From Silicimonas sp. (GTDB taxonomy: Bacteria; Pseudomonadota; Alphaproteobacteria; Rhodobacterales; Rhodobacteraceae): a stretch of DNA of 39,780 bases. The notes below the pieces were generated by a model. That model made no database searches. It was not told where the DNA came from and was given only the letters and a program-made list of their open reading frames with translations. Within the stretch, counting starts at the first letter, position 1. Each line of letters begins with the position of its first letter. Made by a program: the position numbers and the translations under genes. The stretch is from the NCBI GenBank assembly GCA_022819605.1, contig JAJEGW010000013.1, forward strand, positions 1 to 39,780, in the 5' to 3' direction. This document shows positions 1 to 39,780 of this stretch, one piece after another.

Positions 1-92
1 GGTCAGCAAGTGGCACCGAAGGCGCAAGGCCGCAGCCTGAAGGCCGAAAAACCCCGAAAAGGCAGGGGCCGCCTGCAACGGAAAGGCACGAC

Positions 93-128
93 TCCTTAAG
101 GAAATGACGCCGAATCCTTAAGGAAATG
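93..128. repeat. Direct repeat of a palindromic 14-mer
   Basis: TCCTTAAGGAAATG occurs at 93-106 and again at 115-128, 22 bp apart. Its core TCCTTAAGGA is a perfect palindrome. It lies just past the stop of the DUF6788 gene, so it may belong to the same mobile element. The rest of 1-139 holds no gene I can recognise. Confidence 0.6.
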
Positions 129-139
129 CCATTGGGCGA

Positions 140-544
140 TCAGCCGGTCGACGTCGGCCGCGACCTCCGTCCCGATCGCCGTGGCGAAGGCCCCCCTTTT
201 TCCGGCTCCGAAGCCCGCCTCTCCCTGCGCTTGGCCTCGGCCAGGGATTCGCTGGCCGCCACGAAGGCCGACACCGCGCCCCGGAACCGCTGGTACTCGT
301 CCAGCAGGGACCGGGTCTCCTCGACCTCGTCCCGGCGAAGGCGCGTCGAGGAGACCTTGCCGTCGATCGACCGGGTCAGGATGGTCCCGGGATGACGCGC
401 CGCGTCATCCTCGGCGCAGCGGCAGTTCGGCTTGCCGCAACGGGTGAGGTTCTCCTGCAGGGACCCCGGACGCATGTCGCCGATGGTCTGGAATTCCTCC
501 CTGGCCCGGTCGCGGGCCTCGATGAGCTTTTCGATGTCTGCCAT
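140..544 (-). CDS. DUF6788 family protein (mobile-element accessory)
   Basis: A 134-residue basic protein. The central stretch GSLQENLTRCGKPNCRCA followed by TRSIDGK is the pattern of the DUF6788 family, short proteins usually encoded beside transposase genes. The CGKPNCRC motif (residues about 37-44) could bind a metal. The C-terminus is low-complexity and Arg/Ser/Pro-rich. No transposase is visible; it would lie left of the window. The start is ATG at 544, with TATAAT-like DNA about 65 bp upstream. The gene sits inside the 3' part of the SCP2-like gene on the same strand, so it probably arrived by insertion. Its biochemical function is unknown. Confidence 0.7.
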   Translation of the reverse strand: MADIEKLIEARDRAREEFQTIGDMRPGSLQENLTRCGKPNCRCAEDDAARHPGTILTRSIDGKVSSTRLRRDEVEETRSLLDEYQRFRGAVSAFVAASESLAEAKRRERRASEPEKGGPSPRRSGRRSRPTSTG

Positions 545-1014
545 GTCGACTGTCCTGCTCCGTGATTATGGGACAGGGATCGCGCCCTGTCATCTGGTAT
601 AACTACATTATACAAGATGAGCGGGCAAGGCACAGTGCCTTCGTGATTCTCATGAAACCTGAACAAATTTGTCGTGCACCCATTGGCGTAGTCCAGGTTG
701 CCTTCGAACGTGATCGTGCCGATGATTTCCGGATCGCGCCAGTCGAGGACCTCGAACTCCCTGAAGATGCGACAGATCGTGGCGATGGGGATCGTGACTT
801 GCGTGTCCGTCTCGCGCTCCAGGCCGTGGCGCTCTATCAGGAGCTCGTCTCCGTACCGTGCGATGAAGTCCTGATCGGGATGTTCGGGAACCGAGACCCT
901 GACCGTGCCTCGAATGCCCTCGGGGTTCTCGAAACCCGTCCGCAGAAGTGTCGCAAGGCCCTCAACGGCGGCGGCGTCCGTCTCGAATTCGGCGGTCGGG
1001 TAGGCGACGTTCAT
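376..1014 (-). CDS. SCP2-like lipid-binding protein, 3' end replaced (broken gene)
   Basis: The first about 125 residues resemble the SCP2 sterol/acyl carrier fold: a hydrophobic helix, then TVRVSV, FIARYGDELLIERHG, a Thr-rich strand, IFREFEVLDWRDP and IIGTITFEGNLDYANG. This fold binds lipids or acyl-CoA in a tunnel. ATG at 1014 overlaps the stop of the acyltransferase gene (ATGA), so the two are translationally coupled. From about residue 130 the frame enters mobile-element DNA and reads through DUF6788 sequence in the wrong frame down to 376, giving a meaningless Arg/Ser/Pro tail. The natural C-terminus is lost. Its likely role is lipid or acyl-group handling for the neighbouring acyltransferase; that is inference from context. 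Confidence 0.6.
   Translation of the reverse strand: MNVAYPTAEFETDAAAVEGLATLLRTGFENPEGIRGTVRVSVPEHPDQDFIARYGDELLIERHGLERETDTQVTIPIATICRIFREFEVLDWRDPEIIGTITFEGNLDYANGCTTNLFRFHENHEGTVPCPLILYNVVIPDDRARSLSHNHGAGQSTWQTSKSSSRPATGPGRNSRPSATCVRGPCRRTSPVAASRTAAAPRMTRRVIPGPS
597..641 (-). promoter_or_regulatory. Promoter-like palindromes upstream of the DUF6788 gene
   Basis: On the minus strand a perfect TATAAT lies at 612-607. It is inside an inverted repeat GTATAA(597-602)/TTATAC(608-613) with a 5 nt centre. A second palindrome AAGGCAC-A-GTGCCTT lies at 627-641. No good -35 box is visible. The site may be the element's promoter/operator or its end. Confidence 0.4.
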
Positions 1015-1463
1015 TTCGCGGCCTCCGCATTGGTCTTGCGCCGGTTGGCACCGATCCATCGGTTGACACGGCGCACCGAGCCGTCCGGGTTCCTGCGCAG
1101 GCTGGTCGCCACGTTGTCCGGGAAGACGTTGTTCCCGATGTCGTGCGTGAGCGCCCTGACGTTGCCGTAGGGCGCGATCCAGTCGTTGATGAACAGCCGG
1201 TCGCCGCACATCCATTCATCTTGGAACAGCGCCCGCCCGGTGGCATGGACGTCCGTCTCCACCTCCTTCGAGAGCCAGGCCCATGTGACCAGGGCCGTGG
1301 GGACGCAGTCTTCCGTGACATGGAACCTCGACTGCCCGCACCGGAGCGCCGGAAGGATCTCCGTCCGGAAGTAGTCCCCGAGCCTGCGCGTCCTATGGTA
1401 CTCAGACTGAGCGAGAAGCTCGAGCGCATAGCCGACGCCGGCATAGAGGTCGATCCTCACCAT
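1011..1463 (-). CDS. HlyC-type toxin-activating lysine acyltransferase
   Basis: A 150-residue protein of the HlyC/CyaC family, which moves fatty acyl groups from acyl-ACP onto internal lysines of RTX protoxins in the cytoplasm. Features in order: the YHR motif with His23, matching the catalytic His23 of E. coli HlyC; LPALRCGQ; the P-A-LVTWAWLS strand; GDRLFINDWIAPYG with Asp94, matching HlyC Asp92; and the C-terminal FPDNVATSLRRNPDG. Both catalytic residues are present and the length is near the usual 150-170. It begins 7 nt before the stop of the upstream protease fusion and ends overlapping the SCP2-like start, so the three genes form one operon. No RTX toxin gene is in the window; the substrate is unknown. 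Confidence 0.88.
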   Translation of the reverse strand: MVRIDLYAGVGYALELLAQSEYHRTRRLGDYFRTEILPALRCGQSRFHVTEDCVPTALVTWAWLSKEVETDVHATGRALFQDEWMCGDRLFINDWIAPYGNVRALTHDIGNNVFPDNVATSLRRNPDGSVRRVNRWIGANRRKTNAEAAK

Positions 1464-2596
1464 GCCGCCTGGCGTGCCCTTGCGCTGCGCGGATGAAGCG
1501 TGTCAACGGCTCCCTTCACATGCAGGTGCTCTTCAAGCTTTCGTTGCAGGGTCAGGTGATCTCCGAACGGCGCCGCCTGGCGGTCGAGGGTCACGGGGCC
1601 GTTGCCTGGAGAACCGGACCAGGTGGCGTAGCCGATCGGCCTGCCGTCGCTGTCCAGCGCGAGGAATGCGGTGCGTTCCCGCCCGTGACGCAGCTGGCTT
1701 GCGTAGTAGTCCTCGATCCGCGCCTCGGAAGTGCCTTCCCAGAATTCGATGTCCAGCAAAGCTCTTGCGCCGAGCCTGCGATAGGCGTTCATGCGAGGCC
1801 TGTCCGCATCGGGTTCGGGCATCGGAGGAAGATGGTTCCGGATGTCGCCAGCCCTGTTCGCCATGGCCTCGACCGTCAGGTGCTTCATCGCGCCGCCGCC
1901 GCTCGCGAACAGGCAGCGGAATCCCTGCCTTGTGCGATCCTTGAACAGCTGGACGCTGGCGAGACGCGCGACCGGATAGTTCTGTCGGTAGCGGTAGGCC
2001 GTTCCCGGATCGGAGACGGCATCCGCCAGGGCGTCGAGGTCGGTACCCAGGTAAGTTGAGTTTTCTGCCACCCACGTTTGCAAGAGAGCCCTGAACAGCG
2101 CGGGATCGTGCCGCCTTGCATGGTCGACGAGAAGGAGTTCGCCCACGAACGCGCAGCATTCCCGTGCAAGGGGAGGCATCGCGTCGTGGTCCGAGAGGCG
2201 GATCTGCAGCGCATGGGCGCATTCGTGCGCAAGGCAGAGCAGGTCGTCCACGCCGCCTTGCCACCCGATGACAACCACGGGTGGACTGCCTCGTCCGGGA
2301 TCGACCGTGTGCGGAATTCGCGGTCCGTCCTTCGGCAACGTCTCGAACTTGATGTCCTTCAATGCAGCCGCCACGTCCGTGTCGTCGAAGCCTGATGCAA
2401 GCGCGGGGAAGACGATTTCCGCGAAGCACGCTTCCCGTGCCGGAAGACTGACCGTGGCGTCCTTCTCGACAGGCGGGTCCGGCCAAGGGAATGGCTGCAA
2501 CGCAAGCGCGCCCGCGCGACATGCCGCCAGAACGTCCTGGACAAAGGTCGCGTCCAAACCGTGAAGCTCGAGCCAGTCCTCAACCCGGTGCTTCAT
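1457..2596 (-). CDS. Zinc-metalloprotease-like protein fused to an HlyC-like domain
   Basis: A 379-residue, apparently cytoplasmic protein. Residues about 60-200 carry HECAH (His124, Glu125, His128) and a downstream RECCAFVGELLL block whose Glu153 is a good third zinc ligand, as in HExxH gluzincins such as M3-type peptidases. Residues about 285-365 resemble the HlyC core: AFLALDSDGRPIGYATWS, then LDRQAAPFGDHLTLQRKLEEHL (compare APFGD in HlyC). The catalytic His of true HlyC is not evident there, so this may be a pseudo-acyltransferase or substrate-docking domain. ATG at 2596 was chosen: it is preceded by AGGCGAG, and codon-like sequence starts here. The frame stays open up to a TTG at 2782, which would add a 62-residue extension containing a Pro run. 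First gene of the operon. Confidence 0.72.
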   Translation of the reverse strand: MKHRVEDWLELHGLDATFVQDVLAACRAGALALQPFPWPDPPVEKDATVSLPAREACFAEIVFPALASGFDDTDVAAALKDIKFETLPKDGPRIPHTVDPGRGSPPVVVIGWQGGVDDLLCLAHECAHALQIRLSDHDAMPPLARECCAFVGELLLVDHARRHDPALFRALLQTWVAENSTYLGTDLDALADAVSDPGTAYRYRQNYPVARLASVQLFKDRTRQGFRCLFASGGGAMKHLTVEAMANRAGDIRNHLPPMPEPDADRPRMNAYRRLGARALLDIEFWEGTSEARIEDYYASQLRHGRERTAFLALDSDGRPIGYATWSGSPGNGPVTLDRQAAPFGDHLTLQRKLEEHLHVKGAVDTLHPRSARARQAAW

Positions 2597-2755
2597 TCGG
2601 GTCTCGCCTGATGTATGGTGGCTCGCAGCCTGGCCCTTGAGCGTGCACCTGGCCTGGTTCGCGCTGACCAACGCGAACGCGCGCGTAACCGGAGATCCTC
2701 TGTTCGCCTTTCCGTTCAAAGTGAATGCCCCGTCAGGAGTGATTCGCCTATGCCT

Positions 2756-2782
2756 ACCATAGCTGGGGGGGGGGGGGGTCAA
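2756..2782 (-). promoter_or_regulatory. Putative promoter with C14 homopolymer spacer
   Basis: Read on the minus strand, TTGACC (2782-2777) is followed by the rest of a run of 14 C (2778-2765), then AGC and TATGGT (2761-2756). If these are the -35 and -10 boxes the spacer is 15 bp, 2 bp short of optimum, and would change with slippage of the tract. The start codon at 2596 is about 160 bp further on. AT-rich DNA (2779-2815) lies upstream. No transcription data support this. Confidence 0.45.
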
Positions 2783-3318
2783 GGGTTATTTTTAATTTAT
2801 ATTCAATTAGTTACGCTGACACCCCGCAGCAGGCCGTCTGACAGACGTTCGACCGCGTGGTCGTGGGTTGCTCGTCGACCCGCCATAATCGGTTGATTGC
2901 CAAAGGGTCGCGAATTCACGCCACCTCGCTGCAACGCACCTGCGAGGTCCCGGCATGCGGGTGAGGTTCAAGCTCCCCTGATCCTTTCGCCGCCACTCCG
3001 GGCTGTCGGCAGGTCTTCCATCATATCCTGGCCGAAGTTGAAAAATCAGTGCATCTGCACGACCTCTTGGAATCTTCCGACCGCGCGAACCAACGCCCGC
3101 ATCACACGACATGCCGCCGCCAAAGACCCGTACGCCGAAGCAATGGTGGGAAAAGCAGGATTGATTCCCAAGGTCTCGTCGCACGTGCGATTGCACGTCT
3201 TCGCTTCTGCAAATCGCCCGATCTCGGCTGACCCGTGGCACGGCATTGACACGCGACCGGGCGCAGATTACCGGGACCCCATGACGTCAAGCCGAATGCG
3301 CAGCCGAACAGCCGTCGC
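2783..3318. other. Intergenic stretch without a recognised gene
   Basis: About 535 bp between the leftward protease operon and the rightward DUF2927 gene. Several open frames exist on both strands, but none has a recognisable protein or a good ribosome-binding site. A TTGACA at 3246-3251 and a CGCACGTGCG palindrome near 3180-3189 are the only site-like elements I see. Confidence 0.4.
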
Positions 3319-4116
3319 ATGCTAGGAATCGGAACCAGATTGCGCACTTTCCTTTTTTGCGCCCTTGCGTTTCTTTCAAGTCAGATCCCGTCACCGGCCC
3401 TGTCCCAAAACGACGAGTTGAACGACGCCAGGAGAATTCTGACCGGAGAGGCGGGAGTCGTCAGAAAATGGCAGGCCTCTCCTGAAATCGCCGTAATGCA
3501 CGCCGGTGAATTCGACCTTGCCCACCTGAGGAAGACGATTGAATTCATAAACTCTCATGCCGGCCTCGGGATCGACGCGAACGTTTCGCAAAGGAACTTG
3601 AGCTCCATGGAAGGAAGTCTTTTCGGGGAGACACGGCTGGAGTATCGAAGGTCCGGAGGCGACAAGTCGACAATTGCAAGAGTCCTGTTCCCGGATGGCG
3701 AGTCGATGTCGGCCAGCATATTCGTCTACAAGCTCGACATTGCCTCATCTTCGCTGTTCCTGGTCCTGAGCCGAGCTGCCAAGGGAGCCCGGAGTCTGTC
3801 ACGTCAGTTCGTTGAAGGAGTAACGCCCTGCTTCTTCTACGCGATGTCTCTGAGGAACGAGATAAGGATCGCCCACATATTCATCAGGGACGAACTTTCG
3901 GAAGAGGTTGAGAAAGCTTGCATATATGAAGAACTGGTCCAGGTAATGGGACTTCTGCACGATGCGCCGGGATCGGCACATTTCACGTTCGACAACATGG
4001 TTGCGCCAAAGTCCGACCCGCTGGACTGGAAGATTCTCGAGGCGCTGTATGCAGACGACGTTGCCCCGGGCGCCAATGTCGAGAAGGTTCTGAAAAATTA
4101 CGTCGAGATTGAATGA
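3319..4116 (+). CDS. Secreted DUF2927 domain protein
   Basis: 265 residues. The N-terminus (FLFCALAFLSSQ to ALSQ, residues about 10-29) is a Sec signal peptide, so the product is periplasmic or secreted. The core has the DUF2927 pattern: a helix HLRKTIEFIN near the start, CFFYAM, IRIAHIFIRDELSEEVEKACIYEELVQVMGLLHD, a Phe/Asp segment and a final LEALYADDVAPG. The family is common in alphaproteobacteria and has no settled function; its fold is thought to be zincin-like, but the HExxH motif is not visible here (the equivalent is YEELVQ). ATG at 3319 is the only start that includes the signal peptide. It stands alone on its strand. Confidence 0.75.
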   Translation: MLGIGTRLRTFLFCALAFLSSQIPSPALSQNDELNDARRILTGEAGVVRKWQASPEIAVMHAGEFDLAHLRKTIEFINSHAGLGIDANVSQRNLSSMEGSLFGETRLEYRRSGGDKSTIARVLFPDGESMSASIFVYKLDIASSSLFLVLSRAAKGARSLSRQFVEGVTPCFFYAMSLRNEIRIAHIFIRDELSEEVEKACIYEELVQVMGLLHDAPGSAHFTFDNMVAPKSDPLDWKILEALYADDVAPGANVEKVLKNYVEIE

Positions 4117-4475
4117 TCCGGTGGGTCTTCAAGAAACTTCCGGAGACCTGGTTGCATCATGACGGGTCGGATCGATCCGGATGTCCCCGCCTCGTGCACG
4201 TCTTGCGTGCATGTTCCTCACCCATGTCCCGCCACATTCGGACTCTTCTGCGGACTTGCCGTGGATCAGGCGTCAGCCTTCCCCTGATCCGCACCCGCAG
4301 AATGCGGCTTCCACGATCCTGAACAGCCCCAAGATACATTTTTTGGGATCGAAATGCAAATCCTCCGAACAAATACTGCATTCTGTCACGGAACTCGCGC
4401 TCCGGGTAGACCCGGAAGCCTTATAATCTGTGAACGACACAGAAAACCCGTCATCGTAGTGTCTTCCGCGTTAAA
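4117..4475. other. Intergenic stretch with one hairpin
   Basis: No gene recognised. GGATCAGG (4263-4270) and CCTGATCC (4283-4290) form a perfect 8 bp inverted repeat with a 12 nt loop but no T tract, so a terminator call is weak. Base composition drops sharply to AT-rich from about 4325 onward, marking the edge of the next gene pair. Confidence 0.4.
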
Positions 4476-5213
4476 TTATTGGCCAAGAAGGTGCTGAAAT
4501 CCAATCGATTGGAGATCTAAAGCACTGCAAATTGGCAACTTTACCTCGGACGAGAATTTACGAGATTGACCACTTAGAGTAGGAATACAATAAGCTCTCG
4601 CCTTCCTAAAATTCGAAGTGCGCTCCAATATTCCAGAGTAGGGATTCTTCCAAAAATTTGAAATGCATACATTGGAGTTCTTTCCCGTCTTCACCTTAAA
4701 TTCTGCCCCACTAAATCCATTGCCAACATCCTTATTCCCACGGTACTCAAAACAGTCGCTGTAAAATAAATCTAGTTCTCTCAAATGTTCACTGGCCGGC
4801 TGTTTCTTCCAAGCGACATCATCACAAAGAAATGTTCTTTGGGCCAGAGAAGAAAGCGCGTGGTCTTGCCTTCCAACTTCTATATCGCCGTCACTAATGG
4901 CCTGATCGAACAGTGCTCCTACACTTCCAATACTGCATTGTGCTTCACCATTTGCTGTGAATTCAAGATGCGTGTTGCACCACAAAAAGTTCGGGCAAAA
5001 AACTTGGTCGCGTTTTATTTCCAATAATTCTTGAATGGGAACCACAAGCACAGTGAGTATCGCGCTTGTTATGCATCCTCCAAGAAATGACAAAACCCTG
5101 CCCAACCAACGTTTCAATTTTGTCTTAATCTTACTTCTACAAGAACTCACAGACACTGTGAACTGCAGAGACCCACTTATCACTGATCGAATTTTCTCAA
5201 AAATTGGATTCAT
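4476..5213 (-). CDS. Single-pass membrane protein of unknown function
   Basis: 245 residues from ATG at 5213. An upstream GTG at 5270 would add 19 residues and overlap the gene before it. A basic cytoplasmic N-terminus (KIKTKLKRW) leads into one hydrophobic segment (residues about 38-62, LSFLGGCITSAILTVLVVP). A Cys-rich exported domain follows, with Cys residues suggesting disulfides. I do not recognise the family. It follows the secreted-protein gene at 5239-5940 closely on the same strand, so the two probably form an operon. The pair is clearly AT-richer than its neighbours, suggesting horizontal acquisition. Confidence 0.6.
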   Translation of the reverse strand: MNPIFEKIRSVISGSLQFTVSVSSCRSKIKTKLKRWLGRVLSFLGGCITSAILTVLVVPIQELLEIKRDQVFCPNFLWCNTHLEFTANGEAQCSIGSVGALFDQAISDGDIEVGRQDHALSSLAQRTFLCDDVAWKKQPASEHLRELDLFYSDCFEYRGNKDVGNGFSGAEFKVKTGKNSNVCISNFWKNPYSGILERTSNFRKARAYCIPTLSGQSRKFSSEVKLPICSALDLQSIGFQHLLGQ

Positions 5214-5238
5214 GGATACGTAAACTCTGACTCCTTTA

Positions 5239-5940
5239 TCACTCAGGAGGTGAGAACTGATACGAAACACGTGCGATTAGATCACTTGTGGTTCCATTGT
5301 TTGGGAGGGAAATCACGACATGCAACCAACCAGAACTTGTATGTACGCATGAGACGTCACCTGAAACATTGCGCCAAACACCAGCTTCTCGTTCGTCCGG
5401 TTCAACCGAATTCTGATTTTTGAATCCATCCAAACAGTCGGAAAGTTCGGGCCACTCTGATTCAGAAATCTCCGAAATAATGATGTTAATCAGATCAGGA
5501 TACAAATCCTCTCTGGACTCAAATGTAGACGTAGTGATGTAGTAAATTGCCGACTGTAGTTCATTTGGAGACCAATTGGACTGCGCTAGATTTCCACAGT
5601 CCGGACCAGTGCCATCCTGTAAGCAACGAACCTCGATTCTACAAATGGGCGTGTGTGATTGGGCGTTTACGCACAAACTGGCATTTGTAATTGTGGAATA
5701 TCTGGCACTTCCTGCGTTTGGGCTTTCGGTCACTGGGCAGCTGCACTGTCCCCAAGTTGCAGGTTGTGCAAAGGCGATTTCACTTTTGCCAAGTAAAACA
5801 AGTGCTGCGATAATACAAGAAATAGACGCTCGTTGAAGCTGATTCAACGTGTATAGTGCATAGAATGCAAGGGAATTTCGCCTTTTCGACGGATGAAACA
5901 CGCCCTTCCTGCTTTCGAAGAATTGGCAGTCATAGTGCAT
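5239..5940 (-). CDS. Secreted Cys-rich protein of unknown function
   Basis: 233 residues. A long basic N-region is followed by a hydrophobic stretch (residues about 40-58, ISCIIAALVLLGKSEIAFAQ) that ends in a signal-peptidase-like site after Ala-Phe-Ala. The mature part has about eight Cys residues (CSC, CVN, CRIEVRC, CGN, CLD, CVH), fitting an extracytoplasmic disulfide-bonded protein. No domain is recognised. ATG at 5940 has no clear ribosome-binding site; GTG at 5901, preceded by AGGAAGG, is a good alternative. It is AT-rich like the membrane protein encoded immediately downstream and is likely its partner. Confidence 0.6.
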   Translation of the reverse strand: MHYDCQFFESRKGVFHPSKRRNSLAFYALYTLNQLQRASISCIIAALVLLGKSEIAFAQPATWGQCSCPVTESPNAGSARYSTITNASLCVNAQSHTPICRIEVRCLQDGTGPDCGNLAQSNWSPNELQSAIYYITTSTFESREDLYPDLINIIISEISESEWPELSDCLDGFKNQNSVEPDEREAGVWRNVSGDVSCVHTSSGWLHVVISLPNNGTTSDLIARVSYQFSPPE

Positions 5941-6107
5941 GTTTACATGTTCTTGAGTAGTTTCCTAGTTGGATCACGAGTGCCTTCCCCAGCAGCTGCG
6001 GCGTTTCACGAAGCACATTGAGTGAATAGGGCCATTGGCCTGCGCTTGTCAAGCTCGTGTCAACTTTCTCGAGTGTGTTCCTTGTTCCGGGACGCATCGA
6101 AGATTCC

Positions 6108-6240
6108 TCAACGACCTTTTTGCGTCTTTCACAACATCTACAGCTGACAGCCGGCCTGCCGACTCCAAGCTCCCGTGCAGGTTATCCTTTTTGCATACCC
6201 CGCTTCGAGGACTCTCCACGGCCGTCAGGGCATCGTCACC
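6108..6240 (-). repeat. Dispersed repeat, copy A (decayed Cys-rich ORF)
   Basis: Homologous to copies at 8647-8772 and 30772-30900. The best conserved part is TTGCGTCTTTCACAACA at about 6120-6136, followed by AGCCGGCCTG. On the minus strand it reads RPAVSCRCCERRKKVVE, matching CCERRKKIV in copy B. The rest of 5941-6362 holds no recognised gene. Confidence 0.55.
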
Positions 6241-6362
6241 AACTCAAATCAACTCTGCGTCCTCCGCCACCCGCCTTCCCGCGCCTTTATGTCCCTTGCA
6301 ACGCGCGTGTTGTGGCGCAAGATTCCGCAAGGCATGTATCTCAACGGATGGAAGCGTGACCA

Positions 6363-7070
6363 ATGAAAGAGATTCCGTCGATCAAGCATTGGGACGTGTC
6401 CGCCGATCTCCTGGCCCTTGGCGGCGGCCACCGGAACATCGCGTATCGGACGGTTGGCCTTCGGCAGGACCTTGTATTCAAGTCGACACGTCGGCAGCCA
6501 GACGCGATGGAATGGCTGCTGCCGGTTCAGGATCTGGCAAGAAAGGCCGGCCTGATCGTTCCGCACATTGTGCGCAGCTGCAGCGGCAACCTCGTGGAAG
6601 CCGGCTGGACCTGTGAGGAATTCGTTAAGGGACGCCCGTTTGCGACAAACGAAGCGCCATGCATCCGCACGAAGATTGAACGGTTCCATTCTCTTGCGGC
6701 GAGAGTTCCGCAGCGTCCCGGCCAAGTGTCCGCTCAGGACCTGCTGGAAGCCCGCCATGGCGGCCACATCGACCTCGACACAATGCCTCGGCGTCTCGTC
6801 GACTCCTGTCGCGCCTCATGGCGCGAGCTGGCACGGCATCCCGGCACCATAGTCCACGGCGACTTCAATCCCGGCAACATGATTCGGTGTCCGAACGGAG
6901 ATATCGCCTTGATTGACTGGGACGAGTGCCGACGCGACGTCTCGCTGTTTGATACGGGGCAGCTGGATTCAACTGGCCCGTCTGTGCAACGGGCTCTGCT
7001 TGCATGGGAAGTCGCGTGTTCGTGGAAGCTCGAGCCTGACCATGCCAAGGACCTCGCGGGCATGCTTTGA
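6363..7070 (+). CDS. Aminoglycoside phosphotransferase (APH) family kinase-like protein
   Basis: 235 residues with the APH/choline-kinase fold. The N-lobe has a glycine-rich turn ALGGGHRNIAYR and a lysine in LVFKSTR for ATP binding. The C-lobe has the catalytic loop IVHGDFNPGNMI (residues about 163-174, with catalytic Asp and Mg-binding Asn) and the metal motif IALIDWDECRRD (about 181-192). Members phosphorylate small-molecule hydroxyls; the substrate cannot be read from sequence and need not be an antibiotic. ATG at 6363 gives a natural N-terminus; no strong ribosome-binding site is seen. It is slightly short for the family. It stands alone, followed by a ureohydrolase remnant. Confidence 0.78.
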   Translation: MKEIPSIKHWDVSADLLALGGGHRNIAYRTVGLRQDLVFKSTRRQPDAMEWLLPVQDLARKAGLIVPHIVRSCSGNLVEAGWTCEEFVKGRPFATNEAPCIRTKIERFHSLAARVPQRPGQVSAQDLLEARHGGHIDLDTMPRRLVDSCRASWRELARHPGTIVHGDFNPGNMIRCPNGDIALIDWDECRRDVSLFDTGQLDSTGPSVQRALLAWEVACSWKLEPDHAKDLAGML

Positions 7071-7204
7071 CAACCGGGCCGGTCGTGCTGCAGGTCTGCG
7101 AGAGAATCTCCGACTCTTGCCACCGAGCATTGCCTTGCAGTGCAGCCAAGTGCCCAATCCGTCGAGGGTGCCGACTTTCGCGAGGCATCTGGAGTCATGG
7201 CCCT

Positions 7205-7660
7205 CGCACGACCTTGATCACCCAGTCGCAGTGCCGACGCCAATGTGAATGCATCATCGGATTCTGACATCGCGACACGCGCATTCAACGCCCCATCGCA
7301 GGTTGCAATTCGGAAGCGACTTCATGCGGTCAGCCAAGGCTCCAAGCGCTGCGAGAAATTTGCCTGAAATCAAGTCACTTGCCGTGACGTCACGTCTGGT
7401 TGGCGCGATGCGACTTGGAAGCATGCGCAACCACAGCACTTTGGCACCTTTCCATCGACATTGACATTCTGAATCCTGGCATTTGCCCCGGAGCGACAAG
7501 TCCGCTGTTGCAAGGCTGGCACATCAATCGCTTGTTGTCCGAATGCAAGGAGTCATTTGACGCTTGTTCACCGGACTCCATCTCTTTAGTCGAGGTTGCG
7601 TTTGAAGACGCGACGACTGTGCAGCATGCAGTTCGCGCCAATTCGGGGCAGGACACACTG
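7205..7660 (+). pseudogene. Arginase/agmatinase family (ureohydrolase) remnant
   Basis: The frame near 7437-7655 reads LSIDIDILNPGICPGATSP, then SLVEVAF. This is the manganese-binding SxDxDxLDPxxxPGTGTP region and the LVEVNP strand of ureohydrolases. In other frames upstream, DHPVAVPTPM (7215-7245, compare GGDHSVAVP) and HAHSTPHRRL (about 7275-7305, compare DAHxDT..SHGTPFRR) appear in the right order. At least two frameshifts separate the pieces, and stops interrupt, so the gene is dead. The first half is not recognisable. It ends just before the GNAT gene. Confidence 0.55.
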
Positions 7661-7661
7661 C

Positions 7662-8192
7662 ATGAAACTCACTGCACACTCTGCAGCAGAATCCGCGGAT
7701 TCGGTCCGGAATGTGGCCATCGCTGATCTGCTCGATACGTGTTTCGACTCTGTGCATGGAGGCCGCACGTATTACAAGCAAGTCCCTCATGAGCGTCTAC
7801 TCGTCTGGAGCGGCAGAGATCTCATCGGCCATGTGGGGATGGACTACAGGATGGTGCGCGTTGGCGAGGCCATCTTGCCCATTCTTGGGATCATTGATCT
7901 TTGCGTTGCTCCACCGGCAAGGAGGCAGGGAATTGGTGCCGCGCTGTTGCAACGGGCGGAGGAACGAGCGAAAGCACAGTCCTTTGCGCTTGCCATGGCC
8001 GACGACCAGAGACTCTACCACGGGACAGGGTACAGCCTGCTTCCTGCCGCGAGCGTGACGTTCCTGGCCATCGATGAGCTGCGCAGCCACAGCGTGATCC
8101 GCCGCGACCTCAGCGACATCTTCATGGTCAAGCAATTGGGTGGGGATGCGTGGCCCGATGGACAGATTGATCTCCTAGGCTACCTTTTTTGA
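7662..8192 (+). CDS. GNAT family N-acetyltransferase
   Basis: 176 residues. The acetyl-CoA binding motif A is clear: IIDLCVAPPARRQGIGAALL (residues about 77-96), with the R-Q-G-I-G-A pyrophosphate loop. It is followed by an ERAKAQ helix and a GTGYSLL motif-B-like strand. The region preceding it (ERLLVWSGRDLIGHVGMDYR) recalls NodA-like GNAT proteins. The substrate is unknown. ATG at 7662 was chosen because AGGA lies 8 nt upstream; longer in-frame starts would run into ureohydrolase-remnant DNA. Nothing in the context specifies a pathway. Confidence 0.75.
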   Translation: MKLTAHSAAESADSVRNVAIADLLDTCFDSVHGGRTYYKQVPHERLLVWSGRDLIGHVGMDYRMVRVGEAILPILGIIDLCVAPPARRQGIGAALLQRAEERAKAQSFALAMADDQRLYHGTGYSLLPAASVTFLAIDELRSHSVIRRDLSDIFMVKQLGGDAWPDGQIDLLGYLF

Positions 8193-8213
8193 TCCTCAGC
8201 CGTCCAACTGCCT

Positions 8214-8522
8214 TCAGATCTTCTTGAGGGTCACCCTCACGCATGGCGGCGAACTCGTGCACCTCTCCGGAAGACCGTCGAGCTTCGCGACCGGCTGCTG
8301 CGACCGGCGCAAATGCCGATGCTCCGTCCCGCTGCCACGTACGACCATACCTACAGTGTTCTTCGACACGCCGAGCCCGCGCGCGATCCCAAGGGTCGAC
8401 CAGCCCTTCAACATCTGCCACATTCTGATGCTCCGCAATCCGGTCGGCACCGGGCGACGATCTGGCGGAAGGCACCTCAGAACGACAGCGAGCGCGCATC
8501 CTCTTGGGCGCGCGCAACGCAA
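8214..8522 (-). pseudogene. IS21 family IstA transposase N-terminal remnant
   Basis: The frame carries MLKGWSTLGIARGLGVSKNTVGMVVRG (8420-8340), the N-terminal helix-turn-helix of IS21 IstA transposases (IARELGVSRNTVRRYLR), followed by KLDGL resembling the KLxPF segment. The frame stops at 8214, long before the catalytic DDE region. There is no IstB partner and no terminal repeat, so it is a relic. Confidence 0.6.
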
Positions 8523-8566
8523 GGCTTCGACGCGGCCAACCGCAATGTGCCGTTTACACGGGCCAT

Positions 8567-8781
8567 TGACTCACGACTGGCAGGCCATTTTCGACCGGGA
8601 CGTGGCTCCCATTGCGTGGCTTCGCCCAGATGGCCTCCACCAAGCTCTTCACGATCTTCTTGCGTCTTTCACAACATCGTCGTGCCGTAGCCGACCTGCG
8701 TTCGCAGGCCTTGCATTTGTTGATCTTTCCGCACGTCCTGCATCGCTGCCTCTCCGGGCCGTCATCGCATCGAAACCGCTA
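8567..8781 (-). repeat. Dispersed repeat, copy B (best preserved Cys-rich ORF relic)
   Basis: The repeat homology spans about 8647-8772. On the minus strand one frame is open from after a stop at about 8781 to a stop at 8567. It encodes CRTCGKINKCKACERR, then CCERRKKIVKSLVEAIW. Two CxxC pairs suggest a zinc ribbon. No start codon or ribosome-binding site is present. Copies A and C carry frameshifted versions of the same peptide. Confidence 0.5.
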
Positions 8782-8943
8782 CGGTTCGATCCCCGGTCCC
8801 TCGCTGTCCGCCGGATGCCGCGGTTCACGGATTTCGACGCTGGCGTCGCCGAACCGATCTTTCCGCTTGTCAGGTTCCGGCGGCATCGAGCCTCGCCGGC
8901 AAGGTTTCTGCACGAACCGATCGCAGGAGGACGGACCCCGTGC

Positions 8944-10218
8944 CTAGGAACGGGGCCGGGGCCCTAGGCCCTGTTCGAGTGCGGACCATGTCACGACCGA
9001 CACCAGAAGCACGCCGACGGCCGACACGTGGAACGGCAGCGCTATCGCCACTCCCCGCCCCAGGGAGTCCTCGAAAGCCCTTACGATCAGGCCGCAGCCA
9101 ATTATGCCCACAGGCATGAGAGCCCAGGCCACGAGCCGGTACAGGCTGTTGACCCGCCCGCGCATCTCGTCCGGAAGGGCGCGCTGCCGGAACGAAACCG
9201 ACACCGTGTTCCAGACCAGTCCGCTGAAATTGAACAGGAAGCACACGAACGCAAGGCTCCACGTGCCTGGCGCCATCGCCATGCAGAAGAAGCTTGGGGC
9301 GGAAAACAGCAAGGCGTACCGGGCGGTGCGTCCCGGACCCAGCCCGGCAACGATCCCGTTGCCGAACCAGCCGCCGAACGCCCCGCCCAGGGCGCCGACC
9401 GCAAGCACGGAACCGTAGTCGAACGACGATCCGCCCAGGTTCTCCTGGACGTGAAGGATCAAGGCCGTCAGCGACATCATGAAGAAGAGGTTCCACGCCC
9501 CGGCCACCGCAGCAAGCTTCAGCAGGACATTGTGCGAAAGCAGGAAGCCGGTCGCCTCCCGGATGTCCTGCCACCAGGTGGACGGACGCCTGTCCAGCGC
9601 GAAGCTGCCGCTGACCCGCAGGAACGCCGCCGCTCCAAGGCCGTACAGGAGCGCCGCCGCCCCAAAGGGCATCCAGGGAGCCCAGATCAAGAGGGCACCG
9701 CCCAGCATCGCTCCGACCAGGGAGTTGCACACCAGTTCCACCGCCCAGTTCCGGCCGTTTGCCCTTTCGAGCGAACCGGACCGCACGATTGAAGGCAGGA
9801 TCGTCTGCATGGCATTGTCCCGGACAACCTCCAGGATTCCCGCGACAAGCGCAGCCGAGACGAGAGTGGCATAAACTGGTAGCGAACTGACCCCGGACTC
9901 CGTCGCCGTACCGAACGGGACATTGAGGTACACCAGCCCGCAGAACGCGGCCAGGAGCAGGAACCGCGCAATGTCCGTTATCATGATCAGCCGCTTGCGG
10001 TTGAACCGGTCCGCGATCACTCCGGCAAGCACCGCAAAGCCCAGCCAACCAACCCTGACCGTGAAAGGCACTGCCGCAACAAGAACGGCGTCACGGGTGA
10101 GCAGCGACGCGGTCCAGGCCCAGCAAACCAAGAGCATGCCGTCGCCGATGTTGGTCGATGCGGTCGAGATCAGCGAATGCCTGAATGCGGGCGGCAGGAT
10201 GTCTTCGCCGCCGCTCAT
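8944..10218 (-). CDS. MFS transporter (EntS-like exporter type)
   Basis: 424 residues with about 12 hydrophobic segments. The loop-2/3 signature GVIADRFNRKRLIMITD (residues about 66-82) is the MFS motif-A variant of the MFS_3 group that includes the enterobactin exporter EntS and macrolide exporters. A second motif-like loop, RALPDEMRGRVNSLYRL, lies about residues 345-361, also typical of that group. It probably exports a small molecule from the cytoplasm; the substrate is unknown. ATG at 10218 was preferred over GTG at 10224. Monocistronic on the minus strand, between the repeat B region and a long gap. Confidence 0.8.
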   Translation of the reverse strand: MSGGEDILPPAFRHSLISTASTNIGDGMLLVCWAWTASLLTRDAVLVAAVPFTVRVGWLGFAVLAGVIADRFNRKRLIMITDIARFLLLAAFCGLVYLNVPFGTATESGVSSLPVYATLVSAALVAGILEVVRDNAMQTILPSIVRSGSLERANGRNWAVELVCNSLVGAMLGGALLIWAPWMPFGAAALLYGLGAAAFLRVSGSFALDRRPSTWWQDIREATGFLLSHNVLLKLAAVAGAWNLFFMMSLTALILHVQENLGGSSFDYGSVLAVGALGGAFGGWFGNGIVAGLGPGRTARYALLFSAPSFFCMAMAPGTWSLAFVCFLFNFSGLVWNTVSVSFRQRALPDEMRGRVNSLYRLVAWALMPVGIIGCGLIVRAFEDSLGRGVAIALPFHVSAVGVLLVSVVTWSALEQGLGPRPRS

Positions 10219-11279
10219 CCGCACCCCGCGCAGTCGCCGCCCCGCTGAGAGCGCGCCCTGCCTGTTCCCGTCGCCGGAAGCTGACCGATTCCTGACACCG
10301 TAAGCTGCCCTCCCGTCAATCCGTTGGACATTGCCGAACCCGGTTCGGTTCGCGCCGTGACGGTATCGCGGTGCTTGACGGACGCGTCACTGCCACCCGC
10401 CTAGTTGCCGACTCAGAGCTGCTTTCTCAACGGTTGCTTGAGATTGAACGGGCGACAGTGACGGATCGTCCATACCACATGGCATTCAAATAGAAACCCG
10501 GGGATCTCCTTCTTGAATGCACGGGCGACGCATGCGTCGCATTGACGGCATCGCCTGCGGAGAGGTCCATGCAAGGGCGCCGAACGCGGCAAGGCGCTGC
10601 AAGAGACGGTCCGCGTGGAATGCTCCGAGCGAGCATCCGGGGCCTGCCGCCGCATGGCCGGAGCTGCAGCCTGAAGGCACCCGTGCTGCCAACCCGCGGC
10701 CCGCCTTCCGGACGCCGCCGTCGCGCCAACGTGCTGCGCGCGCAAGCCGCCGTCCTGATGCAGCGGGCATACGCAGTCATGATCCCGGACGCCCGGAGGC
10801 ACTGGCGTCGACAATGCCGAGCCGGTCCCAATGCTGCCAGTCGAGAAATTCGGCAAGGAACCCTGCTGAAGCGAGATCCAGGTCTTTGTCCTGCTGCTTC
10901 CTCTTGGCTGGTGTTCGAGTTTTGATCTCCTCTGCGTGCCAGTTCAACGAGTGGATGCGGCAATGCCATGGAAAGTGAAATTTGCCTTGTGGCCCCTATG
11001 TCAGTCGCTTACGAAATTCACTCTCCGCAGCGACGTTGTCGTCGTAGCGGATTCCTACGGCGAGCGAACCATTGACTCCGGGAGGTTGCGACACAATGAC
11101 GGCTGCGGACAAGGTTCGATGCGGGGAGTGCGGACAGGTCAGTGGATGAAAAGCTTGGTGCCAGACAAGTTGCCTGCCGGATCTGCGCATCTCGCAAGAG
11201 GGCTGCGAACAGATTCGCCAGGCCCCGTCCTGAACGGGAACCACCCGTCCGCTGTTGCTGAAGACGGAGTTGCTCGACC
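10219..11279. other. 1.06 kb without a recognised gene
   Basis: Frames are open on both strands but none matches a family I know. A short minus-strand stretch (about 10945-10779) has protein-like composition (KRKQQDKDLDLASAGFLAEFL) but starts after a stop and has no ribosome-binding site, so it may be another relic. A 14 bp palindrome CGACGCATGCGTCG lies near 10526-10539. No convincing promoter for the STAND gene that follows is visible. Confidence 0.35.
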
Positions 11280-14200
11280 GTGACGCTTCCTGGCGGACCC
11301 GCAGAAAAGCTCGGCAATCGCTACGAAACGTGGTGGACCGTCTCTGAACTTGTGCGAATGCTTCGCGGAGAGACCGAGGCGATCCGCATTGAGGATCCGG
11401 GTGCGGACAAGGCCGAGTTTGTCGTAACCATTGGTCCCGGCTCTGGCCGTGAACTACATCAGGCGAGGCGAAGTCACCCGAACGGAAAGTGGAGCCTCTC
11501 CAGTCTGCAGCATGATGGTCTTTTGCGCGCGATGGGCGAGCAGTTGGCTGACCCCAAGGTTCGATTCGTCTTTGCCTCGGGCAGCGACGCCAGGGAGCTT
11601 GAGGAGTTGTGCGCCTCCGCAAGAGACGCGCATTCGCAAGAGGAATTCGAGAGCTGCTTCCTCGCGGCCCAACGTCGGGCTGCGGGCTTCGACATCATAT
11701 GCAAATGCTGGCAGTGTGGTCCATCAACTGCCGTTGACCGCTTGCAAAGGATCGACGTCCGGACGATCGACGAGCGGGGACTGGAAGACAAGGTGATGTT
11801 GGGTGTGCAGGTCCTGTTTCTCGGTCAGCCTGCAGCGTTGGTCCAGGACCTTCGATTGATCGTTGCGGACTCGGTTCACCGAACCTGGACGCGATGTGCA
11901 CTTGCCCAACAGCTCGAATCAAGCGGTCATTCAAGGCGACATGTGGTCAGTCCTCAAAGTGCCTTGGCGGCCGTAGAGGAAGCGACGAACCGGTATCTCG
12001 ACAGACAACGGAGCAGGCTCATTCACAACGCGCTGATTCCGCGCACCGCAACGCAATCGTTGCTGGCAGGCATGAGGGAGACAGCGACTGACAGTGTCCT
12101 GACAGGCAAGGCCGGTTCGGGCAAGTCGGGTTGCGTGGTTGAACTCGTGGACGACCTGCGGGAACGGGGTCTTCCCGTACTGGTCTTTCGTCTTGATCGC
12201 GTGCCGTTGGCATCGAACGCGACAACCACCGATTTGGGAAAGTGCCTTGCGCTCGAAGAATCCCCGGTCCTGGTGCTCAAGGCGGCTGTCGAGGCTGCAG
12301 GACGGCCTGGCGTCCTCGTCATCGACCAACTGGACGCTGCGAGCACCATGTCCGGTCGGAGTTCCGGCGCGTTGGAGTTGGTGGAGCAGCTGATTCAGGA
12401 GGCGCGCGGATCGAGTTCAGTCATTCACACCGTAGTGGCTTGCAGGGCATTCGATTGGCAGCACGACCACCGCCTTCGCCGCCTTGTTCCGCCCGATTCC
12501 CACGCTCGGGTTGACGTTGCCGAGCTCTCGGTGGACGAGACCAAGTCTGTTCTGTCTGACGCCGGATTCGACCCCAAACATTTTCGGGAACGTCAATTGG
12601 AGCTTCTCCGGCTCCCGCAGAACCTGTCCCTGTTCGTCGAGGCCGACTTCGATGCGTCCAGCGTGCCGAATTTCGCAACGGAGAAAGCGCTCCTTGACCT
12701 CTACTGGGAAGCCAAGCGCAAGGCGGTGAACGGAGAGCCTGCCGCTGTTTCGGGCATGTGGATGCAGGTGATCGAGGTTCTCTGCAATGAGATGACTGCG
12801 AGGCGGCAACTCTCGGTGCCGAAGGAAGCCCTGGACCACATTTCTCCGACTTACCGTGACCGCATGACATCCGAGGGGGTGCTCACGTCTGATGGAAACC
12901 GTTACGGATTCGGTCATGAGAGCTTTTTCGACTACTGCCATGCACGGCTCTTCGTCAGAAAATCCGAATCGCTGGTCTCTTTCCTGACGCGCTCCGAGCA
13001 GCACTTGTTCCTGCGCGCCCAGGTGCGCCAGATCCTGACCTATCTTCGCGACTCGGATCGCGCCCGATACGTGCAGGAGATCGCGGGCCTGCTGTCTGAC
13101 GACAAAATCCGGGATCACCTCAAGGAACTTGCCTTTGCGCTTCTTTCCGAAGTCCCGGACCCGCAGGAGGACGAGTGGACGATATGGGAATCCTGGCTCG
13201 ACCCCATCGTGACGGCCGCTCGGACAGGAGAGCCCGAATCCAATCCGCTCTCAGCACATTCCAGCCCGCTCTCAACTCTCGCGTGGAGGAAATTCGTCAA
13301 GTCCGAATCCTGGTTTGAGTTCGCCGAGCGACGCGGCACAATCGAGCACTGGCTGGGTTCCGAACGCACCGGGCTGATCGATCTCGCCATGTACTGGCTC
13401 CATGCCAACCACCAGGCCTTTCCCGACCAAGTGGCGATCTTGCTGGAGCCCTATGCGGAGGCTTTCGGCGATTGGCGACAACGAATGAAGGGATTCATGC
13501 AATGGGCGCAGGTGCACCAGAGCCGCCGCCTGTTCGACCTCTTCCTTCGCCTGGTCGACGACGGCACGCTCGACGAGGCACGTGGCCCGATCGGATCGGA
13601 CGGCACGTTCTGGGGCATTCTCCACGGTGCAGTCAAGGACCGTCCCGACTGGATGCCTGAAGTTCTCGCCCTTCGGCTCAAGCGACTCTCGAGTGACGTT
13701 AAGGCCGCAGGGGAAGGTGCGAGCAGAACCGATCTCATTGGCCATGATCGAACCATGAACGAACTGGTGGAACGGTCCGCGGGGTCGTTTCCAGCACGGT
13801 ACGTCGAATGCATTCTCCCGGAAGTGCTCGCGATCTCGGACGCCACTCTGAACGAAGCCGAACCGCCGCGACGTGACCGCGTCTGGGGATATCTCATCAG
13901 GTCCGAGCATCCGGACGGCGGACAGGCCGTGCTCGAAGGGCTGGCCGGAGCGCTTGGCGCGCTTGCGCGCGACGAGACAGTGGACTTGCTAGGCAAGATC
14001 GCAGATTTGCGTCACCGCGAAACGCACACCGCCAATCTCCTTCTCCTGGGCATCTACACTGCAAGTCCCGAGCGATTCGCGGAGGAAGCCGTTTCGATGT
14101 TCTGTGAAGAACCATGGCGATTCGAGTGCGGATATTCCGAGAGTCCGCAATGGTGCGCGATGGAATGCCTGCGGGCAACGTTTCCGTGCTGCACGCTTGA

Positions 14201-15824
14201 GAGCCGCGCAAAGGCGGAAGATACAATTCTCAGCTACTATACCTCCTTTGAACGAAGTCGCCAGGGATCAAGATCCAGAGGTTACGCCCAATTCTCGTTG
14301 CTGTCCGCGATTCCGGCGGAGCATCTCAGCTCGCGTGCCAGCCAGCGCTTCGCCGAACTCAAACGAAAGTTCGGTGAACCGCAAGGAAAGCCAGCAGTGA
14401 TGGAGGCAAGTCTGATCGGTTCTCCGATCGAAAGGGACGGAACGGACAGGATGACCGACGACCAGTGGCTGCGTGCAGTGGCAACGCACCGGTCCGACTC
14501 TCCGTCGTTTTCGCGGGGCGAACCAAGGGGGGGCGCATTTGAGTTGGCGCAGGCCCTCGGATCACGTGTCTCTGAGGAACCAGAACGCTTTGCGCGCCTC
14601 AGCCTCAGATTCCCCGCCGACACGAACCCGAACTACCTGGTGAGTGTCCTTGCCGCATTGAAAGGTGCCCCAATCGAGGTCGACCTCAAGCTCCAGGTGT
14701 GCAGCAAGGCCCTTGACGAAGCGCCCGACCCTTGCGGCAAGGCGTTGGCAGACCTTCTTGGGAGCATCGAGGAAAGGCTGCCGGACGCAGCCGTGGAGAT
14801 GCTGAATTGGCTCGCGACGGAACACGACGATCCTTCGCGGGAGCATTTGCGAGACGATGCCCCGGCGGACGGGCAGCACTTTGGTGGCGACATCCAAGGT
14901 CACGGCATCAACACCACACGCGGCAGGGCTGCACTGGCCATTGGCCAGGTCATCCGTCGCGATGCGACATGCATCGAACGCTTTCGGCCGACGCTGTTCC
15001 GAATGGTTCGCGACCCCAGTCCGGCTGTCCTTTCCTGCGTGGCCGGATCGCTCCGGATTCTTGCCTGGTACGAACCGGAGTTGGCGTTTCTTCTGTTTCA
15101 AGACATGGATCTGTCCGAAGAAGGCCTGCTTGCAACGCGCCCTGTGCGGACATTCATCAAGGAAAGACTTCCGGATCAGTTCTCGGAACTTCGACCGCAT
15201 CTGGAGCGCATGCTGCGATCGCACGAAGCAAAGGTCTGCGAGGCAGGTGCCCGATTGGTGTGCATCGCTTTCCTGTCAGATCAGGATGCAGGTGATCTGG
15301 TCGACGAAGCATTTCATGGAACGACCTGTCAACGCCTTGGCGTTGCCCAGGTCGCTGCGGCCAACATAAACCTTCCTGGGTGCAGACGCTGGTCGGAAGA
15401 CTCTCTCAATGTTCTGTTCAATGATGAAGACAGCAAGGTTAGGAGCGCGGCAGCTTCATGCTTCCGTCAACTCGACGATGAAGACCTGGATGAGCATGGG
15501 GAACTGATAGGGGCTTTCTGCGACAGTCGCGCCTTCCATGAAGATTCCTATGGAGTGATTCGTCTCATGGAGGCCTCTTTGGGACGGCTGCCGGGAATGA
15601 CGTGCGTGGTATGCGAGAAGTTTCTGGATCGCTTCTCTGCCGAAGCCAGGGACATCCGGACGGCCCGTGCCGGCAACGCATTTTTTCTTGCCAAGCTCGT
15701 GTTCAGGACCTACCAGCAGCACCCGAATGACGAATGGACGCCGAGGGCATTGGATCTCATCGACCGTCTGTGTCTTGAAGGGATTGGCGATTCGGGACAG
15801 CAACTTGAGCAGTTCGATCGATAG
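11280..15824 (+). CDS. STAND NTPase with nuclease-like N-terminus (putative anti-phage protein)
   Basis: 1,514 residues. Residues about 12-75 resemble a PD-(D/E)xK nuclease start: GNRYETWWTV, EDPGADKAEF, then ELHQARRS. The usual catalytic lysine of QxK appears to be arginine (Gln61-Ala-Arg63). The NTPase follows: Walker A GKAGSGKS (about 276-283), Walker B VLVIDQLD (about 344-351), a sensor-like VVACRAFDW (about 385) and FGHESFFDYCHARLF (about 541-555) typical of STAND winged-helix regions. About 900 residues of HEAT-like helical repeats form the likely sensor. Such proteins oligomerise on sensing a phage protein. GTG at 11280 has GGAG 10 nt upstream. It lies in an island with a second STAND gene and an RM enzyme. 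No partner gene follows. Confidence 0.75.
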   Translation: MTLPGGPAEKLGNRYETWWTVSELVRMLRGETEAIRIEDPGADKAEFVVTIGPGSGRELHQARRSHPNGKWSLSSLQHDGLLRAMGEQLADPKVRFVFASGSDARELEELCASARDAHSQEEFESCFLAAQRRAAGFDIICKCWQCGPSTAVDRLQRIDVRTIDERGLEDKVMLGVQVLFLGQPAALVQDLRLIVADSVHRTWTRCALAQQLESSGHSRRHVVSPQSALAAVEEATNRYLDRQRSRLIHNALIPRTATQSLLAGMRETATDSVLTGKAGSGKSGCVVELVDDLRERGLPVLVFRLDRVPLASNATTTDLGKCLALEESPVLVLKAAVEAAGRPGVLVIDQLDAASTMSGRSSGALELVEQLIQEARGSSSVIHTVVACRAFDWQHDHRLRRLVPPDSHARVDVAELSVDETKSVLSDAGFDPKHFRERQLELLRLPQNLSLFVEADFDASSVPNFATEKALLDLYWEAKRKAVNGEPAAVSGMWMQVIEVLCNEMTARRQLSVPKEALDHISPTYRDRMTSEGVLTSDGNRYGFGHESFFDYCHARLFVRKSESLVSFLTRSEQHLFLRAQVRQILTYLRDSDRARYVQEIAGLLSDDKIRDHLKELAFALLSEVPDPQEDEWTIWESWLDPIVTAARTGEPESNPLSAHSSPLSTLAWRKFVKSESWFEFAERRGTIEHWLGSERTGLIDLAMYWLHANHQAFPDQVAILLEPYAEAFGDWRQRMKGFMQWAQVHQSRRLFDLFLRLVDDGTLDEARGPIGSDGTFWGILHGAVKDRPDWMPEVLALRLKRLSSDVKAAGEGASRTDLIGHDRTMNELVERSAGSFPARYVECILPEVLAISDATLNEAEPPRRDRVWGYLIRSEHPDGGQAVLEGLAGALGALARDETVDLLGKIADLRHRETHTANLLLLGIYTASPERFAEEAVSMFCEEPWRFECGYSESPQWCAMECLRATFPCCTLESRAKAEDTILSYYTSFERSRQGSRSRGYAQFSLLSAIPAEHLSSRASQRFAELKRKFGEPQGKPAVMEASLIGSPIERDGTDRMTDDQWLRAVATHRSDSPSFSRGEPRGGAFELAQALGSRVSEEPERFARLSLRFPADTNPNYLVSVLAALKGAPIEVDLKLQVCSKALDEAPDPCGKALADLLGSIEERLPDAAVEMLNWLATEHDDPSREHLRDDAPADGQHFGGDIQGHGINTTRGRAALAIGQVIRRDATCIERFRPTLFRMVRDPSPAVLSCVAGSLRILAWYEPELAFLLFQDMDLSEEGLLATRPVRTFIKERLPDQFSELRPHLERMLRSHEAKVCEAGARLVCIAFLSDQDAGDLVDEAFHGTTCQRLGVAQVAAANINLPGCRRWSEDSLNVLFNDEDSKVRSAAASCFRQLDDEDLDEHGELIGAFCDSRAFHEDSYGVIRLMEASLGRLPGMTCVVCEKFLDRFSAEARDIRTARAGNAFFLAKLVFRTYQQHPNDEWTPRALDLIDRLCLEGIGDSGQQLEQFDR

Positions 15825-16108
15825 TGCTGGCTTGCCATGGCACCTCCCACGACGAGGGCTGGCAGCGAGCGGTGCCACAACATTGCCTGGGCATGGCCCT
15901 TTGAAGTTGAATTCGCGATCCGATGCCCGAGCCGTGGCAGAACCACCCCGGATCCGCTGTCATCACGGCCCCTCCGGGCGTTTCCCCGAACTCGCCACTC
16001 AACACCAAAGACGAGAAAATACGTCGTACCCTTCGGAATTTCCCTCACTGCACACATCGTCGGGACGCTCTTGGCTGAAAAGAAGTTTTCGCTGGAAGGA
16101 GGAAGCTA

Positions 16109-16218
16109 TGGGAATACGATGCTTGCACGACGCCGAGGTCCGAAGACCTGCTGACCGGCAAATCTGCTCGGCAACCCTGAAAATTGCAAAAAATCACAGT
16201 AAATTAAGGGGTTCATAG
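16109..16218 (+). CDS. Possible 36-residue peptide with strong ribosome-binding site
   Basis: ATG at 16109 is preceded by AAGGAGG with 5 nt spacing, the best Shine-Dalgarno in the area. It encodes 36 basic residues without a known motif. It may be a genuine small protein or the surviving 5' end of a lost gene. The rest of 15825-16297 shows nothing recognisable. Confidence 0.25.
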
Positions 16219-16297
16219 TTGCTATTCCACTCCGCTGTACGAACGAATATTTGGGGGCCTCTATATACGTGAGTGACCACTTTCTGGCGATGCGTAG

Positions 16298-16510
16298 TTA
16301 TGGGCTTGTATCGCCGCGCGATTTTTCGCCGGCTTCCGCCAGGCGTTTCTTCTTGAGCAGCCGCATGGAAGCTGCGTCGTTAATGGCCTGTTCAGAGGCC
16401 ACCTTGGCTTTCATGTAGTCACTGGTCTCAACCGGCTCCGGAATGGGTTGACTGTCAAGCCAATCAAGCCACGCATTCTGTTCGTCCGTAAGATTTTCGG
16501 CCTTGGGCAT
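16298..16510 (-). CDS. Small protein downstream of the RM gene
   Basis: 70 residues, charged and helical: an acidic NLTDEQNAWLDWLDSQP start, then ETSDYMKAKVASEQAINDAASMRLLKKKRLAEAGEK, which looks like a coiled helix. No known domain. ATG at 16510 is preceded by GGGAAAGAAACTGACA, a weak ribosome-binding site. It is the third leftward gene after the MmeI-like enzyme, 80 bp past the 47-residue gene. It may be an accessory or unrelated small protein; function unknown. Confidence 0.55.
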   Translation of the reverse strand: MPKAENLTDEQNAWLDWLDSQPIPEPVETSDYMKAKVASEQAINDAASMRLLKKKRLAEAGEKSRGDTSP

Positions 16511-16590
16511 TGTCAGTTTCTTTCCCTGTGCGCCCGCCTTGGTGCAATCCCTGTATCATGGCCGCGCTAGTCGGCTTCCTGCAAGTGTCT

Positions 16591-16734
16591 TCACTCATCA
16601 TCGCGCTTCGGCGGCGTGTTCATTACCGCCCGCATGATGTTTTCCGGCGTGTCGGGAATCAAGTCAGGCATAGGCTTCTCGACCGGACGGCCATGCCCGC
16701 GTTTTGGTTCGTCTGCTGTTCCATCTGCAGTCAT
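16591..16734 (-). CDS. 47-residue protein coupled to the RM gene
   Basis: ATG at 16734 overlaps the stop of the RM gene (ATGA), so it is probably translated by reinitiation. The sequence is basic then Pro-rich: GRPVEKPMPDLIPDTPENIMRAVMNTPPK. I recall similar P-x-S/T-P-E-E/N-I-x-R-x-V/L-x-x-TPPK small proteins near bacterial modification genes, but no function is established. Coupling to the RM enzyme suggests an accessory or regulatory role; this is inference. Confidence 0.55.
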   Translation of the reverse strand: MTADGTADEPKRGHGRPVEKPMPDLIPDTPENIMRAVMNTPPKRDDE

Positions 16735-19514
16735 CGCCGTCTCCGCTTCTTCTTGCGCACTGCCAACGGTGCGCACATTTTCTCATACAGCCCGAACAGG
16801 TGTTCCACGCGCTCACGCTCGGAATTGAACCCGCCGCGAAGATAGAGACGATCAACGGCGCGGTCCAGCGCTTGATGCGCCTTGCGCAGCGTTGAAGGCA
16901 TCAGGTCCGGGTCGTAGAGGTCGGCCAGAGTCGCGTCGGGATGTGTGGCGCGTGCGTCGAGGATCGCTTGCGCGGTCTGTTCCAGTTTCGACGAATCCGC
17001 GCCTTGGGGCGGCAGCGGGAAGGTGTTGTAGTTGACGCCCACGGAGTACTGGTAGCGGCTTTCCAACCGTCCGCCGATATGACGTGTCCATGCCATGTGC
17101 ATGGCTGAAGTCAGCAACGCGAAGTCGGCGAGAGTCGCGTTCGCCAGAAGGCGCAACTTGTTGCTTGGAATCGTCGGCGGCTTCAACCAGCCGATAGGCG
17201 CATATTCTCGACGTTCCGAACTGACTTCGGGAACCACCAGGAACGGCGCGGTGGGAATGACGTTGACCTGCCAGAGCGTCGGTGTGTCGGCCAGCTTCAA
17301 CGTGGACTTGCGGTTGCTACCCTGCCGAAAAGCGCGAACGGCGGCGATCCGTTCCCGCACATGGGGCAGCCGCGCCAGCACTTCCGGCGGCGCGCCGTGC
17401 AGCGCCAGAATCCAGCGGTCGCCGCCCTGCAAGTACTCCCGAGCCCCGATGAACGGTCGGAGCCAGAGAGCCGCATCCGGCTCTTCTTCCAGAAACGCGG
17501 CACGTTCCGCCGCGTCGAGGATGTAGTGCCCACCGTCAATTGGCTGTGAGCCAGTGAGAAGCTGTGGCATCCCATTGATCGGCGCGCTTTCCTCCCGCAC
17601 CACCAGATGCGGGTCCGACAGCCCGCCCGCATCGAACAGGTACGGCGACAGCACCCCATGTCGGCTTTCCTCCGGCTCGCCGTTGATGTCGGTGTAGCCG
17701 AACAGCCGTTTCTCCGGTCGCGCGGCCTTCCGCCGGTCGAGACCGAGAATGACGACATGGACATGCGCCTTGCCGCGCGCATCCGATCCCCACGCGAATG
17801 TCCGGTGCGCGAAGGCGATCTCCAGCTTGCAGCGCCCGAACAGGACCGGCCAGAGTTGCGCGACCTGCTCGCCCGCCGTGATTGAGTTGGTCGCGACGAA
17901 GCCTATTCTGGCTTCGCTTCCCTTGACGTATTCTCCTGCCTTGATGAACCATGCGCAGACGTAATCGAGCGTCCCGCCGCTTTTGCCGAGCGCCGCGATC
18001 CCGCGTACCTGCGCCCGCTGCTCCGCCGTCTGGTATTTCGCGCCCACGAAGGGCGGATTCCCCAGCACGAACGAACACTTGCTTGTCGGCAGCAATTCGG
18101 ACCAGTCGGTTTCAAGCGCGTCGCCGTGGATGATGTGCGGCGACTTCTCAAGCGGAATGCGGGCGAAGTTCCAACCAAACTCCAAGCTCAGCCGGTTGTT
18201 CATTATGTGATCCATCATCCAGAGCGCGGTTTCGGCGATCCGCGCCGGAAACTCCCCGATCTCGATTCCGTGGAACTGATCGACATCAACGCATGACAAG
18301 TCAGTTGTGAACGCATGAGTTTGCCGGCCATGTAGCGTCTTCGGGTATATCTCCTTGAGAACGTCAATTTCGAGTTGCCGCAATTCCCGATAGGCGATGA
18401 TCAGGAAGTTGCCGCATCCACAGGCCGGATCGAAGAATTTCAGTTGCCCGAGTCTCTCTTGGAACTGCTCCAAGGACTTCGTGCGACCACGCCCCTTGCG
18501 TGACTTGATTTTCGCGAACTCCGCCCGCAGGTCGTCCATGAACAGGGGTTCAATGACCTTGAGAATGTTCTTCTCGGTAGTGTAATGCGCCCCCTGCTTG
18601 CGACGTTCCTTGGAGTCCATGACAGACTGGAACAGCGATCCGAAGATCGCGGGCGAAATTCCCGACCAGTCAAAACGGCAGGCTTCAAGAAACGCATCGC
18701 GCATTGCTGCGTCAAACGAGAACGTCCGCAGGCGTCCCTTGAACAGGTCGCCGTTGACGTAGGGGAAGCGGGCCAGGTCTTCGTCAAGCGTTGCCGTGCG
18801 CTCGCTTTCCGGCGTGTCCAGCACTTGAAACAAATAATCGAGCCAAGATCCGAGATCGGCACCGTCCACGCTCGTGCGCGTCTCCACGAAGTCCAGGAAT
18901 ATGTCTCTTGGCTCGAACACCCCGGTATCATCTGCGAACATGCAGAACACGAGCCGAACGAGAAACCGCTCAAGATCGTGCCCCTTGTGCCCCGCGTCCG
19001 CAAGCGCGTCATGCAGCTTTCCGACCAGTTCCGACGCTTCAATGTTTGCAGGATCCTGATCGCGGAACGTTCTTCGCTGAACGCCAAGGATGAAGCCGAA
19101 CGACTCCACGTTGTCGGGCAGTTCCGCAAGCGGGAATGAAACTGTCACCCGTTCGTCAAGATCGCGTAATTCAAAGGTCTGAAAGTCGCTCACCAAGATG
19201 TAGCGGGGACGGTCGCGTTCCGGCAGCGCGTCGAAATACTCGCCTGCCTGTTCGTACGCCACCGCCAGGTCGCGACCTGCACTTTTCTGCTCGACAATCA
19301 GGACGCCCGGCCAGAACAGGTCGATGAAGCCGGAACTGTTGGTGAGTTTCGAGACGCGTTCCTCGAAGCGGGCAACGTCACGACGACGTTTCCCGAACAC
19401 CTCAAAGAACTCGTTGTAGAAGCTCTGCGTCTCGCCTTTCTCGTAGGCCGCGTCCTGCCAATCTTCCGCAAAGGCAGCGGCCCGAACGCGAACCTCGTTC
19501 CACGAGAGGCGCAT
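16731..19514 (-). CDS. MmeI-like type IIG restriction-modification enzyme
   Basis: 927 residues, the usual length for MmeI-type single-chain enzymes that both cut DNA and methylate adenine. The N-terminal nuclease has Asp65-x9-Glu75-Gln-Lys77 (FIDLFWPGVLIVEQK), the intact D-x9-ExK site of MmeI. A helical linker follows. The methyltransferase has SAM-binding motif I FFDPACGCGNFL (about 360) and catalytic NPPF (about 484). The C-terminal part (about 620-900) holds the target-recognition domain, including RYQYSVGVNYNTFPLP, also typical of these enzymes. The specificity cannot be read by eye. ATG at 19514 overlaps the stop of an IS1595 remnant (TGATG); a TTG one codon earlier is less likely. Two small genes follow in the same operon. 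Confidence 0.88.
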   Translation of the reverse strand: MRLSWNEVRVRAAAFAEDWQDAAYEKGETQSFYNEFFEVFGKRRRDVARFEERVSKLTNSSGFIDLFWPGVLIVEQKSAGRDLAVAYEQAGEYFDALPERDRPRYILVSDFQTFELRDLDERVTVSFPLAELPDNVESFGFILGVQRRTFRDQDPANIEASELVGKLHDALADAGHKGHDLERFLVRLVFCMFADDTGVFEPRDIFLDFVETRTSVDGADLGSWLDYLFQVLDTPESERTATLDEDLARFPYVNGDLFKGRLRTFSFDAAMRDAFLEACRFDWSGISPAIFGSLFQSVMDSKERRKQGAHYTTEKNILKVIEPLFMDDLRAEFAKIKSRKGRGRTKSLEQFQERLGQLKFFDPACGCGNFLIIAYRELRQLEIDVLKEIYPKTLHGRQTHAFTTDLSCVDVDQFHGIEIGEFPARIAETALWMMDHIMNNRLSLEFGWNFARIPLEKSPHIIHGDALETDWSELLPTSKCSFVLGNPPFVGAKYQTAEQRAQVRGIAALGKSGGTLDYVCAWFIKAGEYVKGSEARIGFVATNSITAGEQVAQLWPVLFGRCKLEIAFAHRTFAWGSDARGKAHVHVVILGLDRRKAARPEKRLFGYTDINGEPEESRHGVLSPYLFDAGGLSDPHLVVREESAPINGMPQLLTGSQPIDGGHYILDAAERAAFLEEEPDAALWLRPFIGAREYLQGGDRWILALHGAPPEVLARLPHVRERIAAVRAFRQGSNRKSTLKLADTPTLWQVNVIPTAPFLVVPEVSSERREYAPIGWLKPPTIPSNKLRLLANATLADFALLTSAMHMAWTRHIGGRLESRYQYSVGVNYNTFPLPPQGADSSKLEQTAQAILDARATHPDATLADLYDPDLMPSTLRKAHQALDRAVDRLYLRGGFNSERERVEHLFGLYEKMCAPLAVRKKKRRRR

Positions 19515-19860
19515 CAACGCGGTCCGCTTGGCAAGCCGTTGCCCATCTTGAGAAACTTGTAGGGAAGGGACCGACCTTCCATGTTCGCCATCATTTCGCG
19601 CATCTGCTCAAGGGTGTCTTCTTCGCGAACGTTGTGACGGCCTGCAAACTCTTTGACGCACCGATGCAGGTGCTTGGGTGACATCTTCTGGTAGGTGCCG
19701 TCGAAACCGCGCTTTAACATCGCCCAATGAGACTCCATGCCGTTCATGTGAGCCATGCCCCGGACATACTCCCCAACGCTGTGATTGACGCTCTCGTGCG
19801 CCCTGTCAATCCCGACATGCGCGGGCAGCGTCATCCCTGTAGACCTCCGCCTCCGGCGAC
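19514..19860 (-). pseudogene. IS1595 family (ISXO2-like) transposase C-terminal remnant
   Basis: The frame encodes HESVNHSVGEYVRG, then NGMESHWAMLKRGFDGTYQKMSPKHLHRCVKEFAGRHNVRE, the conserved C-terminal half of IS1595/ISXO2-like transposases. Just upstream, in another frame, EVYRDDAARA matches the xYTDExxAY catalytic region, so a frameshift near 19820 kills the gene. The N-terminal zinc ribbon is gone. Its stop codon overlaps the RM start. Confidence 0.8.
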
Positions 19861-20468
19861 GGGAACGCCAAGATCCTGCATGCCGGGGCGGAGTTGCAAT
19901 TGAGGCAAGTGCTGTTGAAACAAAAAGTGTCACGGCTTTCGAGTCTTGGAGTCGCTTCCGCACCCCGTGAGATACCTTTTTCCCGCTCTGAAAATTGCTG
20001 TGTCCACTAGACCGACTGGGAGCATGTGGAGTGATGGTCAAACGCAACCATCCGGGGCCCGTGCGGCGAACGCAGCGTGTTGACAATTCAGGCGCAAACA
20101 GGGCTGGTTCGGGCATCCCCTCTCATTCAACACCGTCAAGAATCTACACGACACATTTCACATTCCAGGGATGGCCGATGGACCCAATGCAAGAACGCCA
20201 CGGGTTTCTGCAGCACGTTGGAGAGTTCCGCCCCGCCGAGCGCGCTTGTATGCCAATCCACGATACGCTACGCGGAATCATGACTCTCCCGTTGAATTGG
20301 TAATCGAAGTGGCTGACGTCAGGAAATCCAGCCGTTGTCGTGATGACGTGCTCGCAGTGTCGGAATGGAGAGTGAACCCACTACGGTATCGAATGAAATT
20401 TGCGCGAACGAGTCAGGAAGAGCAGCGTTCAGCGAAATCTCGGAGGTGCCGGTGGACGGAGGTCGAAC
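19861..20468. other. Gap between IS1595 remnant and second STAND gene
   Basis: No gene recognised. It presumably contains decayed IS1595 5' sequence (to about 20000) and the promoters of the divergent RM and STAND genes. I could not find convincing -35/-10 pairs; a TTGACA at about 20079 lacks a matching -10. Confidence 0.35.
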
Positions 20469-23400
20469 TTGATTGACTACGGGGGAGCACGAGGCTCGAA
20501 CACGGGAGACGACTTCCATGAGCTCTGGGCGACCCGGCAAGCAATTCGCCTCCTGTCAAATGAGGATGGTCTAAAGGCGATCGCCGTCGAAGGAGTGGGA
20601 TGCCGCGATGAAGCGGGCTTGCCCGGTGATACGTGGGACGGGGTGGATTGCACCCTGTACTTTGGTGGCCAGGATGCAACTGGGGCTGACCATGTCCAGA
20701 TCGAACAGCTGAAGTATTCGGCAGCCAATCCGAACAGATCGTGGACTGTCGCACGCTTGGTAGCTGGCCAGCGTGGCAAGTCGGTCATCTCCCGGTTGGC
20801 GAAGGCGTGGAAAGGGCTGACAACGCCTGACTCCAGTTCCACGCCGGTGCGCGCGAACCTGATCAGCAACCAGCCCGTCGAAAAAGACGTGGTTTCGGCG
20901 GTGAAACGAGCGGCCGCGCCATCCTTGACTGTCCCTGAACGCAAGCCAAATGCGAAAGCACCACCGGAAATCCGCTTGGCCTACGCCGCAGGGCTGAACG
21001 CCGACGACTTTCGCGAATTTGCATCCGCACTCCATATCGAAGCCGGCACGGGCTCCCGTTTCGCGCTCGAAGAACTGGTGCTCCGGGCGATTGCTGAATG
21101 GACGGATCAGGATGTCCAGGGAGTGGTTACGGGACTGAGACAATTCATCCGACGCCAAATGATGCCCGAAAGCGCGGGCGAGACGATCACCCGAGAGTCG
21201 GTCCTGCTGCAGCTTGGCGTGTCTGATGTGCTTGCGCTGTTTCCCTGTCCGCCGGAAATCGCCTCGACGATTGCGCCGGTCACTCGCGCACCAGTTCGGG
21301 AAGCTGTCGACATGCTCCGTTCCGGGGTTCAACAGCTCTGCCTGCACGGGCGCGCGGGAGTGGGCAAGACAACCGCCTTGCAGGAAATCGAGGAGGCGTT
21401 GCCTCCAAGCTCCGTCATGGTGAAGTATGACTGCTACGGCGGCGGTCGATACCTGGATCCCAGCGCGCTGCGTCACCGTTCTCAAGACGCCTATGTTCAG
21501 CTTACGAACGAGCTTGCAGCTCGGCTCAGGTTGCCGGTGCTCCTGAGCCCTCGCCGCGGCTCGGATGTCCTGCGCCTGTTCGCGAACCGGTTGAAGCACG
21601 CTGCACAGGCGCTGGCCGCCCAACATCCGGACGCTCTGATCGTTGTCGCCGTCGATGCGGCGGACAACGCAGTCACCGCCGCACAGGAAAGGAGTCCCGT
21701 TGAAGAGTCCTTCATTCACGACTTCGTGCGATTGACCGAGCTACCAGAGAACGTTCGCTTCATCGTAACCGCCCGAACTGGACGACTGGAGAAGCTGCAG
21801 TTGCCGCGTTCATATCGTGCCACGGAAATCGAGCCGTTCAGCCGACAGGAAACGAACGAACACGTTGCTCGGGCGTGGCCCGATGCACCTTCTTCTTGGA
21901 TTGACGACTTTCACCATTTCTCCAACGGCGTTCCCAGAGTGCAGGATTACGCACTCAACTTGGACGGGGAGCATCCGCGTGCGGCTCTCGACCGCCTGAA
22001 ACCTCACGGAGAGTCACTTGAAGACATCTTCAAACAACAGTTTCTCCAAGCACTCACCAAGAGCGGGTCTTCCGACGAAGTGGCGCGCCTGTGTGCCGGG
22101 CTGATCGTCTTGCCTCGACCGGTCCCCCTATCGGACCTAGCTGCGATCTTGGAAAGCACCGTTCCGCAACTCACCGACATCTGTACCGATCTCGCGCCGG
22201 GCGTTCGCTTGCAGGGCGGCGCCGCCACATTTGCCGATGAGGACTTCGAGGCTTTCGTGAGAGCCGAAGGCGGAACCGAGCTTCCGCGGACAAGAACACA
22301 CGCGGCGAATTGGCTGCTTTCGCGTGCCGCCCATGACAGTTATGCGGCGTTGCACGTGGCATCTGCGCTCGTTGCCGCCGGTCGTGGCGAGGACTTGCTG
22401 AACCTCGTGGAAGCGGAACCAGCGTCGGCCACCGTGATTGAGCCAGTCTTGCGCAAGGAAGCGGAACTGCAACGCCTGCGTCTCGCGATCAAGGTTTGTC
22501 GCGAAGCCGGAAATGTGGCGCGTGCGCTTCGCTTCGTCCTTATCGGAGCGGAAGGCATAAAGACCGAGACAGCGGTGCGCCGGCTGCTGTCAGACAATCC
22601 GGATCTCGCCGCCCGATTTGCACCAGAGACCGCCAGGCGACTGATCCTTTCCGATGCCGACCTCGTCGAGCGACATGGGCCTCTCCTGTTTCACAAGCTC
22701 GCCGTCGATGCGGATCGGGGCGATGCGGTCTCCTATCGGGAGGGTCAGCGATTTCTATCAGCTTGGCTACAAGCGAGAGAACAAGATCGTCGGAAACAGG
22801 ACGATGGCTGCCACAAGACATGGAAAATCACCGTCTCGGACATATGCAGCGCAGTGGAAGCGGCGCAGAAGCTGGAAGGTGCGGCAGAATCCCTGTGCAC
22901 ACTTCGAGCCTGGACTCCAAGGCGTACCGTCCTGGAGGTCGGACTGAGGCTCCCTTACCGACTGATAGCCGAGGGATGCCGTGAGAACGTCGAGGCGTTT
23001 GTGGTCGATGACCATCTTGAACCGCTCGCTTCCCTTTTCCTCCTGGTCCCGTTGGCACTCGCCGGCCGCCCCGTAGACATTCAACAGGTGTCTCGCGGAC
23101 TCGAACAGCTCGTGCACCGCAAGTTGAAGGTGAAGCGTTTCTTCGACTCCTTCCACTCTTCCCGAGACGCAGCGTCGTGCCATGCCCAGGTTCTTGAAAC
23201 AGCGCTGACGGCCTGCGAGATTTTGACGTTTGAGCGCGCGGCACCAAAACTCGTAGACGGGATTCTGGCTGACTTTCTCGATCCTGAACTGCGTTGGATC
23301 GAGAAGTTCCATGCGCATCAGACGCAGAAGCTGGACCTCCTCTTCCGTGCGTACGCGTTGAGAGAAGCACGGGCCGGACGCATGCCGGATGCCCAGACCG

Positions 23401-26400
23401 TATTCGAGCCACCTCCGTCACCGCCGTACGAAGGCAGCCAACTACAACAAAGCCAGGCTGCTGAAGAGCATGATCGTCCGCTGAGAGACCTCACGGGAGT
23501 CGTATTCGGCATATACGCGACCGTCGCGAACGCATTGGTCAATCGACCGGACGATGCCGTGCTGGAAGAGGAGTTGCGTCAAGCGGTCGGAACTATTGAA
23601 CGCGAGAAATGGAGGATTTCGCGCGAGTATCATTCAATTGCGTTGCGCCGCCGCGCCGCTGCAACCCTTCTCGTCCTGCTCGCCGCTGGCCATGCACCTG
23701 AAATGGTGAAGCGCTTCGCCGACAAAGCCCACGGCAAATGGCGATACGGAAACGTGGCGCCCGACGGTCGGTTCGTCGCACGCATGAGCCTGTGGCCATG
23801 CCTGCATGCCTCCCTGCTGGATGACCTTGCGACCGCCGCTGCGGAGACCCGGATGACGCGAAGCGGAGCAGACGAGAGGTCCTCCGCGCTCGTCAGCTAT
23901 GCGCGCCTCATGGCGCCATTGAGCAAGGACGACGCGAATGAGATCTTCAGCCATGCAGTCGAAGTTGCGAGCGAGCTGGACCGTGAGGCAGTGGCTCAGA
24001 TTCGATTTCTCGACGAACTGGTCGATCGCGGAAACGGTCACTTCGCGAATGCACGAAGCACGGCCCGCAGGCTCGGCAACATCGTTGCGGATGCGGCGAT
24101 CCGGCTGGAAGGACATGACGACTTCCCGTGGGAACGGGCGATGGCTGCACTGACTCGATTGGATGCGCCGCTGGCGTTGGCAAACGCGGCACGATGGGAC
24201 GACGAGGGGGTTGCTTCCCGTTTTCAGACAATTGCGCCCATGCTTGTCACGGGCCTGGGCGAGGGGACGGTCGAGCCGGAGCATGCAGCCGCGCTGTCCA
24301 TGCTCGCCGATGATCGCGGCGCAGTGATGGCGGAAGTCCTGAAGCGGTTCGGTCATGAAGAACGTCCGAACTTCGGGGCGCTTGTCGAAGAAGCCGCGTT
24401 CGAAGTTCTCATGCGACACGGCCATCGCGCGCATCAAGCGGTCGCATGTTGGATCGAGGAATTCGGGCCTGCCGGTCCATGGTCGGAATCACTGCTGCGT
24501 CAAGAGCGGTTTCTGGGCACTCTATCGCCGGAGGAGACCACGGATGAGAAACACGTTCGCGAGCCAGACACGAAGGCCGGCGATCTGCTGAGCGCTCACG
24601 TCTGGACTCAGGAGACTTTGCTCGACAGTTCATTGCTGCAGGAAGCCGTACAAGGCATGGCAGATCGCGCAGGGGCTGATCGAGCACACTATCGCGGCGG
24701 CTCCATGTTCGAGTCCGCCCGCAACGCGGTTTCCCCAGCCGACCGTGTCGCTCACATCAAGGCGCTGGCGGAGTTGGACGGAACTGCGGGCACCGTCGAT
24801 GCGTTGGAGGAGGTTTTTCAGGCCGTGGACCTATGGTTGACCAGCCCATCCGTACGGGCGTGGTGCAAGAGGGAACTTCCAGAATTGATTGTTGCCAGAT
24901 TCCCGGCATTGATCCGCTACCTGCCGTTTGCAGACGACCATCTGACATCCGCACTGAATCGGACTGGCCTTGATGACGTGGAAACTCAGAATCTGGTTCT
25001 CATGGGATTGGAGCGTCATGCAGAAGACATCCGGTCCGAACAAGTCTTTGCCCTCGCAGGAATGATCGGCCAAAAGCTTGCCCGATCCGACGCGGCGAGC
25101 TTGACCGACTGGTACGCCGAACGGCTGGAGAACCGAGTTCCAGCCGAGCATCGAGATCAGACCGCACCCGACTCCGAGCTTCCGCGAGACGTCGACGAGG
25201 CGGTGGCGCGCTTTCTCTTCGCTTACATGGGCGACTGCGATCTCCGACTGCGCTGGCGGTCGGCGCACGCCGTTCGGCGACTGGCCCGAACCGGGGTTGA
25301 CGCGACGTTGATGGCCTTGATTGAGGAGTACCATCGGCGCAAGGAACGGGTTTTTCGTGCGCGCGACTGCGAGTTCTATTGGCTGGCCGCACGGCTCTGG
25401 TTCGTAGTGGCTTGGGACCGGGTGGCTGGCGAGAGGCCGGAGGTTGCCGCCCGTGCCGGGGCCGTGCTGCGAGACATCGCGCTCGACGAGTCCTTTCCCC
25501 ACTTGCTGGTCCGATCCTTCGCCCGCGATGCGTGCGAGAAACTCACTACAACCGGGCACCTTTCCCTCACTGCCGAGGAAACCTGCAGCCTGGCCAGTGT
25601 CGCCGAATCGACCTTGCCGCGGACGCCATCAGATCCAGACGTGAAAAAGACCATAGGCAGATTCGGGCACTGGCATGGTTTCGCCTATGACGACAAAGGT
25701 CGCCGCTTCAATTTTGACACGACCGACACGCTGCCGTACTGGTATGCACCCATGCTCGAGTCATTCGCCGCCGTCGGCCGAGAGCGTTTCCTTTCCGAGG
25801 CCGAGCGCTGGATCATCGACGAGTGGGGCCATAGCGTCGACACTCGTGGCTTCGAAACGGAACGTCGGCAAGGCCGCTTCAACGACAGGGACTGGGCCTT
25901 GAGCATGCACAATCATGGCTCGACGCCGACATTGGAGCCACTGAGGACTCACCTCGAATGGCATGCCATGTGGTGCGCGTCGGGGGAGCTTCTGAAGACC
26001 GAACCTTTGGCTCCTTTCGATGAACACAATTCTTGGAACGACTTAAGTGCCCGAATTCATCGAGAGAAACTCATGGAACCACCGCTATGGTCAGCGGACT
26101 TGCTGGTTGCGACACCGCTGTCGGCCCGAAACTGGCAAGCCGACCGCCGTCCTCTGGAAGATTGGGTCGTGGAAGTTCGGGAAGCGGATCATCGTGCGGA
26201 GATCTTGCCACGTGATACACCGAGTTACGTGGTCGTTGACGGTTCATCCGAACGCCGTGCTATTGATCGCCTTGAACGGGTTCGGGTCTCCAGTGCACTC
26301 GTCGAACCCGAGACGGGACGCTCTCTTGTTCGGGCACTGCAGACGATGCGCGATTCATGGGATTACAAGCTGCCTGACGAAGACGAAGAACGAGCCGAGA

Positions 26401-26912
26401 TCGATTGTGCACCGTTCCGTTTCCTCGGATGGTTACAAAGGTCGTCTCGAGACGGTAGTTTCGACAGTAAGGATCCTTTCCGAGGACACGCCTTCAAGAT
26501 CAGCAGTCGGCCAGGGCAGCGCGTTACGGTCGACTGCAATTTGATCAGAGATGGGGCTGGTCGGCCCCATTGGTCCAACGGTGAGGTGGCGCCCCCCATG
26601 TTCGTTTATGAGGCGTGGGGAGTGGACGCCGAAGGCGAGGAACGTTACCGGGGTGATTTCGCAGTCGCAGGAAGTCGTCTAGCTGCCCATAAGGAACAGC
26701 TGCTGAACTTTCTTCAAGAACAAGCGCTGGATTTGATCATTGAAGTGGAGGTGGATCGACGTGAGCGAGAAAGTCGACGATACGTTGGCGCGGAAGAGGA
26801 CGCTAGCCGGGAAGGTCGATTCGCACGACTCTACCTGCTCTGCGCAAACGGAGATCTTGAAGTCGCCGAAGGACGTATTGGCACTTGGACAGGTGATCGT
26901 CCGGCAGCTTGA
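20469..26912 (+). CDS. Giant Avs-like STAND NTPase with N-terminal nuclease-like domain
   Basis: 2,147 residues. TTG at 20469 is chosen as start because GGAGG lies 6 nt upstream. The N-terminus has a restriction-nuclease-like pattern: GDDFHELWATRQAIRLL, Glu41, DGVD (Asp60) and VQIEQLK (Gln77, Glu79, Lys82). The NTPase follows: Walker A GRAGVGKTT (about 294-302), then DCYGGGRYLDPSALRHRSQ with a downstream QLTNELA helix (about 320-352), Walker B LIVVAVDAADNA (about 388-399) and RFIVTARTGRL (about 429-439). The remaining about 1,600 residues are helical repeats, the expected sensor. Avs-type proteins recognise phage structural proteins inside the cell and then degrade DNA. The downstream gene overlaps its end by 152 nt. 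The exact Avs type is not assigned. Confidence 0.78.
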   Translation: MIDYGGARGSNTGDDFHELWATRQAIRLLSNEDGLKAIAVEGVGCRDEAGLPGDTWDGVDCTLYFGGQDATGADHVQIEQLKYSAANPNRSWTVARLVAGQRGKSVISRLAKAWKGLTTPDSSSTPVRANLISNQPVEKDVVSAVKRAAAPSLTVPERKPNAKAPPEIRLAYAAGLNADDFREFASALHIEAGTGSRFALEELVLRAIAEWTDQDVQGVVTGLRQFIRRQMMPESAGETITRESVLLQLGVSDVLALFPCPPEIASTIAPVTRAPVREAVDMLRSGVQQLCLHGRAGVGKTTALQEIEEALPPSSVMVKYDCYGGGRYLDPSALRHRSQDAYVQLTNELAARLRLPVLLSPRRGSDVLRLFANRLKHAAQALAAQHPDALIVVAVDAADNAVTAAQERSPVEESFIHDFVRLTELPENVRFIVTARTGRLEKLQLPRSYRATEIEPFSRQETNEHVARAWPDAPSSWIDDFHHFSNGVPRVQDYALNLDGEHPRAALDRLKPHGESLEDIFKQQFLQALTKSGSSDEVARLCAGLIVLPRPVPLSDLAAILESTVPQLTDICTDLAPGVRLQGGAATFADEDFEAFVRAEGGTELPRTRTHAANWLLSRAAHDSYAALHVASALVAAGRGEDLLNLVEAEPASATVIEPVLRKEAELQRLRLAIKVCREAGNVARALRFVLIGAEGIKTETAVRRLLSDNPDLAARFAPETARRLILSDADLVERHGPLLFHKLAVDADRGDAVSYREGQRFLSAWLQAREQDRRKQDDGCHKTWKITVSDICSAVEAAQKLEGAAESLCTLRAWTPRRTVLEVGLRLPYRLIAEGCRENVEAFVVDDHLEPLASLFLLVPLALAGRPVDIQQVSRGLEQLVHRKLKVKRFFDSFHSSRDAASCHAQVLETALTACEILTFERAAPKLVDGILADFLDPELRWIEKFHAHQTQKLDLLFRAYALREARAGRMPDAQTVFEPPPSPPYEGSQLQQSQAAEEHDRPLRDLTGVVFGIYATVANALVNRPDDAVLEEELRQAVGTIEREKWRISREYHSIALRRRAAATLLVLLAAGHAPEMVKRFADKAHGKWRYGNVAPDGRFVARMSLWPCLHASLLDDLATAAAETRMTRSGADERSSALVSYARLMAPLSKDDANEIFSHAVEVASELDREAVAQIRFLDELVDRGNGHFANARSTARRLGNIVADAAIRLEGHDDFPWERAMAALTRLDAPLALANAARWDDEGVASRFQTIAPMLVTGLGEGTVEPEHAAALSMLADDRGAVMAEVLKRFGHEERPNFGALVEEAAFEVLMRHGHRAHQAVACWIEEFGPAGPWSESLLRQERFLGTLSPEETTDEKHVREPDTKAGDLLSAHVWTQETLLDSSLLQEAVQGMADRAGADRAHYRGGSMFESARNAVSPADRVAHIKALAELDGTAGTVDALEEVFQAVDLWLTSPSVRAWCKRELPELIVARFPALIRYLPFADDHLTSALNRTGLDDVETQNLVLMGLERHAEDIRSEQVFALAGMIGQKLARSDAASLTDWYAERLENRVPAEHRDQTAPDSELPRDVDEAVARFLFAYMGDCDLRLRWRSAHAVRRLARTGVDATLMALIEEYHRRKERVFRARDCEFYWLAARLWFVVAWDRVAGERPEVAARAGAVLRDIALDESFPHLLVRSFARDACEKLTTTGHLSLTAEETCSLASVAESTLPRTPSDPDVKKTIGRFGHWHGFAYDDKGRRFNFDTTDTLPYWYAPMLESFAAVGRERFLSEAERWIIDEWGHSVDTRGFETERRQGRFNDRDWALSMHNHGSTPTLEPLRTHLEWHAMWCASGELLKTEPLAPFDEHNSWNDLSARIHREKLMEPPLWSADLLVATPLSARNWQADRRPLEDWVVEVREADHRAEILPRDTPSYVVVDGSSERRAIDRLERVRVSSALVEPETGRSLVRALQTMRDSWDYKLPDEDEERAEIDCAPFRFLGWLQRSSRDGSFDSKDPFRGHAFKISSRPGQRVTVDCNLIRDGAGRPHWSNGEVAPPMFVYEAWGVDAEGEERYRGDFAVAGSRLAAHKEQLLNFLQEQALDLIIEVEVDRRERESRRYVGAEEDASREGRFARLYLLCANGDLEVAEGRIGTWTGDRPAA

Positions 26913-27735
26913 GTTGCAAGATCGCGGAACCGTGCTGGAGCGCTGGCTCGCCCACCTTCTGGCCGAGGTCATCGGAGAGGCCGATCAAGCTGCAGGTCCG
27001 GCAAAGGAGGCGTGCGAGGCGCGGGCGGTCGACCTCATACTGAAGCTCTGGGTTCACCGACGGGCGCTTCCGGAACAGGTCGATCCGCTCGGCGGATACC
27101 GAAAGGCCATCGAGGTCCTGGGCCATCTGATGCCTGACGCGAATCCTTGGGCACGCTGCCATCGATCCGACACCTACGATGGTCAGTTGCGCGAAATGTT
27201 CGAGCTTATGGTCAAGATCGTGCTGGCAGGCGTCTCGCTCACCCAAGTTTCTCGCGTACGCCCGGTCACCGATGAAGAGTTGAAGGCACTTGAAGATGAG
27301 GAACGACATTTGCACTCAACGCTGGAGAAATGGATGCGGGTCGTTGCTCGTTCGTCGTCCAGGCCCGAAATCGAGATCGCATTCATCGATCCCGGAACGG
27401 TCGAGAGTGCTGACACAGACCGGAAATCGGGGTCAGTTGGCGGTTTCAGCGAGCAGGAACACACGTCGGATGGGCACGAGGGGCAAGACGAAGTCAGCCT
27501 TCACGCCGAAATTGTCTCGAACCTTGAACTTATGCAGGCTGAGTTGACGGACTTGTTGACTCGCTGGCGAAAATCTTCACCCGGCAAGACTGAGGGCGAG
27601 GACGAGAACCTGGATGGCAGCGTGGAAGGCAGTGCTGCAACAAAAGATGGTTGCCTGGACACATCCAGAGAAGGAGAAGTGAGTCGAGAGAAAGGCGAAG
27701 CAGATACAGCCGGAGAGATACAGCCGGAGAGCTGA
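26761..27735 (+). CDS. Partner protein of the Avs-like STAND gene
   Basis: 324 residues from GTG at 26761, which has GGAGG 10 nt upstream inside the STAND gene; the two genes overlap by 152 nt in different frames. Residues about 40-170 are mostly helical (VIVRQLELQDRG, LERWLAHLLAEVI, AVDLILKLWVHR, MFELMVKIVLAG). The last 100 residues are acidic and low-complexity. No catalytic motif is seen. Some Avs systems carry a small second gene, and the tight overlap implies a joint role, perhaps as regulator or chaperone; this is inference. A 14 bp tandem duplication lies at the 3' end. Confidence 0.65.
   Translation: MSEKVDDTLARKRTLAGKVDSHDSTCSAQTEILKSPKDVLALGQVIVRQLELQDRGTVLERWLAHLLAEVIGEADQAAGPAKEACEARAVDLILKLWVHRRALPEQVDPLGGYRKAIEVLGHLMPDANPWARCHRSDTYDGQLREMFELMVKIVLAGVSLTQVSRVRPVTDEELKALEDEERHLHSTLEKWMRVVARSSSRPEIEIAFIDPGTVESADTDRKSGSVGGFSEQEHTSDGHEGQDEVSLHAEIVSNLELMQAELTDLLTRWRKSSPGKTEGEDENLDGSVEGSAATKDGCLDTSREGEVSREKGEADTAGEIQPES
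27702..27729 (+). repeat. 14 bp tandem duplication at the 3' end of the partner gene
   Basis: AGATACAGCCGGAG occurs twice without a gap (27702-27715, 27716-27729), four codons before the stop. As 14 is not a multiple of three, losing one copy would change the C-terminus. Confidence 0.8.
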
Positions 27736-28065
27736 GCCGCCCCTGTGGAAGTCTGAAGTGCTCGCAAATAACACTGACGATGATCTCGGGCATCCAGCCG
27801 TGTTGCAGACATGGCACCAGGCCACACTCACAAAGGGAAGCGCCGACTCTCGATTCGTCCTGCAAATAACGACTTCCTGAGCAAGAAGCCTCCCATCGCG
27901 GAGCGCAGCTCGGATCATCGTTGAATTCCGAGTGCAGATTGCGGCGAGTCAGCGGGCATGCTCGGCACCTGGTGCCTGTTGACGCACAGGACAGGCCCAT
28001 GTCGATGGATCGCCGGAAACGACAGCAGGGCCAAGGCACTTGCGTATCCTGCGCCGCCGATAACC
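27736..28065. other. Intergenic stretch without a recognised gene
   Basis: About 330 bp between the STAND partner gene and the operator of the XRE-ASCH module. No frame resembles a known protein. No clear terminator is seen. Confidence 0.35.
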
Positions 28066-28119
28066 ATATCTGGACATCCTCCCCAGATATTACTTGACGG
28101 AAATCTGGGCGTCTATAAT
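28066..28119 (+). promoter_or_regulatory. Promoter and three-half-site operator of the XRE-ASCH/PIN-GNAT operon
   Basis: A perfect TATAAT lies at 28114-28119 and TTGACG at 28094-28099 (14 bp spacer, so the true -35 may differ). Three copies of an ATCTGG half-site surround it: ATATCTGG 28066-28073, its reverse complement CCAGATAT 28083-28090, and ATCTGGG 28103-28109. The first two form a perfect inverted repeat with a 9 nt centre. This is the layout expected for autorepression by the XRE protein encoded 29 bp downstream. Confidence 0.6.
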
Positions 28120-28147
28120 GTACACATCAAAAAAGAGCGGGGGCAGA

Positions 28148-28942
28148 ATGAGCGCACTGCAAGGAAAAGTCATCGAAATCAGGCCATCGCCGGACGCCGA
28201 ATCCGCGAAGAAAATCGGACAGTCCCTAAAGGAGGTTCGCAGACTGTCTGGGTTGACTCAGGCTGCAATGGCAAAGCGTCTTGATGTCAGCCAGGCGTCC
28301 GTATCAAGAATCGAAGCCGGCCGGAGGAACCTGCAGGTCTCCGCCCTCCAGAAATTCGTGGAAGTCTTGGGCGGCACCATCAGGATCGCCGCAGAATTCC
28401 CCGCTGACGGCGCCTTGTCCCTGCATGTGTGCGACGCCTTCGAGGTCGGGATTGAACATGAAGACCAGCTGGTGCTCCCGATATTCGACGAAGATCCCTT
28501 TCGTCCGCAACGCGATGTCGTGCTGAGCATCCGACCGAAGTACACAAGCCGCATCATGGCCGGTGAAAAGACAGTCGAACTCCGTCGTCGATTCCCGGCG
28601 TCTGCGCCCGAGGGCACCACTGCGTACATTTACTCGACCTCTCCGGATCGCGCCATGGTTGGCCTCGCCGAAATTGCCCGAGTGCAAAAGCTTGAACTGG
28701 AGGAAATCTGGCAGCGTTACGCAGATACCGCCTTTGTCGAGCGAACAGAATTCGACAGCTATTTTGAAGGACTGGATCAGGGTCTTGCCCTTGAGATTGA
28801 AAATGCACGTCCCTTTGCAACGCCGTTGCCTCTTTCCCATCTCAGAGAACGTTTCGGATTCGAGCCACCCCAGTCGTTTCTTTACGCAAAGCGGGATTTG
28901 AGAAGGGCGCTCAAGGATGACTACGCAACTGTATCTCATTGA
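28148..28942 (+). CDS. XRE-family HTH regulator with C-terminal ASCH (PUA-like) domain
   Basis: 264 residues. Residues about 22-76 form an XRE helix-turn-helix (SLKEVRRLSGLTQAAMAKRLDVSQASVSRIEAGRRNL). Residues about 123-250 form an ASCH domain (VVLSIRPKYTSRIMAGEKTVELRRRFP, then GTTAYIYSTSP and a GLAEI strand), a fold that binds RNA or modified nucleotides. Such HTH-ASCH/PUA fusions are known but poorly characterised. ATG at 28148 has GGGGG 5 nt upstream. ATG at 28118 lies inside the -10 box and is unlikely. Its gene overlaps the next by 26 nt, in the style of antitoxin-toxin pairs, and it probably represses its own promoter through the ATCTGG half-sites. Confidence 0.8.
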   Translation: MSALQGKVIEIRPSPDAESAKKIGQSLKEVRRLSGLTQAAMAKRLDVSQASVSRIEAGRRNLQVSALQKFVEVLGGTIRIAAEFPADGALSLHVCDAFEVGIEHEDQLVLPIFDEDPFRPQRDVVLSIRPKYTSRIMAGEKTVELRRRFPASAPEGTTAYIYSTSPDRAMVGLAEIARVQKLELEEIWQRYADTAFVERTEFDSYFEGLDQGLALEIENARPFATPLPLSHLRERFGFEPPQSFLYAKRDLRRALKDDYATVSH

Positions 28943-30455
28943 TACGAACGTAATAATCGGCCTCGAAGACAATCACACCGTCAAGCCGGCGTATGCCAAT
29001 TTCTCAAAGTTGGCCGCCAAGCACAAAGTCGATGTATTCGTCCACGAAGCCGCAAGCGATGACATTGGTCGGGACAAGGACACAGGCCGGCGCACGATCT
29101 CGCTCAGCAAGCTCGAGAAATTCCAGAAACTCGAGAAAGTCAAAGGCCTGACCGAGGGAGATCTTGAGCAAATCTTCGGCCGAATTCGGAGGCCCAACGA
29201 TCTTGTGGATGTCACGCTGCTTCATGCGCTTAGCATTGGTGCAGCCGACTTCCTGGTCACCGAAGATCAAGGGTTGCACGAGCGTGCCCAAAGGCACTCC
29301 GCCGAACTGGCTCGACGGGTCCTGTTCGTCGCGGATGCAGCGCAACTCCTCGCGACCACATACGAGCCGCGAGAAGTTCCGATCCGCCATGTGGCAGAGG
29401 TCTCCGCACACACAATTCGGAAAGACGACACGTTCTTCGACAGTCTTCGCGAAGGCTATCCAAGATTTGACAAGTGGTGGGATGAGAAGTGCATCGGTGA
29501 GCGTCGCCCTTGCTGGGCCGTTCATGACGGTGACGAACTCGCTGGATTGATCGTCCGCAAGGACGAGACCGGCACCAACACCGATGCAACGCGAAAGTGC
29601 GACAAGATCCTGAAAGTCTGCACATTCAAGGTCAGCCCCGAAAAGCGCGGGATCAAGCTCGGAGAACTGCTCCTCAAGAAGGTGCTCTGGTTCGCGCAGA
29701 AAAACGACTACGACTTGGCCTACATCACTGCCTACCCGGATCAGGTCGCCCTGATTGCGCTGCTTGAATTCTATGGATTTCAGCAAACGGCGACGAAAGG
29801 CGACGGCGAACTGATCCTTGAGCGGACCTTCTCGAACCATCGCCTTGAACGGGATGGCCACGTCCCGGTTTATGAGACCGATCGCAAGAACTATCCACGC
29901 TTTGTCGCCGACACAAATGTCCGAGGCTTCGTCATTCCGATCATTGAGGGCTATCACGATGCGCTCTACCCAGACCTCCGCGATGCGCGACAGCCCGATT
30001 TCTTTCGTGATGTTGGCAAGGAAAGCGGGCCTAAGCGCCCCGGCAATACCATCCGCAAGGTCTATCTTTGCCGCGCGCCTTCCAACCTCGGTGATCCAGG
30101 CTCTGTGCTTTTCTTCTACAAGAGCAAGTCTGATGAAACGCCTTCTCAGGCCCTTACCGCTGTTGGAATTCTCGAGGAACTTGCTCTGGCAAGCTCAACA
30201 AAGGACCTGATGCTGCTCACGGGCGGGCGGTCCGTCTACAGTGAAACCGAACTGGCGCACTACAAGGCATCTCAGGCCTCGCCTGTGAAAGTGATCAACT
30301 TCCTGCTGGTCGATTACATAGAGCCGCCCATCTCACTCGATGAACTTCAGGCCAAGGGCATCTTCTCCGGTCATCCACCACAGTCCATTTTGGAACTCAA
30401 GGGCAAAAGACTGCGAGATGCGCTTGACCGCTGCAACTTTGGGTTCGAGATTTGA
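28917..30455 (+). CDS. PIN-GNAT-PUA-like three-domain protein (putative toxin/effector)
   Basis: 512 residues. Domain 1 (about 1-145) is a PIN ribonuclease fold with acidic residues Asp9 (YLIDTN), Glu44 (VHEAA), Asp98 (LVDVTLLHA) and Asp117 (VTEDQGL). Domain 2 (about 165-305) is a GNAT acetyltransferase with the CoA loop KRGIKLGELLLKKV (about 243-256) and ITAYPDQVALIALLEFYGF. Domain 3 (about 330-512) looks ASCH/PUA-like (RKVYLCRAP, VLFFYKSKS, ALTAVGILEEL). ATG at 28917 overlaps the XRE-ASCH gene by 26 nt, with AAGG 9 nt upstream. PIN domains usually cut RNA and GNAT toxins can acetylate aminoacyl-tRNA. The order suggests RNA recognition plus two enzymatic activities, controlled by the partner. 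Possibly a toxin or defence effector; function inferred. Confidence 0.78.
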   Translation: MTTQLYLIDTNVIIGLEDNHTVKPAYANFSKLAAKHKVDVFVHEAASDDIGRDKDTGRRTISLSKLEKFQKLEKVKGLTEGDLEQIFGRIRRPNDLVDVTLLHALSIGAADFLVTEDQGLHERAQRHSAELARRVLFVADAAQLLATTYEPREVPIRHVAEVSAHTIRKDDTFFDSLREGYPRFDKWWDEKCIGERRPCWAVHDGDELAGLIVRKDETGTNTDATRKCDKILKVCTFKVSPEKRGIKLGELLLKKVLWFAQKNDYDLAYITAYPDQVALIALLEFYGFQQTATKGDGELILERTFSNHRLERDGHVPVYETDRKNYPRFVADTNVRGFVIPIIEGYHDALYPDLRDARQPDFFRDVGKESGPKRPGNTIRKVYLCRAPSNLGDPGSVLFFYKSKSDETPSQALTAVGILEELALASSTKDLMLLTGGRSVYSETELAHYKASQASPVKVINFLLVDYIEPPISLDELQAKGIFSGHPPQSILELKGKRLRDALDRCNFGFEI

Positions 30456-30477
30456 TGGTCTTCGTCGCCGTCGTGAT

Positions 30478-30502
30478 CGGCATCTCCCGTATGGGAATGC
30501 CG
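30478..30502 (+). terminator. Hairpin after the PIN-GNAT gene, possible terminator
   Basis: CGGCAT and ATGCCG flank an inner TCCC/GGGA stem with a GTAT loop and one bulged base, starting 22 bp past the stop codon. It is followed only by TGGTTTCTC, not a full T tract, so termination is uncertain. Confidence 0.4.
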
Positions 30503-30771
30503 TGGTTTCTCGCGCGAGTTGCCTACTACCTACCCGTGCAGCATCGTTCGGCAAGCGATGTCACTTTCGACTACGAGGCCCGTGCGCTTACTGAGTAAAC
30601 TGTCGAGTCCAACACACTCCGCAAACGCATATTCGATCTCCCGAAATTTGCACCGTAACTGTCAAGCGGCGTGCAAACCGACGGGCAGGTACAGTAGGCT
30701 GCAAAGGAAAGAACAGTCTGTCCCTGCCAAAGACCTCGCCCGTGGCAGACATCCGAGCCTAATTCGATTTG

Positions 30772-30900
30772 CGTTCATGATATCATTGCGTCTTTCGCAA
30801 CAATTCATTGCCACAGCCGGTCTGGCACCCTCAGGCCCCACATTCGTTGTCCCTTCCGCACGCTCGGCCCCAGGGCCTCGTCACCGCCATCATCACATCG
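30772..30900 (-). repeat. Dispersed repeat, copy C (decayed Cys-rich ORF)
   Basis: Third copy of the intergenic repeat, with TTGCGTCTTTCGCAACA at 30786-30802 and ACAGCCGGTCTGGCA just after. The minus strand reads NCCERRND in one frame and CGRDNECGA in another, matching parts of copy B (CCERRKK, CGKINKCKA). No other gene is recognised in 30503-31251. Confidence 0.5.
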
Positions 30901-31251
30901 CGACCAACCGGACCAACCCCGTGTATGCGGCCGTCCCTTTCCGGCGCCCGTGCCGCCGGTCCGATCCGGACCGCGGCAAGTTCTCGAGAGCCTGTATCCG
31001 GTAGCAGTGATCCGGGAAGTTGACGATTTGGCAGTGACGGACCGGTTGGTCAATCAGGTCGGAGCCATGACGTCGTTGCAGATCACACCACGCCAGTTGT
31101 CGAAGCCTTTTGGGACGTCCGAAGCATCTCCACCGTGTCCCTAACCTGATCAGCAGAACAATGAGCTCCTTGAAATCCTTGCGGCTGTCCGGAAGTTCGC
31201 GCGCGCAACCACTTTCCGCTCTTGCCCGGAAGGACCTCCCAGCGTGGACCT

Positions 31252-32127
31252 TCATTCTGCCAAAAGGTACAATCCCAGGCACAGGCAGGCAACGGAGAAG
31301 AAGATTTGCCAGTCCGGCAATCGGCTTGACATGGCAGAAGAAATGATGACCGCGAATACCGGTGACAAGGACAGGCAGCTGGCCACTGCAGTGGCATCGC
31401 CGTGCTGCAACGCCATGTTTGCGAGATAAAGGCCAAGACCTGAACTCAGAAACGCGCTCAATGCAATGTCCCTGGCCACGCCGTCGCGTCGGTCCAGTCG
31501 CAGGGAGAACGTGTCTCGTGAAGCCGCGATCAGGATTGCAATGGCGATTGCAGCCGACAAGGCGCGAACGCCCGAAACCGCGAAGATCGACTGAACATCC
31601 GCAACCGCCGCCTTTGTGAGAACTATGCCCACGGACTGGCCCACGGCCGCGCCAAGCCCCGCAGCATAGCCGACGCCGCTGCCTGATGACGTTTTGTCCG
31701 CAGCATCCCTGGTGCGGACAACGGCCGCAACGATCACCGCAACGGTGGTCAAAGCGGCACCGAGGAACAGGGAGAGCGTCGCGCTCCGATCCCCCAGGCT
31801 GACGGTGAGCATCGCCGTCATGGGAATGTTGAGGGAAAATGCGATCAGCCCTTTCAGAACGCCCATGTCCTTGATCGCCTTGTAGAGCAGCGTCTCTCCG
31901 AACGCGATGCCGACAATTCCGGAAGCCACGAGCAAGATCAGCTCGGACTTGCCGACGTCCGCGAATCCTGAACTGAGGAGGGCGACGACCATGAACACGC
32001 CGCCGACCAGCGAGAACCTGATAAGCGAGAACTGCGTGACGGGAATTGCCCTGAGCGGGCGCGCCGAGACGAAGGATGCCGAGGCCCAGCTCATGGACGC
32101 CAACACGCCCAGGACGATTCCCAGCAT
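31252..32127 (-). CDS. EamA/DMT family transporter (putative product exporter)
   Basis: 291 residues with about ten hydrophobic segments arranged as two EamA halves: an N-terminal LGIVLGVLASMSWASASFV start, AFSLNIPMTAMLTVSLG, then a second half with ALSAFLSSGLGLYLANMALQHG and SLSPVFAVIIS. DMT/EamA proteins commonly export amino acids and small metabolites across the inner membrane. ATG at 32127 has GAGGAG just upstream and lies 15 bp after the stop of the Ddl-like ligase gene. It is the last gene of the leftward PanD-ATP-grasp operon, so it probably exports that product; this is inference. Confidence 0.8.
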   Translation of the reverse strand: MLGIVLGVLASMSWASASFVSARPLRAIPVTQFSLIRFSLVGGVFMVVALLSSGFADVGKSELILLVASGIVGIAFGETLLYKAIKDMGVLKGLIAFSLNIPMTAMLTVSLGDRSATLSLFLGAALTTVAVIVAAVVRTRDAADKTSSGSGVGYAAGLGAAVGQSVGIVLTKAAVADVQSIFAVSGVRALSAAIAIAILIAASRDTFSLRLDRRDGVARDIALSAFLSSGLGLYLANMALQHGDATAVASCLSLSPVFAVIISSAMSSRLPDWQIFFSVACLCLGLYLLAE

Positions 32128-32142
32128 GTCTCCTCGCCCCTT

Positions 32143-33258
32143 TCAGGCGGCCAGCTCGCCGTGTCCCTTGCAGCTGGCTACACGAACGGATTGAACGTGC
32201 TGACGAAACTCCTTGCGGCGCTCGACGTTTCTCCCTTCGTTTTCCATTGATGCGGAAAGGAGATCGGTGAGGGACAGTCCGCCTCTCGCGAGCATCTTGG
32301 GGTAGATGCTTGCTTCGGTCAATCCACGCCCCGTGTTGACCTCCAGGAAATGAATGTCGCCGTTCTCTCCCAGCATGTAGTCAAAGCGACAGCACGTGTG
32401 ATAGTCAAAGCGACTGACAAGCTGGCCTGTTATGCGACGGATGCGTTCCGCAACCTCGTCCGTCAAGGCATCGAAGTTGACTTCGTAGCCGACGTCCTTG
32501 ATCCATTTCTCTTCGTAACCGAAGAAGTTGGAAGCCGTTTCCAGCACGGCCACCGGCAACAACTTTGGCCGGCCGTGGCGATGCAGCACCCCGCATGTCA
32601 CGTCACGCCCCGCCACGCGACGCTGAACAAGGAAATGGTCGCAGAATGGCCATGCGCGACCCGCGAAACTCTCGACGTCCTCCTCCGTCAGGCTGCTGAC
32701 GAGTTCGGTCAGGAACGACCCGCCTCCCGTGTTGGGCTTCAGCACGCACTCCCGACCAATGAATGGCCTGAGATCGCTTTCGGCCGGGTCGGGGTCCCGC
32801 GACCGGCACATCAACGTCTGGACAGGCGTCAGGTCATTGGCGACAGAAACGGCAATCTGGTGCTGAAGGAACTTGTCGTTCCCGACCGCATTCGTGAGGA
32901 TGTGGCCGCAACTCGACTTGAGGTCGAAGAACTCCGAGATCGCCTGGAAACGGCCATCTTCCCCGTCCTGTCCCTGCAGCAGCGAAAAGAGGAAGACATT
33001 GTCCATTTTCAGAAGCTTCGGAAGGTCATCTGAAGGCACTTTGACTCCGGAGGAAACGACGTCTTCGTGCTTGGGAAACTTTCCGGGCCGACAGGCCAGG
33101 ACAGTGACCTCGCCCGAAATGTCGATGTAGATGACCTTGGCCAGTTGGAATCTTGCCAGGATCTCCTCACGCCGGACACGGAAGTGCCGGTACATGCTGA
33201 CGGAGCAATCGTGTTCCGTGGATCGTCCGCCATAAATCAGGGAAATCTGCGTTTTCAT
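32143..33258 (-). CDS. D-Ala-D-Ala ligase-like ATP-grasp enzyme
   Basis: 371 residues. The N-terminus ISLIYGGRSTEHDCSVSM matches the GGxSxEHxVS motif of D-Ala-D-Ala ligases. The ATP-grasp core includes CVLKPNTGGGSF (lysine and glycine-rich loop, about 190) and ends in FLEVNTGRGLTEASIYPKML (about 319-338), matching FLEVNTxPGMTxxSLxP with Arg for the usual Pro. These enzymes join two amino acids through an acyl-phosphate. As it is in an operon with a decarboxylase and another ligase, a biosynthetic peptide-ligase role is more likely than cell-wall synthesis. ATG at 33258 has AGG upstream and lies 12 bp after the preceding stop. Confidence 0.8.
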   Translation of the reverse strand: MKTQISLIYGGRSTEHDCSVSMYRHFRVRREEILARFQLAKVIYIDISGEVTVLACRPGKFPKHEDVVSSGVKVPSDDLPKLLKMDNVFLFSLLQGQDGEDGRFQAISEFFDLKSSCGHILTNAVGNDKFLQHQIAVSVANDLTPVQTLMCRSRDPDPAESDLRPFIGRECVLKPNTGGGSFLTELVSSLTEEDVESFAGRAWPFCDHFLVQRRVAGRDVTCGVLHRHGRPKLLPVAVLETASNFFGYEEKWIKDVGYEVNFDALTDEVAERIRRITGQLVSRFDYHTCCRFDYMLGENGDIHFLEVNTGRGLTEASIYPKMLARGGLSLTDLLSASMENEGRNVERRKEFRQHVQSVRVASCKGHGELAA

Positions 33259-33270
33259 TGTGCAACCTGC

Positions 33271-34509
33271 CTATCCTTCTTGAGTTTCAATGGAGATGTG
33301 TTCTACAGCAACCCTGGCTGCGGCGATGGCATCCTCTGCATTGTTGGCGGAGGCGATCGCGAATGCGAGGCGGTCGTGATTGGATCCCTTGACCGCGTAG
33401 CGCTCGCCAGTTCTCGCTCGCGTTCCGACTTCCACGACGCAATCGGCCCTGCCGGCATCTTCCAGGCCGGTGACCTCGGAAACCGGTTCGGAGGTTCTGG
33501 AAAGAACGAATCGAACCACCGCCCATTTGTCATTCGAAACACGGAGCTCATCGCCGACGCCAGGCAGCCGGCAGATCCTTTTCACGTAGGCGTGGGCCAG
33601 CCGAACGCCCCTTGAATGCTCGACGCACTGGGTCACGTTTCCGCCCCCAAGCCTCGGATTGATCTCGATCAGCCTGGCATGCGTGCCGTTCCAGCGATAC
33701 TGGACATGGGCCGGCCCCCAGATCAGGCCGGTCCGGCGAACCGCCTCTTCTGCGCTGGCAGCCAGCATGGAGTCCAGTTCCGGATCGCAGGCTGCGGGGT
33801 GAAGATGCGAAACCTCGATGAACCCCATCGAGTCATCGATCTCGACCTGGGTCACGCCCAGCGCCACCCCGTCAAAGACCTCGACGGAAAATTCCTGGCC
33901 CGACACGTACTCCTCCACCAGGACCTGCTGCGTCCCATCACCTTCGGGAACAAGCCCGACTTCCCAAAGGTGCTCGACGTGCCGCTTCGTGTCTGCCCAG
34001 CTGCGGCAGCGTCTGACTCCCAATCCGGAATTGAGGCTTGTCGGCTTGACAATCGTTTCGCCCGTGAACAGGCCCCGGCAGTCATCAAGGTCCCTTGCGC
34101 TGGAGACGGAACGGAATGCCGGCGACTGGTCTGGCAACAGTCTCCGCGTGGCGCTCTTGTCCTTGCAGTTCCTGATCGAAGCAGGGCACGGGTGTTCCAG
34201 GCCCAGAGTCTTGGCTGCCGCCAGCACCGGCAACAGCATGTTGTCGCTTGTCGTTCCGACACCGACGATCTCAAGGTTCCGTTCATTCGAGACGCAACTC
34301 AAGGCGTCCAGAATGTCGCCATCGTCAGCCGTCGTGACTTCAACGACTTCGCAGGGACAGCGGTCCAGAAAGGGGTAGATTTCGGGCTCTTTTGTCACGA
34401 AGACCGGAACCAGTCCAAGCTCCGTCGCTGCCCGTACGCAGTGCTCCCCCGCCCCGATCATGGTCCCCTCGACGAATGCGACCGCCTTCCGAGGGCCGGG
34501 GATGTTCAT
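33271..34509 (-). CDS. ATP-grasp amino acid ligase-like enzyme
   Basis: 412 residues of the ATP-grasp superfamily, closest in pattern to L-amino-acid ligases and BtrJ-like enzymes. The N-terminal Rossmann-like part reads KAVAFVEGTMIGAGEHCVRAATELGL. The core has KDKSATRRLL, ETIVKPTSLNSGLGV (ATP-binding lysine and glycine loop, about 155-169), VLVEEYVSGQEFSVEVF and LIEINPRLGGGNV (metal ligands Glu and Asn, about 287-299). A C-terminal about 100-residue domain follows. It forms amide bonds with ATP; its substrates are unknown. ATG at 34509 overlaps the PanD-like stop (ATGA), implying translational coupling. Confidence 0.82.
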   Translation of the reverse strand: MNIPGPRKAVAFVEGTMIGAGEHCVRAATELGLVPVFVTKEPEIYPFLDRCPCEVVEVTTADDGDILDALSCVSNERNLEIVGVGTTSDNMLLPVLAAAKTLGLEHPCPASIRNCKDKSATRRLLPDQSPAFRSVSSARDLDDCRGLFTGETIVKPTSLNSGLGVRRCRSWADTKRHVEHLWEVGLVPEGDGTQQVLVEEYVSGQEFSVEVFDGVALGVTQVEIDDSMGFIEVSHLHPAACDPELDSMLAASAEEAVRRTGLIWGPAHVQYRWNGTHARLIEINPRLGGGNVTQCVEHSRGVRLAHAYVKRICRLPGVGDELRVSNDKWAVVRFVLSRTSEPVSEVTGLEDAGRADCVVEVGTRARTGERYAVKGSNHDRLAFAIASANNAEDAIAAARVAVEHISIETQEG

Positions 34510-34973
34510 TCGGCCGGCTCCGGAAGCAGAAATTCCTCATGGAGCGGGACCGGGAGCGGCCTGCCGTCTTCCAGGATCGAGAATTCCAGTTGATTCCCAG
34601 GAGTGCGGGCGACGTCATATGTCAGTCGGTCCACGACACTGTTGTCCGGGGCGAAGGTGAGAATCCTGGGCGACAAGCCGGTCACGTCCTTGGCGGGAAG
34701 GTAGTCTGAACTGCAGATGATCACTTGATCTCCAGCCTGACACGTGCGGGCGGCCGCCCCGTTCAGAATGCAGCACTTCGAACCGCGTTCTCCGAAAATC
34801 ACGTAGGTGGAGATTCGTGCACCGGAGTTCTTGTTCCAGATGTCGACATACTCCATGGGAAGAATTCCGACTTCCTCGCAATGCTCCGGATCGAGCGTGA
34901 TCGAGCCATGATAGTTCAGGTTTGCCTCGGTCACGTAGATGCCGTGGAACTTGGCGGCAACAAACTGCTTCAT
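34506..34973 (-). CDS. panD: PanD-like aspartate 1-decarboxylase
   Basis: 155 residues. It matches the PanD pro-enzyme throughout: MKQFVAAKFHGIYVTEANLNY with the catalytic lysine (Lys8), the self-cleavage site Gly23-Ser24 in YHGSITLD that generates the pyruvoyl group, DIWNKNSGARISTYVIFGERGS (Arg-x-Ser-Thr-Tyr site) and LNGAAA. PanD turns aspartate into beta-alanine. It is about 30 residues longer than ordinary PanD, with an extra C-terminal tail (about 125-155). ATG at 34973 has AAGGA about 9 nt upstream. Context, with two ATP-grasp ligases and a transporter and without panB or panC, argues for a specialised metabolite instead of pantothenate. The substrate could differ from aspartate. Confidence 0.82.
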   Translation of the reverse strand: MKQFVAAKFHGIYVTEANLNYHGSITLDPEHCEEVGILPMEYVDIWNKNSGARISTYVIFGERGSKCCILNGAAARTCQAGDQVIICSSDYLPAKDVTGLSPRILTFAPDNSVVDRLTYDVARTPGNQLEFSILEDGRPLPVPLHEEFLLPEPAE

Positions 34974-35014
34974 GAGTGTGGTTCCTTTTTCTGCTGTTGT
35001 TCGGGTGTGTGGCA

Positions 35015-35326
35015 TCACGCAAGCCAGGAATCGAAGAAGTCGCTGCGCGTCCTGCGTCGGGCCAACTGCGGAAATTCCGGATCGTCGACCGTATGCAACG
35101 TTGCCTTGTCGACAATGGCGGCGGCAAAGCCGTCCTGGCTGTTCGGGGCGACAGGCAGGTTCTGCGATGGTTTGGAGCCCTCCAGTCCGAGGACGACTCG
35201 GGTGCCGCTCCTGCCGCGGGCCAGTCCGACACTTGCACAACGAAGCGGCGGCAAGGGTCCAGGGACCCTCGCCACCGCCTCGAGCGCCTGCCTGCCGGCT
35301 TTCATTTCCGATTGACTTCTTGCCAT
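35015..35326 (-). CDS. Small protein upstream of the panD-like gene
   Basis: About 103 residues from ATG at 35326. Alternatives are ATG 35305 and ATG 35449; no start has a clear ribosome-binding site. Third codon positions are strongly G/C, as in real genes of this genome, and the stop is 41 bp before the panD-like start on the same strand. The sequence is basic and Pro-rich in the middle, with a charged, aromatic C-terminus (RRTRSDFFDSWLA). No known domain. It may be a regulator, a carrier or a substrate peptide of the ATP-grasp enzymes, or not a gene at all. Confidence 0.4.
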   Translation of the reverse strand: MARSQSEMKAGRQALEAVARVPGPLPPLRCASVGLARGRSGTRVVLGLEGSKPSQNLPVAPNSQDGFAAAIVDKATLHTVDDPEFPQLARRRTRSDFFDSWLA

Positions 35327-35452
35327 CCACACGGGCCGAGCATCCGCTGCCGACACATCGACCGTGCCGCTGGATTCGCTCGCTCCGTTCGCGAGCATAG
35401 CCCGCAGAGTGCCGCATGCCGTCCCGGAAACTCTCGTCCCGTTGCCCATCAC

Positions 35453-36981
35453 TCGTTACCTGTCACTCGTTACTCTCGGGCCTTCGGTAGTTCCGACATG
35501 CAGAACTCGTGTCTTCCCGAATGCCTTGGCCACCTTGACGTGCGAGTCGTTAGCCTCATCGGTTCAGGTTGGCAACCGGTCAAATCCACCCCGCCAAGGA
35601 ATGTCAGTTCAGGGAGATTCTGTCTTTTCCAACAGTGGGATGACACTTCGCCCGTACTCTTGATTGCCACCCAACCATGCCTGCGGCTCGGCGAATCAGA
35701 GAATCGCAAAGGGGTTAGTCAGCCAATGGACGGGATGCCACGAGGGGAGCTGGCGCTGGAACTGCCGACGGCCCTCGACATCGGCGGAAGTCAGGATGCA
35801 AGGGCGTACGCGACATCCTGGCCTCGCTGCACACGGCACATCAATGCCGAAGGCTCGACACCCACGGCAGCTGTGTCCTCACCATGGTGTCGCTGCAGAA
35901 GAGACAGTCCACAATGGAAGTGACGAAGCTGGACGCGGCGCGAGCGGATCACTGCCATGAAATCATTGGCGCGGCGCACGGCGCATGGGAGCATGCCATG
36001 AGCACTCGTTTCTCGGAACATGTGACGGTCATCGGCATCAATCGGTGCACGACGTGGAACAGAAAGGGCATCACGCGAAAAGGCACGCGCACAGCGAGTG
36101 ATGGATCAGGTCGATCCCGCCGACGCGCAGCGGCCAGTACTCCATCGTCGATCTCGTGAACTCCGCGCTGAGTGATCCGCTTGGCGTTTGCCACATGCGT
36201 GCCTGAGCGCGGAGCCTGGTCGCCTGCTGCCAAACTCCTGGAATCCTGTCGCCATCGTTCGACCGCCCCACGCTGCCACGCTGTTGGCCACTTGACATGC
36301 TCCGGCTGCGCCCCAGCAAGTCTGGCTGCGCCACAGGCAATGAGTGCATCTTGTCGACAACTCCGCAAACTGAGACGTGCCCTTGCACGCTGGCACCTCA
36401 ATCCAATCGCCGGCTTTGGATGGGTTGTCAGTTGCGGTCCCCGAGCCGCGCTCCCTGAAATCGTGTTGATCGCGTCACGAGTGATGAACACGACGGGCAT
36501 GCGTTCCCAATGCGACATGTAGACTGAACGCGAGTGGTGCTCAAAGTCCTGTCGCCTTAGTACATCCAGGTCATTCCCGCAATCCGAGAGATCACGCCTC
36601 ACGCCTGTCCCACGGGAAAATTCTCGTCGTCAGTGAAACCGGACTCGCGGATCCGTGGTCAAACGCGCCCTGGGGGGCGCATGCGACGAATCCGACGTGT
36701 TGAGATATCGAAGCGCAATCGAGGCCACGCGGTCCGCGCCCTTGAACACAACACCAAATTCGGAAAACAAGTCCCGCATATCAGGGTGGCCCCGCCGCGC
36801 GCATCGTCGGGGCGCTCCGGTCAGCCATGTCGCCGTCTGCTGCCGCTTCCGACGCGATTCGGCCAGACGACCGTTCCAAACGATGGGCAGTTTATGCTGT
36901 CAAACAAAAAACCTGCCCGCAGCTTTAGGTTTGGAATCGGCACTATATCTTGAACAACATGACGTCGAAGTAAGAGCCTTA
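35453..36981. other. 1.5 kb without a recognised gene
   Basis: Open frames occur on both strands, the longest on the minus strand near 35949-36602, but none resembles a known protein or has a good ribosome-binding site. A short direct repeat CACTCGTTAC lies at 35449-35475. This probably holds decayed DNA and the promoter of the PanD operon, which I cannot pinpoint. Confidence 0.35.
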
Positions 36982-38079
36982 CTATCGAGCTAGAAATGGA
37001 CCCACATCAATGTCAGCGAGTCCTCGGATCGTCTTGTAGTCGAGAATGCCCGTGGCCTGCTCACCCTGATAAGCCTTCACCGCTTCGAACATCGTGGGTG
37101 TCATCACGAAACGCTTCTGAATTGGGTCGCACCGAATCGGATCTGAAACGTTCAATGCTCGTCCGGCGTTCTCGTAAACGCGAGGCTCGATATATTCAGC
37201 GACCACAGTGTCATCGCCAACACGGGCATGGGCTTCGTTGAAGAGCAGTGCCGCGTTGCCGTACTCCTCTGCGATCTCGCTTTTCTCGGCAGCTTCGACA
37301 AGTGCCGTGACGTGAGTTGGCAAATTCTCATCATTGACCACACTCGACGCCGGTCTGGCGCACTCGATACCTTGGCGTCTCGTAGGAACTTCAGCCGGAT
37401 TGGGATGGACGTCGTAAAGGAACCAGTAAACGTCCCGGTTAGCGGTCTTGGCGAATGCAAGGAAGTCTAGGCGTCCCGTGCTTTCAAGCCCAATTAGCTG
37501 CTGCTTCACATGCTCAGCGAACTGTTTCGTCAAATTGTTGCCGCCTGCAGGCGCCACTGGATCACCTTCAAAGTTGGTGGCGTCAGCCCACGCGAACACC
37601 GCCCTCTCTGCAAAATCGCGGGAAAGACCACTATCGGCATTTGATACTTGCGCGGCAAGTTCGTTGTATAGCATAGCAACAAGTGCTGTGTCATCCGCTG
37701 CGACAGCGTAACTGATGTTCTGGCGCAGATTATCGATTTCAAGACTTGACACAAGAATTTTTCTCGGCTCCAGAAACACAATCTCCACCGAGCCTCGGCA
37801 CTCCACACTCTTTTTGGCATTTTTGTAATTCGGTTCCAGGGATTTTGCATTTAGGACCATTCCATTGTCACACGGCTCAACTGGCGACAGAGCCCATTTG
37901 CCGCGGACGGCTCTTCCGTATCTATTTGACCCGTTCGTTCGAGTCAAAGTCACCAAGGCCCCAACTCTCATTTTACTTTTCTTCGCGAGAATTTGGACTT
38001 CCGAAAGGTCGTCTGCAATTGTTTGACTTGGAATCCAGAAAGCGACAAGCATCGATGCAATGAGCGAGTAGATTCGCAT
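36982..38079 (-). CDS. Secreted protein with peptidoglycan-binding-like C-terminus
   Basis: 365 residues. ATG at 38079 is chosen because GGAGAGG lies just upstream and it starts a clean signal peptide (MRIYSLIASMLVAFWIPSQTIA, cleavage before Asp-Asp). The mature part is periplasmic and mainly of unknown family. Its middle region (about 255-310) has alternating helices that could be TPR-like. The last about 45 residues (RFVMTPTMFEAVKAYQGEQATGILDYKTIRGL) resemble the PG_binding_1 repeat. It follows the two-pass membrane protein gene by 11 bp; a second ATG at 38091 would overlap that stop. Composition is AT-richer than the window average. Function unknown. Confidence 0.65.
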   Translation of the reverse strand: MRIYSLIASMLVAFWIPSQTIADDLSEVQILAKKSKMRVGALVTLTRTNGSNRYGRAVRGKWALSPVEPCDNGMVLNAKSLEPNYKNAKKSVECRGSVEIVFLEPRKILVSSLEIDNLRQNISYAVAADDTALVAMLYNELAAQVSNADSGLSRDFAERAVFAWADATNFEGDPVAPAGGNNLTKQFAEHVKQQLIGLESTGRLDFLAFAKTANRDVYWFLYDVHPNPAEVPTRRQGIECARPASSVVNDENLPTHVTALVEAAEKSEIAEEYGNAALLFNEAHARVGDDTVVAEYIEPRVYENAGRALNVSDPIRCDPIQKRFVMTPTMFEAVKAYQGEQATGILDYKTIRGLADIDVGPFLAR

Positions 38080-38090
38080 TTGCCTCTCCA

Positions 38091-38813
38091 TTACCAGTAT
38101 TCCCGTTGTCTCCACACCCACCAGAGAATTGAGAAAAGAGCAAAAATGGCAAAAAATGAGATGATGCAAAGTTCCCACTCAATCAGCCATGTTCGCCAGC
38201 TTCTACGCTCAAGTATCGTTGGAACATCCGCACTCTCCAATTGAGCACGTGGTTCACCTAATCCATTCACGAGCGTCGACAGTCTCAATACCCACTCAGG
38301 GTGGAAGTCTTCCACTGTGAGTGTAACTGCCTTTTTGCTAGGGGACAGCATTACATCGCCGTCCCAGCCAACTCCGATTATCTCTGTAACTGGTTCGTAA
38401 AATTCGATGCCAGAGCTTATGTCCTTATCGAGTATATGGATGGTCAGGTTCTCAAAATTAACATTCCTCGTAATGTTCTTGAATTCGAATGTTAGGCAGT
38501 ATACGCGAGCTATTCTCGGGGAATCGCAATTTTCCTCAGAGTCGCTTTGCGTATATTTGAGGAGCGGCAGCGCAATCAGTCGGTCAACGGTATGCGTTAC
38601 GGTCCATGCTAAGATCGCTAACAACAACGTCACAATGTATGGAAACGCTGTTCGCCTTGTGAGAGCTTGCCACCGGGCTCTCGTGTTCCCATTCGCACTC
38701 CCTGGCGGAACTGGCTCTGAGTGTGGGGGCTCTGCTGACTGCTCCTTAACGAGTCCGTCCTGTGACTTTGACGGAGCTTGATCAGATTGTTCATTCTCTG
38801 TCATGTGACACAT
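38091..38813 (-). CDS. Two-pass membrane protein of unknown function
   Basis: 240 residues. A Gln/Ser/Pro-rich cytoplasmic N-terminus (about 1-50) precedes a first membrane segment (about 56-85, FPYIVTLLLAILAWTVTHTV). An about 120-residue outer domain follows with two Cys (NCDSPRIARVYC), then a second membrane segment (about 210-235) and a short basic tail. No domain is recognised. The start is ATG at 38813 or 38804. It is the first gene of a leftward pair with the secreted protein, and it echoes the membrane/secreted pair at 4476-5940 in layout and in low GC, though I see no clear sequence similarity. Confidence 0.65.
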   Translation of the reverse strand: MCHMTENEQSDQAPSKSQDGLVKEQSAEPPHSEPVPPGSANGNTRARWQALTRRTAFPYIVTLLLAILAWTVTHTVDRLIALPLLKYTQSDSEENCDSPRIARVYCLTFEFKNITRNVNFENLTIHILDKDISSGIEFYEPVTEIIGVGWDGDVMLSPSKKAVTLTVEDFHPEWVLRLSTLVNGLGEPRAQLESADVPTILERRSWRTWLIEWELCIISFFAIFALFSILWWVWRQREYW

Positions 38814-39092
38814 CCCATCCTAGTCATATGCACCCCGAAACTTCTTGGTCCACTGTCCCCTTGTCAATCCGTTGGCCACGCAACGACATCGAAGTGAATG
38901 TTTCGCACTATGCCCACACGGATAACTGTTCGACAAGCGTTCCGTCCGACTGCCGAGATTCGGAAGGATGCGTACAAGGAACAACCGCGACCGCGGGAAC
39001 GTGCCCAGCTGTGCCAACCAGCGTCACCGCTCCATTCGCTGGCCCCGTAACCGGAAGGAACGCCTGCAGTAGCGGCCCGCTTACAACAACCG

Positions 39093-39182
39093 TCAGATGC
39101 GCCCAACGAAGCAGAAACAGGCGTACGCCGCCGCTAGGACCGCCTTGAACGCGAGATCGGTATTGTCGTAGTTCGGCTCGAC
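39093..39182 (-). pseudogene. Transposase C-terminal fragment
   Basis: The minus strand reads EPNYDNTDLAFKAVLAAAYACF and ends GRI-stop at 39093. The RYDxTDxxFxAxL pattern is the C-terminal end of IS5-type transposases. Only about 29 codons remain. The rest of 38814-39092 holds nothing recognised. Confidence 0.4.
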
Positions 39183-39215
39183 CTAGAGGCACTTAAAGCG
39201 AAGTGCCGAGTACTA

Positions 39216-39780
39216 GGGCCTGTTGACATTCATGTCGCTGCTATAACGCCAGCGACGAGATGAATTGCTGCCGCGAAGCTCTCGTCCGTCTTGTCGTACC
39301 GCGTCGCCACCGCACGGAACTCCTTGATCCTCGCGAAGAAATTCTCGATCTGGTGCCGCCACCTGTACATCTCCCGGTCGTGGTCCCGGGGCTCCGTCCG
39401 GTTCCGTCTCGAGGGAATCACCGCCTCCGCTCCGCGCGCCTCGACCTCCCCGAGCAGCCATTTCGCGTCGAACGCCTTGTCGCCGATCAGTGCCCCGAAC
39501 GGAAGACCTTCCAGAAGATCCGGCACGCCCGCGAGGTCGTGCGCCTGGCCGGGAAGGATCATGAACCGCACAAGAAACCCAAGCGCGTCCACGACGGCCA
39601 CGATCTTGCTGGTCAGGCCTCCCCGGGAACGGCCGATCCCTCAATGGCATTTTGTTTGAGCGCAGGGCCTGAGCGGATTTTCTTTCGCGATCGCGCGGCG
39701 TTGTTTTCATGATGATTTGCGCCTTCATCGATTTTTTCTTCCGAGGGGGTTGACACCGTCTCCGTTCCATGGGATGCATG
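39216..39780 (-). mobile_element. IS5 family (IS427-like) insertion sequence, partial
   Basis: GGGCCTGTTGACATTC at 39216-39231 is a plausible terminal inverted repeat that includes the transposase stop codon. The element runs off the right edge of the window, so its other end is not seen. CTAG at 39213-39216 may be part of the target site. Confidence 0.65.
39230..39780 (-). pseudogene. IS5-type DDE transposase, frameshifted and cut by the window edge
   Basis: One frame from about 39660 to 39230 encodes GRSRGGLTSKIVAVVDALG, ALIGDKAFDAKWLL (catalytic Asp region) and PSRRNRTEPRDHDREMYRWR, then HQIENFFARIKEFR (catalytic Glu) and RYDKTDESFAAAI. This is the C-terminal two thirds of IS427-group transposases. 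The upstream part (ARSRKKIRSGPALKQNAI) is in another frame, so the two meet at a shift near 39650. It could be a programmed frameshift, as used by many IS427 elements, or a mutation. Confidence 0.7.

What the first reader, a model, noticed from the sequence alone, without database searches (positions are those of the whole stretch)
31252..35326. Compact operon of PanD-like decarboxylase, two distinct ATP-grasp ligases and a DMT exporter
Seen: four leftward genes with ATGA, 12 bp and 15 bp junctions, in the order decarboxylase, ATP-grasp ligase, Ddl-like ligase, exporter. Known: PanD makes beta-alanine from aspartate, ATP-grasp ligases form peptide bonds, and EamA proteins export small metabolites. 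Inference: a short pathway makes and exports a beta-alanine-containing di- or tripeptide, or one built on another decarboxylated amino acid. No pantothenate genes are near, and the PanD-like protein has an extra about 30-residue tail. I know of no characterised operon with exactly this content.
Basis: partly seen in the sequence, partly recalled or inferred. Interest (0 to 1): 0.8.

Follow-up and report, generated by a model that had tools for sequence, protein, structure and literature searches.

The report
Beta-alanine mini-peptide operon with exporter
Four neighbouring genes in this bacterium encode an enzyme predicted to make beta-alanine, two enzymes predicted to join amino acids and a predicted exporter, so together they likely make and release a tiny peptide, and most of the related gene sets examined in nitrogen-fixing plant symbionts have upstream DNA that matches the switch of nitrogen-fixation genes.

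Summary
In detail: four leftward genes with ATGA, 12-bp and 15-bp junctions encode PanD, an L-amino-acid-ligase-type ATP-grasp, a Ddl-like ATP-grasp and an EamA transporter.

A pantothenate role is unlikely. The genome has one PanD, no PanC, and PanB-like proteins below the panB cut-off; 0 of 36 other genomes searched from its genus and family have PanD. The Ddl-like protein keeps the catalytic residues but lacks three acceptor-side residues that the genome's housekeeping Ddl has.

In rhizobia, PanD lies directly upstream of a Ddl-like relative in 6 of 9 distinct loci opened; a lysine-2,3-aminomutase-like enzyme is near in 2 more. Six of 9 have a NifA-type enhancer plus sigma-54 promoter, and a distant relative in Paraburkholderia phymatum is NifA-dependent in nodules (PMC8305402, passages). 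The window operon has no such promoter.

Best reading: synthesis and export of a small beta-alanine peptide; structure unknown, biochemistry untested. The 'extra tail' is ordinary for this PanD type. New variant of ATP-grasp peptide pathways.

The parts
34506..34973 (-). PanD, aspartate 1-decarboxylase (155 aa), first gene; predicted source of beta-alanine
   Evidence: Pfam PF02261 130.6 bits; TIGR00223 equivalog 111.5 vs cut-off 106; alignment to E. coli PanD 1ppy with the Gly-Ser cleavage pair in register; only PanD in the genome
33271..34509 (-). ATP-grasp ligase of L-amino-acid-ligase type (412 aa), second gene, ATGA overlap with PanD
   Evidence: ATP-grasp_4 and LAL_C2 over cut-off; best solved relative by sequence profile is ligase BL00235, 3vot, 176.7 bits; AlphaFold model pLDDT 92.8, best fold match 3vot TM 0.82-0.85
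32143..33258 (-). Ddl-like ATP-grasp ligase (371 aa), third gene, 12 bp after the second
   Evidence: Dala_Dala_lig_C 82.5 bits but below the cut-off of each of the 25 NCBIfam models shown of 29 matched; catalytic residues kept, acceptor-side H, S, Y replaced by Q95, G180, W252; model pLDDT 86.2, the 50 listed fold matches are Ddl/Van-type ligases
31252..32127 (-). EamA/DMT-type transporter (291 aa), fourth gene, 15 bp after the third; predicted exporter
   Evidence: PF00892 86.5 bits, two EamA stretches; no NCBIfam match at E 0.01, so substrate and direction unknown

Best explanation
These four tightly packed same-strand genes, likely one operon, are predicted to make a two- or three-residue peptide containing beta-alanine and to export it. 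SHOWN by sequence: gene order and junctions; a PanD family member with the self-cleavage Gly-Ser pair; two different ATP-grasp ligases, the Ddl-like one with its catalytic residues kept and its acceptor side altered; a two-repeat EamA transporter; no PanC and no protein over the panB equivalog cut-off among those found in the genome; recurrence of PanD beside relatives of the Ddl-like protein in rhizobia. INFERRED: PanD decarboxylates aspartate to beta-alanine; the Ddl-like enzyme activates one amino acid as an acyl phosphate and joins it to beta-alanine, my best guess being D-alanine with beta-alanine, because one rhizobial version carries an intact alanine racemase in line (another a remnant) and DmpA-type aminopeptidase genes lie near; the second ligase adds a further L-amino acid or makes a companion dipeptide; the EamA protein carries the product out.
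For: Gene packing. PanD over the equivalog cut-off. No visible pantothenate use: PanC in 0 of 8 genomes of the genus, own included; three own PanB-like proteins score 77-94 bits against a panB cut-off of 207.55. PanD in 0 of 36 other genomes searched of genus and family. Ddl-like clade: Q95, G180, W252 in 5 of 5 members of the window clade, against H, S, Y in the genome's own housekeeping Ddl. Recurrence: PanD directly upstream, same strand, in 6 of 9 distinct rhizobial clade-1 loci opened; KamA-type aminomutase, from a family that makes beta-amino acids, near in 2 of 9. L024 continues Ddl-like, Alr, S58 peptidase; that peptidase's best solved match is 1b65 at 410 bits, which I recall as DmpA. 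Ligase and Ddl-like relatives share contig lengths of 9,040 and 90,635 bp. Ligases of the same broad family also lie near the Ddl-like gene in 4 of 15 loci of nodule bacteria: L022, L029, L065, L090.
Against: No enzyme activity was tested. Three PanB-like proteins do pass the broad Pfam cut-off (97-129 against 28.7 bits), and a fourth short piece at a contig edge was not judged. The window PanD groups with two metagenome PanDs (99/95), not with the Ddl-linked rhizobial PanDs; a single origin of the link is rejected only weakly, p-AU 0.058 with the Bradyrhizobium row and 0.016 without it. PanDs 68-70% identical occur in Palleronia caenipelagi and Maritimibacter sp.; the window's family is not named to me, so PanD may exist in kin outside my sample. 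On the two metagenome contigs with both ligases, no PanD shows among the best 120 PanD hits listed of 7,988; more distant PanDs would not be listed. The window's Ddl-like copy has R311 where the 27 other aligned rows have P, and a near-identical copy, P0001, also has P, so this copy could be impaired. Rhizobial copies vary: position 252 is T, K, E or R, and L027, L065 and L089 differ at S317 or G312. L088 has neither PanD nor KamA; an intact racemase is in 1 of 9 clade-1 loci and an S58 gene of the L024 type in 2 of 9. The assembly has 220 contigs, 97% complete, 6% contaminated.
Confidence: 0.6

Rival explanations
1. PanD serves coenzyme A: it supplies beta-alanine for pantothenate, and the ligases and transporter are unrelated passengers.
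For: PanD passes the panD equivalog model. Close rhizobial PanDs end bio operons in the four loci L064, L075, L076, L077, a vitamin context.
Against: No PanC found in the genome or in 7 of 7 genus mates; PanB-like proteins far below the panB cut-off; ATGA coupling to a ligase; no PanD in the 36 other genomes searched of genus and family.
Confidence: 0.12
2. One of the ATP-grasp ligases stands in for PanC and joins beta-alanine to pantoate or another hydroxy acid, giving pantothenate or an analogue.
For: PanC is absent while PanD is present; three PanB-like proteins pass the broad Pfam cut-off; ATP-grasp enzymes form such amide bonds (general knowledge).
Against: No protein over the panB equivalog cut-off. 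The Ddl-like enzyme keeps E15, which binds the substrate amino group in Ddl (residue role recalled), so an amino acid donor fits better. An exporter suits a released product. The Ddl-like protein is found in 1 of 390 genomes of the order, so it is no general route.
Confidence: 0.06
3. The ligases make a dipeptide without beta-alanine, such as a D-amino-acid dipeptide for cell wall or antibiosis, and PanD was captured by chance or serves something else.
For: Closest relatives of both ligases share contigs with no close PanD listed; clade-2 Ddl-like genes sit with an Asp/Glu racemase and a D-aminopeptidase in L090.
Against: PanD-Ddl adjacency recurs in 6 of 9 distinct rhizobial clade-1 loci, with a PanD that groups apart from the window's; PanD is the first gene and overlaps the ligase here.
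Confidence: 0.2

Closest known systems
PanD of the pantothenate pathway (TIGR00223; E. coli 1ppy)
   Same: Family, self-cleavage Gly-Ser pair, length and tail typical of rhizobial-type PanD
   Different: No PanC found and no protein over the panB cut-off in the genome; first gene of a ligase-exporter cluster
D-Ala-D-Ala ligases and Van-type D-Ala-D-Ser/Lac ligases
   Same: Fold and catalytic residues
   Different: Below all 25 displayed NCBIfam cut-offs (best 125.5 vs 245.65 bits); acceptor-side H, S, Y replaced by Q, G, W
L-amino acid ligases BL00235, BacD, RizA
   Same: LAL_C2 domain; best sequence-profile and fold match is BL00235, 3vot
   Different: About 20% identity to BL00235; closest named relative is an uncharacterised protein of Salinarimonas ramus, 41%; paired with a Ddl-like ligase
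Rhizopine systems (mos/moc of Sinorhizobium meliloti), for the rhizobial relatives
   Same: Predicted nodule-type promoters on the synthesis genes; peptidase, regulator and ABC transporter genes nearby in L087
   Different: Rhizopine is an inositol derivative (passage of PMC3538637), not a peptide; product and catabolism here are unproven; the window operon has no such promoter

Membership tests
PanD (aspartate 1-decarboxylase) | Score over the curated equivalog model | tested here: met
   111.5 vs 106 bits
PanD (aspartate 1-decarboxylase) | Gly-Ser self-processing site in register | tested here: met
   Alignment to 1ppy: NYHGS over HYEGS; processing itself not assayed
Pantothenate pathway | PanC to use beta-alanine, PanB to make ketopantoate | tested here: not met
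   PanC 0 of 8 in the genus; three PanB-like proteins 77-94 vs 207.55 bits on the panB model, though over the broad Pfam cut-off; a fourth edge piece not judged
D-Ala-D-Ala ligase | Curated Ddl family cut-off | tested here: not met
   TIGR01205 125.5 vs 245.65 bits; the other 24 displayed Ddl/Van models also below cut-off, 4 more not displayed
D-Ala-D-Ala ligase | Acceptor-side His, Ser, Tyr (H63, S150, Y216 of E. coli DdlB; numbering recalled) | tested here: not met
   Q95, G180, W252 in 5 of 5 window-clade proteins; H, S, Y in the genome's own Ddl
D-Ala-D-Ala ligase | ATP-grasp catalytic residues and fold | tested here: met
   E15, K129, K174, R291, D293, E306, N308 aligned with the housekeeping Ddl; the 50 listed fold matches are Ddl/Van-type enzymes; but R311 departs from the NxxPG motif
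L-amino acid ligase | LAL_C2 domain and BL00235-like fold | tested here: met
   41.7 vs 29.4 bits; 3vot ranks first by profile and by fold
L-amino acid ligase | ATP-dependent alpha-dipeptide synthesis | not testable with these tools
   needs an enzyme assay
EamA/DMT exporter | Two EamA repeats | tested here: met
   two stretches, 86.5 vs 28.2 bits
EamA/DMT exporter | Outward transport of the product | not testable with these tools
   no subfamily match
Rhizopine-like nodule system (rhizobial relatives only) | NifA/sigma-54 control of the synthesis genes | tested here: inconclusive
   Promoter plus enhancer upstream in 6 of 9 distinct clade-1 loci and 1 of 6 clade-2 loci; expression evidence seen only for that clade-2 relative (PMC8305402)
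Rhizopine-like nodule system (rhizobial relatives only) | Catabolic genes in the same strain | tested here: inconclusive
   S58 peptidase, MurR/RpiR regulator and ABC transporter genes (annotated in short pieces, perhaps decayed) in L087; S58 downstream of Alr in L024

The most novel reading that the evidence does not exclude
PanD/Ddl-like pairs are an unrecognised class of nodule metabolite system: rhizobia switch on, through NifA and sigma-54, the synthesis of a beta-amino-acid dipeptide (D-alanine with beta-alanine, or a KamA-made beta-amino acid) and carry a matching importer and DmpA-type beta-aminopeptidase to feed on it, a peptide counterpart of rhizopine. The window holds a free-living offshoot that added a second ligase and an exporter.
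Probability: 0.3. Interest if true: 0.8.

Novelty: new variant of a known kind. Interest (0 to 1): 0.6.

Why it matters
If right, it adds a small, self-contained, NRPS-free route to beta-amino-acid peptides, with PanD as the dedicated precursor enzyme and a Ddl-like ligase whose acceptor site has been re-tuned. It would give function to genes now annotated as 'D-alanine--D-alanine ligase' and 'pantothenate biosynthesis' on rhizobial plasmids, where both labels may mislead. It also makes a question directly testable: whether root nodules contain a beta-alanine dipeptide made by bacteroids and eaten by their free-living kin.

Tried and rejected
Pantothenate role: rejected as main reading after the PanC, PanB and PanD searches. 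Tail as a special feature: rejected. ORF 35015-35452 as a fifth gene: no plasmid or PADLOC match, left out. Scans of viral contigs found no relative of either ligase. The promoter/terminator scan of the region was no better than shuffles. GC and GC3 of the operon match its surroundings, so composition does not show recent transfer. Contamination of the contig: a window gene (3319-4116) has 81-82% relatives in two genus mates, so the contig fits the genus. Searches of the window's order (1 of 390, the own genome, at E 1e-40), of its class (23 of 385 at E 1e-30, only the own genome below 1e-60) and of the Mesorhizobium order (1 of 397 at 1e-60, the centre genome itself) gave no further window-type loci. 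The own genome holds one S58 peptidase elsewhere; no link to the operon is shown. KamA of L065 may not act on lysine: it matches 2a5h with D293 kept and D330 replaced by C; the role of these residues is recalled. L027 has a gene annotated 'P1 family peptidase' that my tblastn did not match to the L024 peptidase, so it is not counted.

Papers. Ten full-text searches listed no paper that, by title and start of abstract, describes a PanD plus Ddl-like plus L-amino-acid-ligase operon or a PanD-Ddl nodule system. Several lists were capped (15 of 763, 20 of 56, 15 of 23, 10 of 168, 12 of 24), and the library lacks most subscription papers. Passages only were seen in PMC3732241, PMC8627217, PMC6331556 (nothing relevant), PMC9235088, PMC8416774, PMC8305402, PMC3538637 and PMC12316311; no whole paper was read.
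Full report
WHAT IS THERE. Four genes run leftward from 34973 to 31252: PanD, an ATP-grasp ligase, a Ddl-like ATP-grasp ligase and an EamA transporter. PanD and the first ligase overlap by ATGA; the next gaps are 12 and 15 bp. Co-transcription is inferred from this packing. PanD scores 111.5 against the panD equivalog cut-off of 106 and aligns with E. coli PanD through the Gly-Ser cleavage site. The first ligase has ATP-grasp_4 and LAL_C2 domains; the ligase BL00235 (3vot) is its best solved relative by sequence profile and by fold. The third protein is Ddl-like in fold but misses the cut-off of each of the 25 Ddl or Van models shown of 29 matched.

NOT A PANTOTHENATE GENE SET. PanD occurs once in the genome. 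None of the other 36 genomes of its genus (7) and family (29) that were searched has PanD; the call found it in 6 of 61 genomes, the own one and five of other families. PanC, the enzyme that uses beta-alanine, was not found in any of the 8 genomes of the genus, the own one included; 7 of 15 other family genomes have it. Four PanB matches exist in the genome: three pass the broad Pfam cut-off (97-129 against 28.7 bits) but score only 77-94 on the panB equivalog model, whose cut-off is 207.55; the fourth is a short piece at a contig edge that I did not judge. So beta-alanine made here has no visible route to pantothenate. Caveats: the assembly has 220 contigs, 97% complete and 6% contaminated, though the contig fits the genus by one gene with 81-82% relatives in two mates; and PanDs 68-70% identical to this one occur in Palleronia caenipelagi and Maritimibacter, whose kinship to the unnamed host I could not place.

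THE DDL-LIKE LIGASE. In an alignment of 28 proteins, the window protein keeps the residues aligned with E15, the two ATP-binding lysines, R255, D257, E270 and N272 of E. coli DdlB (numbering recalled). Three positions that the genome's own housekeeping Ddl keeps as H, S and Y are Q95, G180 and W252 in all 5 proteins of the window clade. Among 9 rhizobial clade-1 proteins Q95 is kept in 8 and G180 in 9, while position 252 is T (5), K (2), E (1) or R (1); three of the nine also differ at S317 (L027, L065) or G312 (L089), which may mean decay. I recall from DdlB and Van studies that the S and Y positions tune the second substrate; on that basis the acceptor is predicted not to be D-alanine. One point against the window's copy: R311 stands where the 27 other rows have proline, and a near-identical copy, P0001, has proline too.

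THE PARTNERSHIP RECURS. Relatives of the Ddl-like protein at 35-40% identity lie in Sinorhizobium, Rhizobium, Mesorhizobium and Bradyrhizobium, several on large plasmids of nodule isolates, one of them named psymA. I opened 9 distinct clade-1 loci; L023 and L087 are near copies and count once, L028 and L089 are one place, and one further near-identical record (H4) was not opened. PanD is directly upstream on the same strand in 6 of 9: L087, L024, L027, L089, L029, L030. A KamA-type aminomutase is upstream in L065 and upstream but divergent in L022. L088 has neither. KamA enzymes also make beta-amino acids (general knowledge); the L065 protein's best solved match is lysine 2,3-aminomutase 2a5h, 422 bits. 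In L024 the order is PanD, Ddl-like, alanine racemase, peptidase S58. The best solved match of that peptidase is 1b65 at 410 bits, followed by a beta-peptidyl aminopeptidase; I recall 1b65 as DmpA, and PMC9235088 says that DmpA and BapA degrade carnosine, beta-alanyl-histidine (passages). L087 has an S58 gene of the same type, a MurR/RpiR regulator and ABC transporter genes upstream, the latter annotated in short pieces, and only a remnant of the racemase. So an intact racemase was seen in 1 of 9 and this S58 type in 2 of 9; the D-alanine part of my reading rests on that. A PanD and a Ddl-like protein of an uncultured Bradyrhizobium come from contigs of the same length, 16,824 bp, and are probably linked too. 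The two ligases of the window have relatives on contigs of equal length (9,040 and 90,635 bp), so that pair is probably linked as well. Ligases of the same broad family (25-28% to the window's where compared) lie near the Ddl-like gene in L022, L029, L065 and L090, 4 of 15 distinct loci of nodule bacteria: 9 of clade 1 and 6 of the more distant clade 2.

HISTORY. The window PanD groups with two metagenome PanDs (support 99/95), while the rhizobial Ddl-linked PanDs lie elsewhere in a partly unresolved tree. Forcing all of them together (9 rows) is not quite rejected (p-AU 0.058), and is rejected without the Bradyrhizobium row (0.016). PanD may thus have joined Ddl-like genes twice; this is suggestive, not shown. 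The profile of the Ddl-like family finds only the own genome at E 1e-40 among 390 genomes of the order, so the gene is a rare, probably acquired trait. Its composition does not stand out.

NODULE LINK OF THE RELATIVES. Upstream of PanD, KamA or the Ddl-like gene, 6 of 9 distinct clade-1 loci (L027, L065, L089, L029, L030, L088) have a -24/-12 sigma-54 site with a TGT-N10-ACA enhancer 91-105 bp before it. Four of the six promoter cores are perfect, L029 has one mismatch and L089 two. L024 has a perfect core without an exact enhancer; L087 has only a two-mismatch core with a mis-spaced enhancer; L022 has none. In clade 2 only L025, 1 of 6, has such a pair. Shuffled sequence gives 0.0002 (up to 1 mismatch) or 0.002 (up to 2) such pairs per 700 bp. 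Three more pairs occur in L065 and one in L088 away from these genes, so these regions as such may be rich in them. In Paraburkholderia phymatum the clade-2 relative Bphy_7633 (L025, 28.6% to the window's) falls by log2 8.45, and its neighbour matE by 8.21, in nifA-mutant nodules, about as much as nif genes (PMC8305402 Table 1, passages). L025 has no PanD. The window operon has no such site within 700 bp, so the nodule link belongs to the relatives only.

HOW IT LIKELY WORKS. PanD turns aspartate into beta-alanine; the Ddl-like enzyme joins it to another amino acid, by the rhizobial neighbours perhaps D-alanine; the second ligase extends or diversifies the product; the EamA protein exports it. 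Each of these steps is inferred. The order of residues, the third residue and the purpose are unknown. Confidence 0.6 for a beta-alanine peptide pathway with export; well below that for any exact structure.

NOVELTY. ATP-grasp dipeptide pathways are known; the combination with PanD and a Ddl-like partner was not seen in the listings of ten full-text searches of the held library (several lists capped). I rate it a new variant of a known kind. The nodule reading of the relatives is the most novel idea the evidence allows.

Noticed in passing
window 11280-30455: Defence island next to the operon: a protein matching Avs3a over its length (20400-26912, 700.6 bits), a MmeI-type type IIG restriction-methylation enzyme (16731-19517), the PDC-M11B/PDC-M11A pair (28094-30455) and a PDC-M54A/nSTAND-like protein (11280-15824, partial matches).
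   Followed up: partly
window 32143-33258: R311 in the NxxPG motif of the Ddl-like protein, proline in the 27 other aligned rows and in the near-identical P0001; could be natural, impairing or a sequence error.
   Followed up: partly
L029:12416-17239: Beside PanD-Ddl in Sinorhizobium meliloti 4H41: an ATP-grasp/lyase fusion, a PLP enzyme and a GHMP kinase. In P. phymatum, genes annotated GHMP kinase and PLP-dependent enzyme (Bphy_7478, Bphy_7479) are strongly NifA-dependent too (PMC8305402 Table 1).
   Followed up: no
L090:6034-12662: Clade-2 Ddl-like gene with an Asp/Glu racemase next door and a D-aminopeptidase about 3 kb downstream in a genome of the Mesorhizobium set, which looks like a second make-and-break dipeptide system.
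   Followed up: no
L091:7144-9478: A PanD lies downstream of a clade-2 Ddl-like gene on the same strand, a further PanD-Ddl neighbourhood outside clade 1.
   Followed up: no
L064, L075, L076, L077: PanD is the last gene of biotin operons on Mesorhizobium and Phyllobacterium plasmids, so rhizobia can hold several PanD copies; Mesorhizobium sp. STM 4661 has three.
   Followed up: partly
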